Source: Syntrophobacteraceae bacterium
GTDB lineage: Bacteria; Desulfobacterota; Syntrophobacteria; Syntrophobacterales; Syntrophobacteraceae
Assembly: GCA_013314815.1 (NCBI GenBank)
Contig: JABUEY010000008.1
Location: 1 to 54,439 of the forward strand
Reading direction: 5' to 3'
Length of the DNA stretch: 54,439 nt
The notes below the pieces were generated by a model. The model was given only the letters and a program-made list of their open reading frames with translations. It searched no databases and was not told where the DNA came from. Below, piece after piece: positions 1-54,439 of the stretch. The translations under genes and the position numbers were made by a program. The first letter of the stretch is position 1. The number at the start of each line of letters is the position of its first letter.

Positions 1-2
1 AT

Positions 3-1562
3 GCTGCGGACGGCCTGGCGCGTGTGACAGGTCGGCCCCAGGTCTGCATAGCGCAGAACGGACCGGGTGTGACCAACTTTGTATCTGCAATCACGGCTGC
101 ATATTGGGCGCATTCCCCCGTGGTGGCCATCACTCCTGAAACGGGATCCATGGGGATTGGGACGGGGGGGTTCCAGGAATTGGACCAACTGCCCATGTTT
201 CATGAGCAGACGGTATACCAGGTGAGGGTTAACCGCGCCGAAAGGATGGCTGAATTGGCAAGGCGGGCCTTTTTTATGGCAAAGAATCTTAACGGGCCGA
301 CGCAGTTGAATATCCCTCGAGACAACTTCTACGGGGAACTCGAAGCGGAAATCTATGGGACGAAGGTGATCCCGCGGGGTGTCGGATCCAGGGATGCTCT
401 CGAGGATGCCGCATGGCTGCTCGCCGAAGCCACATATCCCGTCATTCTGGCCGGCGGGGGCGTGTCCCAGGGCAATGCGCTGGACGAGGTCAGGGCGGTG
501 GCCGAGTACCTGACGGCCCCTGTTGTCAACAGCTACCTGCACAATGATTCCTTCCCCCAGGAACATCATCTCGCATTGGGTCCCATCGGCTACTGTGGAT
601 CCAAGGCGGCCATGCGAACGCTGGCAAAAGCGGACGTGGTGATTGCACTGGGTTCCCGGCTCGGACCTTTCGGCACACTTCCCCAATACGGGATCGACTA
701 CTGGCCCGAGAAGGCCAAGATCATCCAGGTCGATGTCGATCCTCGAGTACTGGGGTTGAGCAGGAAGGTCGAAGTGGCTTCCTGTGCTGATGTGAAGGAA
801 TACGCAGCCGAACTGTTGAGAGTGCTTCGCCTGATGAAGCCGGACCTGGATGTGAACAAGGAGCGTTTGAAGGACATCGACAACGAGAGGAAGACCTGGG
901 CCGATGAACTCGACAGCTGGTCCCAGGCCACGGGAAAACCGATGCATCCGCGGCGCTTCCTTCGAGAGCTTTCCCTGGCCATCCCGAAGGGGAGCATTGT
1001 CGCTACGGACATCGGCAACAACTCATCCATGTGCAATGCCTACTTCAAGTTCAACGGGATACGCCAGCACATTTCGGCCCTTTCCTGGGGAAACTGCGGC
1101 TTTGCCTTTGGAGCCGCCATGGGGGCAAAAATAGGCAGACCGGATACTCCTGTTTTCGCTTTTCAGGGCGACGGCGCATACGGCATCAGCGGGATAGCGG
1201 AAGTCATGACGGCTGTGCGGGAAAATATCCCGATCATTGCCGTTGTTGCCAACAATCTCGAATGGGGCGCGGAAAAGAAGAACCAGATCGACTACTACAA
1301 CAATCGATTTGTGGGAAGCAACCTCTCGGAGAACCCGGATTACGCGGAGCTGGCAAAGGCAATGGGGGCGAACGGATACAAGGTCGAGGATCACAGGGAT
1401 ATTGGCGACGTGGTGCGCGAGGCGGTTGCGTCGGGGAAGCCGTGCGTCATCAATGCAATGATTGAAGGAGGGGAGAGGGTGCTTGCGGAACCGTTCAGAC
1501 GGGACGCCCTGAAGAAGCCTGTCCGCCTTCTGGATAAATACAGGCACTTGAACGTGGATTAA
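3..1562 (+). CDS. xsc: Sulfoacetaldehyde acetyltransferase (5' end outside window)
   Basis: ThDP-dependent enzyme that converts sulfoacetaldehyde plus phosphate into acetyl phosphate and sulfite in the cytoplasm; it is the desulfonation step of C2-sulfonate degradation. The reading frame is open to the left edge, so about 60 N-terminal residues are missing; 519 residues are visible against a usual total near 580-600. A GTG at 24 is internal, because family-like residues (AADGLARV) precede it. Seen: the N-terminal block IAQNGPGVTNF, the PETGSMGIGTGGFQE block typical of Xsc rather than acetolactate synthase, and the ThDP motif GDGAYG...VVANN near the C-terminus. The acetate kinase at 19607 would use its product. 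No taurine aminotransferase or isethionate enzyme is in view. Family assignment is strong; the native substrate source is inferred. Confidence 0.93.
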   Translation, partial: AADGLARVTGRPQVCIAQNGPGVTNFVSAITAAYWAHSPVVAITPETGSMGIGTGGFQELDQLPMFHEQTVYQVRVNRAERMAELARRAFFMAKNLNGPTQLNIPRDNFYGELEAEIYGTKVIPRGVGSRDALEDAAWLLAEATYPVILAGGGVSQGNALDEVRAVAEYLTAPVVNSYLHNDSFPQEHHLALGPIGYCGSKAAMRTLAKADVVIALGSRLGPFGTLPQYGIDYWPEKAKIIQVDVDPRVLGLSRKVEVASCADVKEYAAELLRVLRLMKPDLDVNKERLKDIDNERKTWADELDSWSQATGKPMHPRRFLRELSLAIPKGSIVATDIGNNSSMCNAYFKFNGIRQHISALSWGNCGFAFGAAMGAKIGRPDTPVFAFQGDGAYGISGIAEVMTAVRENIPIIAVVANNLEWGAEKKNQIDYYNNRFVGSNLSENPDYAELAKAMGANGYKVEDHRDIGDVVREAVASGKPCVINAMIEGGERVLAEPFRRDALKKPVRLLDKYRHLNVD

Positions 1563-1720
1563 GGCAGCTCCGCCGCCACTGCCGCGATTAGCCCGAAAGG
1601 CGCCGACGACTTCACCGGACGCCTGTTCGGACTCACGCGGCGCCCGCGTCTGTGCTGTGCGACCCGGAAGCCCCCGGCAGCCGCGATTTCCGATCATGCA
1701 ACCATTTCACGAGGTCTCCC

Positions 1721-3925
1721 ATGACATTCAGAAAAAGGCAGGAAACAACCAGATCCTTTGATCGCATCCGGAAGACCACCTGCGGCAACTGTCCCACGGG
1801 ATGCGGGCTGAAGGCCTTCACGGAGGCGGGGAAACTGGTGGACATCCTGGGAGATGAAGAACATCCCCTCAACAAGGGTTCCGTCTGCCCGAAAGGCATG
1901 CTCACCTGCCTGCACCTGGGCAACCCGAATCGTCTCACCATGCCGCGCATAAGGGAGGATGTATCCAGTGCGTTCCGGAGGGTGGAATGGAATGAGGCGA
2001 TCGCCTTCACAGCGCGGAGAATCAGGGAACTCACTGAAGCAGACGGCAAAGACTCCCTGTTTGTTTACGGAAACGAAACCGATCCCTTCGACTACCTGGC
2101 CGGAGGCACCTGGTTTGCCCACGGCTTCGGAACCCGGAATACTCCGGGGCGGTTCTTCCCGCGCCCGTTCGGTTCGGACGGCGCCATTCGGAAGATGTTC
2201 GGAATTCCGGCCTCCCAAATGCAGAGCAATACTCCACGCGACTGGTGCAACAGCCGCTGCATTCTTGTCTATTGTTCCGACCCGGCAGCATCCGACCCCA
2301 TGATCTTCGGGCCGATTCTCGATGCGAGGGATCGCGGCGCCACGCTTCTTGTCATCGATTCGAGAAAGACCGTCACGTCGTCCAAGGCAACGTTCTCCGT
2401 TCGAGTAAAACCGGGAAGCCAATCCATCCTTCTGAAAGGAATCCTGCATCTGCTCATCCGGAACGGCTGGGTGGACAGGGAGTTCATTTCCGAATGGACG
2501 GAGGACTTCGACCGGCTAAGAGCGGAGACGGAGGCATGTTCTCCCGAAAGGGTTGCCAAAACATGCTGGATAGACGTCCGGGAGATCGAAACCCTGGCTT
2601 TTCATCTTGGAAAGGTTTGGCCGGTCCAGGTCATTGCCGGAGACTGGAGCACCAGGCGGCATCTCACCGATGCAGACCTGTTCGGCTGTGCCGCAATTGC
2701 CTGCGTGAGGGGTTCAATCGGTATACCCGGAGGAGGAGTGAATCTTCTGGGTGTATCTCCTTTTCTCTTTGACGATGGTTCGTACGGTGGAACAGAGCTC
2801 GAAGATGCCCGGCCGATGGCGGAATGTCCGGGGCACATCGACATCGAAAGAGTTCTCGCGCACCCCGATTCCCGGCCGTCCTGTCTCATCTGGCGTGGGA
2901 ATCCATATCCTGTGCTGGCCGGCGGAGAGGGGGTCCGGGCGGGCCTGGAAGGGGTTCCCCTGGTGGTCCATCTTTCCGCTTATCCCAACGAGACGTTCCA
3001 GCATGCCCATGTCTCGATTCCTGCCAGCCACTGGATGGAATACACGGGCCTGTTGACGGTGAGCAACACCAGGGCGGTTCAATGTCACAGGAAGGTGGTG
3101 GATCCTCCCGGTGACTGCCGGCCGCCGCTCGATTTCTGGATCGATCTGGCCTGTGCCCTGGACCTTCCGGAAGCGGACGTTCTGAAGGATGCCAACGCCC
3201 GTGAAGACCATGCAGGAGTATACGATGAATTCTTGAGGAAGAATCCCCTGACAGGCTCGATGTCCTTTGCGGATCTCGATCCGAACACTCAAATTTCCGG
3301 CGGTGTCCTCTGGCCCTGCACCTGCCCTTCACACCTCGAACTCGAATCGACGCGGTTTGTCAAAGGCACCGTGAGAGGGTTGAACATCCTTTTTCAACGA
3401 AACGAGAAGTTCCCTCTCAGCGATACACGCTTTCCGACTCCTTCGGGCAAAATCCTCCTGGGCCTTGTACCGAAGGAGGATGCGTTCGCGGCCGAGTCAG
3501 GAGCCGACGCCGACGCTTGCCCGCTGATCCTGACCACCGGCTTCCTGGTCGATTACGTGGAGCAGTTCGGGCACTTCGTTTCGGACAGGAATCCGGCTCT
3601 CGAGCCTTCCGTCAAAATCCATCCGAAGCTGGCAAAGGTGATTGGAGTCAAGACCGGGGATAAGGTCACCGTCGAGAACGCCCGGGGAAGTTTTTCGGCT
3701 CCCGCCTGGGTGTGTGACGACGTGGACCCCCGAGTCATATGGTGCCCGGAGGGTGCGGACCGATGCCAGCCGGTGATGAACTGGGGCAACCCGAAGCTCC
3801 TCTTCGATGTCCCCTCATCCGGGCGGGTCAGCAACCCCTTCACCATGGTTACGGTCTTCAGGTCCGATTCCAGTCGCGACCATGCTCGAGTGGGAATCGC
3901 CAGGCTGATGAAAGAACTCGGATAG
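1721..3925 (+). CDS. Molybdopterin oxidoreductase, DMSO reductase superfamily, cytoplasmic
   Basis: A 734-residue catalytic subunit of the Mo/W-bisPGD family. The N-terminus carries a 4Fe-4S motif (CGNC, PTGC and a fourth Cys in GSVCPKG). The middle has the usual PGD-binding region (ILVYCSDPAASDPM, LLVIDSRK), and the C-terminal 120 residues form the molybdopterin dinucleotide-binding barrel (HPKLAKVIGVKTGDKV). No twin-arginine signal is visible, so a cytoplasmic enzyme is likely. I chose the ATG at 1721, preceded by GAGGT at 1711; an open frame of 23 codons runs upstream without support. The Mo ligand is not obvious: the usual Cys/Sec position falls in a stretch with no Cys. The next gene is its electron-transfer subunit. 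Substrate unknown; a sulfur compound or electron bifurcation with the Fe-S proteins nearby is plausible from context only. Confidence 0.88.
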   Translation: MTFRKRQETTRSFDRIRKTTCGNCPTGCGLKAFTEAGKLVDILGDEEHPLNKGSVCPKGMLTCLHLGNPNRLTMPRIREDVSSAFRRVEWNEAIAFTARRIRELTEADGKDSLFVYGNETDPFDYLAGGTWFAHGFGTRNTPGRFFPRPFGSDGAIRKMFGIPASQMQSNTPRDWCNSRCILVYCSDPAASDPMIFGPILDARDRGATLLVIDSRKTVTSSKATFSVRVKPGSQSILLKGILHLLIRNGWVDREFISEWTEDFDRLRAETEACSPERVAKTCWIDVREIETLAFHLGKVWPVQVIAGDWSTRRHLTDADLFGCAAIACVRGSIGIPGGGVNLLGVSPFLFDDGSYGGTELEDARPMAECPGHIDIERVLAHPDSRPSCLIWRGNPYPVLAGGEGVRAGLEGVPLVVHLSAYPNETFQHAHVSIPASHWMEYTGLLTVSNTRAVQCHRKVVDPPGDCRPPLDFWIDLACALDLPEADVLKDANAREDHAGVYDEFLRKNPLTGSMSFADLDPNTQISGGVLWPCTCPSHLELESTRFVKGTVRGLNILFQRNEKFPLSDTRFPTPSGKILLGLVPKEDAFAAESGADADACPLILTTGFLVDYVEQFGHFVSDRNPALEPSVKIHPKLAKVIGVKTGDKVTVENARGSFSAPAWVCDDVDPRVIWCPEGADRCQPVMNWGNPKLLFDVPSSGRVSNPFTMVTVFRSDSSRDHARVGIARLMKELG

Positions 3926-4002
3926 AGCCCAGATCAGCCGCGGCCTGCATTTCGGCAGTTCGAACGAAAGGTATGGAACCCGAAGAACCAGGATCTCAAG
4001 AA

Positions 4003-4512
4003 ATGAAAATCATTCACGTAAGCAGGAATTTCAAGACGCAGGATGTGGATGTGAACACGTTCGACCAGGACGAACCCGTACTGATGGTCGACCTGGACAG
4101 ATGCATCTGCTGCGGATCGTGCCAGTATGCATGCAGGATCGAACATGCCGGCGGGGATGTTCAGGCAGGCAGGCCTCGATCCATCCCCGTAGCGGTGAAA
4201 CACGGCGAATCAGCGAAAAGGACCATGCATCTGCCGCTCTCGTGCAGGTACTGCAATTCTCCGTGCCCCTACTACAGCCTGTACAACTTCTGGACAACCT
4301 GCCCGGCAGGGTTCGAATCGCCGGACCAGGCGGATGCCTGTGACTCCTGTGTCGAAAGGCTGGGAAAGGGCTTCATGCCCGCCTGTGCCACGCGATGCAC
4401 CATGAAATGCATCTACTTCGGATACCCTCGGGACATTGCATTTGTCCTGAATGAGAAAAGACTGAGAGAGATGGGCGACCTGGTCATCCGTGCCCTGGAT
4501 GGAGTGCGTTGA
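4003..4512 (+). CDS. DmsB/NrfC-type 4Fe-4S electron-transfer subunit
   Basis: Ferredoxin-like subunit of 169 residues that would carry electrons to or from the molybdopterin enzyme just upstream. Cysteine clusters visible in order: CICCGSCQYAC, CRYCNSPCPYY, and CDSCVERL followed by PACATRCTMKC. This is the four-cluster arrangement of DmsB-like subunits. An alternative ATG at 3973 would add 10 residues; I prefer 4003 because AGGA lies about 10 bases before it. No membrane anchor gene follows, so the pair probably works in the cytoplasm. Its stop overlaps the start of the next gene by one base, indicating translational coupling with the UPF0280 gene and a shared job. Confidence 0.87.
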   Translation: MKIIHVSRNFKTQDVDVNTFDQDEPVLMVDLDRCICCGSCQYACRIEHAGGDVQAGRPRSIPVAVKHGESAKRTMHLPLSCRYCNSPCPYYSLYNFWTTCPAGFESPDQADACDSCVERLGKGFMPACATRCTMKCIYFGYPRDIAFVLNEKRLREMGDLVIRALDGVR

Positions 4513-5240
4513 TGCTCGCTGTGCGCGAAATCGACCCGCAGGTGTATCGGGGTCTCGTAAGGAACGGGGGGCTGGTCTGTTCGAGGGTAAGGCTCAAACA
4601 GAGCGACCTGCTCATCTCCGCATGCCGTGATTTGAGCAGGGAAGCCATGCCGCTGGTCGTTCATTATCGCGGGCAGATCGAAGATTACATTGCGGTGAAT
4701 CCATTCTTCCTGAGGAGCATGGTTCCTGTCGAAACCGATGAGGGCGCTCCCGAAATCGTCAGGGTCATGATCGATGCAGGGGCGAAGGCGGGTGTGGGCC
4801 CCATGGCTGCCGTGGCGGGGGCCCTGGCCGAATTTGTCGGGCGCGGACTGATGGAATCCAGCCCGGAGATCATCGTGGAAAACGGTGGAGACATCTTCTT
4901 TCATGCATCGTCCAGAAAGGAAGTCCTGCTTCTGGCGGAGAGTTCCCCTCTCAAGGGGTTGAGAATCGCGGTGGGGCCTACTTCGTCTCCGATCGGGATC
5001 TGCACTTCATCGGGAATACTCGGGCATTCGATCAGCTTCGGAAACGCCCACGCCGTTATGATCGTTGCCGCTTCGGCCTCGCTGGCCGATGCCGCGGCCA
5101 CGTCCGTGGCCAACATCGTCAAGGGGGTGTCCGACATCGAAAGGGGTCTCGATAGAGCCAGGGAGATAGGGACCGATGGGGCGGTCATACTCGCCTCAGA
5201 CCGCGTGGGCGCATGGGGCCGGATAGAGATCGTCGGCTGA
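4512..5240 (+). CDS. UPF0280 family protein (ApbE-like fold)
   Basis: A 242-residue UPF0280 protein, the family of methanogen MA1715. Family-typical blocks seen are GVGPMAAVAGA, EIIVENGGDIF and GICTSSGILGHSISFG, with an alanine-rich C-terminal segment (ADAAATSVANIV). In methanogens and many anaerobes the family accompanies DUF39 sulfurtransferases and a ferredoxin partner in sulfide-dependent homocysteine synthesis, where its exact chemistry is not settled as far as I know. Here it sits directly before a DUF39 gene and after an Fe-S protein, so the same module seems to be reused inside a sulfonate locus. Start ATG at 4512 overlaps the upstream stop (TGATG). Relation to ApbE-type flavinyl transferases is structural only. 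Confidence 0.85.
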   Translation: MLAVREIDPQVYRGLVRNGGLVCSRVRLKQSDLLISACRDLSREAMPLVVHYRGQIEDYIAVNPFFLRSMVPVETDEGAPEIVRVMIDAGAKAGVGPMAAVAGALAEFVGRGLMESSPEIIVENGGDIFFHASSRKEVLLLAESSPLKGLRIAVGPTSSPIGICTSSGILGHSISFGNAHAVMIVAASASLADAAATSVANIVKGVSDIERGLDRAREIGTDGAVILASDRVGAWGRIEIVG

Positions 5241-5258
5241 GATTCTGGGAGATTTGCC

Positions 5259-6584
5259 ATGTCTAAGAACGGAAAAACCATTTCCGAGATCAACGAGAAG
5301 CTCCAGAAGGGGGAAGCCGTTGTCATGACGGCGATGGAATTCAAGAAGGAAGTGAGATCGGGTTATAAATTCAAGGTTTCGGACGTGGATGTGGTAACGA
5401 CGGGCACCCGGGGAGTCATGTCCGGCACATCAGCAATGCTTGTAATCCCCCTGGGAGAAAAAGGCAGATCCGCTCGAGCTGAAAGGCTTTTCCTGAACGG
5501 AGTTCCCTGTATTCCGGTATGCAATCCCGAAGAGGATTCCGAACTGGTGGATGCCGTCATCTACGGGACTACGGAAAGCTGGGATCATCATGGGCGCTAC
5601 GGAGGCGGGCACGTATTGAGGGATCTCGTGGAAGGCAAAGAAGTTGAGGTGGAATGCCTCACCACCGAAGGCAGGACCGTCTATACGCGCATTACCCTGG
5701 AACAGATCAAGTTCGCCAGGCTGTATAATTTCCGCAATGATTTCCAGAATTACGTCGCGTTCAGCAATATCAGGAACATCAAGTCCTACCGGTTGAATCC
5801 CGCTTCGATCTTCTCCTGCCGCCCGATTCCGCTCCTGAAAGGTATTACCGCCAGCGGCAGCGGAGAGCTGAATCCACTGGAGAACGACCCGCACAGAACG
5901 GTGTTGAAGTCCGGGATGAAGATACTTCTCAACGGGTCGCCGGGGGTCATCATCGGGTACGGGACGCGCAGTACGCCCGCCAAGAAGGCCCTTTTCGTCG
6001 CGGGGGACATGTTCAGTATGGACCCTCAGTATATGGGCGGATTCAAGACCAGCTACGGAGTGGAAGTCACCAACGGCATTGCCGTCCCGTTTCCCATAAC
6101 GGACGAGAAGACTCTTGACGGTCTCTCCCGGTGCCTCGACGAAAATATTCCTCTTCCCGTGGCCGACCTGGCGGACAGGACCGCACTGTGCAATCTCACC
6201 TACGCCGATATCTGGGCCGGGGCGAAGCTGGAAGTGGAGTTCGATCCGGACCGGTGCATCTGCTGTTCATTTCAATGCCCCGCTGAATACTATTGTCCCA
6301 TGGGGGCGATATCGTGGAAGGACAAGCGCATCGACGAAAACCTGTGCGTCGCATGCGGAGCCTGCACAGCGAACTGCATGGGAGGTGCGTTCAAGGGCAA
6401 GGGTGACCTGCCGCGAGGTTCCCTGGGTTCGGTTCGCATCTTCGACCGGAACGTTCCCATCATATTCAGGCAGTCGAACCGGTACAGGGCCGAGAGGATC
6501 GCCACGTACCTCAAGGAACTCATGGAGAGAGGAGAATTTCTGCTCACCGATTCGGATATCGAGTTGACGCTCCGGAGCAAGTGA
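5259..6584 (+). CDS. DUF39 (HcyB/ComF-like) sulfurtransferase-family protein with two 4Fe-4S motifs
   Basis: A 441-residue protein: residues about 8-360 are a DUF39 domain and 335-400 carry two 4Fe-4S motifs (CICCSFQCPAEYYC; CVACGACTANC). DUF39 proteins include L-aspartate semialdehyde sulfurtransferase (HcyB) and, to my recollection, the methanogen enzyme ComF that makes coenzyme M from sulfoacetaldehyde and sulfide. The family landmark TTGT is present, but the following HcyB MCSSG cysteine is Ser here (VMSGTS, residue about 55), and the second HcyB cysteine position reads TVYTR. A Cys at about 133 (VECL) is shared with the paralogue at 7999. With xsc nearby I infer it acts on a sulfoacetaldehyde/CoM-type substrate, perhaps in the degradative direction. 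Good ribosome site GGGAG at 5247. Confidence 0.84.
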   Translation: MSKNGKTISEINEKLQKGEAVVMTAMEFKKEVRSGYKFKVSDVDVVTTGTRGVMSGTSAMLVIPLGEKGRSARAERLFLNGVPCIPVCNPEEDSELVDAVIYGTTESWDHHGRYGGGHVLRDLVEGKEVEVECLTTEGRTVYTRITLEQIKFARLYNFRNDFQNYVAFSNIRNIKSYRLNPASIFSCRPIPLLKGITASGSGELNPLENDPHRTVLKSGMKILLNGSPGVIIGYGTRSTPAKKALFVAGDMFSMDPQYMGGFKTSYGVEVTNGIAVPFPITDEKTLDGLSRCLDENIPLPVADLADRTALCNLTYADIWAGAKLEVEFDPDRCICCSFQCPAEYYCPMGAISWKDKRIDENLCVACGACTANCMGGAFKGKGDLPRGSLGSVRIFDRNVPIIFRQSNRYRAERIATYLKELMERGEFLLTDSDIELTLRSK

Positions 6585-6646
6585 TGTGCGCCGTTCGGGC
6601 AGGATTTTGAACGAGGTGGCCATTGTTCAAGCAGGGACGAATAATC

Positions 6647-8002
6647 ATGAAAGAAGAAAGAAAATCGCAGGTCGACGAGATCTTCGAGACCGAAGCAGGC
6701 AAGTGCATCGAATGCGGAAACTGCCTCTATTCGTGTCCTGTCTACCAGGAATCTTTCGATGAAAGGTTTGTGGCCAGGGGACGAAATCACCTCATCAGGG
6801 AATTGGGCCTGTATGGAAATTCGCTTTCCGGCTTTCAGGAAAAAGGCATTTTCGACAAATGCCTGCTCTGCGGACGATGTGTCTCGGCCTGCCCGAGGGG
6901 AGTAAGGAACGACCTGGTGGTCCTCGCTGCAAGGTCCGAACTGATCAGGCTCAACGGGCTTTCCCTGGGCAAGTCCATCGCCTTTGGGACCCTCATGGCG
7001 GACAAGGAGGCCATGAAGAGGGCGGTCCGTTTTGCATCGAGGTTCCAGTGGATGTTGCCTCTCACAAAACGTGAAAAGCGCAAAGACTTCGAGAAGGTAA
7101 TACGCGAGTCGTCGAAAGTGCGGCATATTCCCAACTTTTTTCTGGGAGCCGCCGCCGGCAGACAGATCCCATCCATTGCGCGGGATTTTTTGAGCGACAC
7201 GGTGGTGGAGCGCAACCCCGGCGTTCCCCGAGAGGAAAGCCCGAAACTGCGGGTTGCCTACTTCTCGGGTTGCGCCACCGAGTTCGTCTTGCCTCACGTC
7301 GGCCGATCCCTCATCTCTTTACTCAACTCGGCGGGGGTCGAGGTTATATTTCCCAAGAACCAGGGCTGCTGCGGCATAGCCATGCAGGCCAACGGAGATA
7401 TCCAAACGGCCAAAGCGGCGGCCCTGAACAATTTCGAGATCTTTTCCGCACTGGACGTCGACATGGTGGTCACCGGCTGTGCCACCTGCGGTTCCACCCT
7501 GAAGGAAGGGTGGAGCAACCTGTTCACAGGCGATCCTCGCCAGCAGGATTTTCAGGAATTTGCGGAAAAGGTCAGGGACATTTCCGAGTTGTTGATCGAC
7601 CTGGCCGACACCGGGCGAATGCAGTTCTGTTCCGTGCTTCCGCCCGGTACGCGCGTGACCTATCACGACCCCTGTCACCTTTCCCGTTATCAAGGCATCA
7701 CCGAACAACCCAGAAGGATTCTGCGCCAGGCTTTCGAAAAGGATTTCATCGAGATGGACGAGAGGGGCTGCTGTGGATGCGGCGGCTCTTTCAGTCTTCA
7801 TAGCTATGAACTGTCCAGGCGAATAGGAAAGGAAAAAATCGACTCCATCGAGCGCACCGGCGCAGACTTGGTCGTGAATACCTGCCCCGGATGCATGATC
7901 CAGCTCGTGGATGGAATCGAGAGGCGCCGCCTGCCGCAGAAGGTGCTTCACCTGGTCGAGGTCGTTAAGCCCATGAAGGAAAACCGCGGGGGTGGCAGAT
8001 GA
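6647..8002 (+). CDS. HdrD/GlcF-like Fe-S oxidoreductase with two CCG domains
   Basis: A 451-residue electron-transfer protein. The N-terminus has two 4Fe-4S motifs (CIECGNCLYSCP and CLLCGRCVSACPRG). The rest holds two cysteine-rich CCG domains: the first includes FSGCATE, NQGCCGIA and GCATCG, the second YHDPCHLS, ERGCCGCGGSF and NTCPGC. In heterodisulfide reductase HdrD/HdrB such domains bind the noncubane cluster that reduces a disulfide of coenzyme M and coenzyme B; related proteins serve glycolate or lactate oxidation. Lying between two DUF39 genes, it is a natural redox partner for a thiol or persulfide reaction. A TTG at 6623 with GAGGT before it is an alternative start adding 8 residues. 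It overlaps the next gene by four bases (ATGA). Confidence 0.88.
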   Translation: MKEERKSQVDEIFETEAGKCIECGNCLYSCPVYQESFDERFVARGRNHLIRELGLYGNSLSGFQEKGIFDKCLLCGRCVSACPRGVRNDLVVLAARSELIRLNGLSLGKSIAFGTLMADKEAMKRAVRFASRFQWMLPLTKREKRKDFEKVIRESSKVRHIPNFFLGAAAGRQIPSIARDFLSDTVVERNPGVPREESPKLRVAYFSGCATEFVLPHVGRSLISLLNSAGVEVIFPKNQGCCGIAMQANGDIQTAKAAALNNFEIFSALDVDMVVTGCATCGSTLKEGWSNLFTGDPRQQDFQEFAEKVRDISELLIDLADTGRMQFCSVLPPGTRVTYHDPCHLSRYQGITEQPRRILRQAFEKDFIEMDERGCCGCGGSFSLHSYELSRRIGKEKIDSIERTGADLVVNTCPGCMIQLVDGIERRRLPQKVLHLVEVVKPMKENRGGGR

Positions 8003-8889
8003 CCGGAAGTAGAAAGCGCGTTTCGGAAATCAACGAAAGGATACTGGCCGGGAAGGCTTCGGTATACACGGAAGAGGACCTGTTGAAGCACCTGGAGAAG
8101 AATGACGACTCCGTCCTCCGGCATGCGGATGTCGTCATCATGTCATTCAGCAGCAGCATATCCGGAGCGGCGGCTATGCTCCTTGTTCCCGTGGCGGGCC
8201 GGGGCTCCTTCACACGTGCGAAAAGCATCCGGCTGGACGGCGTTCCCGGTTACCCGGGGCCTGCTCCGAACGAACGCCTCGGCATCGTGGACAGCCAGGT
8301 ATTTGCCGATCAGAGGGTGGATAACTGGTCCAACGGACTGCTTCCAGGCAAAAAACTGCTGACCGATGTGCTCGAAAACAGGGAAATCCAGGTGGAATGT
8401 CTTTCCCAGGAAGAGGATGACTATCGGAGTTCCTTCGTCACAAGGGAGCTCGAGTACGCAAGAATGGTCACATATAACACATTCATTCCACACACAAGAA
8501 TCAATGAAACATCCAATTCGCATCTGAAAACCATATGCGTCGGAAGCAAGATCCTTCTCAACGGATCAGTCGGAATTGTAGTGGGCGCTGGAACAAGGAA
8601 TGGTTTTAGAAAGAAATCTCTTTCATTATCTGCTGAACTATATGAGATGAATCCAAGCATTATAACAGTAGAAAACGATGATGTGAAATTATCGATTGTC
8701 ATTCCTATACCGGTCATAGATGACCTGGTATGGAATGATTTACTCAACTATTTAAGAGCCATGAAATATTCGGATATTTCCCATTACATGAATGTGAATG
8801 ATTTGAACATGGCTCGATGGATGAAGGACCAGATGAAGCAGGGCCGGTTCAAACTAAACGACTCGTCCAATTTTCCCATCAGCTGGTGA
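7999..8889 (+). CDS. Second, shorter DUF39-family protein without Fe-S domain
   Basis: A 296-residue paralogue of the protein at 5259, starting within the stop of the HdrD-like gene (ATGA). It shares SEINE near the N-terminus, a DGVPGYPG block, VECL (Cys about 134) and KILLNGSVGIVVGAGTRN, but lacks the ferredoxin tail and the GGGH segment. The TTGT landmark is changed to MSFSSS, so the usual catalytic region of HcyB is not conserved. The last 450 bases or so are visibly richer in A+T than the flanking genes and carry rarer codons, suggesting faster divergence or a different origin. It may form a heteromer with the longer DUF39 protein. Function unknown beyond the family. Confidence 0.75.
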   Translation: MTGSRKRVSEINERILAGKASVYTEEDLLKHLEKNDDSVLRHADVVIMSFSSSISGAAAMLLVPVAGRGSFTRAKSIRLDGVPGYPGPAPNERLGIVDSQVFADQRVDNWSNGLLPGKKLLTDVLENREIQVECLSQEEDDYRSSFVTRELEYARMVTYNTFIPHTRINETSNSHLKTICVGSKILLNGSVGIVVGAGTRNGFRKKSLSLSAELYEMNPSIITVENDDVKLSIVIPIPVIDDLVWNDLLNYLRAMKYSDISHYMNVNDLNMARWMKDQMKQGRFKLNDSSNFPISW

Positions 8890-8957
8890 ACAGGCTGAGT
8901 GAGGTGTATTTCCACGGATCACGTATTTCTATTTGATCATCCAAAAGGAGTGGCGCA

Positions 8958-9938
8958 ATGAGACGGACGGCGAAGCGATGTGGATGGGTAGTGGCGGTGG
9001 TTTTTCTGTGTGTTTTGGGACTGAATGCACAGGCAGACGCGCAAAAGAAGAAGATTCACTTCGGGTACCTGGTGGCGGACCAGCTCCACAGCCCCGCGGT
9101 AATGATCATGAAGGAAAAGAAGCTGCTGGAGGCTGAGGGGTTTGAGGTTTCGTGGGGCGAGTTTCTTGCCGGGTCGTATCTTATGCAGCACATGACATCG
9201 GGGGAGGTCGACTTCGGAAGCTGCGGATCTGTTCCGGCGATGATCACCCGGGGGCAGGGAGTGGATGTGGTCATCCTTGCCAGTGCAAACACGGAGGGAT
9301 CCAGCATGGTGGTCAAGGACTCCATCCAGTCTCCGAAGGCCCTGGACGGAAAGAGTCTCGGTACCCCGGGCATCGGATCGATCCAGGACGCGATGGTCGA
9401 CATGGTGGCAAAAAAACATGACATCAAGATCGCTCACAAGTTCATGAAAGTCTCCGATATGCCCATTTTTCTTCAGAAGGGGGAAATCGACGGCTTTATC
9501 GCCTGGGCGCCCCATCCCGCGCGAGCCGTCGACCTGGGCTACGGGCACCAGATCCTTACATCGCACGATATCCTCCCCGACCACCAGTGCTGCGTGCTGG
9601 TGACCAAGGGAGAGATGCTCAAGAAGAACCCGGAGACGGCCCGAAAGGTGCTCCAGGTCTATCTGAAAGCGTACGAGTGGTTCCTGGCGAACCAGGATGA
9701 ATCCGTTGAAATAATGGTCAGGGTCACGGGCATGAAAGAAGAAGTAATCAGGGAGGCCATGAAAACGGTGAAGTATCCGTTCCCGCCGTTCTGCAACGTT
9801 CCGAGTCTGAAGCTGATGGTCGACGGACTCGTGGAGAGCGGGAAGATTCAGAAGGGCAACATCACCAGCGTGGACAATTTCATCAGCGACCTGTACCAGC
9901 CCGCTCTCCTGGAGGAACAGGTGGGTAAGAAGCAGTAG
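8958..9938 (+). CDS. ABC transporter substrate-binding protein, sulfonate/nitrate (NMT1/SsuA-like) family
   Basis: A 326-residue periplasmic binding protein with a clear Sec signal peptide: positively charged RRTAKR, a hydrophobic VVAVVFLCVLGL core and a probable cleavage near AQADA. The mature part matches the SsuA/TauA/NMT1 family (HFGYLVADQLHSPAVMI near the N-terminus; EVDFGSCGSVPAMITRG; TPGIGSIQD). A strong AAAGGAG precedes the ATG at 8958. It opens the importer set that continues with one permease and two ATPases. The family takes up organosulfonates, nitrate or aromatic acids; next to xsc a C2 sulfonate is the most likely ligand, which is inference. Confidence 0.88.
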   Translation: MRRTAKRCGWVVAVVFLCVLGLNAQADAQKKKIHFGYLVADQLHSPAVMIMKEKKLLEAEGFEVSWGEFLAGSYLMQHMTSGEVDFGSCGSVPAMITRGQGVDVVILASANTEGSSMVVKDSIQSPKALDGKSLGTPGIGSIQDAMVDMVAKKHDIKIAHKFMKVSDMPIFLQKGEIDGFIAWAPHPARAVDLGYGHQILTSHDILPDHQCCVLVTKGEMLKKNPETARKVLQVYLKAYEWFLANQDESVEIMVRVTGMKEEVIREAMKTVKYPFPPFCNVPSLKLMVDGLVESGKIQKGNITSVDNFISDLYQPALLEEQVGKKQ

Positions 9939-9952
9939 AACCCGGTTCTCAC

Positions 9953-9989
9953 CCGGTGAACGGGGTTGAACACCACGGCCGTTCACCGG
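9953..9989 (+). promoter_or_regulatory. Intergenic stem-loop between binding protein and permease
   Basis: A perfect 11-bp inverted repeat (CCGGTGAACGG at 9953-9963, CCGTTCACCGG at 9979-9989) with a 15-base loop, lying in the 88-base gap. There is no T run after it, so it is not a typical terminator. Such hairpins after binding-protein genes commonly protect the 3' end of the upstream message and lower expression of the permease; that role here is inferred. Confidence 0.6.
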
Positions 9990-10026
9990 ATCCCAATTCG
10001 AACGGATCAAGGCAGGGAGCTTCACG

Positions 10027-10818
10027 ATGAACGACAAACAGAAGGAACAAGTCAAGACGGTCTTATACAACATACTCAGCCTGATCGTCGTTGCCGTGCT
10101 GTGGACCCTTTTCTCTGCGTGGCAGCAGTCCCCCTTTTTCCCGCCTCCGGCTGATATCTGGAAGGCGTTTGTCGGGCTGGCTACCCAGGGAGATATCGAA
10201 GGGATAAGCCTGGCCAGGCACATCTGGGCAAGCCTGATCCGGATTTTTGCGGGGTTCGCGGCCGCCTGCGCGCTGGGGATCCCCCTGGGTCTTGCCATGG
10301 GTCTCTGGCCCAGAATGTACAACCGGACCCGGGCCGTTCTCGAGCCCATAAGGTTTATTCCTCCCATTGCATGGATTCCCATGGCCATCGTTCTCCTGGT
10401 CGGGTTTTCGCGGTACGCGTTTCTGATCTGGCTTGGAGCCTTCTTCCCGATCTTCATTACGACCCTGCTCAGCGTGACCCGGGTCAATCCCGTGCATGTC
10501 AATGTCGCAAAGGTCTTTGGTGCGAGCCGGTCCTATATCATCCGCAAGATTGTCATACCTTCGGTGCTGCCTGACATCGCGACGGGCATGCGCGTGGGTC
10601 TGGGAATAGCATGGATGTGTATCGTGGCTGCCGAAATGATCGGAGGGGAGATGATCGGCGTCGGGCGGCTCATTTTGAAGTATGCGGAACTGATCAGAAT
10701 GGGCGAGATCATTGTTGGAATGCTGGTCATAGGAATCATCGGCTTTCTTATGAATGAAATCTTCATCGTTGTTGAAAAGAGAGTGTTTCGTTGGAGATCG
10801 GAAGTATCCATCGATTAG
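10027..10818 (+). CDS. ABC transporter permease, sulfonate/nitrate (SsuC/TauC-like) family
   Basis: A 263-residue inner-membrane permease with about six hydrophobic segments. It starts with a cytoplasmic stretch followed by IVVAVLWTLFSAW, and the cytoplasmic EAA loop is seen as AKVFGASRSYIIRKIVIPSVLPDI. This belongs to the BPD_transp_1 permeases of SsuC/TauC type. The ATG at 10027 is preceded by GGCAGGGAG. It is the only permease gene here, so a homodimer is expected, served by two different ATPases encoded downstream. Substrate as for the binding protein: probably an organosulfonate. Confidence 0.9.
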   Translation: MNDKQKEQVKTVLYNILSLIVVAVLWTLFSAWQQSPFFPPPADIWKAFVGLATQGDIEGISLARHIWASLIRIFAGFAAACALGIPLGLAMGLWPRMYNRTRAVLEPIRFIPPIAWIPMAIVLLVGFSRYAFLIWLGAFFPIFITTLLSVTRVNPVHVNVAKVFGASRSYIIRKIVIPSVLPDIATGMRVGLGIAWMCIVAAEMIGGEMIGVGRLILKYAELIRMGEIIVGMLVIGIIGFLMNEIFIVVEKRVFRWRSEVSID

Positions 10819-10826
10819 GAGACCAA

Positions 10827-11567
10827 ATGGACAGCCCGCTTCTCGATGTAAGCATGAGCAAGAGTTTTGGGAAGATCGATGTCCTGAGGGACATCAGGTT
10901 CAGAGTCAGGCCCAACGAGTTTCTGGTCGTTGTAGGACCGACAGGATGCGGCAAGACCACCCTGGGCAACATACTCTCCGGGATCGATAAGCCGACGTCA
11001 GGCCACGTCAGGATCATGGGCGAGGATGTGAATCCCCACATCCACAATATTTCCTACGTGCTCCAGGAACCATCCTGCATCCCCTGGTACACCATGATGC
11101 AGGATGTGACCATGGGCCTGGAGATCCGGGGTGTGGGACGTGCCGAGGCGGTTTCGCGAGGAAGCGAGGTCATCAAACTGGTCGGCCTGGAAGGATATGA
11201 GAACTACTACCCGTGGCAGATCTCGGGAGGCATGAAACAGCGGGTTGCCATCGCAAGGGCCTATGCGACAAGCCCGGATCTGCTGATCATGGACGAACCT
11301 TTCGGGCACCTCGATGCCCAGACGCGTTACCTCATGCAGATCGAGATCATGAGAATCTGGGAACAGGACAGGAAGACCGTTGTGTTCATTACGAACAACA
11401 TCGAGGAGGCGGTCTACCTGGCGAGCAGGATCCTGGTGCTGACGAAGCTCCCCGCAACGATCAAGAAGGAGTATGTCGTTGATATTCCGAGGCCTCGAGA
11501 TCTTACCGATGAGAGGTTCCTCGAGGTCCGGGCGGAGATCACTCAGCAATGCGAGATTGTGGAATGA
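10827..11567 (+). CDS. ABC transporter ATP-binding protein (SsuB/TauB-like), first copy
   Basis: A 246-residue ATPase with Walker A GPTGCGKTT, Q-loop LQEPSCIPW, signature ISGGMKQRVAIARA and Walker B LLIMDEPFGHLD. The EEAVYLASRILVLT segment after the H-loop position (here NNIEEA, where His is replaced by Asn) is typical of the sulfonate/nitrate family except for that change. I chose the ATG at 10827 with TAGGAG before it; a TTG at 10791 would overlap the permease. It lies 8 bases after the permease stop. The Asn in place of the switch histidine hints that this copy may be the weaker ATPase in a heterodimer with the next one. Confidence 0.9.
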   Translation: MDSPLLDVSMSKSFGKIDVLRDIRFRVRPNEFLVVVGPTGCGKTTLGNILSGIDKPTSGHVRIMGEDVNPHIHNISYVLQEPSCIPWYTMMQDVTMGLEIRGVGRAEAVSRGSEVIKLVGLEGYENYYPWQISGGMKQRVAIARAYATSPDLLIMDEPFGHLDAQTRYLMQIEIMRIWEQDRKTVVFITNNIEEAVYLASRILVLTKLPATIKKEYVVDIPRPRDLTDERFLEVRAEITQQCEIVE

Positions 11568-11585
11568 ACAGACGAAGGAAATCTC

Positions 11586-12335
11586 ATGTCCGCCAAAAAG
11601 CCGAAAATTACCATCAAGAACCTGAGTAAGTACTTCGATGACCTCGTGGTCCTCGACGATATCAGCTTCGACATCTACGATGGAGAATTCCTCTGCGTGG
11701 TCGGACCGACAGGATGCGGAAAGACCACCTTCTGCAACGTGGTCACCAGGCTGCTGCCGTCCACCAAGGGCTCGGTGACCGTGGGGGCGGAAGCCATCGA
11801 TTTCAAAAAGCACAACGTTTCGTTCATCTTTCAGGAGCCTTCTTGCCTGCCCTGGCGAACAGTTTGGGACAACGTCAAGATCGGACTGGAGATCAAAGGC
11901 TATCCGGAACCGGAAATCAGGGAGCGGGTACAGAATGTGCTCGAGATGACAGGGCTGACCCCTTTCAAGGACTTCTTTCCCAACCAGATCTCCGCCGGGA
12001 TGAAGCAGCGGGTGGCCATTGCCAGGGCCTTTGTCACGGAACCGGACATGCTGCTCATGGACGAACCCTTCGGCCAGCTCGACACGAGCACCCGTTTCAG
12101 CATCGAAAACAGCCTGGTCAGGCTCTGGGAGAAAACGAAACAGACAGTGATCTTCGTGACACACAACCTTGAAGAAGCCGTGTACCTGTCGGAACGAATA
12201 CTGGTGCTCACCCAGAAGCCTACGAAGATCAAGAGCGAGGTGGGGGTACAGCACCTTCTCCACCCGCGCGACATCGCAGACCCCGAGTTTGTGAGGATCA
12301 GGCGCCAGGTGACGGATCTGGTGAGGTGGTGGTGA
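11586..12335 (+). CDS. ABC transporter ATP-binding protein (SsuB/TauB-like), second copy
   Basis: A 249-residue ATPase clearly related to the gene just upstream. It has Walker A GPTGCGKTT, Q-loop FQEPSCLPW, signature ISAGMKQRVAIARA (second signature Gly changed to Ala), Walker B LLMDEPFGQLD and an intact switch His in FVTHNLEEAVYLSERILVLTQ. Together with the first copy, which lacks the switch His, it probably forms an asymmetric ATPase dimer in which each subunit supplies part of the sites. AAGGAAA precedes the start. Part of the importer operon. Confidence 0.9.
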   Translation: MSAKKPKITIKNLSKYFDDLVVLDDISFDIYDGEFLCVVGPTGCGKTTFCNVVTRLLPSTKGSVTVGAEAIDFKKHNVSFIFQEPSCLPWRTVWDNVKIGLEIKGYPEPEIRERVQNVLEMTGLTPFKDFFPNQISAGMKQRVAIARAFVTEPDMLLMDEPFGQLDTSTRFSIENSLVRLWEKTKQTVIFVTHNLEEAVYLSERILVLTQKPTKIKSEVGVQHLLHPRDIADPEFVRIRRQVTDLVRWW

Positions 12336-12414
12336 TTCAGGCCGGAAATGGAAGCGACGCTTGTTCGAATTTCCCGGCTGCGGGTCCACCGGATGTGATC
12401 GAAAAGGGAGTTTT

Positions 12415-13458
12415 ATGAAGCCGAAAGAACGATTCCTGAGACGTCTCAAGGGGCAGGATGTGGACAAAGTCCCGGCAGGGTGCACAACGGCATACGGCGT
12501 CGTGGACCTTATGAAAAGGTGCGGCTGCGAAAGGCCTCTTGCGGATGTGGACCCCGCCTGCATGGCCGGACTCTCCATGGCCGGCCATACGATCGCGGGG
12601 TTTGACTGGGTCAAGGCCATGGGGTGGGATATAACGGCTGTCAGCGAGGCTCTGGGATGCACTCTCGGGGAGCCGGCCATTGACTCGCAATACTATATCG
12701 CGTCGCATCCCTTTGCTCAATCCATCGAAAACCTCGAATGCCCTCGGGACCTGTTGAGTCGTGGAAGATTTCCTGCCTACCGGGAGCAGTTCCGGCTGCT
12801 CAAGGAAAAGGTCGGCAATGACCTGGTGATCTTCGGGATGTCGGAAGGACCTTTCACCTGTGCTGCAAACCTCGTGGGAACCGACCGGATGATGCGGGCG
12901 ACCATCAAGGAACCCACCTTCGTGGAAAAGGCCCTCGATGTCACTGCCGAGGCTCTGATCCAGGTTATCCGCTTCGCCTTCAGCAACGGTGCGGACTATT
13001 TCTGTATGGCCGATCCCACATCGGGCGGCGACCTGCTGAGTCCGAAGAGCTGGGAACGGATCGTGAGCCCGGTGATCCGAAGGATTGTCAACGCCGTCGA
13101 CGGACCCATAGTTCTGCACATCTGCGGCAATATCGACAAGATCATCCCTTCCATGTGTGAAACCGGCATTGTGGGAATCAGCCTGGAAGAAAAGACCGAT
13201 CTGAAGGCGGCGATCGAGACTGCGAGAGCCAGGGGGGTCAGGGTGTTCGGAAATGTCGCAGCCGCGTCCACACTTTTCATGGGGACCGAGGAGGATTGTT
13301 ACCGGGAGGCCATGGCAGCACTCGAGAGTGGAGTCGACTTCCTGGCCCCGGGATGCGGCATAGCGCCGAATTCGCCTCTCGAAAACGTCCTGCAACTGAG
13401 GAGGGCTCGTGACGATTTCCACCAGGATAAGCAGGCTGGACGGCCGGAATCAAGCTGA
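12415..13458 (+). CDS. MtaA/MtbA-like methylcobamide:coenzyme M methyltransferase homologue (UroD family)
   Basis: A 347-residue UroD-fold methyltransferase. It keeps the zinc ligands of MtaA/MtbA at the expected spacing: His about 235 and Cys about 237 (LHICGN) and Cys about 314 (APGCGI). The N-terminus KERFLRRLKGQ and the segments MAGLSMAGHTIAG and FGNVAAASTLFMG also match this subfamily. Known members move a methyl group between a corrinoid protein and coenzyme M thiolate. In a bacterium with xsc and DUF39 genes, the reverse reaction (demethylation of methyl-CoM or a similar thioether sulfonate onto the corrinoid protein encoded next) is a reasonable proposal. Start ATG 12415 follows AAGGGAG. 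Family assignment strong, direction and substrate inferred. Confidence 0.86.
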   Translation: MKPKERFLRRLKGQDVDKVPAGCTTAYGVVDLMKRCGCERPLADVDPACMAGLSMAGHTIAGFDWVKAMGWDITAVSEALGCTLGEPAIDSQYYIASHPFAQSIENLECPRDLLSRGRFPAYREQFRLLKEKVGNDLVIFGMSEGPFTCAANLVGTDRMMRATIKEPTFVEKALDVTAEALIQVIRFAFSNGADYFCMADPTSGGDLLSPKSWERIVSPVIRRIVNAVDGPIVLHICGNIDKIIPSMCETGIVGISLEEKTDLKAAIETARARGVRVFGNVAAASTLFMGTEEDCYREAMAALESGVDFLAPGCGIAPNSPLENVLQLRRARDDFHQDKQAGRPESS

Positions 13459-13617
13459 TGGACTCCATGCCGCGGCGACGGACACGAGATGGCGCTGCGT
13501 ATCCTCGAATGGTCCGGCTCCAAACGAAACGGAAGGCTTTTGGCACGGCGGTCGAGCATTCCGAAAGGCAGGACCGCCTCGACACATGAATGTGAAAACC
13601 CTCGGAGGGAACTTCCT

Positions 13618-14271
13618 ATGCTGCCTCTGGAAGAAATACTGAAGAAATTACACGATGCGGTGGTCGGCTTTGACGAAGCGGGAGCGGCACAGGCTGCCCG
13701 GCTGCTGATAGAGGGAGGGTACGATCCCCTGGAAGGCATTATGCACGGCCTGTCCACGGGCATGGATACGGTGGGAGCCCTCTTCAAGCAGCAGGAATAT
13801 TTCGTCCCCGAAGTGCTCTTGTGCGCCGAAGCGATGAACGCCGGGATGGAAGTACTTCGACCGCACCTGCAGGCCTCAAGCACCCGCACACTGGGAACAA
13901 TCATCCTCGGTACGGTGCAGGGTGACGTTCATGACATCGGGAAGAACATCGTAAAGATGATGCTGGAGATCGGCGGCTTCGACGTGCATGACCTGGGCAA
14001 CAATGTGCCCCACAAGAGGTTCGCCGAGGAACTGGCACGCACCGATGCAGATCTCGTCGGCGTTTCCGCAATGATGACGACCACTATGATGGGCATGCGG
14101 AGCCTTATCGGAATGGTAAAAGAAACGAAACCTCATGTCGGGGTTCTCATTGGAGGTGCGCCGGTGACCAGGGAGATCGCCAAGATGTTCAATGCCGACG
14201 GATATGCCGACTCGGCCGCCGACGTGGTGGGCGAGGCAAAAAGAGTCATGGCTGCCGTGAAAAGCGCCTGA
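13618..14271 (+). CDS. Corrinoid protein of a methyltransferase system (MtaC/MtbC-like)
   Basis: A 217-residue B12-binding protein. Residues 1-85 are the helical cap domain (QAARLLIEGGYDPLEGI, EVLLCAEAMNAGM) and about 95-217 the cobalamin-binding Rossmann domain with the base-off/His-on motif DVHDIG and the later GGAPVT segment. It would carry the methyl group between the two UroD-type methyltransferases that flank it. The start at 13618 has GGAGGGA seven bases before it; upstream in-frame sequence is not family-like. A 159-base gap separates it from the MtaA-like gene, without a recognisable signal. Confidence 0.93.
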   Translation: MLPLEEILKKLHDAVVGFDEAGAAQAARLLIEGGYDPLEGIMHGLSTGMDTVGALFKQQEYFVPEVLLCAEAMNAGMEVLRPHLQASSTRTLGTIILGTVQGDVHDIGKNIVKMMLEIGGFDVHDLGNNVPHKRFAEELARTDADLVGVSAMMTTTMMGMRSLIGMVKETKPHVGVLIGGAPVTREIAKMFNADGYADSAADVVGEAKRVMAAVKSA

Positions 14272-14346
14272 TCGGACCGGCCGGCTCCAGGGTTGTCAGG
14301 CGCAAACGGACAGCCTGCGCGCATTGGAGAATGAAGAGGAGAAATC

Positions 14347-15387
14347 ATGTCGAAGAAAATGCTTATTGAAGCACTTCGCTGCAACCGAACACCCAGGGCA
14401 CCGTGGTTTCCTTATGCGTGCATCAATTGCGCGTACCTCCTGGGTGAGACGGCCGACAGGTATCTGCAGGACCCGGAACTCATCGCAAAAGGCGTCGAAG
14501 CAGCCGCGAAAAGATACCGGGCGGATGGAATTCCGCTCGTCTTCGACCTTTCCGTCGAAGCCAACGCAGTGGGATGTGAACTGAGCTGGTGGCCGGACAA
14601 TGTTCCTTCCGTCGCGACTCACCCCTGTGCGCAGATGGTCTCGCCCAGGCAGCTCGGCCTCAAGCTTCCGACAAAAGACTCAGGAAGATGGCCCGTTCTG
14701 CTCGAGGCGGGAAAACTCGCAAAACCTCGACTCGATGCACTGGATTGCGCAATGGTCGGTTTGTACTGCGGCCCCCTCACCCTCGCCTCACACCTGGCTG
14801 GAGTGCGCATTTTTACGGATTTCTATAAGAATCAGGAGTTTGCTCATGAAGTCCTGGAGTTCGCAGCGGAGGTGAACGCGGTCTCGGCGGCCTTCTACGC
14901 GGAACTGGGATGTGAGGTGATCGGAATCGTTGACCCGGTGGCGTCCCAGGTCAAATCGGCGACTTTCAGGGAATTCGTGACTCCCTACGTGCAGAAGGGC
15001 ATCCAGGTCATTCACGATGCCGGTGCGACTTCCATGTTCCTCATCTGTGGGGACTGTACCAAGGTGATGGAAGAGGTGTGTACCATCGGAACTCAAAGCT
15101 TTGCCATCGATGAGCAGCTGAACCTCGGCTACGTGCGTGATATGGCTCTGCGGCATCGAGTCGGATTTGCAGGCAATCTGAAGCTCACCCTGTCCCTCAG
15201 CCTCGGCGTGATTCCTCCACGCGAGGACGCACTGGTGAGCCTTGCCGCCGGCGGGACACACGGGTTCGTTCTGGCCCCTGGCTGAGACCTCCCCTACGAT
15301 GTTCCGGCGGAACACATCGACCAGGTCGTCCAGGCCATGGACAGTTTCTACGAAAACTACGCACCATATCCGGATTCTACATCCTGA
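14347..15387 (+). CDS. Selenocysteine-containing UroD-type corrinoid methyltransferase (TGA at 15283 read as Sec)
   Basis: A 346-residue UroD-family methyltransferase if the in-frame TGA at 15283-15285 is read as selenocysteine. Up to that codon there are 312 residues ending LAPG; after it the frame continues DLPYDVPAEH and on to a second TGA at 15385. LxPG-C-xxP is where this family has its C-terminal zinc-ligand Cys (compare APGCGI in the paralogue at 12415), so Sec replaces exactly that residue, and the full length (346) matches the paralogue (347). The upstream ligand motif reads LICGD (Leu 232, Cys 234) instead of HICG. A hairpin lies 12 bases after the TGA. It probably moves the methyl group to or from the neighbouring corrinoid protein. 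A sequencing error or a nonsense mutation is the alternative. Confidence 0.8.
15298..15318 (+). promoter_or_regulatory. Candidate bacterial SECIS hairpin downstream of the UGA codon
   Basis: Starting 12 bases after the UGA, GAUGUUCC (15298-15305) can pair with GGA-ACAUC-like sequence at 15309-15318 around a GGC loop, with two bulged bases on the 3' side. The loop guanines are about 21 bases after the UGA, within the range of bacterial SECIS elements read by SelB. Hand-folded; a folding or bSECIS search would be decisive. Confidence 0.55.
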
Positions 15388-15406
15388 GATCGAAGAGGAA
15401 AGAGTC

Positions 15407-15805
15407 ATGGTCGACAAAAAAATCCGAATAGACGTGCTTACCCTGGACAGTGTGCAGTGTGCGGCGTGCGGTTACATGATGGAATCCATCGCCGCTCTGC
15501 CCGATGACGTCCAGGGCATGATCGAATACAGGGAATGGCCCATAAAAACCAAGGAAGGCATTGCCAGGTTCATGGAATTGAAGGGAAAGGTGCTGCCGAC
15601 CATATGCATCGAGGGAGATCCCGTTTTTGCGAGCTGTATTCCCCAGTACGAGGAGCTCATCGAGGAGATGGCCAGAAGAGCCCCCAGCCCCGAAGCGGCG
15701 GAAAAACTCATGGCACTGCGGCATGTGGGCTTTCAGTTCGACAAGGTGGGAGAGAACCTGAAAAAGGCTGGATCGGGATTGAATACCCGGGAAGGTCAGA
15801 AATAA
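15407..15805 (+). CDS. Thioredoxin-fold protein with CAAC motif
   Basis: A 132-residue small protein. The start ATG at 15407 follows GAAGAGGAAAGA and lies 19 bases after the true stop of the selenoprotein gene. The N-terminal 85 residues look like a thioredoxin fold: a beta-strand IDVLTLDS, then VQCAACGYM with a CxxC pair (about 15-18), and a KVLPTICIEGDPVF segment with a cis-Pro-like LPT. Proteins of this kind often sit in methyltransferase clusters; a role in keeping a thiol, selenol or cobalt partner reduced is plausible but not shown. The C-terminal 40 residues are charged and unassigned. Confidence 0.7.
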   Translation: MVDKKIRIDVLTLDSVQCAACGYMMESIAALPDDVQGMIEYREWPIKTKEGIARFMELKGKVLPTICIEGDPVFASCIPQYEELIEEMARRAPSPEAAEKLMALRHVGFQFDKVGENLKKAGSGLNTREGQK

Positions 15806-15820
15806 GAATATAGTATATTC
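15806..15820. promoter_or_regulatory. AT-rich palindrome, possible operator/promoter for the reactivation genes
   Basis: GAATATA-G-TATATTC is a perfect 7-bp palindrome beginning at the base after the stop codon of the thioredoxin-like gene. It lies in a short A/T-rich gap in otherwise GC-rich sequence, before the CobW-like gene. This looks like an operator or internal promoter; no regulator is identified. Confidence 0.4.
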
Positions 15821-15860
15821 CATTACTTAACTTATACAGGCCGGCGCCGGGGAGACAGTC

Positions 15861-16883
15861 ATGCAGGATACCATCGACATCGTCCTTCTCACGGGTTTTC
15901 TGGGCAGCGGCAAGACCACGTTCTTGAATCGCCTGGTCGAAGTCATGCCCCGGGAGTACCGGGTTGTGATTCTGATGAACGAATTCGGAGAAATCGGAAT
16001 CGATGCCTCGATTGTGAAGGGGGATGACCACGAGATCCTCGAGATCAACAAGGGGTCCATCTTCTGTGTGTGCGTCAAGACGGATTTCATCAGGACGATG
16101 CACAGGATTGCCTGTGATTTGAGGCCGGACGTGCTGGTCATCGAATCCACCGGTGTGGCCAATCCCGGGGATCTCAGGCGGGACCTCTCTCTTTCCGTCT
16201 TCCAGAACCGGTTTTCCCTGATCGAGCAGATCTGCATCGTCGACGCGGTGAACTTCGAAGACGCCTACAACGCATTTTCATCGGTGGAGAAGCAGATCGA
16301 GTCTTCCACGCTGTTCATCATCAATAAAGCGGACCAGGCATCAGCTGACAGAATCCGACGGGTCAGGGAGATCGTTTCCCAGCATCATCCTTCACCGGTG
16401 TTTGTCGAGTCGGTGTTCTGCGGGATCGATTTCGATCGTCTGCTGTCCAAACTGCGTCCTCCAGGACAGGAAAGGGAGTATTCGTTCGATGCGGGAAGGA
16501 CGGGAGGGAGTCTGACTCCCGACGAACTGGATCAGATCGTCGACGGAATGCTCTCGGATCCCTTCAGGCAGATCAGCCGGCCCGATCTTCTCGTGTCCGC
16601 TGCCTATGCCTGGCATGGCGGAAGCACGGAGGAGTTCTCGAAGGTTCTCCAGGATTTGCCTCGAGGCATCGTGAGAGGCAAGGGCTTTGTATCGGATTGC
16701 GGCAGAACGTACCTGGTGAACCTGGTTATGGAGCAGTGGGAACTGGAAGAAGTCGACCTGTCCAATGATCGAATGCATCCGCTTGACAGGCTGGTTTTCA
16801 TATTTCCGCCCGAATTGACGAACGCCGTCGACGAGGTCACGGCCAGGCATGGTCAGCTGGAAAAGCTCACCGGAGGCAGTTGA
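15861..16883 (+). CDS. CobW/COG0523-family GTPase
   Basis: A 340-residue G3E-family P-loop GTPase. Visible motifs: Walker A GFLGSGKTT (about 12-20), switch/Walker B region VLVIESTGVANP, and base recognition NKAD (about 154-157). The family metal motif GCxCC is altered to GSIFCVC, a variant with two cysteines. A C-terminal CobW domain contains WHGG and the terminal LVFI block. COG0523 proteins deliver metals or help load cobalamin-type cofactors; next to corrinoid methyltransferase and RACE genes a role in cofactor insertion or reactivation is likely. The next gene begins 6 bases after its stop. Confidence 0.85.
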   Translation: MQDTIDIVLLTGFLGSGKTTFLNRLVEVMPREYRVVILMNEFGEIGIDASIVKGDDHEILEINKGSIFCVCVKTDFIRTMHRIACDLRPDVLVIESTGVANPGDLRRDLSLSVFQNRFSLIEQICIVDAVNFEDAYNAFSSVEKQIESSTLFIINKADQASADRIRRVREIVSQHHPSPVFVESVFCGIDFDRLLSKLRPPGQEREYSFDAGRTGGSLTPDELDQIVDGMLSDPFRQISRPDLLVSAAYAWHGGSTEEFSKVLQDLPRGIVRGKGFVSDCGRTYLVNLVMEQWELEEVDLSNDRMHPLDRLVFIFPPELTNAVDEVTARHGQLEKLTGGS

Positions 16884-16889
16884 AGGGCA

Positions 16890-17588
16890 ATGATGGAGAC
16901 GGGACCATTGGTGAGGGGCGCTTTCGGGTCGAAGGCATGGAATACGGTTTTGCTTGGAGTCGTTCCGTTCGATCCCGATATTGAATCTCTTGCCTCCAGG
17001 CTCCGTGTGACACCCGACAACCCGCGCAGAAAAGAACTCGATGCAATGGTTCGAGATGCCGCAGCGATAGCCGCACCCAAGGCGTTCTATGGTTGGGCGC
17101 ACGTCGAACACCAGGGGGACGGCCAGGTCATGGTGGAAGGCGAAACCTTTGTCAGTCGAATGCTTCGATCCGCCTTGGGCGATGCTGAGGTTGTTCTTCC
17201 CTTTGTCGCCACTGCAGGAATTGAACTTCAGTCCTGGGCGGCCTCGGCATCGAGTCCTCTTCACGCGTACTGGTCGGACGTCATCATGGACGAAGCCCTG
17301 AGGTGTGCACTCACCGCCCTCGAAAGACATGTCGACGCAAGGGTCGGAGGCAGGAAAACCCGTTGCATCAAACCCGGCATTCCGGCGGATTGGCCGGTCA
17401 CCGAGCAGAGAAAACTTTTCGCTCTTCTTGGGAATATGAAGAAGGCGGTGGGAGTGGAGTTGACCGACGCGTGCCTGATGATTCCGCTTAAGACCGTCTC
17501 GGGTCTGAGATTCCAGACCGATTCGGAAGTGGAGGGCTGCACATGGTGCCCACAAAAGAACTGCCGCCACAGAAAAAATCCACCTTGA
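16890..17588 (+). CDS. Vitamin B12-dependent methionine synthase activation-domain protein
   Basis: A 232-residue protein resembling the stand-alone relatives of the MetH activation domain found in acetogens and other anaerobes. Seen: PFVATAGIELQSWA in the middle, MDEALRCALTALERHV, a RCIKPGIPADWPV block near the typical RxSPGYxxWP position, and a C-terminal GLRFQTDSEVEGC region ending CTWCPQKNC, a Cys-rich tail of this subgroup. The domain normally binds SAM and supports reductive remethylation of cob(II)alamin; here it probably helps reactivate the corrinoid protein together with the RACE protein that follows. Confidence 0.8.
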   Translation: MMETGPLVRGAFGSKAWNTVLLGVVPFDPDIESLASRLRVTPDNPRRKELDAMVRDAAAIAAPKAFYGWAHVEHQGDGQVMVEGETFVSRMLRSALGDAEVVLPFVATAGIELQSWAASASSPLHAYWSDVIMDEALRCALTALERHVDARVGGRKTRCIKPGIPADWPVTEQRKLFALLGNMKKAVGVELTDACLMIPLKTVSGLRFQTDSEVEGCTWCPQKNCRHRKNPP

Positions 17589-17715
17589 TTCCGGTTTTCC
17601 GCCCGTGTGAATTCCGGCAATGAACGGCATTTTCGTCTTCCGGCCGGGAGAATGAACACATGGGATCCTGAGTGTTTCAGAAAACACTGGGTTCCGACCC
17701 AGCGGAGCAGGAAGC

Positions 17716-19584
17716 GTGTCCTCGAGAGAGATGAAACTCGATACCGGTATGGTTCGCATTGCCTTTCAGCCTTCAGGATGTCGTATCGCCACCGTGAGCG
17801 GGACGACCGTGCTGGCCTGTGCACAGAAAGCGGGGCTTGGGTTGAACGCGGATTGCGGCGGCATGGGCAGTTGCGGGCGCTGTCGAATCCAGGTCCAGCC
17901 GAATGCCCCTGTCAGTCCACCGAGTGAGCCGGAGTTCGAGTTGATGGGCGCGGGTGAACTTTCGGCCGGGTTGCGCCTGGCATGCCAGACCCGGGTGTTC
18001 GGCTCCACGAGCGTATATCTGCCTGCCGACTCCGTGTCCACCACTCAGCGGCTGCAGGTGGAAGGCCAGGGGACCGTCATTGACCCGGATCCGCCGACAA
18101 CGCTCTGTGAACTGTCGGTTCCCGGCGTCACTTCGGAACTGCCACGACCCGATTGGGAAAGATTGGCGGAGGAAGTGAAGGAGTCGGGTTTTGCCGAGCC
18201 GGGGCCTCCTCGTCTGCCGATACTCCAATCCCTGAACGACCTGCTGCGCATCGATGACGGCAGAGTCACCGTCGGGCTCCGAAACGACGGGATATCGTGG
18301 GTGCTGGCTCGGAATCGGCCCGTCCTCGGGCTGGCCGTTGACGTGGGAACGACAAAGATCGCAGGCTATCTTGTCGAACTGCGTTCCGGAAAGACTCTGG
18401 CTTCCGCTGCAAAGATGAACAGCCAGATCGCCCTGGGTGAAGACGTGATGACCCGGATTGCCTGCACGATCGAAAGGGAGGACGGCCTGGCAATCCTGCA
18501 CGAATGTGTTCTCGAAACAATCAACGATCTGGCCGTGGATCTGTGCAAAGAGGCTTCAAAGGCGGGGGATATCACCGGGACTCCGGAACCCGGCTGCATC
18601 GTCGAATGCGTGATGGTCGGCAACACGGTAATGCATCATTTCCTGCTGAACCTTCCCGTCGCGCAACTGGGAATGGCCCCGTTCGTTCCTGTTGTTTCGA
18701 GGGATCTTGATTTCAAGGCGGATCGTATCGGGCTTCATTTGAACGAAAACGCCAATGTCCATCTCCCTCCCAATGTCGCCGGCTTTGTCGGATCCGACCA
18801 TGTGTCCGTTCTGCTTGCCTCGGGAGTAAGCACAAGTTCTGAAACCGTGCTGGTGCTCGATGTCGGAACGAACACGGAGATAAGCCTCATCACCCGCAAC
18901 GGCATAACGACCTGTTCGGCCGCCTCGGGACCGGCCTTTGAAGGTGCGCACATCCAGTGCGGGATGCGCGCGGCGGAAGGGGCGATCGAGCGGATCAGGA
19001 TCAGGGGCCGGTCGATCGAGTGTACCACGGTGGGGGGATGCGCGCCCACCGGGATTTGCGGATCCGGGATTCTCGATGCGGTTGCACAGTTCAGGCTCCA
19101 CAATGTCATCGACCGGCACGGAGGCCTGAACGCGGACTCGCCGTTCGTGACACGCGGCGTGTACGGGCCGGAAATCCTGCTGGTTCCGGCGGCGCGGACC
19201 GGCCACGGAAGGGACATCGTCGTCGGTCGCAGGGACATCGGAAAGGTACAGTTGGCCAAGGGTGCAATCAGGTCCGGCATCCATATCCTTCTCGATGCGG
19301 CCCGTGTTTCTCCGGATGAGATCGAGAAGATCCTGATAGGAGGCGCTTTCGGAATGTACCTGGACATCGATAGTGCGATGTCGATAGGGATGCTCCCACG
19401 GCTCCCCGCAAATCGTTTTCGACAGATCGGCAATGCAGCGGGGGCAGGGGCGGTCCGGCTCCTGTTGTCACGCAGCCTCAGAAAGGATGCCGCTTCTCTG
19501 GCTGGAAGAATTCGACACCTGGAACTTGCGGGAACGCCGGGTTTTAGATCGACCTTCATTAACGCGCTTCGTCTGGAAACCTGA
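17716..19584 (+). CDS. RACE-type reductive activator of corrinoid proteins (2Fe-2S domain plus ASKHA ATPase, DUF4445)
   Basis: A 622-residue corrinoid reactivase. The N-terminus carries a plant-type 2Fe-2S motif (CGGMGSCGRC, with a later Cys in LACQT). A linker follows, then an ASKHA-type ATPase: VDVGTTKIAGYL at about 213, LDVGTNTEISLI at about 380, and the C-terminal GGAFGMYLDIDSA. Such proteins use ATP to drive reduction of inactive cob(II)alamin to cob(I)alamin in methyltransferase systems. I chose the GTG at 17716, which has GGAG eight bases upstream; the ATG at 17731 is the alternative. It completes the corrinoid module started at 12415. Confidence 0.92.
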   Translation: MSSREMKLDTGMVRIAFQPSGCRIATVSGTTVLACAQKAGLGLNADCGGMGSCGRCRIQVQPNAPVSPPSEPEFELMGAGELSAGLRLACQTRVFGSTSVYLPADSVSTTQRLQVEGQGTVIDPDPPTTLCELSVPGVTSELPRPDWERLAEEVKESGFAEPGPPRLPILQSLNDLLRIDDGRVTVGLRNDGISWVLARNRPVLGLAVDVGTTKIAGYLVELRSGKTLASAAKMNSQIALGEDVMTRIACTIEREDGLAILHECVLETINDLAVDLCKEASKAGDITGTPEPGCIVECVMVGNTVMHHFLLNLPVAQLGMAPFVPVVSRDLDFKADRIGLHLNENANVHLPPNVAGFVGSDHVSVLLASGVSTSSETVLVLDVGTNTEISLITRNGITTCSAASGPAFEGAHIQCGMRAAEGAIERIRIRGRSIECTTVGGCAPTGICGSGILDAVAQFRLHNVIDRHGGLNADSPFVTRGVYGPEILLVPAARTGHGRDIVVGRRDIGKVQLAKGAIRSGIHILLDAARVSPDEIEKILIGGAFGMYLDIDSAMSIGMLPRLPANRFRQIGNAAGAGAVRLLLSRSLRKDAASLAGRIRHLELAGTPGFRSTFINALRLET

Positions 19585-19606
19585 GCGGATTTTGAGGTGA
19601 ATGGAA

Positions 19607-20902
19607 ATGAAGATCCTGGTGCTCAACTGTGGCAGTTCCTCTCTCAAGTTCCGCTTGATCGATCTGGAAGCGGACGCTTCCCCCCGCAACCTCTTCCGGG
19701 GTCTCGTCAAAAGGATCGGGGCGGATTCCTCCTACGATTTCAAGACCTTTGACGGCCTTTCACATGCTGGTGACATCCGGGTGAACAACCACTACGAGGC
19801 GGTGAAGCTGGCCTTGAACTGGATGGGTTCCGGGGAGTGCTCCCTCGACGACAGGGTGCCGGGAATCCGGGTCGATGCGGTCGGACATCGCATTGTGCAC
19901 GGGGGCAGCCGGTTTACCGGTCCAGTCCTGCTGGATGAATGGGTGGTCGACGAGATCGCGGCGCTCAGCAGCCTCGCGCCCCTGCACAACCCCGTTTCGG
20001 TGGAGGGAATTCGGGCAGCCCGTTCCCTGCTGGGGGAATCAGTCCCGATGGTGGCCGTTTTCGACACCGGATACCATGACGGTATCCCTGAATACGCTTC
20101 GATCTACGCCATCCCCTACGAACTGACGAAGAAGCACGACATCAAGAGATACGGTCCTCACGGAATTGCTCATCGTTACATGGCCCAGAGATTCTCGGAG
20201 ATAACCGGCATTCCCCTGGCCGACGCGAAGATCATCACCCTGCAGCTCGGCAACGGCTCATCCATTGCCGCCGTCAGCGGTGGAAAGCATGTGGATACAT
20301 CGATGGGGTTCACTCCTCTTGAAGGCCTGGTCATGGGCACCCGGTCAGGAGACCTGGATCCGGCGGTGATCTTTTTCCTCGCGCGCATGGAAAAACTGAG
20401 TATCGACGAACTGGACGAACTCTTGAACTTCAAATCGGGTCTTTTCGGTATCTCTGGAATATCCAACGATATGGCAAAGATCCTCGAATCCGTCTCCAAG
20501 TCGGCGGACAACCGGGCCAGACTCGCAATCGACACCTTCTGCTACCGCATTCGAAAGTATATCGGCGCCTACCTGGCTGTCCTGGAGGGTGCCGATGCCG
20601 TCGTGTTCGGAGGAGGGATCGGGGAAAATGCTGCGGCGATCCGGGAAAAGATCTGCAGCGGCCTCGCATGGTACGGACTCAAACTGGACCCCTATCTCAA
20701 CGCCGCTGCACTGGGCCTTGAAGCTCAAATCAGCACGGAAAACTCGACGGTTCGAGCGATGGTTATTCCCGTGGACGAAGAAATGCTTATCGCCCGGGAA
20801 ACGGCGCATTGTCTGCAGGGGGAGAAAATCAAGTCGGCGATCATTCAAACGGCCGGTGCGAACTCGTCAGAAATGCAGGCAAAGGGATCCGGAACCCTGT
20901 AG
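19607..20902 (+). CDS. ackA: Acetate kinase
   Basis: A 431-residue ASKHA kinase that makes ATP and acetate from acetyl phosphate. Family blocks: VLNCGSSSLKF at the N-terminus, VFDTGYHDGIPEYA, GPHGIAHRY, LGNGSSIAAVSGGK, DTSMGFTPLEGLVMGTRSGD and GGIGENAAAIRE. I prefer the ATG at 19607 to the one at 19601, because GAGGTGA at 19594-19600 abuts the first but has a six-base spacer to the second. The C-terminus extends about 25 residues beyond the usual end. Placed last in the sulfonate locus, it converts the acetyl phosphate made by Xsc into ATP, the likely energy yield of the pathway. No phosphotransacetylase is in view. Confidence 0.95.
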   Translation: MKILVLNCGSSSLKFRLIDLEADASPRNLFRGLVKRIGADSSYDFKTFDGLSHAGDIRVNNHYEAVKLALNWMGSGECSLDDRVPGIRVDAVGHRIVHGGSRFTGPVLLDEWVVDEIAALSSLAPLHNPVSVEGIRAARSLLGESVPMVAVFDTGYHDGIPEYASIYAIPYELTKKHDIKRYGPHGIAHRYMAQRFSEITGIPLADAKIITLQLGNGSSIAAVSGGKHVDTSMGFTPLEGLVMGTRSGDLDPAVIFFLARMEKLSIDELDELLNFKSGLFGISGISNDMAKILESVSKSADNRARLAIDTFCYRIRKYIGAYLAVLEGADAVVFGGGIGENAAAIREKICSGLAWYGLKLDPYLNAAALGLEAQISTENSTVRAMVIPVDEEMLIARETAHCLQGEKIKSAIIQTAGANSSEMQAKGSGTL

Positions 20903-22108
20903 CATCCATCTTCTGCGGTCCTGGCGAATCGCAAAGGCAGGTCGGCTTGGATTGCCGGAGGAGGAGACCGTTTGAATGTTTTCGACCACCGGCAAATCCT
21001 GGAAACAGGAAGTCGGCCAAGCATGCACTCGGCCCCGAACGCAAAAGTTACAAAAATGCAACATTTCGCCACCCGGGATGCTACAATTTTGTATAATTGA
21101 AGCGGGCGAAGCCCTGCCTGGGAAAACCACGGCAAATCATAGGGCAGTCCTCGAACCCTCCGCTGCGGCACCGAAAAACGAAAGGTTCATCCGGCAAACT
21201 TCCATGAGCCGTGGGCTCACAACCAACTATGAAAAACGAACAAAAACCGTCAAACGCCTGATCTCAAAAAAACCGGGCAAACAACTCCAGCATATACTCA
21301 TCAACGAGTACCTCCGGTGTTTTCCAAGCAAATCATCGATGGCATCACAACGGCATTCGGCACCAGAGCGTTATTCGGTAACCAACGTTATTCGGCATTT
21401 CAACGTCATTCCCGCGAAGGCCAAAATGACGTTGTGGTGAGAATGACCTTGTTGCAGGAATGACGTTATTACGGGAATGACGTTGTGGTGGGTGTAAAAA
21501 CGTTACGTGCGGGATCTGGCGTTATCCTCCTGGTTCGGGTTTGTCCATTCAATTGTTGGAATGCTGACCCTTGTCTTGACGGCTCATCGTACAAGGTGAT
21601 TTCACACTGGCAGGAGAGTATACCAGAAGGACAGGAGCTGTCTGAGGCAAGGTTTTTGCATATGCATCCGGGCGTCCAAGCGAAATGAAGCAAAATATGA
21701 GGAGGCGGTGGCAAGTGGAAGCGGGTGGAGGCTTGAATGTGACCCGTATACGGTTTTTGATGGTGGTTCCAGGCCGAGCCGGGACGGGTGCCGATTTTCC
21801 GTTGAGGCGGCCGGTTTACTTCTCTTTCGACAATCAGTACAATATATGCACCCACGGGTTGTATATGCCAGGCTCAACTCCCCAGCACACCAGGATATCG
21901 CAAGAACCGGGCCGAGGAAGCGTTCCCCTGGGAATGTACAAAATTGTCACCTGAGTGGGATTTCCCCGTGAGGGGGGATATACCTGAGCAGCCCGAGCCG
22001 GGGCCGAAGAGGTGAAGTGTCAGGCAAACGATGCGTTCCGGCGGATTCCGGGCTTGTGTCTCGCGGAATCAGCCGGCCGGTACACATGGATAAGGAGAAT
22101 GAATTGCG
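20903..22108. other. Long non-coding gap with a decayed repeat array
   Basis: About 1.2 kb without a convincing gene. It separates the sulfonate locus from the glutamate synthase operon. It contains an A/T-rich patch at about 21045-21100 (including a TATAAT at 21091) and the repeat array at 21351-21490. No tRNA, riboswitch or clear terminator was recognised. Small open frames here are short, rich in Arg/Pro/Ser and lack ribosome sites. Confidence 0.6.
21351..21490. repeat. Degenerate 17-18 bp repeat array with inverted halves
   Basis: The left half has CG(T/G)NATT units beginning at 21351, 21369, 21386 and 21404 (spacing 18, 17, 18). The right half has four AATGACNTT units beginning at 21425, 21442, 21459 and 21476, an exact 17-base period. 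The two halves are inverted relative to each other; AACGTCATT at 21402-21410 and AATGACGTT at 21425-21433 form a perfect 9-bp stem. It resembles decayed dispersed palindromes of the CGTCATTCCCGCG type, common between genes in this bacterial group. Confidence 0.65.
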
Positions 22109-23239
22109 ATGTGTCGTTTATTCGCAGTGACCAGTGAAGAGCCCGTATCTCCCATGATGGCCGTGCGTGCCCTGGACGTCATGAGAGAAGGGCATGACGG
22201 TTCGGGAGTAGGTCTTTTCTTGAGTGATCTCGGTGGGCCTTTCGAAGACTTGAAGGGGGCGCCCATACTCTCGGGCATTTTCAGCAACGAGGGTCTGAAA
22301 CGCCTGGACCAGTACATGATGAATCTCGGGTTCATGACCAAGTACAAGATGTCCATCAAGGTGCCCAAGAACCCACCTCCCGGAGTTCCCAGGCGGGATA
22401 TTTACCTGATACGGGCTTATGAGTACCCGGAAAACTGGGAAGGGCTCAGTCAGGGAGAGATCGACCAGCGGCTGATGATGACTCGTATCCAGCTTCGAAG
22501 CATGGGCGAAGAAAAGGGGGACATGATCGTCTACAGTTTCTGGCCCGACGTGATCATGCTCAAGGAACTGGGTGATCCGCTGACCGTAGCCGAGTACCTG
22601 CGGCTGGACCGCGAGGAACTGAAGGCCCGGGTGATCATGGCCCAGGGCAGGCAGAACACCAATTACGCCATCAACCTGTACGCGTGTCATCCCTTTTTCA
22701 TCCAGGGGATTGCGACCATGACCAACGGAGAAAACACGGCTTTCGTTCCCATCCGGGAATTTCTGGCCACGCGGGGATTTCCAGGATACATCGGGTATCA
22801 GTCGGATTCCGAGGTATTCACCCATATCCTGCATTTTACTCTGAACCGGCTCGGGCTGAGCATCGAGGCCTACAAACACATTATCACGCCTTTGCAGGAC
22901 GACGACCTGGAAAAGCATCCCGACTCGCCGCTTCTGAAGCAGCTCAAACACTCATGCCGCAGGCTCATTATAGACGGGCCCAATTGCGTTATGGGGACTC
23001 TGCCCGATAAGACTCTCTTCATGGTCCAGGATCGCAAGAAGCTTCGCCCCGGAGTCGTGGGCGGCAGGCCCGGACTGTATGCCATGTCTTCGGAGATGTG
23101 CGGACTGGATGCGGCGATCCCGAATCGGGACAAGACCAGAGACTTTCAACCCATGCACCTGGATACGGCCGTTATACGCCCCGACCGTTCGGAGGTTACC
23201 CTATGCTCTCAAGCGGAACCATTACCCCTTCTACATTAA
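22109..23239 (+). CDS. Glutamate synthase amidotransferase subunit (class II, GltB1-like)
   Basis: A 376-residue class II glutamine amidotransferase. Met1 is followed by Cys2 (MCRLFAV), the N-terminal nucleophile after Met removal. ARVIMAQGRQNTNYAINLYACHPF carries the substrate loop and NGENTAFVP the NG-E motif. It releases ammonia from glutamine for the synthase encoded next. In archaea and some anaerobic bacteria the glutamate synthase domains are split into separate genes this way. AAGGAG at 22091 lies 12 bases before the start. Its end overlaps the next gene by 37 bases, so the two are coupled. Confidence 0.85.
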   Translation: MCRLFAVTSEEPVSPMMAVRALDVMREGHDGSGVGLFLSDLGGPFEDLKGAPILSGIFSNEGLKRLDQYMMNLGFMTKYKMSIKVPKNPPPGVPRRDIYLIRAYEYPENWEGLSQGEIDQRLMMTRIQLRSMGEEKGDMIVYSFWPDVIMLKELGDPLTVAEYLRLDREELKARVIMAQGRQNTNYAINLYACHPFFIQGIATMTNGENTAFVPIREFLATRGFPGYIGYQSDSEVFTHILHFTLNRLGLSIEAYKHIITPLQDDDLEKHPDSPLLKQLKHSCRRLIIDGPNCVMGTLPDKTLFMVQDRKKLRPGVVGGRPGLYAMSSEMCGLDAAIPNRDKTRDFQPMHLDTAVIRPDRSEVTLCSQAEPLPLLH

Positions 23240-24861
23240 GCGTCAAGGATCTGCTGTGGCAGATTCACTGGGATCGGGACAGGTGCACTTTGTGCGGACG
23301 ATGCACGGCGGTGTGTCCCGTTCAGGCCATCGAACTGGGTGTCCATAGAAAAAGGACGGTCCAGGTGCCTTCCCTCGGGGATCCCGGCCCCGCGGCGTCG
23401 TCTTCGTCGGTCTACCAGGTCTACCACGGCATACGCCAGAAGACGGACCCGGCCTATGCCTGCGTCGGGTGTGCCACCTGCAGCCTGGTTTGCCCGAATG
23501 ACTGCATCATGCCTTACCGCAGTGATGAGGCGGACAAGCTGAGATTTCACATCAACCGCGGCGGCCAGCCCCGTTACCGCGGCGGCCGCAGGAACGTTCC
23601 CGACTCGGCGGCGGGCGGGGTTCTCGACCGGATCAAGTTCATCCGCATCTCCATGCTCACCGACCCGGCCCTCGATGCTGGACGCCATGAATTCGAGCTG
23701 CGTACTCTTCTCGGCAGGATCCTGCCTCCTGAAGAGAACCTCAGGATCTACAGGGAGCAGGGATGGATTCCTCCCGTGCGCGAGATCTACCCGCTTATTA
23801 TCGGAAGTATGTCGTTTGGAGCCCTTTCGCCCAACATGTGGGAAGGGCTGCAGATGGGTGTGGCCTATCTGAACGAAGAACTGGGCATGCCCGTGCGCAT
23901 GTGCACGGGGGAAGGCGGATGCCCGCCGAGGCTTCTCAAGTCGCGTTTTCTGAAGTACGTCATCCTGCAGATAGCCAGCGGGTACTTCGGGTGGGACGAG
24001 ATCATCCACTCGCTTCCTCACATGAAGGAAGATCCCTGCGCCATCGAAATCAAATATGGGCAGGGCGCCAAGCCCGGCGACGGCGGTCTTCTCATGTGGT
24101 ACAAGGTCAACAAGCTGATCGCCGCGATCCGCGGTGTACCTGCCGGTGTGAGCCTGCCCAGTCCTCCCACGCACCAGACCAAGTACTCCATCGAGGAAGC
24201 TGTGGCCAAGATGATCCAGTCCATGTACATGGCCTGGGGATTCCGAGTCCCCGTCTATCCCAAGATCTCCGGGACATCCACGGCTCTGGCCGTTCTGAAC
24301 AACCTGACACGCAACCCCTATGCGGCCGGCCTCTCCATCGACGGGGAAGACGGAGGAACAGGTGCGGCATACAACGTCTCCATGGACCACATGGGACATC
24401 CCATTGCCAGCAATCTTCGAGACTGCTACCTGAACCTGGTCAGACTGGGAAAACAGAACGAGATCCCGTTGTTTGCAGGAGGCGGAATCGGAAAGAACGG
24501 AAAACTTGCTGCCAATGCCGCAGCCCTGATCATGCTGGGAGCCAGTGGAATCCAGACGGGAAAGTACATGATGCAGGCCGCCGCCGGTTGTGTCGGGTCC
24601 GAATCCGACCGCTGCAACATCTGCAACATCGGCCTGTGCCCGAAAGGCATCACGTCTCAGGACCCGAGGCTCTATCGCCGCCTCGACCCCGAGAAGGTCG
24701 CCGAGCGGGTGGTGGACGTGTTTCTGAGTTTCGATACGGAACTCAAGAAAATTGTGGCCCCGCTCGGCCGCTCGACATCCCTTCCCATTGGAATGTCGGA
24801 CGCCCTGGGAATCAACGACCGGGATGCCGCGGAACGCCTGCAGATACAATATGTGGTCTAG
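23203..24861 (+). CDS. Glutamate synthase, FMN-binding synthase domain with N-terminal ferredoxin domain (GltB2-like)
   Basis: A 552-residue protein: residues about 15-110 hold two 4Fe-4S motifs (CTLCGRCTAVCP; CVGCATCSLVCP), and about 170-540 the FMN-binding synthase domain of archaeal-type glutamate synthase. Recognisable parts: IIGSMSFGALS, GEGGCPP, KYGQGAKPGDGG, LPSPPTHQTKYSIE, SIDGEDGGTGAAY and the FAGGGIGKNGKLA phosphate-binding segment, plus the CNICNIGLCPKGI Cys cluster. It joins ammonia with 2-oxoglutarate. I chose the ATG at 23203 with CGGAGG before it. The ferredoxin part suggests electrons can come from ferredoxin as well as the FAD/NAD subunit. Confidence 0.93.
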   Translation: MLSSGTITPSTLSVKDLLWQIHWDRDRCTLCGRCTAVCPVQAIELGVHRKRTVQVPSLGDPGPAASSSSVYQVYHGIRQKTDPAYACVGCATCSLVCPNDCIMPYRSDEADKLRFHINRGGQPRYRGGRRNVPDSAAGGVLDRIKFIRISMLTDPALDAGRHEFELRTLLGRILPPEENLRIYREQGWIPPVREIYPLIIGSMSFGALSPNMWEGLQMGVAYLNEELGMPVRMCTGEGGCPPRLLKSRFLKYVILQIASGYFGWDEIIHSLPHMKEDPCAIEIKYGQGAKPGDGGLLMWYKVNKLIAAIRGVPAGVSLPSPPTHQTKYSIEEAVAKMIQSMYMAWGFRVPVYPKISGTSTALAVLNNLTRNPYAAGLSIDGEDGGTGAAYNVSMDHMGHPIASNLRDCYLNLVRLGKQNEIPLFAGGGIGKNGKLAANAAALIMLGASGIQTGKYMMQAAAGCVGSESDRCNICNIGLCPKGITSQDPRLYRRLDPEKVAERVVDVFLSFDTELKKIVAPLGRSTSLPIGMSDALGINDRDAAERLQIQYVV

Positions 24862-24915
24862 CCCCGAACAGTCGGTTTCGGGAGGGAGCCGCAATAGGAT
24901 ATTGGAGACGAAGTA

Positions 24916-27249
24916 ATGGAGAGTGATCAATACCTGCAAATTTCCGGGGTGGAGAACAACCATCGCCTGGAATCGCGCATCCTCGAGGAGCGGATTCAGA
25001 AGGCGGTGGAAAACGGCCACCGTTTCCTGGAGGTGGTGGCCTACGGGCAGCATGGAATCGGAGGCAGACTCTGGAAGGCCGGGACGGATGCCGTCCATGT
25101 GAGAATCCTGGGGTCTGCCGGGCAGCGCGTGGGTTCGATGGGGTTTCCCAACACGCGAATCGATGTCATGGGTCCCGGATCCGACGACGTAGGCTGGCTG
25201 AACGGGGGAGCCGAGATCATCGTGAGGGGCAATGCCGCCAACGGAGTCGCCAACGCGATGGCTCAGGGCAGGATCTACGTAGCCGGCAGCATCGGGGCGC
25301 GCGGCATGACCATGACGAAGCGAAATCCGCGGTTTGCTCCCCCCGAACTCTGGGTGCTGGGATCGGCGGGGGATTATTTCGCAGAATTCATGGCCGGTGG
25401 AGTGGCCGTCATCTGTGGTTACGAGCCTCAGAACTCCGTCAATGTACTCGGATACCGGGCCTGCGTCGGAATGGTGGGCGGCAGGATATTCATCCGTGGC
25501 CCCCACGAGGGATACAGCAGGGCGGACGCCAAACTGACGCCCCTGTCCGATGAAGACTGGAACTGGCTCGAGGAAGGTCTCGAACGTTTTCTTCGCTCCA
25601 TCGACCGGCTCGAACTGTCCGATACACTGACCGATCGCGGCCAGTGGCAGCTCCTCGAGGCCCGCGGACCCCGCGAGAAGTACTCCAAACCCAGGCGCTC
25701 CATGGATTCCTTCCACCAGGATGTCTGGGACAGGGAACTGGGAGCGGGCGGTCTTATCGGCGACCTGACGAATCTCGACCGCAGCCCCGTCCCCATCGTC
25801 ACCTCCGGGGATCTCAGACGCTATGTACCTGTCTGGGAAAACCGGAAATATACTCCTCCCTGTGAAGCCGGCTGCCCGACGGGGATACCCGTCCATGAGC
25901 GGTGGAGGCTCATCAGGGAAGGCCGGGTGGATGAAGCCGTGGACCTCGCCCTTGCCTACACGCCCTTCCCCGCTTCCGTGTGCGGATATCTCTGCCCGAA
26001 CCTCTGCATGCAGGCATGCTCCCGCCAGGCATCGAACATGATCCCGGTGGACGTGAGCCGCCTGGGCCGGGCAAGTCTCAAAGCCAGGCTGCCCGAGTCT
26101 CCCCCGCTGTCCGGAAAGCGTATTGCCGTCATCGGTGGAGGCCCGGCGGGAATCTCCATTGCCTGGCAACTGCGGCAGCAGGGGCACGAAGCGGTGATCT
26201 ACGACATGAGGGAGACTTTGGGCGGCAAGATTTCCGCCATGATTCCCAAGACGCGGATTCCCGAAGAGATCCTGAGTGCGGAACTGAAGCGCATAAACGA
26301 GACTCTCCCTCGTGTACATCTCCAGCAGAAACTCGATCGCGACGACCTGGAACAGCTCAGAACGGACTACGATTTCGTCGTCATTGCGGTGGGGGCTCAA
26401 AAACCCAAAGTGATTCCCATTCCCGGAAACGAACGGATGATCCCGGCGGTGGAATTCCTGCGTCTGAGCAAGATCGACCAGGCAAGTGTGGGTAAGAGGG
26501 TCGTGATCATCGGAGCCGGCAACGTCGGGTGCGACGCGGCTACCGAGGCGCATCGCCTGGGAGCCGAGGAAATCACCCTGGTGGACATCCAGGAACCCCT
26601 GTCTTTCGGGAAGGAACGGAAGGAAGCGGAAGCGGCGGGAGCGAAATTCCGGTGGCCGTGCTTCAGCAAGGCGGTCACGGAAGAAGGCCTGGAATTGACA
26701 ACGGGGGAATGCATCCCTGCAGACACCGTGATCATTTCCGTCGGCGACGTGCCCGACCTCGATTTCCTCCCCGAAAGCGTCCGAACCGAGCGGGGTTTCA
26801 TCGTGGTCAACGAAAACTTCCAGACGACGGATCCCCAGATCTTCGCAGTCGGCGATGCCGTAAAACCCGGTCTGCTGACAGACGCCATCGGGGCGGGCCG
26901 GAAGGCGGCTCAAACCATCGTCGATATTCTCGCCGGAAGACGCCCAAGAGGTGATGCCGCGCAAAGAATCGACTACAGGCGGATCAAGCTCGAGTACTTC
27001 GATCCGCGTCTCACCGGTTTCGAGGGAGTGGAGCACTGTGCATCCCAGTGTTCATCGTGCGGTGCATGCCGGGACTGCGGTATTTGTGTCACCATCTGTC
27101 CCCAGGGTGCTGTTTCGAGGCGGGAAGTGGGTGGAAGTCCGGGTTTTGAAATGGCGGTAGACCCTGAAAAGTGCATCGGGTGCGGGTTCTGTGCAGGAGC
27201 CTGCCCGTGCGGGGTCTGGAATCTTGTCGAGAACGACCCGATCGACTGA
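24916..27249 (+). CDS. Fusion of glutamate synthase GXGXG domain, GltD-type FAD/NAD oxidoreductase and ferredoxin domain
   Basis: A 777-residue three-part protein. Residues about 1-240 are the GXGXG beta-helix domain (GSAGQRVGSMG, GWLNGGAEIIVRGNAANGV). About 300-690 match the glutamate synthase small subunit: a Cys-rich N-terminal part (CEAGCPTGIPV, CGYLCPNLCMQAC), FAD motif AVIGGGPAGISIA and NADP motif VIIGAGNVGCDAA. The C-terminal 80 residues contain CSSCGACRDCGICVTICP and CIGCGFCAGACPCGVW. Normally these are separate proteins; the fusion would channel electrons from NAD(P)H or ferredoxin to the synthase domain. It is the last gene of the operon, before a bidirectional terminator. Confidence 0.92.
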   Translation: MESDQYLQISGVENNHRLESRILEERIQKAVENGHRFLEVVAYGQHGIGGRLWKAGTDAVHVRILGSAGQRVGSMGFPNTRIDVMGPGSDDVGWLNGGAEIIVRGNAANGVANAMAQGRIYVAGSIGARGMTMTKRNPRFAPPELWVLGSAGDYFAEFMAGGVAVICGYEPQNSVNVLGYRACVGMVGGRIFIRGPHEGYSRADAKLTPLSDEDWNWLEEGLERFLRSIDRLELSDTLTDRGQWQLLEARGPREKYSKPRRSMDSFHQDVWDRELGAGGLIGDLTNLDRSPVPIVTSGDLRRYVPVWENRKYTPPCEAGCPTGIPVHERWRLIREGRVDEAVDLALAYTPFPASVCGYLCPNLCMQACSRQASNMIPVDVSRLGRASLKARLPESPPLSGKRIAVIGGGPAGISIAWQLRQQGHEAVIYDMRETLGGKISAMIPKTRIPEEILSAELKRINETLPRVHLQQKLDRDDLEQLRTDYDFVVIAVGAQKPKVIPIPGNERMIPAVEFLRLSKIDQASVGKRVVIIGAGNVGCDAATEAHRLGAEEITLVDIQEPLSFGKERKEAEAAGAKFRWPCFSKAVTEEGLELTTGECIPADTVIISVGDVPDLDFLPESVRTERGFIVVNENFQTTDPQIFAVGDAVKPGLLTDAIGAGRKAAQTIVDILAGRRPRGDAAQRIDYRRIKLEYFDPRLTGFEGVEHCASQCSSCGACRDCGICVTICPQGAVSRREVGGSPGFEMAVDPEKCIGCGFCAGACPCGVWNLVENDPID

Positions 27250-27256
27250 AAACGCT

Positions 27257-27296
27257 GCAGGCCGGGTGCGGGGAAAACCTCGTCGCCCCGGCCTGC
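27257..27296. terminator. Hairpin terminator between convergent genes
   Basis: Perfect 10-bp inverted repeat (GCAGGCCGGG at 27257-27266, CCCGGCCTGC at 27287-27296) in the 51-base gap between the glutamate synthase operon and the convergent BtuF-like gene. It can serve both strands. There is no clear T run, so Rho may assist. Confidence 0.6.
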
Positions 27297-27300
27297 ATGA

Positions 27301-28062
27301 TCACCGATACAGTGCCTCGAACAGCCCTTCAACCATGTCCACGATTCTCGGGCCTGAACGGCAGGTAAGTCCGCAGTCGAATATGTGAATGCGGCCGTGG
27401 AGAACTGCGGCGATACTCCGCCATTCCGCGCTGTCCAACAGCCGCTGCCGGATGAAAGCCTCACAGAAGAAAATCACTTCGGGGTCCCGCAATCTCACCT
27501 CTTCCCGCGTGCACACAAAATAAGGTTCCGATCCGTCTCGGAATACGTTCATGCCGCCCGCCGATCCAATGACGTCGTGCTGGAAAGATCCGGGTCCCAC
27601 GGTGATGAGCGGTTCCCAGTTCATGATACGAAGGACTCGCACACGCCTCGATGGGTCGATCCTGTCCGTGATGCTCAAGACCCGGAACAACCGATCTTCG
27701 AGTTCTTCGACGAGCTGGTTCGCGGCGTCCTCCCGGTTTAGAATACGGCCGATCTCACGGAAGGTGTCCATGGAAGCCCTCACGGTTCCTGGGTCGCTGT
27801 GATAGACAACCAGTCCAGCTTCCTTCAGAGTCGAGGCCATCTCTTCCTGGTGGCTGCCGAATGTGCATACCAGGTCGGGTCCGGCTTTCATTACCTGGTG
27901 GAGGTCCGGAGCGTACCAGGAACCGAAGGTCGAGATCCCTTTCACTTCGGGGGGGAAGTCACAGTTTTCGGTTACACCGGCGAGCATGTCGATGCACCCC
28001 AGCGCGGCGATGACTTCCGTTTGAGTGGGAGCCAGGGAGATGACCCGGATGCCCCTGCTCAT
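27301..28062 (-). CDS. BtuF-like periplasmic-binding-fold protein without signal peptide
   Basis: A 253-residue protein of the type III binding-protein fold used by cobalamin and iron-siderophore ABC systems: VISLAPTQTEVIAALG at the N-terminus, GSWYAPDLHQVMKAGPDLVCTFG, and the C-terminal RSGPRIVDMVEGL. There is no signal sequence, as the family fold begins at residue 6, so it is probably cytoplasmic; the lack of permease and ATPase genes agrees. It may bind a tetrapyrrole or corrinoid inside the cell. Its start overlaps the stop of the upstream gene by four bases. It is the last gene of a five-gene minus-strand operon. Confidence 0.8.
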   Translation of the reverse strand: MSRGIRVISLAPTQTEVIAALGCIDMLAGVTENCDFPPEVKGISTFGSWYAPDLHQVMKAGPDLVCTFGSHQEEMASTLKEAGLVVYHSDPGTVRASMDTFREIGRILNREDAANQLVEELEDRLFRVLSITDRIDPSRRVRVLRIMNWEPLITVGPGSFQHDVIGSAGGMNVFRDGSEPYFVCTREEVRLRDPEVIFFCEAFIRQRLLDSAEWRSIAAVLHGRIHIFDCGLTCRSGPRIVDMVEGLFEALYR

Positions 28063-28946
28063 GGCTGCTCCTCATCGAGGAGAGCCTGGCCCGTTGCGAG
28101 CAGGGTTCTGCAGAAAAGATTCACCAGGGCCCAGAGCGTATCGAGGGTCTTCAGCTGGGAGGAGATGGAGTCGTCGAAAAGAATATGCAGGGAGGGTTCG
28201 AATTCGTCATCACCCTGCCAGAGTATGGCCAGTATCGGAATTCGAGGAAGAACCCAGAACTGGTAGGCCGCGTCGCCGAAGTCCACTTCTCTGCCCAGCA
28301 GAATCTCGGAGGCTTGGCTGAACAGTTCAATGTGCGAGTCGAACAGCTGAAGAAGGCTGTCTACCGGGAAACTGTGAGGACCGCGAAAAAAACTCTCGCC
28401 TGACGGGAGATCCTTCTCGCTGATCCATCTTCCGGAAAACTCGAGAGGTTTTGCTTCGAGAAGATAATGGAGCATGACCAGGTGGAATTCGAAATCCGGT
28501 TTGGTGCAAGGTTCTTCCTTGACGGGCAGGATGGCCCGTTCTTTCGGAATGCACAGATACTCGGAACTGAGAAAAGGCACGACGTAAGCTTCCTGTTCCA
28601 CATCGTATTCAACCAGCGCATTCCGGCAGATCTTTTGGGGATCCGCTTCCCTCAGGCGCTCCCAGAGCGAAGGATCGACCTCGGTGGAATCGGTGTAAAG
28701 ACTTGGAGACTCGATTTCCTGGAGGAGAGGCTTGATGATCGCTTCGGCCCGTGCAACCATTTCCTCGGGCACGAGGATCCTTCCCCATCCCTTTTGAGGC
28801 ACGAAAAGACCGGTGTAGGCGGTTTCCTCGAACGATCTCAGAATGGCCGGAATGCCTTCCTGTTCGAGGGCGTCCATGAGCAGGTCGGCCTCGAAGCGGT
28901 CATCGAGGGTGTGAACGGACACAAATGGAGATTCGATATCTGTCAT
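28059..28946 (-). CDS. DUF2007 plus DUF3786 domain protein
   Basis: A 295-residue protein of unknown function. The N-terminal 75 residues look like DUF2007 (a putative signal-transducing domain): SVHTLDDRFEADLLMDALEQEGIPA, then WGRILVPEEMVARAEAII. The rest resembles DUF3786: LPSGESFFRGPHSFP, DFGDAAYQFWVLPRIPI, ILWQGDDEFEPS and ILFDDSISSQL. DUF3786 proteins are frequent in anaerobes with Fe-S and corrinoid metabolism, but no activity is known to me. It overlaps both neighbours by four bases, so the operon is tightly coupled. Confidence 0.75.
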   Translation of the reverse strand: MTDIESPFVSVHTLDDRFEADLLMDALEQEGIPAILRSFEETAYTGLFVPQKGWGRILVPEEMVARAEAIIKPLLQEIESPSLYTDSTEVDPSLWERLREADPQKICRNALVEYDVEQEAYVVPFLSSEYLCIPKERAILPVKEEPCTKPDFEFHLVMLHYLLEAKPLEFSGRWISEKDLPSGESFFRGPHSFPVDSLLQLFDSHIELFSQASEILLGREVDFGDAAYQFWVLPRIPILAILWQGDDEFEPSLHILFDDSISSQLKTLDTLWALVNLFCRTLLATGQALLDEEQP

Positions 28947-29167
28947 GACTCTACATTCCCGTCGGCCAGAAGTTCACGTTGAAGTTTCTTGCAGTTTTCC
29001 GTGGTTCGGTCCAGGGGAAGACAGGAGGCGATGGATGCTTCCCTGCGGAAAACCTTTGCGGCAAAAGCCATGCATGTCGGACAGCGGCACATCCCGCATC
29101 TGGTTCGAGGCAGTGCCTTCAAGACAGCCAGGATATCACGTCGGTTATGGTGATTCTTCGAGAACAA
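28943..29167 (-). CDS. Small protein with 4Fe-4S (Fes/COG2221-like) domain
   Basis: About 74 residues. The core reads LPRTRCGMCRCPTCMAFAAKV followed by a Cys in IASCLPL, the four-cysteine pattern of the Fe-S domain found at the N-terminus of AcsC-type corrinoid proteins and in small electron-transfer proteins. No ATG is in frame close to the domain; I use the TTG at 29167, which has a GAAGAG-like site before it. The start is uncertain and could be nearer the domain. It overlaps the end of the 75-residue gene upstream. Confidence 0.65.
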   Translation of the reverse strand: MFSKNHHNRRDILAVLKALPRTRCGMCRCPTCMAFAAKVFRREASIASCLPLDRTTENCKKLQRELLADGNVES

Positions 29168-29346
29168 ATGGCCACTCTTCGGCCTTCCTGGGCCACGTCG
29201 ATGACTCCCGTTCCATGAATATAAGTGCATCCGGCCAGTGACGCAGCCAACCCGGGCGGATATTCATCGATGGGATCGTCCAGTTCCATCACGATATGGT
29301 AATGATCCGACCCTGCCATGCAGTCGATATCGACCAGATCACGCAT
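29119..29346 (-). CDS. Conserved-looking 75-residue protein of unknown function
   Basis: Starts MRDLVDIDCMAGSD and contains MELDDPIDEYPPGLAASL and HGTGVIDVAQEGRRVAI. Acidic, soluble and with real-protein composition. The start lies within the last bases of the J-domain gene and it overlaps the Fe-S gene downstream, which supports an expressed member of the operon. I recall similar short proteins next to Fe-S domain proteins in anaerobes, but can name no function. Confidence 0.6.
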   Translation of the reverse strand: MRDLVDIDCMAGSDHYHIVMELDDPIDEYPPGLAASLAGCTYIHGTGVIDVAQEGRRVAICSRRITITDVISWLS

Positions 29347-29785
29347 GGTACTTCCCGGACAGCTGTTCGTATGCCCACTGGATATCCTGGAATTTTTCCT
29401 TGGCCATGGCCTGGAATTCCTCGCCGAGATGAGCGACCTTGTCAGGATGATATCGGGCCGCCTGTTGCCGGTATGCCCGTCTTATCGCCTCGGGAGTGGC
29501 CGAACGATCGATATGGAGAATCCTGTAAGGGTCCCTTGAAGGTTTTCGGCGCGACTGGTACCCGGCCTGATATTCATATGTCCTGTTCTGCCCGGACTGC
29601 TGCCGGTTTCCCGACGACGCTCCTGCCCGCGGCGTGTACTTCCCCCCTTTCCGGAAATAGTTCCAGTAAAGGAGGCCCAGCAGAACGAGATCGTCCAGGC
29701 GGCCTATCACCGGGATGAAGTCCGGAATGAGATCTACGGGGGAGAGAAGGTAGAGCACCCAAAGCATGAGAAGAAAGAAACGCAT
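29339..29785 (-). CDS. Membrane-anchored J-domain protein with DUF1232 segment
   Basis: A 148-residue protein. The N-terminal 45 residues are a hydrophobic DUF1232 segment (SPVDLIPDFIPVIGRLDDL), a glycine/serine-rich linker follows, and residues about 85-145 form a DnaJ domain with the diagnostic HPD (ARYHPDKVA). It would recruit a DnaK-type chaperone to the membrane. I chose the ATG at 29785; GGAGGTG lies 11 bases before it, whereas a GTG 27 bases upstream has no ribosome site. First gene of the minus-strand operon that runs to 27301. Confidence 0.82.
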   Translation of the reverse strand: MRFFLLMLWVLYLLSPVDLIPDFIPVIGRLDDLVLLGLLYWNYFRKGGKYTPRAGASSGNRQQSGQNRTYEYQAGYQSRRKPSRDPYRILHIDRSATPEAIRRAYRQQAARYHPDKVAHLGEEFQAMAKEKFQDIQWAYEQLSGKYHA

Positions 29786-30084
29786 AGTCTGAATTGCACC
29801 TCCATCCGCCACGGGGGAGCGGCGGCGAAAATCCGTTCAGCATCCTGCCCGGGATATTATCGTAACGCTTCGGAAAGGCAAGTTCAAACAATGGCGCAGG
29901 ATCTCGATGCAGCAGGGAGTCTGCGCCGCCTGCAAGTCCTGTCCAAAAACTTCTGAAAATATGGTACATAAGCTGGACATCAGCATGCCGGAATATTTTC
30001 CGGCAATGCCTGGAGTCTCGTTGTGGATGATGGAGCAATGAGCGTCCAAACAACAAACCTGTCAGAAGGGTTCAGGAGGCACTC

Positions 30085-31047
30085 GTGAATATTCTCGTTA
30101 CCGGAGGTGCGGGGTACATAGGATCCCATACATCCAAGCTGTTGAAGAAGGAAGGCCACAATCCCATCGCTTTTGACAATCTTTCCAACGGATGGGCGGA
30201 GTGGGTAAAGTTCGGCCCCTTTGTTTTCGGAGATATACGCAACGAAAAGGCTCTTTTCAATGCGTTGTCGGGCTTCGAGGTGGATGCGGTGATTCATTTT
30301 GCGGCCAAGGCGTACGTGGAGGAATCGACAAGGCTTCCGGAGGAGTATTTCGACAACAACGTCGGGGGTACAGTGGCTCTTCTGAAGGCCATGAAGCGCG
30401 CAGGAACAAAATACCTGGTTTTTTCGAGCTCCTGCGCAACCTATGGGAATGCTCGAACGCCCACTATCAGGGAGGATCACCCGAAGGAACCCACGAATCC
30501 TTATGGCCTGTCCAAGTGGATGTGCGAACAGGTGATTTCCACGGTCGCCCCGGTGGCGGGAATTCATTATGCGGCTCTGCGCTACTTCAACGTTATCGGC
30601 AACGACCCCGATGGCGAAATCTACGAGAAGCACGAACCCGAGACTCACGTTTTGCCCAATCTCATGAAGGCTGCGCACGAGGGGGGAGTCTTCCGCCTGT
30701 TCGGCACCGACCATCCGACTCCCGATGGAACGGCGGTTCGAGACTACGTATACGTCATGGACCTTGCCCTGGCTCACATCAGGGCACTGAATGTCATCTC
30801 AACCCGCGAGCGGCTCATATCCAACGTGGGCCGCGGATTGGGCACATCCGTGCGCGAGCTTCTCAAGACGGTGGAAGAAGCGGTGGGACGCAGGGTCAAC
30901 GTGCAGGAAAATCCTGTTCGTCCGGGAGATCCGCCTGAACTCGTTGCTGATGACACTCACCTCAAAACGTGGTTCCGGCACAATTTTAAAACCGTCGCTG
31001 AGGTTGTCCGGGATCTGGCAGAGCAGCAGAAGTTGCAGCCGGCTTGA
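30085..31047 (+). CDS. galE: UDP-glucose 4-epimerase
   Basis: A 320-residue extended short-chain dehydrogenase. Seen: NAD motif GGAGYIGSHT, the FDNLSNG segment, SSSCATYG with the catalytic Ser region, YGLSKWMCE with the Tyr-x3-Lys pair, and YFNVIGNDPDGEIYE typical of GalE. It interconverts UDP-glucose and UDP-galactose for envelope polysaccharides. Starts with GTG at 30085, with AGGAGG six bases upstream. It stands alone: the upstream operon diverges and a 445-base gap follows. Confidence 0.92.
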   Translation: MNILVTGGAGYIGSHTSKLLKKEGHNPIAFDNLSNGWAEWVKFGPFVFGDIRNEKALFNALSGFEVDAVIHFAAKAYVEESTRLPEEYFDNNVGGTVALLKAMKRAGTKYLVFSSSCATYGNARTPTIREDHPKEPTNPYGLSKWMCEQVISTVAPVAGIHYAALRYFNVIGNDPDGEIYEKHEPETHVLPNLMKAAHEGGVFRLFGTDHPTPDGTAVRDYVYVMDLALAHIRALNVISTRERLISNVGRGLGTSVRELLKTVEEAVGRRVNVQENPVRPGDPPELVADDTHLKTWFRHNFKTVAEVVRDLAEQQKLQPA

Positions 31048-31492
31048 ATCATGTCTGTCCATGCCCGTTCTTCAGCGCCCGACAGCCCTTCAGGTCAATG
31101 CCGATATACGCGGTCCTGAAGGGTTTGTATTCCTGAAATCATCCGACGGCTTGCAGACCTGCCCGGACGTTACTATCTTCATAGCTGGACAGTCCCAGCT
31201 TACTCCCTTGTGATGAAGGCGTCCGAGCGGGTTACGTAATGGCCATTGCATACGCCGTGATCATTCCTTGTGCAAGCATGTACCCTGTGAAATCCCCGGC
31301 AGCATCTCCTCATCACTGCCCTGCTACCCCGCACTCAGCTCCATGCAATCTGAAGCCGGGGCCCAACAATCCGTGTACGGAGTGAAAAGGTCGTCGTGTG
31401 ATCGATGGGCTTTCCAGGACATGCCTCCCGGGTGTACCCGGTGTCCGGAAAAGCCCGAGTGCTACTCATTTGACCTGCAAAAGGAGGGTGTT
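31048..31492. other. Gap between galE and dodecin
   Basis: No gene, RNA or strong terminator recognised. The dodecin ribosome site (AAGGAGGG at 31480-31487) lies at its end. No good promoter boxes were found by eye. Confidence 0.5.
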
Positions 31493-31699
31493 ATGTCGGG
31501 TGTATACAAGATCATCGAACTGGTCGGAGCAAGCCCCGTGTCCTGGGAGGATGCCGCCAAGACGGCCATAGAAACCGCTACAAAGACCCTGAGGGATCTG
31601 AGAATCGCTGAAATCAGCCAGCTCGACATGAAGCTTGAAAACGGCAAGGTAGTCTCTTACCGGGCGAGAGTAAAGATTTCTTTCAAGTACGAAGCGTAG
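31493..31699 (+). CDS. Dodecin
   Basis: A 68-residue flavin-binding protein that forms a hollow dodecamer and stores or buffers FMN/FAD. Almost the whole length matches: MSGVYKIIELVGASPVSWEDA, AIETATKTLRDLRIAE and a C-terminal YRARVKISFKYEA. The start is fixed by a strong AAGGAGGG six bases upstream; the open frame further upstream is not family-like. Monocistronic. Confidence 0.95.
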   Translation: MSGVYKIIELVGASPVSWEDAAKTAIETATKTLRDLRIAEISQLDMKLENGKVVSYRARVKISFKYEA

Positions 31700-31900
31700 C
31701 CGCTCCGTTGAGCGGAGGGAGAAGAAGCTCTCCCCTCGCCGTAGAAACGGCTTCGCCAGCATTCACACAACCATTCCGCGAACGACAAGTGACGACCTGA
31801 TCATCACAGCCGCCTTCCGTCCCGGGTCTCCAGGTTGTGCCGCAAGACCTGCATTCCGGGGAACTCGGGCGATTCCAGGCGTTTCCGGAAGGCGAAAAAG

Positions 31901-31932
31901 AAAAGGTGCCGCGTTTTGACGCGGCACCTTTT
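31901..31932 (-). terminator. Strong intrinsic terminator of the comEC/phosphoesterase transcript
   Basis: Perfect 13-bp inverted repeat (AAAAGGTGCCGCG at 31901-31913 and its complement at 31920-31932) with a six-base loop. On the minus strand it is followed by TTTTCTTTTT-like sequence, five bases past the end of the phosphoesterase gene. It may also stop plus-strand dodecin transcripts. Confidence 0.85.
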
Positions 31933-31936
31933 CCTG

Positions 31937-32752
31937 CTATTGGGTCAAGAGCTCCATGTACCTGTGCAGAGTCGGGAGGTTTCTGCAAAAGGGGTGTGAG
32001 GACATATCCTTATGCAGCTGGTCTGTAGGGAAGGGAATGCGATAGAGGGTGATGGTCTGCGAATCGCTGTCGTAGAGGACGGAGTTGGCGAGAGGGACAC
32101 TGTCCCTGTACGGTCCGCCCACGCTGCCCGCCTTGACCCAGTACCGGCAACGGGGATCGATGCTTATGGTATGAGCCTCGTCTGGAGGGGGTGTATGGAT
32201 GTTCACATCTTCGAACCGCGGGGACTCCGCCCCGTCGGATATTTCGTAGACAGCGGGGATGTGGTCATGCCCGCTGAAGATCAATCGTAGTGGAGTGTCT
32301 CGCCAGGCCTTGAGACATCCGGTGAGGGCCACTTCGTCCAGGTAATTGAAGCATTCGATATCGGGAGTCTCCCCGGGAGGAGGCAGGTGAAACGGGCTGT
32401 GATGTACGACCACGAAATCCTGCCTTTCTATGAGAAGTGGCAGGTTCGAGAGATATTCGAGGGCCGAAGGCATGGTGGAAAGCAGACCCATGTTGTAGGC
32501 GGTGGCCTGCATGCGGTCGACCTGGTGGGGATGGTCGGGGAAAAGCCCCGCGATCAGGAGATCATGGTTTCCCGCCACTGTCGGCAGCTCCAGGGATCGC
32601 ATCCGCGTCAGGATCCTGTCTCCGAAGGGCAGCCAGCCTGCGAGGTCTCCCAGACAATACGCCTCGTCCACCCGGAGCCCTTCCAGGTGTTTCAGACAGG
32701 CTTCGAGTGCATAAGAGTTTCCATGAATATCTCCGAAAAAATACGCGCGCAT
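31937..32752 (-). CDS. Calcineurin-like metallophosphoesterase
   Basis: A 271-residue cytoplasmic phosphodiesterase-type protein. Metal-binding motifs in order: GDIHGN (about 8-13), GDLAGW, GNHDLL, VVHHSPF and GHDHIP. This is the YfcE/MJ0936-like pattern; the substrate is unknown. I chose the ATG at 32752 with GGAGG before it, because the family begins MRAYFFGDIHGN; 21 upstream in-frame codons look non-coding. Last gene of the minus-strand block, just before the terminator. Confidence 0.88.
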   Translation of the reverse strand: MRAYFFGDIHGNSYALEACLKHLEGLRVDEAYCLGDLAGWLPFGDRILTRMRSLELPTVAGNHDLLIAGLFPDHPHQVDRMQATAYNMGLLSTMPSALEYLSNLPLLIERQDFVVVHHSPFHLPPPGETPDIECFNYLDEVALTGCLKAWRDTPLRLIFSGHDHIPAVYEISDGAESPRFEDVNIHTPPPDEAHTISIDPRCRYWVKAGSVGGPYRDSVPLANSVLYDSDSQTITLYRIPFPTDQLHKDMSSHPFCRNLPTLHRYMELLTQ

Positions 32753-32827
32753 CGCATGCCTCCGAACGTCGTCGCTGGAATGTCCCAATTGAACCGAAGG
32801 TTCTGCCTTTTTCAAGAAAAATCTTAT

Positions 32828-35308
32828 CTACTTCCGGATATACGGCACAATATTCCACTGCTGCCCGTCTGAAACGGCATGGATTAAGCCGTGCAGGTCC
32901 GTCCTGAAATGAGGAATGCCCCGGCGGGTGCATCTGTCCAGCACCCCCTGGGAAGGGAAACCGAAACGGTTGTCGTATCCGCACGAGAAGATCACGGCCA
33001 CGGGCCTGTAATGGTCGAGCATCGCCCCGGTGCAGGAAGCTTCACTTCCGTGATGAGGTGCGACCAGGAGCGTGCCGCCCTGGGGCGCCGCGCCTCGGAA
33101 CAGCCTTCGTTCCACGGCCCCGTCGATGTCTCCGGGAAGGACCAGCCGGGTGTTTCCGTACTCGACCTCGAGCACGACGGATGCGTTATTGAGATCTCCG
33201 TCCCAGCTGTCCCTGAGATAGGCTGAATCGGGGTGGATCACCCTGATGCGGGCGTGGCCGATGGTCGTGTCAGGGGATGAATCCGGAAGAGTGCGAACGG
33301 GGATCGATCTGCGCAGCGCGACAGCCTCCAGTTCGGTGCTGCCTGTCGGGACCTCCGTTGTCCAGAAGCACCCGACCCTGAAGTGGGAGAGAATGAAACG
33401 AAGGCCGTTGCGGTGGTCGGGATGGTCGTGTGACAGAATCACATGGTCGAGTTTCCGCACCCCCAGGTTCCACAGGCAGGGAGCCACCACCGAACGCCCG
33501 ATGTCAAAAGAGTCATCGAAGAACCCTCCTCCGTCCACCAGCATGTTTACTGAGCCCGGGAACCGCACCAAGGTTGACGTCCCCTGGCCGACATCGATGA
33601 CATCCACTCGAAGCAGAGAATCCTCGTGCGAACGTTCAGCGACTGCGGACTGCATGGTGGAAGCGGCTGAAACGAGCAGGACGAGCATGCCCAAACAGGC
33701 GGCCTTGATCTTCCATCTCCACGGATTCAAAAGAAGCCACAGTCCGACGTAGAAGGCGGGGAGGAACAGAGGTGGGACGGTTCCCACCCAGAAGAATGCC
33801 CAGGAAAGCTCTGAGAACCACTGAATGATGGCCTCGGCAATGGACAGAAACCAGGCTCCGATCTTGAGTGCGACCCATGCCGGGAATTCGCTGACCGTGG
33901 CGAGAGCGAGGCTTGCAAGACCTGCGGGCAGCACGAGAAAACCGACCAGCGGCACCAGGAAGATGTTTGCCACAAAGCCGGCAAGAGAGATGCCTTTGAA
34001 ATAGTAGACGGTAAGGGGAAGCACAAAGATGTTGACAGCCAGGGAGACCCGAAAGGCTTCCTCGAAGGGATGAACCAGCTTTCCGGCGATTCCGTCCCCG
34101 GCTGGAGTCGAGTGGACACGGGACAGTGTCCAGGGCTTAAGCCTGGGATAGAGGACGAGAATGGCGAGCATGCAGGCGAAGGAGAGTTGAAAGGAGATTT
34201 GCCGCAGACTGCCGGGTTCGAGAAGAAGAATGATGAAGGCGGCTGCGGCGAGTATCGAAAGGGAATCCGCCATGCGCTGCCCGTAAAGTGCGCCGAGCAG
34301 CAGGGCGAGCATGATCAGGGAACGCCAGATGGGGGGAAGCAGGAAGCCGCTGACGAACGCGTAGCCCGCGGCTGCGATGAAGGCAGGCCACACGGCGATC
34401 TGCCGGTCGCTCGTCCCTTGCAGAATATCGGGGCGCAACAGCCGAACCAGCCTGCATGCGGCCCAGAATGCAAAGATGCTGACCATTCCCAGGTGCAGGC
34501 CGGAAATGGAAAGCAGGTGGGTCACTCCCACCCGGTTGATCCGATCCTGCAACGGCCTCGAAAGAAGGTTCTGGTAGCCGAGCAGCAGGGCGGCGTAGAA
34601 GGCAGCCGAATCGGGTTCAAGTGCTCCTTCGATGCGGAGGAGGGCCTTCTGGCGGAAGCTTTCAATGGCGCGCCTCAAGTACCTGCCCGGAGCGTAAAGG
34701 AATCCTCTCGATTCCGGGCAGAGGCGCACAACGAAACGGTCATCCGGAAGAAAGGCTCGCGCATGCAACCCCTTTTCCGCCTGGCTTTTCACATAATCGA
34801 ATCCGCCCGGATTGCTGAAATTATGAAAGCTCTTGAGAAAAGGGCGCAGGAGAATGCGGTCTCCAGGCAGCCACGATCCGGGGATTGCCGAGGATCTAGT
34901 CATGGTCAGCAGCACTCCGCCCTCGGCGGGGAAAGCTCGGTGTTCGTCAAGAATGCTCTTCACTTGAACGGGGATCCGGATCCTGTCCGAGGTGAAATCC
35001 GGCGGGGAGGCCACTTCTCCAACGAGCAGGGGGCGTCCCCGATCCATGAAGGGATAAAGAGTGCTTCCGGATGGAGCAAGAGGGACTGTCGACCTTCCGG
35101 CCCATGTTCCCAGAACGAAAAAAACCGTCAGAACAAAAAAGGGCCGGCGGAAGAAGGACATCTTTTCGTGCAGGCCGGCGATAAGGCAGGTCGTCAGGAG
35201 AAAGGACACCGCGCAGATGCAGCTTTCGGGCAGATCAGCCGGCCAGGATCGCCCCAGGGCGGTTCCTGTGGCAAAAGCGACTGTGAGCCACAACAGGAGA
35301 CGCGGCAT
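32828..35308 (-). CDS. comEC: ComEC/Rec2 DNA-uptake channel protein
   Basis: An 826-residue membrane protein. The first 60 residues hold membrane segments, a soluble DUF4131/OB-like part follows (about 80-220), then the Competence domain with many membrane helices and the signature HLLSISGLHLGM, and last a metallo-beta-lactamase-like domain (LRVDVIDVGQGTSTLV, LSHDHPDHRNG, APHHGSEAS). It forms the inner-membrane channel for single-stranded DNA in natural transformation, and the C-terminal domain may degrade the second strand. No other competence genes are present. The ribosome site is weak. Confidence 0.93.
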   Translation of the reverse strand: MPRLLLWLTVAFATGTALGRSWPADLPESCICAVSFLLTTCLIAGLHEKMSFFRRPFFVLTVFFVLGTWAGRSTVPLAPSGSTLYPFMDRGRPLLVGEVASPPDFTSDRIRIPVQVKSILDEHRAFPAEGGVLLTMTRSSAIPGSWLPGDRILLRPFLKSFHNFSNPGGFDYVKSQAEKGLHARAFLPDDRFVVRLCPESRGFLYAPGRYLRRAIESFRQKALLRIEGALEPDSAAFYAALLLGYQNLLSRPLQDRINRVGVTHLLSISGLHLGMVSIFAFWAACRLVRLLRPDILQGTSDRQIAVWPAFIAAAGYAFVSGFLLPPIWRSLIMLALLLGALYGQRMADSLSILAAAAFIILLLEPGSLRQISFQLSFACMLAILVLYPRLKPWTLSRVHSTPAGDGIAGKLVHPFEEAFRVSLAVNIFVLPLTVYYFKGISLAGFVANIFLVPLVGFLVLPAGLASLALATVSEFPAWVALKIGAWFLSIAEAIIQWFSELSWAFFWVGTVPPLFLPAFYVGLWLLLNPWRWKIKAACLGMLVLLVSAASTMQSAVAERSHEDSLLRVDVIDVGQGTSTLVRFPGSVNMLVDGGGFFDDSFDIGRSVVAPCLWNLGVRKLDHVILSHDHPDHRNGLRFILSHFRVGCFWTTEVPTGSTELEAVALRRSIPVRTLPDSSPDTTIGHARIRVIHPDSAYLRDSWDGDLNNASVVLEVEYGNTRLVLPGDIDGAVERRLFRGAAPQGGTLLVAPHHGSEASCTGAMLDHYRPVAVIFSCGYDNRFGFPSQGVLDRCTRRGIPHFRTDLHGLIHAVSDGQQWNIVPYIRK

Positions 35309-35414
35309 GGCGAAAGCTCGTGGTTGACGGACTTGTCTTCATCGAGGGGAAAACGCGATCCCTGGCCGCCTGGCAAAAGCCCTTTCAGCCCTCAGCCTGC
35401 TGCCACCGTTTCTT

Positions 35415-36671
35415 TCAGGCTCCGTTGCCCTCCCGCCATATCCGGGCTCCCACGGCTGAAAGCTTCTTTTCCATGGCTTCGTAGCCCCGGTCGAGGTGAT
35501 ATATCCGGCTGATCTCGGTGATCCCATGCGCAGCCAGGCCTCCAAGCACAAGTGAGGCGGAAGCCCTGAGATCCGTCGCCATGACGGGAGCCCCCGAAAG
35601 CTTCCTGACTCCACGAACCACGGCACTTCTTCCTTCCAGCTCGATGTCCGCTCCCAGGCGCTTCAGTTCGAGCACGTGCATGAACCGATTCTCGAAGATC
35701 TGTTCCGTAATGAGGCTGACTCCGTCGCTCAAGGCCATCAGCGCCATAAACTGGGCCTGCATGTCCGTCGGGAAGGCAGGGAAAGGCCAGGTCTTTACAT
35801 TGACGCTCCGGATTCTGTCCGTTCTTTGAACCTCCAGTGTGCCCTCGCCGGCCTCGATGGGAAGCCCCGCCATGTGCAGCTTGTTGATGACCGCCTCCAG
35901 GTGGTCCGGCCTGCACGAGGTGAGCTTCAAATGGCCTCCCGTGATACCCGCCGCCACCAGATAAGTGCCGGCCTCGATGCGGTCCGGAATGACCGATACA
36001 CGGCCAGGCGAAAGATCCTTCACCCCTTCGATGGTGATTTCAGATGTTCCGGCACCTTCGATTCGCGCGCCCATGGAGCAAAGGTACTCGGCCAGCGCCA
36101 CCACCTCGGGCTCGCGGGCGGCATTTTTGAGAACGGTGATACCTTCTGCCAGCGTGGCCGCCATCATGAGGTTCTCGGTACCGGTCACCGTCACCAGGTC
36201 AAAGCTGATGCATGCTCCCTTCAGACGCCCTGCCCGGGCGATTACATATCCGTGCTCGAGATCGATGTCCACCCCCATCTGTTCGAGGCCCTTGAGATGA
36301 AGATTGATGGGGCGTGCACCGATGGCACAGCCTCCCGGCAGAGAAACCCTGGCACGCCTGTAACGGGCCACCATCGGGCCAAGCACCAGCACGGATGCAC
36401 GCATCGTCTTGACCAGGTCGTAGGGGGCTTCGAGGGTGTGTATGTCCGATGTGTCGATCACGAGCACATCGTTGTGTTCGCAGGAGGCTCCCATGTGTCC
36501 GAGCAGGTTCCGCATGGTCCGGATGTCTCTCAGCCGTGGGGCGTTTTCGATGACATGTGTTCCGGCGGCAAGCAGGGTCGAAGCCATGAGCGGCAGCGTT
36601 GCATTCTTGGCGCCGCTGATCCGTACTTCCCCCTCGAGGGGCATGCCGCCCTCGATCACGAGCTTATCCAT
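35415..36671 (-). CDS. murA: UDP-N-acetylglucosamine 1-carboxyvinyltransferase
   Basis: A 418-residue enzyme for the first committed step of peptidoglycan synthesis, adding enolpyruvate to UDP-GlcNAc. Family blocks: [14 protein letters not shown] with the Lys-Asn pair, [16 protein letters not shown] with the fosfomycin-target Cys, [29 protein letters not shown] and [10 protein letters not shown]. Complete, with a normal length. It follows prmC at 3 bases and belongs to the rho-rpmE-prfA-prmC-murA run common in this bacterial group. Confidence 0.97.
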
Positions 36672-36674
36672 GTT

Positions 36675-37544
36675 TCACCTTCTTATGCTGCAATGCAGGA
36701 CTCGTGGAATCCCGGAATAGTCCTTCGTAAAGCCGCGAGATTCAATCCGAGAATAGCCGGACAGCTCCGCCTCAAGGATCTCGGCCTGCCCGAAGCCGAT
36801 TTCCACGAGGAGTGGTCCGCCGGGCTTCAAGTACAGATGAACTTCATCCAGTATTCTGCGGATGATGTCAAGACCATCCTGCCCGCCTCCCCTGAGAGCC
36901 GCCTCGGGTTCATACCTCCGGACTTCGGGGGCGAGTTCGGCGAATTCCACGTCCCCGATGTAAGGGGGATTGGAGACCACAAGATCGAAAGGAGGCTTTG
37001 AAGGGGTAAAAGCACTGAACAGGTCCGAGGCCACAAAGAAGATCCGGTCTTCGGTTCCGTGGCGGACGGCGTTGCGCCTGGCCACGGCCAGGGCTTCAAT
37101 GGACGCATCGGAAGCCACGATCGAGACGCCCGGGCACTCCCTGGCAATGGAAACGGCTACGGCCCCCGACCCCGTTCCCAGGTCGAGCAGCCTTCCCGGC
37201 CGGCCGTCCAGGAACTCCACAGCCTTTTCCACGAGCAACTCGGTCTCAGGCCTTGGAATCAGCACCGACGAGGTGACTTCGAATTCCAGCGACCAGAATT
37301 CCTGCCTGCCCGTGATGTACTGCGTGGGCTCAAAGGCCGCCCTGCGCCGGATGATATCCCGGTAGAGAGCGAGCTCCTGAGGGGTAAGCGGCTGGTCATG
37401 GTGGAGGTAAAGCTTGAGACGGGCGGTGCCAAGGACGTGGGCAAGCAGCACTTCGGCATTGGACCGAGGCTGGTCGATTCCCCTGCGCCGGAAGTAGTCC
37501 GTTGTCCACTGAATGACTTTCAGGATGGTCCATGTTTCTTCCAT
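36675..37544 (-). CDS. prmC: Peptide chain release factor N5-glutamine methyltransferase
   Basis: A 289-residue SAM-dependent methyltransferase that methylates the GGQ glutamine of release factors. N-terminal helical domain with RRAAFEPTQYITGRQEFW, then PRPETELLVEKA, the SAM motif LLDLGTGSGAVAVSIA and the catalytic SNPPYIGD. It lies next to its substrate gene prfA, as in many bacteria. Confidence 0.95.
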   Translation of the reverse strand: MEETWTILKVIQWTTDYFRRRGIDQPRSNAEVLLAHVLGTARLKLYLHHDQPLTPQELALYRDIIRRRAAFEPTQYITGRQEFWSLEFEVTSSVLIPRPETELLVEKAVEFLDGRPGRLLDLGTGSGAVAVSIARECPGVSIVASDASIEALAVARRNAVRHGTEDRIFFVASDLFSAFTPSKPPFDLVVSNPPYIGDVEFAELAPEVRRYEPEAALRGGGQDGLDIIRRILDEVHLYLKPGGPLLVEIGFGQAEILEAELSGYSRIESRGFTKDYSGIPRVLHCSIRR

Positions 37545-37590
37545 CCTCGATTCCTCGCGCCGACCTGGTCGTGCGCCTCGTGTTTCGATA

Positions 37591-38655
37591 TCAGGATTGT
37601 TTGAGCGCTTCTGCCTGGAAGTGCGCCGCCAGCGGATCGATGATCTCGTCGAGCATTCCGGTGAGGATACCGTCCAGCTTGTAGAGAGTCAGATTGATGC
37701 GATGGTCGGAAACGCGGTTCTGGGGAAAATTGTAGGTTCGTATGCGTTCGCTCCGGTCTCCCGATCCCACCTGGCTCTTGCGGTCCTGGGCAATCCTGGC
37801 TTCCTGTTCGCTCTGCATCTGGTCCAGCAACCGGGCGCGAAGCACCTTGAGTGCCTTGGCCTTGTTCTTGTGTTGAGATTTTTCGTCCTGACAGATGACG
37901 ACAAGCCCCGAAGGGATGTGCGTGATGCGCACGGCCGAATCCGTGGTGTTGACGCTCTGCCCTCCCGGTCCAGAGGAACGGAAAACGTCCACCCGGATAT
38001 CATTGGGATCGATGTAAACGTCCACTTCCTCCGCTTCCGGAAGCACCGCCACCGTGACCGCGGAAGTGTGAATGCGCCCCTGGCTCTCCGTAACGGGCAC
38101 ACGTTGTACCCGGTGGACTCCACGCTCATACTTGAGCCTGCTGAAGGCGCCCTTTCCATTGATGGCGGCAATGATTTCCTTGAATCCTCCGATGCCAGTG
38201 GGGTGAGTATCCAGGATCTCGACCTTCCATCGGCGCATCTCGGCATACCTCGTATACATGCGAAAAAGATCCGCAACAAAAAGAGCGGCCTCGTCACCGC
38301 CCGTCCCGGCCCGGATCTCGAGAATCACGTTCTTGTCGTCGTTGGGGTCCCTGGGAGCGAGCATGCCCTTGAGTTCGGTTTCGAGCGATTCCAGCCGTTT
38401 CTTCAGGTCGGTTACTTCCTGGCGGATGAGTTCACGCATGTCTGCGTCATCTTCCAGGTCAAGAAGCTCCTGGTTGTCCCGAATCTGCTCCTGCACGCTC
38501 TTGTAACCGGCATAAGCTTCCACAATGGAGGCGAGATCCGCGTGTTCCCTGGCCACCTTCCGATATTCCTCCTGGTTGGCGAGCAGGTCGGGATTGCTGA
38601 GATCCTCCTCCAGCTTGCGGAATTTCTGCACAACGCTTTCTAAACGCTCAAACAT
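37591..38655 (-). CDS. prfA: Peptide chain release factor 1
   Basis: A 354-residue class I release factor recognising UAA and UAG. The GGQ motif is in [18 protein letters not shown], preceded by RSSG, with the typical [11 protein letters not shown] segment at about 125. I start at the ATG at 38655 ([12 protein letters not shown]); 32 further in-frame codons upstream are not family-like. RF1 does not read UGA, which is relevant because UGA appears to be recoded in the selenoprotein gene of this window. Confidence 0.96.
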
Positions 38656-38784
38656 AGTCCAGACTCTGGTCCGTCGAAGACTCTGACAGGTGAAGAAAAA
38701 ACAAGCCGGGCACCGAAGAGAACGAATCGCCGGCAATTCGGCTCCCCGCATCGAATGTGCCCCAGGCCGACACTTCCCTCTCCC

Positions 38785-39015
38785 CTATTCCTCTGCTCCC
38801 TTGTTTTCCGTCTTCTGATACTTTTCATACTTCCTGAGGAATCGTTCGATGCGTCCCGCGGAATCCACCAGCTTCTGTTTGCCGGTGTAAAACGGGTGGC
38901 ACTTGGAACAGATTTCCACTCGTATTTCCTTCTTGGTGGACCCGGTGGGAATTTCGCTTCCACAAGCACATCTGATCACGGTCTCATGGTACACAGGGTG
39001 AATATCCGCTTTCAT
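38785..39015 (-). CDS. rpmE: Ribosomal protein L31 (zinc-binding form)
   Basis: A 76-residue ribosomal protein with the four cysteines of the C+ form (CACGSE and [13 protein letters not shown], the latter the L31 signature). AAGGAGG is placed eight bases before the start, and a good promoter lies upstream. The extra charged C-terminal tail is common in relatives. Confidence 0.96.
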
Positions 39016-39059
39016 GTTCGATCATCCTCCTTTTGTCGATAAGCTTTATCAAATTATTT

Positions 39060-39087
39060 ATTATAAAACGATTAGGAAATATTTCAA
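39060..39087 (-). promoter_or_regulatory. Sigma-70-type promoter of rpmE
   Basis: On the minus strand, TTGAAA (39087-39082), a 16-base spacer and TATAAT (39065-39060) in an A/T-rich gap. The predicted start leaves a leader of about 40 bases before the rpmE ATG. Confidence 0.65.
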
Positions 39088-39152
39088 TACGTTATTGTCC
39101 GACTCCCGCTTTTTCGCTAATTTGAGAAGTTCTCCCGGGCTTCCGGGGTGTC

Positions 39153-40484
39153 TCAACGGTTCATTGAGGCAAGGAATTCCGGGTTGTTTTTTGTCCCCTG
39201 CATCTTATCGAGCAGAAACTCCATGGCATCTATCGGGTTCAAGGGAGACAGCAGCTTGCGCAGGATCCAGATGCGATTGAGATCTTCCGGCGGAAGCAGC
39301 AGTTCTTCCTTGCGGGTTCCCGACTTGTTGATATCGATGGCCGGGAATATTCTGCGGTCGGCCAGCTTGCGGTCGAGCACGATTTCCATGTTGCCGGTGC
39401 CCTTGAATTCCTCGAAGATGACCTCGTCCATTCGGCTGCCCGTATCGATAAGCGCTGTGGCGATGATGGTGAGACTTCCGCCCTGCTCGACGTTTCGAGC
39501 CGCTCCGAAGAATCGCTTGGGCCGATGAAGCGCATTGGAATCGAGGCCTCCCGAAAGGATCTTGCCGCTCGGTGGAACCACGCTGTTGTAGGCTCGTGCG
39601 AGACGCGTAATGCTGTCCAGGAGAATCACCACGTCGCGTTTGTGTTCCACAAGGCGCTTGGCCTTCTCGCTCACCATCTCCGCGACCTGCACGTGCCGTT
39701 GGGGAGGTTCATCGAAGGTGGAACTGACCACCTCGGCGCGGACATTTCGCTGCATGTCCGTGACTTCCTCGGGGCGTTCGTCGATGAGCAGGACGATGAG
39801 GTAGGCTTCTCGATGATTGACCGTGACGGCATTGGCGATATTCTGGAGAAGCATGGTCTTGCCGGTTCGAGGTTGGGCGACGATCAGTCCGCGCTGTCCG
39901 AAACCGATGGGGGTGAGAAGGTCCATGACCCTGGTGGACAGATTGTCGGACAGGGTTTCGAGTCGAATGCGCCGGTCCGGGTAAAGGGGCGTGAGGTTGT
40001 CGAAGAGAATCTTGTCCCGAGCCATATCGGGGTCTTCAAAGTTGACCGCTTCCACCTTGAGCAGGGCGAAGTAGCGTTCGTTGTCCTTTGGAGGCCTGAT
40101 CTGGCCGGAGATGCTGTCGCCCGTGCGCAGGTTGAACCTGCGGATCTGGGATGGCGACACGTAAATGTCATCGGGACCGGGCAGATAATTGTAGTTCTGG
40201 CTTCTCAGAAAACCGAATCCGTCGGGAAGAATCTCGAGCACTCCCTCGCCGTAGATCAGGCCGCTCATTTCAGCCTGCGCCTGGAGGACGGCGAAGATCA
40301 GTTCCTGCTTGCGCATGGAACTTGCCCCTTCGATGTTCAAGGCTTTTGCGACGGCCATAAGTTCCCGGATGTTCTTGCTCTTTAGCTCGACGAGGTTCAT
40401 CTCGTTTCGCAGCTGATCCCGCGCTTCCTGGTCTCTCGGATCCTTCTGGGAGGTATCCGGGGTGTGCTGTGTCACGTCATTCAT
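39153..40484 (-). CDS. rho: Transcription termination factor Rho
   Basis: A 443-residue hexameric RNA-dependent ATPase. It has an N-terminal Rho_N helical part ([20 protein letters not shown]), a cold-shock-like RNA-binding domain ([23 protein letters not shown]), Walker [11 protein letters not shown], the DERPEEV segment and a C-terminal block [18 protein letters not shown] chose the ATG at 40484, eight bases after GGAGAAA, over a GTG at 40490. Full length. Confidence 0.97.
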
Positions 40485-40835
40485 GATCACTTTCTCCGTA
40501 ATGTTTAATGTGCAACTGCTAAATTAAATCCTTTGTCTCAGACGGGTTCAGTGCGTGTTTGTCAGGCGTCTCATTTGTTTGGAGTCTGGGATGAAGGGAA
40601 AAGGCACGGAGCCGGGAAAGAGGCCTTATTCTTGTGAAATATCTCTGTCTGAAGTACAGCCCGCCGGTGTGCTTCCGAAGATGTCCCCGGCAGGCCGGAA
40701 TGCCGCCCTTGGGGAGATTTCAAACATCCAGGAAATTTCTCCCGTTTGTCAACTCACAGAACTCGTTCATCGCCGCGCGGGACTTCCGCGGCAGATGGGA
40801 AAAGGGAAAACCCGCATCGACCGATGAAGGGAATA
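40485..40835. other. Leader region upstream of rho
   Basis: No gene seen. On the minus strand it holds a possible TTGACA at about 40753-40748 without a matching -10 box, and AGACG/CGTCT halves about 25 bases apart that could form a leader hairpin before rho. Rho genes often have long autoregulated leaders; nothing decisive is visible. Confidence 0.4.
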
Positions 40836-41609
40836 CTAGAATCCCAGGCGAACCCATATGCTGGGCTTCTTCTCTCCCTTGGCGCATTCCTTTTCGCACC
40901 TGGCCAGCATCTTTTCGACGTCTTTTTCGTATCCCAGCTCCTTCAGAGCCTTGGGGTATTCCTTCTGTATCTTTTCCAGTCGAGGCATTGCCGCGTGGTA
41001 TTCTTCCAGCCTGTAGTAGAACTTGCCGACATTGTATTCGTGGGCCACGATGCGCTTCTGGCATTCGAACATCTGCTTACGGGCTCTCGACGCATATTCC
41101 GAATCCGGGTAGCCCTGGATGACCCGTGCGAAGGCTTCCATGGCGAGTCGAGTTTCCTCGGGATCCCTGTCCGGGGTGCTGAAAGACAGGAAGTGGCTCA
41201 TCCCCACCTGGTAAAGCACGTAAGGAATCACCTCGTTCCTGGGATGGAGCCGCGCGAATTCCTCGTAGGCTATGGCCGCCTCGCCGTACTTTTTGTCATA
41301 AAAAAGAGCATCGCCTATTTTCAGTTCGGCCAGGGCCGCATACTTGCTGTAGGGATAGTTCTCCTTCAACTTGCGGAAGTCTTTCAGCGCGTCGCCGTAG
41401 TCTTTCTTCTGCATCTTCTGCATGCCTTCCACGGCGAGCTGCTCCGCGGTCTTGTCGACAGTCGAAGAAGGACCTTTCCCGAACAGATCTTCAAAATAGA
41501 ACTCCGCCAGGTTGGTTCCACATCCACCGGCCACCAGAAAAACGATCACCAACGGAATGCAAAACAACCGGCGGAAGACCTTTCCTGCTTCATTTGAGGA
41601 GATCCGCAT
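40836..41609 (-). CDS. bamD: Outer membrane assembly lipoprotein BamD
   Basis: A 257-residue lipoprotein of the BAM complex that inserts beta-barrel proteins into the outer membrane. Signal peptide with lipobox LVAGGC (Cys about 30), then TPR-like repeats (YGDALKDFRKLKENYPYSKYAALAELKIGDALFYDKKYGEAAIAYEEF in short motifs: DFRKLKENYP, ALFYDKKYGEAA, ARLHPRNEV, RVIQGYPDSEYA). The C-terminus ends in a charged tail. Its presence shows a diderm cell envelope. Confidence 0.93.
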   Translation of the reverse strand: MRISSNEAGKVFRRLFCIPLVIVFLVAGGCGTNLAEFYFEDLFGKGPSSTVDKTAEQLAVEGMQKMQKKDYGDALKDFRKLKENYPYSKYAALAELKIGDALFYDKKYGEAAIAYEEFARLHPRNEVIPYVLYQVGMSHFLSFSTPDRDPEETRLAMEAFARVIQGYPDSEYASRARKQMFECQKRIVAHEYNVGKFYYRLEEYHAAMPRLEKIQKEYPKALKELGYEKDVEKMLARCEKECAKGEKKPSIWVRLGF

Positions 41610-41653
41610 GAAAATTCCCCGGTGATTTGACTTTGTCTGAACGATTGAACTGC

Positions 41654-42586
41654 TTATAATTGACTCTCGATATATCGACCGGCGTTGAACGCGGCGGTTG
41701 CCCCGTCTCCGACCGCCGTTACGATCTGGCGAAGTTCCTTGGCCCTGACATCCCCCGCGGCAAAGATCCCCGGGACCGAAGCGGCCATTTCCTGGTCCGT
41801 CACGACGAATCCGGCCTTATTGCACAGAATTTCGGGCGGCAGAAAACCGGTGTTGGGCTGAATTCCCACGAAAACAAAGGCGCCGCTCACGGCCAGCTGC
41901 GATGCTTCACCGCTTCGAGTGCCTCGAAGGTCAAGCCCCACGACTCCCTGGTCGTCCCCTCGAATCTCCGTGACCACCGTCTCCAGGACAAACGATATCT
42001 TTTCATTCTGTGAAGCTCTTTCCTGGATAACCTGTGTCGCACGCAGCCGGTCGCGCCTGTGAATAACGTAAACATGCTGGGCGAATTTCGTCAGATAGAG
42101 CGCTTCTTCGATAGCCGTGTCTCCGCCGCCCACCACGGCCACATCCTGATCGCGGTAAAACGGCGCGTCACAAACCGCGCAATAGGATACCCCCCGGCCG
42201 GTAAGCTCCACCTCCCCCTTCACACCCAGCTTGTTGGGGGATGCCCCGGCCGCAATGATGACCGTCCGGGCATACAGATCACCGTCCACGAGATGCACCG
42301 TCTTGACGGGTTCCGTCACTTCCAGGCCGACCACCTCCCCGCTGCGGGTTGCCAGCCCGAATCGCAGCGCCTGGGCGCTGATCAGTTCAGACAGACCGAA
42401 GGCACTGATTCCTTCAGGAAACCCCGGATAATTGTCCACCTGCTCGTAGGTAAGCAACTGCCCCCCAAAGCCCATCCTCTCGACCAGGAGAGCCTTCAGG
42501 CGCGATCGAGCCGCATACAGGCCGGCAGTCAGCCCTGCCGGTCCTCCGCCTATGATCAGGATATCATATACATCATTCGGTTTCAT
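41654..42586 (-). CDS. trxB: Thioredoxin reductase
   Basis: A 310-residue FAD/NADPH oxidoreductase: FAD motif IIGGGPAGLTAGLYAAR, NADPH motif VVGGGDTAIEEALYL, redox-active CAVC at about 136-139, and the C-terminal GIFAAGDVRAKELRQ. It reduces the thioredoxin encoded just upstream. It lacks the HRRxxxR-type change seen in NADPH-independent forms (HRRDRLRA is present), so NADPH use is likely. Confidence 0.95.
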   Translation of the reverse strand: MKPNDVYDILIIGGGPAGLTAGLYAARSRLKALLVERMGFGGQLLTYEQVDNYPGFPEGISAFGLSELISAQALRFGLATRSGEVVGLEVTEPVKTVHLVDGDLYARTVIIAAGASPNKLGVKGEVELTGRGVSYCAVCDAPFYRDQDVAVVGGGDTAIEEALYLTKFAQHVYVIHRRDRLRATQVIQERASQNEKISFVLETVVTEIRGDDQGVVGLDLRGTRSGEASQLAVSGAFVFVGIQPNTGFLPPEILCNKAGFVVTDQEMAASVPGIFAAGDVRAKELRQIVTAVGDGATAAFNAGRYIESQL

Positions 42587-42671
42587 GTTGGAAGAGCAGA
42601 TTCTCGGACAGGATAGGGCACAACGGTGTGTATCCTAAGCATTGTGAATGTATGGTCCGTCGGCACCAGGA

Positions 42672-43004
42672 TCAACCGACTGCCTTGTCGATGGCGGCCG
42701 TGATCTGCGACTTGGCTACTGCTCCCGTAATCTGCTCACTCACGTTGCCGTTCTTGAAGATGATCAGCGTTGGGATTGCCCGGATGCCGTACCGGCTCGG
42801 AGTCTTCGGATTGTCATCCACATTGCATTTGGCCACTTTGAGTTTGTTTTCGTAATCCCCGGAGAGCTCTTCTATAACAGGCGCTATCGCACGGCAGGGT
42901 CCACACCACGGGGCCCAGAAATCCACCAGCACGGGCAATTCGGATTGCAGCACTTCCTGTTCGAACGTATTGTCGGAAATCTCGATGATGTTCTTCCCTG
43001 CCAT
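42672..43004 (-). CDS. trxA: Thioredoxin
   Basis: A 110-residue thioredoxin with the classical WCGPC active site (FWAPWCGPCRA), a cis-Pro in RAIPTLIIFKNG and normal length. Start ATG at 43004 after GAGGAG; an upstream 18-codon extension is not family-like. First gene of the trxA-trxB pair, with its own promoter. Confidence 0.97.
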   Translation of the reverse strand: MAGKNIIEISDNTFEQEVLQSELPVLVDFWAPWCGPCRAIAPVIEELSGDYENKLKVAKCNVDDNPKTPSRYGIRAIPTLIIFKNGNVSEQITGAVAKSQITAAIDKAVG

Positions 43005-43077
43005 TAGAAAAACTCCTCTCCTCAAGAGAAAATAGGTACCCGGATCTTCGGAATTCATTCTTTTGGAACGGTGTAAA

Positions 43078-43107
43078 ACTATAAAACAATCTTTTCGGCT
43101 TTGTCAA
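43078..43107 (-). promoter_or_regulatory. Sigma-70-type promoter of trxA
   Basis: On the minus strand, TTGACA (43107-43102), an 18-base spacer and TATAGT (43083-43078). The predicted leader is about 65 bases long. Confidence 0.65.
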
Positions 43108-43346
43108 TTGAACATTGTGCTCGACCCGGCCGGGCATGACCGGGTGGCTCTTTTCTCTGCTCGAAGCATCCCGAGGCCGGCTCCGTCACAGGACGCAGAA
43201 GATCGGGTTCTGCCGGCATTTTTTCATAAACATGAACGCGCGCCCGGAAAGTTGCCGCAAAAAGGTGGAATACTTCCGCGGCTCATCTATACCCTGTTTT
43301 CTCTCGGGGTCCCGGCAACACCATGTACCACGACTCCGCACAAACA

Positions 43347-43355
43347 TGGTATAAA
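43347..43355 (+). promoter_or_regulatory. Extended -10 promoter of radA
   Basis: TGGTATAAA is an extended -10 element about 36 bases before the radA start; no good -35 box lies upstream. The rest of the trxA-radA gap (43108-43346) shows nothing clear. Confidence 0.45.
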
Positions 43356-43390
43356 ATGAACCTGGAAAAAACAACCGAGGCGAGGAGTCC

Positions 43391-44752
43391 ATGGCTGATT
43401 ACAGGATCGTCTTCCGCTGTCAACAGTGCGGATATGTGAGTCCCAAGTGGCTGGGGCGCTGTCCGGAATGTCAGAGCTGGCACAGCCTGGTCGAAGAGAC
43501 GGTGCTCAAGGGTTCCGGCAGGAAAGGGAAGGCGCCTGCCTTGTCTTCAGAGCCGGTTTCCATCGACGACATTGCGGCCGATGCGGCTCCCCGCATACGT
43601 ACTGGATTGAAGGAATGGGACAGGGTACTGGGAGGCGGGCTCACCAAAGGCTCCCTCGTGCTGCTCGCGGGTGATCCCGGCATCGGGAAATCCACCCTCC
43701 TCCTCCAGGCTCTTTCCCGCATGTCCGGTGGGATGCAGGTGCTGTACGTTTCGGGGGAGGAAAGTCTGCAGCAGCTGAAGTCCAGAGCGTTGCGCCTCGG
43801 GATATCGTCTCCGGATCTGCACATTTTTTCCGAAACCTCCCTGGAAGCCGTGATGGATGTGATCGACAGGAGCCAGCCCCGGGTGATCGCCGTTGATTCC
43901 ATCCAGACCATGCACACCCGGTTTGTTGACGTTGCACCGGGTTCCATCAGCCAGGTCCGCGAATGTGCTTCGAGGCTCATGCGTGCGGCCAAGGAAACCG
44001 GGGCAGGCGTATTCATTGTCGGACACGTCACCAAGGAAGGGGCCATTGCGGGCCCGCGCGCACTCGAACACCTGGTGGATACCGTCCTTTACCTGGAAGG
44101 CGACCGGACCCACACCTTCCGCCTGCTTAGAGCAGTCAAGAACCGCTTCGGGTCGACCAACGAGGTCGGAGTATTCGAGATGAAAGAAACCGGCCTCGAG
44201 GAGGTTGCCAATCCGTCGCAGTTCCTTCTTGCCGAGCGTCCCACGGGCGTGTCCGGTTCCGTTGTGACCTGCTCCGTTGAAGGCACCCGGCCTCTGCTCG
44301 TAGAAGTGCAGGCACTGGCAAGCTCGACAGGCTGGACTCAACCCAGGCGCACCAGCATGGGGGTGGACAGCAACCGCCTGTCCTTGCTCCTGGCTGTTCT
44401 CGAAAAGAAGGCGGGATTCAATTTCGCTCAACAGGATGTCTTTGTGAACATAGCGGGGGGAGTCCGCCTGTTTGAGCCCGCGGCCGACCTTGCCATGACG
44501 ACCGCCCTCGTCAGCACCTACCTGGATCGGCCCGTCCCGCTGGACATCGTGGTTTGGGGCGAGGTGGGGTTGGCGGGGGAGGTTCGAGGAGTGGGGCACA
44601 GCGCCACGCGGGCCGCGGAAGCATTCAAACTGGGCTTTAAGAGATGCATTCTGCCTCACAGCAACGTGGACCAGATCCCGCGCGAACCCGGAGTGGAATG
44701 CATGGGGGTCCGTTCCTTGCACGACATGGTGGAAATCCTTTTCCGTGAATAG
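43391..44752 (+). CDS. radA: DNA repair protein RadA/Sms
   Basis: A 453-residue recombination protein. N-terminal zinc finger (CQQCGYVSPKWLGRCPECQSW), RecA-like ATPase with Walker A GDPGIGKST, the RadA-specific KNRFGSTNEVGVF motif and a C-terminal Lon-protease-like domain. It promotes branch migration of recombination intermediates. CGAGGAG precedes the start. Confidence 0.97.
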   Translation: MADYRIVFRCQQCGYVSPKWLGRCPECQSWHSLVEETVLKGSGRKGKAPALSSEPVSIDDIAADAAPRIRTGLKEWDRVLGGGLTKGSLVLLAGDPGIGKSTLLLQALSRMSGGMQVLYVSGEESLQQLKSRALRLGISSPDLHIFSETSLEAVMDVIDRSQPRVIAVDSIQTMHTRFVDVAPGSISQVRECASRLMRAAKETGAGVFIVGHVTKEGAIAGPRALEHLVDTVLYLEGDRTHTFRLLRAVKNRFGSTNEVGVFEMKETGLEEVANPSQFLLAERPTGVSGSVVTCSVEGTRPLLVEVQALASSTGWTQPRRTSMGVDSNRLSLLLAVLEKKAGFNFAQQDVFVNIAGGVRLFEPAADLAMTTALVSTYLDRPVPLDIVVWGEVGLAGEVRGVGHSATRAAEAFKLGFKRCILPHSNVDQIPREPGVECMGVRSLHDMVEILFRE

Positions 44753-44882
44753 GTTTTCGCCTTTCGATGGCCGTTTCCCATGAGGGATGGAATCTTCCGG
44801 AAACTTCCCAATGTTCAGGAGCCCTGGCGTGCCCGGAAAGGGCTGCCGAAAAAACAGACGCAATACCCTGTGAGGCCTGCCC

Positions 44883-45554
44883 ATGAATCTTTCGACGATC
44901 AAGGTATGTATCTTCGATGTGAACGGCGTTCTCATCGATTCCAATCGGGCCAATGCCCGGGCCATGGCCCGGTCTTTCACGGACGATCCCGCCACGCTGC
45001 ACCTCATCGAGGAACTCTATCTCGAACTCACCGGCATCGACCGGGGCAGCAAGATCCGCATTATCCAGGAGCGGGTAATGAGAAGGCCGTTCGAGGGGGG
45101 TGAATTCGAAATGCGCTGGGAGCGGTTCAAGAGACTGTCGCGGGAATCCATGGCCCGGGCTCCTTTGATCCCGGGGTGCACAGAGGTCCTGGCGCGACTC
45201 GGTGAACTGGAAAAGATTCGAGTCGCCCTTTCCAACACTCCTCTCGCCGAACTGCGGGAGACTCTCGCAGCGCGTCGTCTCGATCCTCTTCTCGATATCA
45301 TACGTGGAGGAGGCGACTGGCCCAAGTCCGAGTCGCTGGTGAGACTGCTCACCGAATTCGGATTCGAGGCCGACCGGTGCCTTTTTATGGGAGACGGGAA
45401 AGGGGACCTGGCGGCGGCCGAACATGCCGGTGTGCCGTTTGTCGCGGTGGATGGGGGCACAGGTGAATTCGAGGGTCGGCAGGGATTTCACGGGCCGTTC
45501 CGCAACCTGGCGGACTGGGGTCGTGAGGTGTTGGGAATGGCTTCCGGCCCTTGA
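44883..45554 (+). CDS. HAD-superfamily hydrolase with altered motif I
   Basis: A 223-residue HAD-like protein: motif I FDVNGVLIDS, a helical cap (about 18-85), motif II LSNTPL, motif III Lys in WPKSES and motif IV GDGKGDLAAA. In most HAD phosphatases motif I is DxDx(T/V); here the second Asp, the general acid/base, is Asn. Beta-phosphoglucomutases and phosphatases need this Asp, so activity may be weak or of another type. The substrate is unknown. It probably shares a transcript with radA, 130 bases upstream. Confidence 0.82.
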   Translation: MNLSTIKVCIFDVNGVLIDSNRANARAMARSFTDDPATLHLIEELYLELTGIDRGSKIRIIQERVMRRPFEGGEFEMRWERFKRLSRESMARAPLIPGCTEVLARLGELEKIRVALSNTPLAELRETLAARRLDPLLDIIRGGGDWPKSESLVRLLTEFGFEADRCLFMGDGKGDLAAAEHAGVPFVAVDGGTGEFEGRQGFHGPFRNLADWGREVLGMASGP

Positions 45555-45602
45555 AGAGGATGCCGGTTGTTCGGGCGGATCCTGTCTTGACCGGGTCTCA
45601 TC

Positions 45603-45626
45603 AATCCCGGGCGGCAGACCGGGATT
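45603..45626. terminator. Hairpin between convergent HAD gene and mtnA
   Basis: AATCCCGG (45603-45610) and CCGGGATT (45619-45626) form a perfect 8-bp stem with an eight-base loop immediately after the mtnA stop. No T run, so it is a weak or Rho-aided terminator. Confidence 0.4.
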
Positions 45627-45627
45627 C

Positions 45628-46680
45628 CTAGAGTTCCATGGCCTTCCTGACGGCCTTGCCGAAGGGTTTTTTCAGAATGCCCACTTCGGTGATAATGCCC
45701 GTTATATAACGATGAGGTGTGACGTCGAAAGCGGGGTTCAGAGCCGGAACGTCCGCGGGGGTCACAGGTCGTCCGTGGAAGTGGGTCACCTCCTTCGGGT
45801 CTCGCTGTTCGATGGGAATTCCGTCGCCGTCGGGGAGAGTGGGATCGATGGTAGACCTCGGAGCGGCGACATAGAACGGTATATCGTGTGTCCTGGCCAG
45901 GACGGCCACGGTGTAGGTTCCGATCTTGTTGGCTGTGTCCCCGTTGGCGGCGATGCGGTCAGCACCGACGACCACCACGTCGATCGCACCCTGTTTCATG
46001 AGGCTTCCCACCGAATTGTCCGTAATGACAGTAACGGGGATGCCGGCCTGCGCCAGTTCATAAGCTGTGAGCCTCGCTCCCTGCAGAAAGGGGCGGGTTT
46101 CGCAGGCGTAGACCTGAACCGAGGGGTCCGCGGCGAAGGCGGCACGGATGACTCCCACCGCGGTACCATAGTCGCCGGTGGCGAGAGCCCCCGCGTTGCA
46201 GTACGTGAGCACGCGGGCACCGCATGGAATGACTTCCTTCCCGTGATTCCCGATGGCCACGTTGGCCGCGACGTCCTCGGCAAGAATCTCGTCAACCCTC
46301 CTGCGGATCAGTTCGATGAGTTCCGGAACATCGGCTCCCGGGTTTTCCACCACCACGGAATATACCTTCTCGACAGCCCAGCCCAGGTTGTTACCTGTGG
46401 GTCTCGCCGTCCTCACCTGGCGGCACAGGCGGACAAACTTGCGCTTGAAAGTCTGCGTGTCAGCAGCCTTCATGGAGGAGGCGCCAAGAGACAGGGCCAT
46501 GGCACCGGCGATCCCCACCGCGGGAGCACCTCGGATGGCCATATTTTTGATGGCCGTCACCACCTGCCGAGGACTCGTGCATCGAAGGGTCTTTTCCTTG
46601 TGCGGCAGCACTCGCTGGTCGACAATGGCGACCGCGTCTCCGTCCCAGTAGATAGGAGGTAACCATCTCTGTTCCGACAT
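45628..46680 (-). CDS. mtnA: S-methyl-5-thioribose-1-phosphate isomerase
   Basis: A 350-residue aldose-ketose isomerase of the eIF2B-alpha/MtnA family, used to salvage methylthioadenosine-derived sulfur. Seen: MAIRGAPAVGIAGA (RGAPA motif), the catalytic Cys in YCNAGALATGDYGTA, and the catalytic Asp in GADRIAANGDTANKIGT. No other methionine-salvage gene is adjacent. It is downstream of gatB in the same direction (57-base gap), an arrangement without obvious functional meaning. Confidence 0.94.
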   Translation of the reverse strand: MSEQRWLPPIYWDGDAVAIVDQRVLPHKEKTLRCTSPRQVVTAIKNMAIRGAPAVGIAGAMALSLGASSMKAADTQTFKRKFVRLCRQVRTARPTGNNLGWAVEKVYSVVVENPGADVPELIELIRRRVDEILAEDVAANVAIGNHGKEVIPCGARVLTYCNAGALATGDYGTAVGVIRAAFAADPSVQVYACETRPFLQGARLTAYELAQAGIPVTVITDNSVGSLMKQGAIDVVVVGADRIAANGDTANKIGTYTVAVLARTHDIPFYVAAPRSTIDPTLPDGDGIPIEQRDPKEVTHFHGRPVTPADVPALNPAFDVTPHRYITGIITEVGILKKPFGKAVRKAMEL

Positions 46681-46737
46681 ATGCGTGTGACTCCTTGCAA
46701 TAACTCGATTTTGCAGAATCGGTCCGGGTCTTCGAGT

Positions 46738-48165
46738 CTATTCCAGTTTCTTTCGCAGGGCTTCGTTGACCAGCCCGGGGTTGGCTTTGCCCTTCGACTT
46801 ACGCATGACCTGGCCGACAAAGAACCCGAACAGTTTTTCCCTGCCGCCCCTGTAGAGTTCGACCTCTTTCGGGTTTTCAGCCAGCACCTCATCGATGATC
46901 GCCTCGATGGTTCCCTCGTCCCTGACCTGGGTGAGCCCTTTCGCCTCGACGATCTCCCTGGCTCCTCGACCCGTGGCGTACATCTCCTCGAACACCGCCT
47001 TGGCGATTTTCCCGCTCACAACCCCGGTGTCCAGGAGGTGCAAAAGCTCGACCATGCTCCCGGGAGCAACAGGGCACCGCTCGATCTCGCCGTCGTTGCG
47101 GTTCAGTTCCCGGAGCAGTTCCGACATGATCCAGTTGCTCACGATTTTGGGCTGGGGAAACGCCTGCACAACAGTCTCGAAATAGTTGGCAAGCGCCTTG
47201 GATGATGTAAGCACCTGGGCGTCATAGGCTGGAAGCCCGTAGTCCTTCAGAAAACGTTCTCTTCTGGCCTCGGGAAGTTCGGGAAGCGAGGCGCGCACCT
47301 CGTCGATCCATGCCTGATCCACCTCGACGGGCACCAGGTCCGGGTCCGGAAAATAGCGGTAATCGTGAGCTTCTTCCTTGCCCCGCATGCTGAGCGTCAC
47401 ACTGCGGCCGGTATCCCAGAGTCGGGTTTCCTGCACTACGGGTTCATTTGTTTCGAGGAGTGCCCTCTGCCTCCTGATCTCAAAATCAAGCGCCTTCTGA
47501 ACGTTCTTGAAAGAATTCATGTTCTTCAGTTCTGTTTTGACTCCGAGACCGCTGGTGCCGGCGGGACGCAGGGATATGTTGGCGTCGCACCTGAGGCTCC
47601 CTTCTTCCATGTTGCCGTCACAAATATCCAGGTAGCGCAGTATTTCACGGAGTGCTCTCAGAAACGTGGCGGCGTCTTCTGAGGAATGCAGGTCGGGTTC
47701 GGTCACGATCTCCATGAGGGGAACACCGGTGCGGTTAAAATCGACATAGCTCGTGGACCGATGCTCGTCGTGAATCAGTTTGCCCGCGTCTTCTTCCACG
47801 TGAATCCGGTGAATGCGGATTCGTTTGGTCCCCTTTTCCGTTTCGATGTCCACCCAGCCGTTCCGGGCGAGAGGAAGTTCGTACTGGGAAATCTGGTAAC
47901 CTTTGGGCAGGTCCGGATAAAAGTAATTCTTGCGCGCGAATTCACTGCGGGGAGCAATGGTACAGTGGGTGGCCAGGGCCATTTTCATGGTGAATTCCAC
48001 GACGCTGCGGTTGAGCACCGGAAGGACGCCGGGCATTCCGAGGCACACGGGGCAGGTGTGAGTGTTGGGTCCGGCACCGAAGGTCGTGGAACACCCGCAG
48101 AAAATCTTGCTCCTGGTGAGGAGTTGAGCATGAATCTCCAGGCCGATGACGGGTTCGTATTCCAT
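46738..48165 (-). CDS. gatB: Aspartyl/glutamyl-tRNA amidotransferase subunit B
   Basis: A 475-residue kinase/transamidase subunit that converts Glu-tRNA(Gln) or Asp-tRNA(Asn) into the amidated form. Seen: [20 protein letters not shown] and [15 protein letters not shown] (zinc-site Cys), [28 protein letters not shown], and the C-terminal YqeY-like domain ending [14 protein letters not shown]. gatA and gatC are not in the window. Confidence 0.97.
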
Positions 48166-48318
48166 AAGTTCGACTCCCTGTTATCCATGATGATGCTGTT
48201 CGAATGGATGTTTACCACATCATGACCGAGATACCCATTGATTTTTCAGCCGATGGTGCCAAAGAGGGTTGTAGGGAAAAGGTAGGAGGGGATGAAGAAT
48301 GAGCCGATGAAAAAAGGG

Positions 48319-48357
48319 TTGAAATGAAGAGGATGTTGCATTTATAGTGTGCAACAT
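48319..48357 (+). promoter_or_regulatory. Promoter of sucCD with an 8-bp inverted repeat over the -10 box
   Basis: TTGAAA (48319-48324), an 18-base spacer and TATAGT (48343-48348). A perfect inverted repeat, ATGTTGCA (48333-48340) and TGCAACAT (48350-48357), brackets the -10 box and looks like a repressor operator. The leader to sucC is about 220 bases. A second possible promoter is TTGACA at 48446 with a poor TAGGAA 17 bases later. Confidence 0.5.
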
Positions 48358-48576
48358 TTCTCAAGATGTCGCTGGTTTCATGATACAGAGGGGAAGCGCG
48401 CCGGGTGAAGTGTTTCCGGTTTGTTCAAAACGTTACAAACAACGTTTGACATTGTGAGATCTTTCATCTAGGAATAGTGGTGTTCCGGAGAAGCAAGTGA
48501 TTTTTAGGATGAGGGCTCTCGTTGGTGAGTCAAGTTCTGCACAGGTGGAGTTGTTTCGGGGATAGCGAGGAGAAAA

Positions 48577-49743
48577 ATGAAAATTCACGAGTTTCAAGCG
48601 AAAGAGTTGTTCAAGAAGTACGGAGTCCCTATTCCTCGTGGGAAAGCGGCTTTCAGCGTTGACGAAGCAAAGGCCATTGCCGCCGAATTGGGAGTATTTC
48701 CGGTAGTGGTAAAAGCCCAGATCCACGCGGGTGGGCGCGGCAAGGGAGGCGGGGTCAAGCTGGCCAAGAATGCGGCCGAGGTAGACCAGTACGCATCGAG
48801 TATTCTGGGCATGACCCTGGTGACCCATCAGACGGGTCCCGAGGGGAGGCTGGTCAAGAAGCTCCTGGTTGAAGAAGGGCTGCCCATTGAAAAAGAACTC
48901 TATTTGAGTATGCTCCCGGACCGTGCCACGGCCACCATTATCGTAATGGGAAGCGAAGCCGGCGGTATGGATATCGAGGAAGTAGCGGCCAAGACACCGG
49001 AGAAGATCATCAAGGTCAACGTGGATCCGCTGCTGGGATTCCAGGGCTATCAGGCCCGCGAGATGGCCTACGGGCTGAACATGGAACCGGAAGTGGTGAA
49101 GCAGTTCATCCCGATGCTGAACAAGCTCTTCAAGCTGTTCGTAGAATATGACTGCTCCCTTCTGGAAATCAACCCTCTGGTCATTACCTCGGACAAGCGA
49201 GTCATCGCCCTGGACGCCAAGGTGAATTTCGACGACAATGCGCTGTTCCGCCACAAAGACATCCAGGAATATCGCGACCTGGATGAGGAAGATCCTTTCG
49301 AGGTGGAGGCATCCAAGTACGATCTCAACTACATCAAGATGCCCGGCGGAAGCGTTGGGAACATGGTGAACGGTGCCGGTCTGGCCATGGCCACGATGGA
49401 TATCATTCAGCAGGCAGGAGCTTCCCCCGCCAACTTCCTGGACGTGGGCGGCGGCGCCAATGCGCAGCAGGTGGAAAACGGATTCCGGATCATCTTGAGC
49501 GACCCGGCCGTGAAGGGTGTGTTCATCAATATCTTCGGCGGTATCCTCCGTTGCGATATTCTGGCCGAGGGTGTTGTCGAAGCGGCCAAGAAAGTGGACG
49601 TTAAGGTCCCCGTCGTGATCCGCATGGAAGGGACGAACGTGGACAAGGGTCGACAAATCCTTGAGGCATCCGGGCTTAACCTGATTACGGCAAAAGACCT
49701 TACAGATGCCGCCCAAAAAGTCGCTGCAATTGTAAAAGGATAG
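48577..49743 (+). CDS. sucC: Succinyl-CoA synthetase beta subunit
   Basis: A 388-residue ATP-grasp subunit that interconverts succinyl-CoA and succinate with ATP or GTP formation. Seen: [43 protein letters not shown] and the C-terminal [18 protein letters not shown] and [21 protein letters not shown] precedes the start. Operon with sucD, 12 bases apart. Part of the TCA cycle or propionate route. Confidence 0.97.
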
Positions 49744-49755
49744 AAGGGGGAAATC

Positions 49756-50631
49756 ATGAGCATTTGGGTGGATCGAAACACGAGATTATTGGTTCAGGGC
49801 ATCACGGGCCGTGAAGGCCAGTTTCATACCCTCGCGTGCAAGGCGTACGGCACGAACGTGGTCGCGGGTGTCACACCGGGTAAAGGCGGACAGTCTGTTG
49901 AAGGCATTCCCGTTTTCAATACGGTTTACAAGGCCGTCAAGGAAACAGGCGCCAATGCCGCAATGGTTTTCGTTCCTCCGCCTTTCTGCGCGGATGCCAT
50001 CCTGGAAGCCATCGACGCCGGAGTCGCCATCATTGTTGCCATTACCGAGGGTATTCCCGTATTGGATATGATGAAGGTGAAGACTTATCTGCGCACCAGC
50101 AAGAGCCGCCTGATCGGCCCCAACTGCCCGGGCATTATTACTCCCGGCCAGTGCAAGATAGGCATTCAGCCAGGCCCCATTCACAAGCCGGGCTCCGTCG
50201 GCGTTGTATCCCGCTCCGGGACTCTCACCTACGAAGTCGTTCATCAGTTGACGGGTGTGGGAATCGGCCAGAGCACCTGCGTGGGAATCGGTGGCGACCC
50301 TGTGAACGGCACGAATTTCATCGATTGCCTCTCGGCTTTCCAGGCTGACCCTGAAACGAAAGCCATCATTATGGTAGGTGAAATCGGTGGTTCCGCAGAA
50401 GAAGATGCCGCGGACTTCGTCAAGAAGAATGTCACGAAGCCCGTAATCGGATTCATCGCGGGTCTTACCGCACCTCCAGGACGCCGAATGGGTCATGCGG
50501 GAGCCATCATCAGCGGATCGAGCGGAACGGCTCAAGGCAAGATCAAGGCAATGCGTGAAGCCGGTATCACGGTTGTGGAGAACCTGGGAGAACTGGGCAA
50601 GATAGCCAAGGCGACCTTTAAGGATGTCTAA
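49756..50631 (+). CDS. sucD: Succinyl-CoA synthetase alpha subunit
   Basis: A 291-residue CoA-binding subunit. Seen: [49 protein letters not shown], and the phosphohistidine site [21 protein letters not shown] in short form (GHAGAI). It works with the sucC product. Its last four bases overlap the convergent ModE-type gene. Confidence 0.97.
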
Positions 50632-50996
50632 TCCTCGAGTTCTTCTTGAAACAGATCCCTGAAAAGGGTATCAGCCGCTGTTTCGGTCAAAGTCTGCAGA
50701 TGCCGAAATCGTTCCACGAGAGCCTCACCCAGGGGGGTGAGTTCCGACCCACCCCCCTGTACTCCCCCTGTTTTCTTATAGAGAAGGGGCCTTCCGAGCC
50801 GTTCTTCCGTGGCCTTGATCTTTCCCCAAACGGCCCGGTAACTCATGTGCAGTTCCCTGGACGCTGCCAGGATCGACCCGTGTTCCGCCACCGCGCTGAG
50901 GATGCGCAGTCGCCCCGCCCCAAACACGACTTTTCCGTTTTCGTCTGCTATCCAGATTTTTGAACGCAGTACAAACTTCCCCGCTTGAGTGCCCAC
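50628..50996 (-). CDS. ModE-type winged-helix DNA-binding protein (HTH domain only)
   Basis: A 122-residue protein of the LysR-like N-terminal ModE domain family: [40 protein letters not shown] in short motifs ([20 protein letters not shown]), then [17 protein letters not shown]. The molybdate-binding TOBE domains of full ModE are absent. I chose the GTG at 50996 because AGGAGG lies nine bases before it; 30 further upstream codons are not family-like. Divergent from moeA, so it may regulate molybdenum cofactor genes. Confidence 0.85.
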
Positions 50997-51059
50997 CTGT
51001 CGATATCCTCCTGGAGATGAACCTTGCTTTTTAAAAGCCGTTGTACACAGACGTTTTCT

Positions 51060-51065
51060 TATACT
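51060..51065 (+). promoter_or_regulatory. -10 box upstream of moeA
   Basis: TATACT in the 185-base gap between the divergent ModE-type and moeA genes; no convincing -35 hexamer 16-18 bases upstream, which would fit an activator-dependent promoter. Confidence 0.35.
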
Positions 51066-51123
51066 AGAGATCAAACGGAAACTCACTCTTTTCTCTCTCT
51101 GGATTTTAAGAGGAGGATGGGCT

Positions 51124-51153
51124 ATGAAAGGAATGACCGTTCCCTTGAATTGA
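51124..51153 (+). CDS. Possible nine-codon leader ORF before moeA
   Basis: ATG at 51124 follows an excellent GAGGAGG (51109-51115) and encodes MKGMTVPLN before a TGA. It is the best ribosome site in the gap, far better than that of moeA itself, so it may be a leader peptide coupled to moeA translation. It could also be chance. Confidence 0.3.
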   Translation: MKGMTVPLN

Positions 51154-51181
51154 ACTCCAAATGTTTCTGCAGGATTTATCC

Positions 51182-52453
51182 ATGGCCGAATTTCTCAGAG
51201 TCAGGACAGCGGAAGAAGTGTTTTCCATCATCAGGCAGATCCAACCTTTGTCCTGGGAGGAAGTGCAACTGGATGAGGCGGCCGGCCGGGTCCTGGCGGA
51301 ATCTTTCACTGCGCCCGAGGCCGTTCCGCACTTTGCGCGGGCAACCATGGACGGTTATGCCGTCAGGGCACGGGACACCTTCGGCGCATCGGAAACACTG
51401 CCCGCGCTCCTCCTTGTCGCCGGTGAGGTGTACATGGGGCGGCCCGCAGGGCTCTCAGTGGATCGGGGAAAGGCCGTGGCCGTACCCACGGGAGGCATGC
51501 TCCCCGTCGGAGCCGACGCCGTGGTCATGGTCGAGCATGTTGTCGCGCTGGATGAAACGACCATCGAGGTGGTAAAACCCGTGGCACCGGGAGAGAACGT
51601 GCTTTGGGAAGGTGAAGACATATCGCTCGGCCAGGTATTGTTTCCTTCGGGGTGGATTCTGCGCCCCCAGGACTTGGGAGGCTTGGCGGCACTGGGGGTG
51701 GAAACGGTCAAAGTGTATCGGCGCCCTCGCGTGGCGATCCTGTCCACAGGCGATGAGGTCGTGCCGATTTCGACCAAACCTGTGCCTCCTGGAAAAATAA
51801 GGGACATCAACAGCACGAGCCTCGTGTCCCTGGTCGTCGAGGAAGGAGCCCGGGTGGGGTACAGAGCGGTGCTTACCGACAGCCTCGATGTGCTCTCTTC
51901 CGTCTGCCGCAAGATACTCTTTGAACACGACATGCTGATCCTGTCCGGCGGCAGTTCCGTCGGGGCCAAAGATTTGACCATCGAGGTTCTGAACTGCCTG
52001 CCCGAGGCCGAGCTGCTGGTCCATGGAGTGGCGGTCCGGCCGGGCAAACCCACCATTCTCGGGCGAACCGGAGGAAAGATTTTCTGGGGGCTGCCCGGGC
52101 AGCCGGTATCCGCCATGATGATCTGCAGCGCTTTTGTCCTGCCTTCTTTGCGCCGACTGCAGGGAATATCTCCTGAAGAAATCAGCGGAGGAGACGGCAA
52201 TACCCGCACTGCAGTGCTGAGCTGCCGGCTTCCTTCGGTCCACGGGCGCGCCGATTACGTACCGGTTGTGCTTTCCATGTCCGAAGGCCTTCCGACCGCC
52301 ACTCCCGTTTTCGGGAAATCGGCCATGATCAGTACTCTCGTGCAGGCCGACGGCTATGTAGTCGTTCCCCAGCACGTGGAAGGATTCGACAGGGATGCCT
52401 CGGTCACGGTGCATCTCTTTTCGGGCCGGCACACATCGCGGGCGAGGCGGTGA
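51182..52453 (+). CDS. moeA: Molybdopterin molybdenumtransferase
   Basis: A 423-residue enzyme that inserts molybdate into adenylylated molybdopterin. Seen: FARATMDGYAVRA, PTGGMLPVGADAVVMVEH, the MoCF domain with LSTGDEVV, GKIRDINSTSL and LSGGSSVGAKDLT, and a C-terminal MoeA domain IV. The start could be 51161 (seven residues more); 51182 better fits the family N-terminus. It supplies cofactor for enzymes such as the molybdopterin oxidoreductase at 1721. Confidence 0.94.
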   Translation: MAEFLRVRTAEEVFSIIRQIQPLSWEEVQLDEAAGRVLAESFTAPEAVPHFARATMDGYAVRARDTFGASETLPALLLVAGEVYMGRPAGLSVDRGKAVAVPTGGMLPVGADAVVMVEHVVALDETTIEVVKPVAPGENVLWEGEDISLGQVLFPSGWILRPQDLGGLAALGVETVKVYRRPRVAILSTGDEVVPISTKPVPPGKIRDINSTSLVSLVVEEGARVGYRAVLTDSLDVLSSVCRKILFEHDMLILSGGSSVGAKDLTIEVLNCLPEAELLVHGVAVRPGKPTILGRTGGKIFWGLPGQPVSAMMICSAFVLPSLRRLQGISPEEISGGDGNTRTAVLSCRLPSVHGRADYVPVVLSMSEGLPTATPVFGKSAMISTLVQADGYVVVPQHVEGFDRDASVTVHLFSGRHTSRARR

Positions 52454-52508
52454 CATTCGGGCACCGCCTGGCTTCCCCGGCGGATACGACGGAACGAACG
52501 GTCCGGCA

Positions 52509-53129
52509 TCAGAATTGCGCAATGTTCGAACACGGGGGAGGGATGGATTCGACGTCCTCGACATCCAGTTCCACGCTGACAGCCTGCTGAATGGTGTTCA
52601 CACTGACCACAAGCCTTCCTTTTCTGGGATACTGGCGGATCAGTATGCCGGTGCAGCCGTCCAGCGGTCCGTGGATGACCCTTACCCAGTCGCCTTCTCT
52701 GAGGAAGGAATGAGGGTTGAGCGGCAGCCGGGAGTCCAGCAGGGTCTTGAGGTTTTCAATCTGAAAGGAAGGGATCGGAAGCGGGCCTTCGGAGTTCCTG
52801 ATGAGGGTGAGGGCCCCGGGGGTCTTCAAAACATTCACGCTGGTGTAATTGTCGAGAACGGCATGGACAAAAACGTAGCCGGGAAACAGCGGCAGATGGA
52901 TCTTCTTCCTCCGGTCCTGCCTCTTGCTCCAGGATTCCACCAGGGGCAGAAAGCAGGTAACGGATTTCATTTCGAGCCTTTTTGCGACTTCCTTCTCGTG
53001 TTTGACCTGAACGTAGAGCGCGAACCAGGATTCCTGCGGACCTGTGAGCCTGGGGAAAAACACCGGGCCGCGCACGATCGGCAGCGAGGGGACTCGGTAG
53101 ATATCCCTGGCACGGTTTAAGGTCTTCAT
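52509..53129 (-). CDS. NusG paralogue (RfaH/UpxY/LoaP-type antiterminator)
   Basis: A 206-residue NusG-family transcription factor. NGN domain: ESWFALYVQVKHEKEVAKRL, FLPLVESWSKR and LPLFPGYVFVHAVLD; then a C-terminal KOW domain (FLREGDWVRVIHGPLDGCTGILIRQ). The extra N-terminal 35 residues and divergent sequence mark it as a specialised paralogue rather than housekeeping NusG. Such proteins bind RNA polymerase at leader elements of polysaccharide or antibiotic operons and prevent early termination. No such operon follows; it must act elsewhere. A c-di-GMP riboswitch and a 400-base leader precede it. Start ATG 53129 after GGGAGG. Confidence 0.85.
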   Translation of the reverse strand: MKTLNRARDIYRVPSLPIVRGPVFFPRLTGPQESWFALYVQVKHEKEVAKRLEMKSVTCFLPLVESWSKRQDRRKKIHLPLFPGYVFVHAVLDNYTSVNVLKTPGALTLIRNSEGPLPIPSFQIENLKTLLDSRLPLNPHSFLREGDWVRVIHGPLDGCTGILIRQYPRKGRLVVSVNTIQQAVSVELDVEDVESIPPPCSNIAQF

Positions 53130-53183
53130 TCTCGTTCTTGCCTCCCAATTTCGACTCGACACAGAAACGGCAAGCCGGTTTTG

Positions 53184-53214
53184 TCACACTGCACAGCGTC
53201 CCAGTGCAGTGTGA
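53184..53214 (-). promoter_or_regulatory. Leader hairpin upstream of the NusG paralogue
   Basis: Perfect 11-bp inverted repeat (TCACACTGCAC at 53184-53194, GTGCAGTGTGA at 53204-53214) with a nine-base loop, 55 bases before the gene on its leader. No T run follows. It could be an operator, a pause/antitermination hairpin or a block to translation. Confidence 0.5.
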
Positions 53215-53538
53215 ATGTTCCGGGTGTAGAACCCACGAGACGCACTTCCACCGGTTGTTCGCTTCCCTGGAAGACGAACACGTATACGGTCACTCAGGTA
53301 TCTTTTCCAGCGTGAAACATGGGAGAGAGCCGGCTTTCGGCCGCCCTGCGGTTCTGAATGAAACGATGCTGGTGCAACCGTTCGGGGAGTGAAAGAACGT
53401 TGAAAAGTAAAACGGGAGCATGGCAACGGATAAAACGGGAATCCTCCGTGAGCAGGGCCATGATGATGCCTGCAACTTCTTCCCTCTCGTACCTTCGAAA
53501 TCCCTCTTGCGAAGCACAGCCTGACCTGCATGCTGTAT
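53215..53538. other. Long leader between riboswitch and NusG paralogue
   Basis: About 320 bases on the transcript with no convincing gene. A 55-codon minus-strand frame at 53294-53461 (starting MALLTEDSRF) has protein-like composition but no ribosome site. A short CTTCG/CGAAG stem at about 53493-53514 lies just after the riboswitch. Confidence 0.4.
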
Positions 53539-53631
53539 ACGCCCGGCAGCCCTGCAACCCTATTCCCTTTCAGGGAACTTAGGCCGGAAGCTTTGCGCCC
53601 CACCCTTTCGGATGTTTTGCCCTTTTCGAAC
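53539..53631 (-). ncRNA. Cyclic di-GMP-I (GEMM) riboswitch
   Basis: On the minus strand the aptamer core is clear: GGGCAAAAC (53622-53614), a GAAA tetraloop (53609-53606) between pairing arms, GCGCAAAGC (53598-53590), CCGGCCTAA (53587-53579), a hairpin with GTTCCC and GGGAAT arms (53578-53562), and the closing GGGTTGCAGGGCTGCC (53560-53545). Order and spacing match the c-di-GMP-I consensus. It would tie expression of the downstream NusG paralogue to the second messenger that controls biofilm and motility. An expression platform is not resolved by eye. Confidence 0.87.
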
Positions 53632-53687
53632 GCCGGCCTTCCCCGGGCCGACCTCATTCCATGCTCAACAAGGCACAATGATGTTCT

Positions 53688-53715
53688 ATTCTAGACGAGT
53701 GAGGATAATTTGCAA
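53688..53715 (-). promoter_or_regulatory. Promoter of the riboswitch leader
   Basis: On the minus strand TTGCAA (53715-53710), a 16-base spacer and TAGAAT (53693-53688). The predicted start, about 53681, is some 50 bases before the aptamer and downstream of the neighbouring gene's stop. Confidence 0.5.
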
Positions 53716-53788
53716 GAAAGATCCTGCCCGATCTCCGCCGGCATCCGAAATCTTTCCCGTCTCACACCGGACCGGGATTCGGCGTATT

Positions 53789-54439
53789 CTAGCTGCGTCC
53801 GGGTTTTGAGGAAGCAACCAACTCTTCCAGGGACCATGGCGTGCGCACCCGAAGAACACGTCCTCTCCGGTCGCCATAGAGCAGGAAGCCTTTTCCCAGG
53901 GCGTGGAAAAAGAGGTCCCTCGTGATTTGAACATCCATTTTGCAGTATTCGGCAAGCAGATCCCATCGGCCTTCCCTGAACCACTGGACGGCCTGGATGC
54001 CGTCGGAGGTTTTTGATTTGCCGAGTGTCTTTTCGGCGAGGTGGCCGAGGCTCAACCTGAAACCCAGGGTTTCGTTGATGGCCTTGAGCATGTCGAAGGT
54101 GGGCAGGCTGGTCAAATCCTGTGCCGTGTAGGCTTTGAGAACTCCATAGTCGAACTGTTCGACGTTGAATCCGACAACCAGGTCCAGTTCGTGCAGCTTC
54201 CTGATAAGCCGTGGTACGTCCTCTTCCCTGAATACCTCGAAGGTCTCTGATCCGGCTTCATGCAGGACGGCGAGAGAAACGCGCATGAGGTGCCTGTTTT
54301 GCCAACCGCCTACTTCTCCGGCCAGTCGCTGTGTTTCGAGGTCGAAGAACCCGATGCGAACCTGTGGCGGACGCTGAACAGATGGCATGGGGGCGGGTTC
54401 CGATTTGACCGGCTCCTGCTCCTGTGGAAAAAGGCTTTC
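53789..54439 (-). CDS. RNase H-like DEDDy 3'-5' exonuclease-domain protein (5' end possibly outside window)
   Basis: At least 199 residues from an ATG at 54388, but the frame stays open to the window edge (216 codons visible) and the ATG has no ribosome site, so the true start may lie beyond. Exonuclease motifs: IGFFDLETQ (Exo I, Asp-x-Glu), VVGFNVEQFDYGVL (Exo II) and YCKMDVQITRD (Exo III, Tyr-x3-Asp). This is the ribonuclease-H-like domain seen alone or at the end of helicase-like proteins. The Pro/Glu-rich stretch before the ATG looks like an interdomain linker, favouring a larger protein. Confidence 0.75.
   Translation of the reverse strand, partial: ESLFPQEQEPVKSEPAPMPSVQRPPQVRIGFFDLETQRLAGEVGGWQNRHLMRVSLAVLHEAGSETFEVFREEDVPRLIRKLHELDLVVGFNVEQFDYGVLKAYTAQDLTSLPTFDMLKAINETLGFRLSLGHLAEKTLGKSKTSDGIQAVQWFREGRWDLLAEYCKMDVQITRDLFFHALGKGFLLYGDRRGRVLRVRTPWSLEELVASSKPGRS

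Follow-up and report, generated by a model that had tools for sequence, protein, structure and literature searches.

The window analysed here (54,439 nucleotides of contig JABUEY010000008.1 from a Syntrophobacteraceae bacterium, a host of the sulfate-reducer type) encodes two proteins of the DUF39 family, DUF39-A and DUF39-B (A and B below), which are sister clades produced by a duplication within a rare bacterial branch of the MMP16/ComF proteins. This duplication is new here, as are the complementary motif losses of the two proteins. The best explanation, to which we assign a probability of roughly one half, is that A and B form a heteromeric coenzyme M (CoM) synthase that runs in reverse within an operon for (methyl-)CoM catabolism. 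That this amounts to a dedicated anaerobic bacterial catabolism of (methyl-)CoM, with a key enzyme split by duplication into two subunits sharing one active site, is put forward slightly more tentatively.

The genes for DUF39-A, an HdrD-like protein and DUF39-B lie in a 21-kb co-directional run, which is composed of the following features:

24..1562, + strand: sulfoacetaldehyde acetyltransferase Xsc, truncated at its 5' end by the contig edge (NCBIfam PRK07525, 740.9 bits against a cut-off of 620)
1652..3925, + strand: molybdopterin oxidoreductase-like subunit, FdhA-like (PF00384, PF04879, PF01568; six-homologue alignment)
3954..4512, + strand: DsrO/HmcB-like FeS protein with an approximate start (weak matches to DsrO, FDH-beta and HmcB; Cys motifs in the translation; counterpart in L026)
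4509..5240, + strand: UPF0280/COG2122 protein, the sulfur-trafficking family of MA1715 (PRK04334 family, 260 bits)
5259..6584, + strand: DUF39-A, 441 aa, MMP16/ComF-type subunit carrying a 2x[4Fe-4S] ferredoxin insertion, core kept and PGPxPNERLG loop lost (PF01837, 298 bits; TIGR03287, 399.2 bits against a cut-off of 363.95; alignment and tree)
6623..8002, + strand: HdrD/GlpC/LdhH-like protein with two ferredoxin and two CCG motifs (PF02754, Fer4)
7999..8889, + strand: DUF39-B, 296 aa, shortened MMP16-type partner, PGPAPNERLG loop kept, core and ferredoxin lost (PF01837, 86 bits; TIGR03287, 122.7 bits, below cut-off)
8958..9938, + strand: sulfonate-type ABC substrate-binding protein (SsuA family TIGR01728, 142.6 bits, below the cut-off of 163.5)
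10027..10818, + strand: ABC permease, TauC/SaoP-like
10791..11567, + strand: ABC ATPase, TauB/SaoA-like
11586..12335, + strand: second ABC ATPase
12361..13458, + strand: MtaA-like corrinoid:CoM methyltransferase, UroD1 (PRK06252, 311 bits against a cut-off of 244)
13489..14271, + strand: methyltransferase corrinoid protein (PF02310, PF02607; TIGR02370, 190.8 bits)
14347..15396, + strand: second MtaA/CmuA-like protein, UroD2 (in-frame TGA at 15283-15285, Cys in L026)
15407..15805, + strand: small Cys-containing protein between UroD2 and CobW
15861..16883, + strand: CobW-type GTPase (PF02492)
16890..17588, + strand: MetH-activation-domain-like protein (PF02965, 27.5 bits)
17716..19584, + strand: RACo-type corrinoid reductive activase (PF14574, PF17651)
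19601..20902, + strand: acetate kinase (PF00871; TIGR00016, 435.5 bits against a cut-off of 293.4)

Xsc falls just below the cut-off of TIGR03457 (656.9 against 676.4 bits); about 60 positions at its N-terminus are lost to the contig edge. The true start of the molybdopterin subunit, whose gene is adjacent in most relatives, is probably near 1724, and no Cys or Sec was found at its Mo-ligand position in the alignment of six homologues. The HdrD-like protein features 18 invariant Cys residues among 10 homologues, and its gene overlaps that of DUF39-B by 4 bp. UroD1 scores 315 bits against the MtaA_Meth profile (below 400), and when aligned to 4AY7 it keeps the Zn ligands (HIC of HxC, APGCG) at 39.8% identity. 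UroD2 is a candidate selenoprotein, judging from the in-frame TGA. The L026 genome contains an unclassified ORF of similar size in the same place as the small Cys-containing protein. Type 1 mlp gene clusters of anaerobic bacteria, which encode orthologues of both Mlp2 and Mlp3, also combine MtaA-like proteins with a corrinoid protein and a RACo-type activase and have a selenium link, whereas the window cluster is tied to DUF39/HdrD and sulfonate genes, and UroD1 is closer to MtaA than the approximately 30% given for type 1 mlp proteins (PMC10418091). Xsc, acetate kinase, the sulfonate importer and the MtaA-like protein make up a context that points to coenzyme M and was absent from the preliminary description of this DNA, whose span ended at 8889.

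Both DUF39 reading frames are open, and the preliminary description correctly recognised two members of the family flanking the HdrD/GlpC-like protein, with two 4Fe-4S motifs in A and none in B. All eight ferredoxin Cys residues are present in 8/8 A proteins and none in B. ComF, cited there merely as a reference, represents the branch of A itself: by score, A is a member of MMP16/ComF (COG1900d, TIGR03287) and B only a derived relative. The pair resembles MJ1681 and M. acetivorans MMP16 (PMC12068725) in the DUF39 core with its inserted 2x[4Fe-4S] ferredoxin, in MSGT replacing MCSSG, in falling within the same clade, and in the UPF0280 neighbour of several loci (L080, L081 and L083 among the archaeal ones). 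It differs in being bacterial and divided between two subunits whose motif losses are mutually complementary, in lacking Cys95 and mostly Cys202, and in having HdrD and moco/FeS partners with sulfoacetaldehyde-consuming, not -producing, genes nearby. With the L-aspartate semialdehyde sulfurtransferase/HcyB proteins (COG1900a, MA1821; D. vulgaris DUF39, PMC5764234), A and B share the PF01837 family and a COG2122 partner, but they form a separate clade (100/100) and lack both Cys54 (MCSSG) and Cys131 (DCYP) in the alignment. The window genome encodes canonical HcyB proteins elsewhere, so A and B are dispensable for homocysteine.

As described previously, Ser takes the place of the MCSSG cysteine of HcyB, with MSGTS in A and SISG in B, and neither protein conserves the DCYP segment. 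This loss had been presented as a novelty, but it has already been published for MMP16/COG1900d proteins (PMC12068725); membership of this CoM synthase branch explains why A and B are without the HcyB cysteines. It had further been proposed that a VECL cysteine common to the two proteins (133/134) serves as their new catalytic thiol. The residue is indeed present in both window proteins and is invariant in B (9/9), but as a trait of the pair it fails, since only 5/9 A proteins carry it (C, G, C, C, C, C, Y and I in the aligned column, W in the L031 protein). The alignment thus contradicts this role for A, and the proposal was rejected as having almost no chance of being correct. The cysteines marking A are instead Cys84 (9/9) and Cys187 (8/9). 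Neither protein retains the MMP16 set of Cys95 (GPCPNE loop) and Cys202 (SGCGE): A has lost the Cys95 loop and carries SGSGE in 7/8, while B carries PGPAPNE with Ala at the Cys95 position and has the SGCGE segment deleted. This speaks against the reverse CoM synthase reading, and the exchange of Cys95 and Cys202 for Cys84 and Cys187 may mean a changed substrate. The same chemistry would then desulfurate or thiolate some other small molecule (a sulfonate, a thiol or an aldehyde), with the CoM link coincidental, which we consider unlikely on the genome context given below. In M. acetivorans, Cys202 of MMP16 is not essential (PMC12068725).

The phylogeny with HcyB and ComF references places A and B outside the HcyB clade and inside the MMP16 clade, with the split between the two types supported at 100/100. 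HcyB membership is therefore ruled out by the tree as well as by the missing cysteines, and the earlier suggestion of a distinct branch with different chemistry gains support. The bacterial A, B and A2 proteins form one clade (100/99) nested among archaeal MMP16s, within which A (100/100) and B (100/100) are sisters (97/79). Among the archaeal references, the L080 locus features cysteate synthase and a fused ComDE, and 4/6 genomes carry mcrA. A2 denotes two bacterial relatives that have no B gene and carry both motif sets in one chain. The archaeal loci L033-L038, first retrieved as relatives, are canonical HcyB and served only as the tree outgroup, and the short matches to DUF39 in G055 and G044 represent fragments of HcyB rather than B. 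When A was sought more widely, across the order to which G060 belongs and the phylum of G070, only those genomes and one archaeal-type MMP16 were recovered. The named relatives are MAGs throughout.

B retains the PGPxPNERLG loop lost by A, while A retains the core, the ferredoxin and the GGF motif lost by B. Among the columns invariant in A2 and MMP16, 7 are retained by both proteins, 29 by A only, 9 by B only and 4 by neither (odds ratio 0.11, p=0.002). Together with the A2 relatives, this complementarity supports the two-subunit enzyme suggested earlier, on stronger grounds than the shared cysteine gave. What is established is the ancestry, the duplication, the complementary loss of motifs, the order of the genes and the presence of each gene family. 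B could also be a pseudo-enzyme with a role in regulation or assembly, binding A without completing its active site, as its longer branches in the tree indicate faster divergence than in A and its conserved core is lost. This is very unlikely, given that PGPAPNERLG and the VPVxxRGxFTRA stretch are invariant in B (9/9) exactly where A has degraded, and that no B gene accompanies the A2 enzymes, whose loop is intact.

A sequence search found no solved structure of a DUF39 core. The AlphaFold model of A, from 8 sequences, had a pLDDT of 42. The B model (pLDDT 87) gave no significant match to structures by Foldseek, and VIA-align of this model against Foldseek's own candidates (Z <= 5.4) gave no functional hint.

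In the proposed reverse CoM synthase, A and B, as duplicated and co-degenerated descendants of a single bacterial MMP16/ComF-type protein, would form an obligate heteromer, with the catalytic core and ferredoxin supplied by A and the PGPxPNERLG loop by B. The sulfonate-type ABC transporter would import CoM or methyl-CoM, and the methyl group would be taken off by the MtaA-like and corrinoid proteins. The reversed reaction would convert coenzyme M + H2O to sulfoacetaldehyde + sulfide + 2 e-, with the UPF0280 protein, the HdrD-like protein and the molybdopterin/FeS module as putative electron acceptors. Xsc would then convert sulfoacetaldehyde to acetyl phosphate and sulfite, acetate kinase would provide ATP, and the sulfite may pass to dissimilatory sulfite reductase (dsrA is present in 9/9 A+B genomes). 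The physical complex, the substrate, the direction and the electron route are what we infer here. No experiment that demonstrates reversal of ComF is known to us. The sulfoacetaldehyde hub and the pairing of Xsc with acetate kinase are also featured in the Xsc and SauS pathways of taurine and sulfoacetate degradation, from which the window operon differs in that a thiol-forming or -removing DUF39 pair replaces the taurine aminotransferase or isethionate enzyme, neither of which was found in the operon.

The gene core of A, the HdrD-like protein and B with UPF0280 and the molybdopterin/FeS module is found in nine genomes. Xsc lies inside the A/B operon only in the window, and in three A+B genomes (G001, G021, G070) no Xsc approaches the score of the family and no SauS was seen at the A/B loci, on short contigs; both points weigh against the catabolic reading. 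In G061, Xsc probably serves taurine, since it sits with an aminotransferase. Enrichment of Xsc (5/9 A+B genomes against 2/56 relatives without A/B, p=0.0003) was not relied on, because the nine genomes span several phyla and the background only one; for the sampled relatives alone it is 1/3 against 2/56 (p=0.15). The patchy presence of Xsc and the variation of transporters among genomes (ABC or TctA/TctC) would suit the different substrate considered above. Against it, two unrelated sulfoacetaldehyde enzymes, Xsc and SauS, occur in the operon of different genomes, and the nearest solved kin of UroD1 is MtaA.

SauS, a sulfoacetaldehyde dehydrogenase, adjoins B in L028 in place of Xsc (594 bits against a cut-off of 600), and with the importer there it could take sulfoacetate to sulfoacetaldehyde, which would fit CoM synthesis too. 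A and B would then be a bacterial CoM synthase using imported sulfonates, with CoM as the methyl acceptor of the MtaA-like methyltransferase and Xsc draining surplus sulfoacetaldehyde. The score of A above the CoM synthase cut-off and the CoM-activating Zn ligands of the MtaA-like protein agree with this, yet we regard it as quite improbable. No mcrA was found in any of the bacterial genomes examined, leaving no known methyl-CoM sink, and Xsc and acetate kinase in one co-directional run suggest energy gain. The ATPase, GTPase and COG2000 genes of the CoM-synthesis cluster, beside three archaeal MMP16s, are missing from all A/B loci. The added HdrD/moco electron module is unexpected for synthesis, and its homologues were not seen beside archaeal MMP16s.

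Most methanogens produce CoM, as do anaerobic oxidisers of methane and alkanes, and no described pathway for its degradation was found in a full-text literature search. A gene cluster that yields acetyl phosphate, sulfite and sulfide from CoM would connect these methane-cycling archaea with sulfate and sulfite reducers. The mechanism of COG1900 is poorly understood, and the A/B pair also dissects it naturally: the sorting of motifs into A and B suggests parts that are needed once per active site, and the site may span both subunits. Complementary losses within an operon for sulfonate breakdown suggest a two-part enzyme that dismantles coenzyme M for food.

The two DUF39 proteins of the window are encoded within a run of 19 co-directional genes spanning 21 kb, neighbouring genes being -4 to 161 bp apart (starts estimated). 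The run begins with Xsc, truncated by the contig edge, followed by genes for a molybdopterin oxidoreductase-like (moco) protein, an FeS protein, UPF0280, DUF39-A, an HdrD-like protein and DUF39-B, the last two overlapping by 4 bp.

DUF39-A (PF01837), 5259-6584, 441 aa
HdrD/GlpC-like protein, 6623-8002, between A and B
DUF39-B (PF01837), 7999-8889, 296 aa

The genes after B encode a sulfonate-type ABC importer (four genes), an MtaA-like methyltransferase (12361-13458) and a corrinoid protein, and the run ends with a second MtaA-like protein, a small protein, CobW, a MetH-activation-like protein, a RACo-type activase and acetate kinase. Alignment of homologues identified 18 invariant cysteines in the HdrD-like protein. 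The first MtaA-like protein exhibits 39.8% identity to M. mazei MtaA and retains the zinc-binding HxC and APGCG motifs. In the second (UroD2, 14347-15396), Leu replaces the His of the usual zinc motif (FLICGD), and an in-frame TGA occupies 15283-15285, the position of a Cys in the L026 relative (LAAGCDLPYDVP). Beyond this TGA the frame is open as far as about 15396, and a hairpin begins 11 nt 3' of it; the codon is a candidate for selenocysteine in this UroD-family methyltransferase. The moco protein (1652-3925) and five homologues have no Cys or Sec at the expected Mo-ligand position, where RFFPxPFG is present; the protein may act as a scaffold for electron transfer in the manner of NuoG/QrcB, or a different residue may serve as Mo ligand. 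Downstream (22109-27249), a cluster of several ORFs shares out glutamate synthase-like domains, together with domains of ferredoxin and pyridine-nucleotide reductase type.

As the preliminary description had claimed, the cysteines of the HcyB motifs are absent from both window proteins. Against TIGR03287 (methanogenesis marker 16, MMP16; cut-off 363.95), A scores 399.2 bits and B 122.7 bits. In methanogens, MMP16 is the CoM synthase ComF, whose conserved cysteines are located elsewhere than at the HcyB positions (PMC12068725), and the MMP16 type of A and B thus accounts for the missing residues. The VECL cysteine, also put forward as common to both, is present in the two window proteins but is not a shared trait, as it occurs in 5/9 A and 9/9 B when counted over nine proteins of each kind. 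Besides the eight ferredoxin cysteines, A is marked by Cys84 (9/9) and Cys187 (8/9).

Sequences assembled for the tree were those of eight named bacterial relatives, two bacterial MMP16-type proteins termed A2 (genomes G383 and G503), six archaeal MMP16s and twelve proteins of the HcyB type. A function in CoM synthesis is credible for the archaeal references, since MMP16 at L080 adjoins a cysteate synthase (551.9 bits, cut-off 324.9) and a fused ComDE, and mcrA is present in four of the six genomes. HcyB separates from all MMP16-type proteins at 100/100, which upholds the proposed branch distinct from HcyB. A, B and A2 form one bacterial clade (100/99) amid the archaeal MMP16s, within which A and B are each monophyletic (both 100/100) and sister to one another (97/79), with A2 outside. 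This topology marks B as a duplicate of A instead of a family of its own. Few genomes encode A-type proteins: of 395 drawn evenly from the phylum, one (the window's) has A and two have A2, and in a closer sample of 59 relatives A occurs in three, each with B. The genome of the L029 relative encodes an additional MMP16-like protein that has no B partner (L079, 6156-7487); it lies close to a second HdrD-like protein and falls among the archaeal MMP16s. In another genome, of the same phylum as the Nitrospirae-labelled relative, locus L115 (3075-6520) encodes MMP16 (GPCPNERLG, SGCGE), COG2000, GTPase and ATPase together; this looks like a complete archaeal-type CoM-synthesis set, from a bacterial CoM maker, a transfer or a misbinned archaeal contig.

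Among columns invariant in A2 and archaeal MMP16 (ferredoxin excluded), 7 are retained in A and B, 29 in A only, 9 in B only and 4 in neither, a complementary loss with an odds ratio of 0.11 (Fisher p=0.002, a guide only, as columns are treated as independent). The B-only columns are concentrated in the F..A...PGPxPNERLG loop, and the A-only columns lie in TGT..MSG, YGGGH, RN....NY, SGxGE.NP..ND, GGF.TS.G.E and the C-terminal part; the ferredoxin cysteines are all A-only. A2 retains loop and core in a single chain, and its genomes contain no B, their DUF39 content being A2 and one HcyB each. The A protein of L031 has a partial loop deletion. This pattern is the expected outcome of a duplication after which the subunits of a single enzyme divided the work between them, with A and B presumably in contact and the B loop completing the active site of A.

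A is followed by B in nine genomes, eight of which encode the HdrD-like protein between the two, and moco/FeS and UPF0280 adjoin A/B wherever the contig extends, except at L029, where UPF0280 was not found. Every named relative is a metagenome-assembled genome, and the A+B genomes are deposited as Desulfobacteraceae, Desulfovibrio, Nitrospirae, Proteobacteria and Burkholderiaceae. Gene order between moco and the RACo activase is the same in the window and L026/L086. Sulfonate-type ABC genes are nearby in five (window, L026, L028, L030, L031/L110) and UroD/corrinoid genes in four (window, L026, L032, L031/L110). Divergent sigma-54-dependent regulators just upstream of the moco gene at L027 (4588-6006) and L032 (4730-6217) are possible substrate sensors for the operon. 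Only in the window does the operon include Xsc; at L028 SauS, an acylating sulfoacetaldehyde dehydrogenase (594.1 bits, cut-off 600), directly follows B. That two enzymes of unrelated families, both acting on sulfoacetaldehyde, occupy one pathway step is the strongest pointer to the substrate.

ComF forms CoM from sulfoacetaldehyde through reductive thiolation (PMC12068725). Alongside the established gene families, gene order, ancestry and complementary loss, we infer a complex, its substrate, its direction and an electron path; the operon most likely carries out reverse ComF-type CoM degradation. A/B would convert CoM to sulfoacetaldehyde, requiring an electron acceptor, which would be the extra HdrD-like protein and the moco/FeS module. 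Xsc would then yield acetyl phosphate and sulfite, acetate kinase would form ATP from the former, and the MtaA-like protein could demethylate methyl-CoM. The sulfite has a use, since dsrA is present in all nine A+B genomes. A/B may instead synthesise CoM, particularly at L028. The bacterial genomes yielded no mcrA, so methyl-CoM lacks its usual fate in them. The ATPase, GTPase and COG2000 protein that travel with MMP16 in CoM-making archaea (PMC12068725) are present at the archaeal loci L081-L083 and at L115 and at none of the A/B loci, and no HdrD or moco homologues were seen beside archaeal MMP16s. A role of A/B in homocysteine synthesis is unlikely because the window's genome has two canonical HcyB genes. 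One of these adjoins a short protein whose sequence resembles the NIL/ferredoxin partner, apparently the same arrangement as in Desulfovibrio (PMC5764234).

The DUF39/MMP16 family itself is already known. Literature searches found no description of a bacterial two-subunit form, its gene cluster or a CoM-degrading pathway such as the one proposed for the A/B operon.

Follow-up and report, generated by a model that had tools for sequence, protein, structure and literature searches.

An in-frame UGA at the ligand-cysteine column of a UroD/MtaA-superfamily protein points to a selenoprotein that is probably a corrinoid-linked methyltransferase

A gene of the UroD/MtaA superfamily in a Syntrophobacteraceae bacterium carries an in-frame UGA at the position of a conserved ligand cysteine, and comparison across genomes makes it almost certain that this codon is decoded as selenocysteine (Sec) by SelB and tRNA-Sec, aided by a hairpin just 3' of it. 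The explanation that best fits the data as a whole, and in which we have considerable confidence, is a Sec-decoded UroD/MtaA protein that would perform corrinoid-linked methyl transfer, using a Cys/Sec site on which a partner protein acts. Family membership, the identity of the ligand column, conservation of the UGA and linkage to the partner are established at the level of sequence comparison. The protein, called Sec-UroD here, does not appear in the prokaryotic selenoprotein inventory of May 2026 (PMC13188914), which contains families credited to the work of the Haft and Gwadz group; no model in NCBIfam release 20 fits it above cut-off, and literature text searches returned no report of a UroD/MtaA selenoprotein. 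We therefore regard it as a new selenoprotein family, a variant of the UroD-type methyltransferases, which would add one to the roughly 119 prokaryotic families and subfamilies listed in that inventory.

The gene occupies positions 14347-15387 on the forward strand of the window, that is, the whole stretch of 54,439 nucleotides that was analysed. A single TGA at 15283-15285 (codon 313) interrupts its frame, and a second TGA at 15385-15387 is the final codon, which gives a read-through product of 346 residues counting Sec313. This product matches the Pfam URO-D domain (PF01208) over its full length (residues 2-333, E 4e-45, 154.7 bits) and the crystallised methylcobalamin:CoM methyltransferase 4AY7 with an E value of 3e-27. 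A reading made earlier from the sequence only had noted that the TGA directly follows LAPG, that the frame then runs on through DLPYDVPAEH to its end, and that the resulting length resembles the 347 residues of a paralogue; inspection of the sequence confirmed each of these points. The paralogue is the MtaA-like protein at 12361-13458, with 347 residues counted from ATG 12415. It had also placed the TGA on the Cys of the paralogue's APGC motif, and alignment with both the paralogue and 4AY7 agrees. Since standard gene callers stop at UGA, the ligand residue of Sec-UroD would be lost from their predictions, which would give proteins of 311-312 residues.

The UGA is a conserved feature of the family. 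A search of 197 related genomes yielded six further close homologues (65-79% identity) with exactly one internal TGA each; two named Desulfobacterales MAGs were added to this set, and a phylum-wide profile search contributed three more TGA-containing genes (genomes G379, G263 and G212) and one without the TGA (G373). Counting the source gene, all 12 close orthologues, which come from several families, keep UGA at the codon 313 column, in each case with APG before it and D-[LMI]-P after it. G212 is a single-contig genome, 99% complete, which argues against an error of sequencing, binning or draft assembly. Cysteine occupies the same column in the G373 orthologue (TGT; 57% identity), in more distant homologues from G350 and G069 (TGC; 31-35% identity), in the MtaA paralogue and in 4AY7. 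The search for Cys/Sec pairs among homologues that had been suggested as a check thus found Sec in 12 and Cys in three of 15 rows. These 15 rows form one clade in a maximum-likelihood tree (support 100/99), where the Cys form of G373 groups among the Sec genes at a node compatible with either order of the Cys and Sec states. Selection points the same way: dN/dS is 0.09 upstream of the UGA and 0.15 downstream, and the latter value implies that translation continues into the 3' part and that this part is under constraint. UGA codons in three other UroD matches (G026, G112 and G075:C5) were also considered and proved to be ordinary terminators.

The sequence-only reading had further noted a hairpin with guanines in its loop, starting 12 bases past the TGA. 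A bSECIS-like hairpin of this kind is present at 15298-15318 (forward strand), with the core UGUUCC-GGC-GGAACA at 15300-15314 and the loop at 15306-15308; its stem begins 12-13 nt and its GGC loop lies 20 nt past the UGA. It is also conserved, comprising 6-7 bp in 11 of the 12 UGA genes with one mismatch in G212, a GGY loop and the consensus UGUUCC-GG[CU]-GGAACA formed from codons 318-322. G379 and G263 carry a version with shifted register (ACGUUC-CGGUCGA-GAACGU), in G212 the stem and loop read CUCC-GGC-GGAG and include one compensatory pair, which is the extent of the covariation, and the Cys orthologue G373 lacks the equivalent stem. Of the 1,709 TGAs that the two strands of the window contain, 2-3% are followed by a similar hairpin at the same distance, so that its presence in one sequence alone is weak evidence. 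The folding z-score at 15298-15318 is an unremarkable -0.92 and single-sequence values range from +0.13 to -2.4; in G212 and G379 the hairpin is not the best fold, and an Rfam search at the hairpin gave nothing credible. Because these z-scores are ordinary, the case for an RNA signal rests on conservation. Synonymous change in the gene reaches its minimum at codons 318-322, where none of 162 pairwise codon comparisons shows a synonymous difference, as against 0.556 (56%) on average for the gene, and a single codon is used in all eight sequences compared at 4/4 amino-acid-invariant columns inside the hairpin and at 5/155 outside.

The machinery for Sec insertion, a search for which had also been proposed, is present in the source genome (G000). 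It encodes a tRNA-Sec with anticodon UCA on contig C232 (73 bits, with ARAGORN concurring), selB on C100, selA divided over the contig ends of C91 and C156, and two selD genes, the one on C33 having its own in-frame UGA (RAAG-U-AAKICPGDL). The second selD (L017, G000:C98:578-1504) lies within a 743-residue open frame without UGA. Several fdhA-type genes of this genome contain one in-frame TGA each. Among the genomes examined, tRNA-Sec was detected in 10 of 13, the drafts G001 and G101 and the Cys-form genome G350 giving none; selB was detected in 12 of 13, with no match in the draft G022, and selA in all eight genomes tested.

Two other fates of the UGA have to be weighed against decoding as Sec. 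Termination, which would leave just a protein of 312 residues or a gene in decay, would be in keeping with the standard code and with a last codon that is likewise TGA; we consider it highly improbable, given that 12 genomes keep the UGA, that purifying selection extends past it, that a stop would cut off the conserved ligand column together with the C-terminal stretch of URO-D, and that the single-contig G212 speaks against a draft-assembly error. The UGA might instead be read as Cys by a selC*/selB* system of the kind described for Syntrophobacterales and Desulfobacterales (PMC7609411). Contig C208 of the source genome (L072, about 1020-4301) matches this arrangement: ahead of a second SelB it carries a tRNA-Cys(GCA) that the tRNA-Sec model also picks up. 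Matches to the tRNA-Sec model on C208 and C131 were not retained as tRNA-Sec, as ARAGORN calls them tRNA-Cys(GCA) and tRNA-Trp. Insertion of Cys at UGA by such a system would need the opal anticodon UCA on the tRNA-Cys; the C208 tRNA has GCA, an anticodon that does not pair with UGA, and this locus therefore does not explain the Sec-UroD gene. Moreover, six genomes carrying the gene (G001, G021, G075, G101, G193 and G263) have a single SelB match each, and the source genome has the canonical tRNA-Sec(UCA), which together make decoding as Cys by such a pair exceedingly unlikely.

The neighbourhood connects Sec-UroD to corrinoid chemistry. The gene forms part of a same-strand run (forward) that includes an SsuA/TauC-like ABC importer (8958-12335; binding protein, permease and two ATPases), followed by the MtaA-like paralogue, which has the normal HICG...APGC residues (12361-13458, likely start ATG 12415; NF004889, 311 bits against a cut-off of 244), and an MtaC/MtbC-like corrinoid protein (13489-14271; TIGR02370 at 190.8 bits, below the cut-off of 215.3, with Pfam B12-binding domains over cut-off). 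Downstream of Sec-UroD come a thioredoxin (Trx)-like protein of 132 aa with a CAAC motif (15407-15805), a CobW/COG0523-type metal-chaperone GTPase (15861-16883; PF02492), a protein similar to the MetH activation domain (16890-17588; PF02965, 27.5 bits) and a RACo/RACE-type reductive activator of corrinoid proteins (17716-19584; PF14574 and PF17651). The corrinoid-partner context is MtaA-like in G000, G001 and G021, MtmB-like in G212 and G069, and UroD plus MtrH in G101, G193, G263, G379 and G373; a CobW-type GTPase is found in many of the clusters. The Trx-like gene directly follows Sec-UroD in every Sec genome with a visible neighbourhood, and in G350 and G069 the Cys-form protein carries the Trx-like domain as a C-terminal fusion, which is good evidence that partner and UroD enzyme work together. 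A search for the partner in the Cys orthologue genome G373 did not detect it.

Paralogues of the partner containing UGA were found in genomes G022, G075, G101 and G263. In-frame TGAs were located at L057:15911-16180, L059:5446-5709, G101:C16, G101:C255, G022:C15 and G263:C153, and in L057 and L059 they fall on the first Cys of CxxC (QUIAC and QUAAC). These paralogues are probably selenoproteins in their own right.

Two further products of the wider cluster (24-20902, forward strand) exceed their cut-offs: the sulfoacetaldehyde acetyltransferase Xsc, at 741 bits, and a methanogenesis-marker-16/CoM-synthase-like protein (5259-6584), at 399 bits. Another protein of the latter kind, at 7999-8889, is shorter. 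Besides the sulfonate-type importer and MtaA, the cluster also encodes an acetate kinase. These genes might together form a pathway by which a sulfate reducer breaks down coenzyme M or methyl-CoM, in which import would be followed by demethylation and conversion to sulfoacetaldehyde, then to sulfite and acetyl phosphate, and finally by ATP formation. In Methanosarcina, MMP16 acts in the biosynthetic direction (PMC12068725).

The active site of Sec-UroD departs from that of its relatives at a further position. Leu-Ile-Cys (residues 232-234; 15040-15048, forward strand) replaces the His-x-Cys zinc motif, the HICG of relatives reading LICG; Cys234 is invariant in 15/15 members, and the His position holds Leu or Phe in all 15, being Phe in the Cys orthologues. 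The earlier observation of a changed His was therefore correct; the change is no consequence of Sec, since the Cys forms share the loss, and it follows the clade. Cys141, present in 14 of 15 rows, is by alignment a further candidate position. Sec-UroD thus lacks the full His-x-Cys...Cys zinc triad of MtaA/CmuA-type methyltransferases; its best NCBIfam match, TIGR01463 (MtaA/CmuA), reaches 140.6 bits, under the cut-off of 235.4, and its identity to the MtaA-like paralogue of the window is about 25%. The selenolate may ligate zinc or cobalt, as the sequence-only reading suggested; canonical zinc binding, though, should not be assumed with the His missing, and this loss counts against an ordinary zinc site. 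AlphaFold modelling of four sequences gave a poor result (pLDDT 55), and the geometry of the site accordingly rests on alignment.

In UroD-family S-methyltransferases, a His-Cys-Cys zinc site activates a soft nucleophile (PMC10418091). As a member of a corrinoid methyl-transfer operon, Sec-UroD would have (Leu/Phe)-Cys234-Sec313 in place of this site, usually with Cys141 as an additional candidate. The methylated corrinoid protein and a soft S or Se nucleophile would be the two parties between which a methyl group passes; the Cys/Sec pair, probably metal-bound in this scheme, may activate the nucleophile, while the adjacent CxxC protein would probably keep the pair reduced or present a thiol. 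Going by sequence and gene context, corrinoid-linked methyl transfer is the likely activity, and the chances that the Cys/Sec site binds a metal appear about even. We advance more tentatively, as a real possibility, that the methyltransferase uses Sec directly, at a Cys-Sec site without His and with a Trx-like partner, the selenolate being the metal ligand or the methyl-carrying nucleophile; if true, Sec would have a novel role in one-carbon chemistry.

In the main competing reading, Sec would serve a metal-free redox or nucleophilic centre. Either the Trx-like partner would reduce a Cys234-Sec313 selenenylsulfide or Sec itself would be methylated, and the UroD scaffold would then support a reductase or a carrier of methyl groups on selenolate. 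The missing His ligand in all 15 members and the linkage or fusion to a CxxC domain would both suit such a centre, and CdmB provides the precedent of a UroD-family methyltransferase working without zinc (PMC13222342). However, the corrinoid context, the conserved APG-C/U column, which supplies a zinc ligand in related enzymes, the CobW-type GTPase in many clusters and the Cys orthologue in G373 without a Trx partner all count against it, and we judge it rather unlikely. Under the preferred reading of a corrinoid-linked methyltransferase, Sec occurs in a superfamily in which the replaced Cys is a thiol-activating zinc ligand, and the natural Cys orthologues, together with the fused or adjacent redox partner, make the role of selenium in methyl-transfer chemistry testable.

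Sec-UroD has the URO-D domain, the APG-C ligand column and an adjoining corrinoid protein in common with the MtaA/MtbA methylcobamide:CoM methyltransferases (4AY7), from which it differs by Sec for the second Cys, Leu/Phe for His and a family score below cut-off. The Mlp and SdmABC corrinoid systems for methyl selenides and methyl sulfides likewise combine UroD-family methyltransferases with a corrinoid protein in selenium-metabolising anaerobes; unlike Sec-UroD, their enzymes almost always keep His-Cys-Cys, and Sec has not been reported in them (PMC10418091, PMC11097638). The Trx-like partner is a weak relative of the HUIPC-motif Trx-like selenoprotein (NF047660; 30.4 bits, cut-off 105), with CAAC in place of UxxC. 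The ABC transporter close to Sec-UroD is similar to SaoX, SaoP and SaoA of the selenocysteine-assisted organometallic (SAO) system of Haft and Gwadz, with scores below the respective cut-offs (SaoP 143/295, SaoA 200/360 and SaoX 59/300 bits); its segment at 10791-12335 encodes two different ATPases and one permease, and each ATPase has SaoA as its top match, again short of the cut-off. No UroD protein is among the SAO selenoproteins in PMC13188914. What the SAO system shares with the proposal made here for Sec-UroD is that Sec is tied to organometal chemistry.
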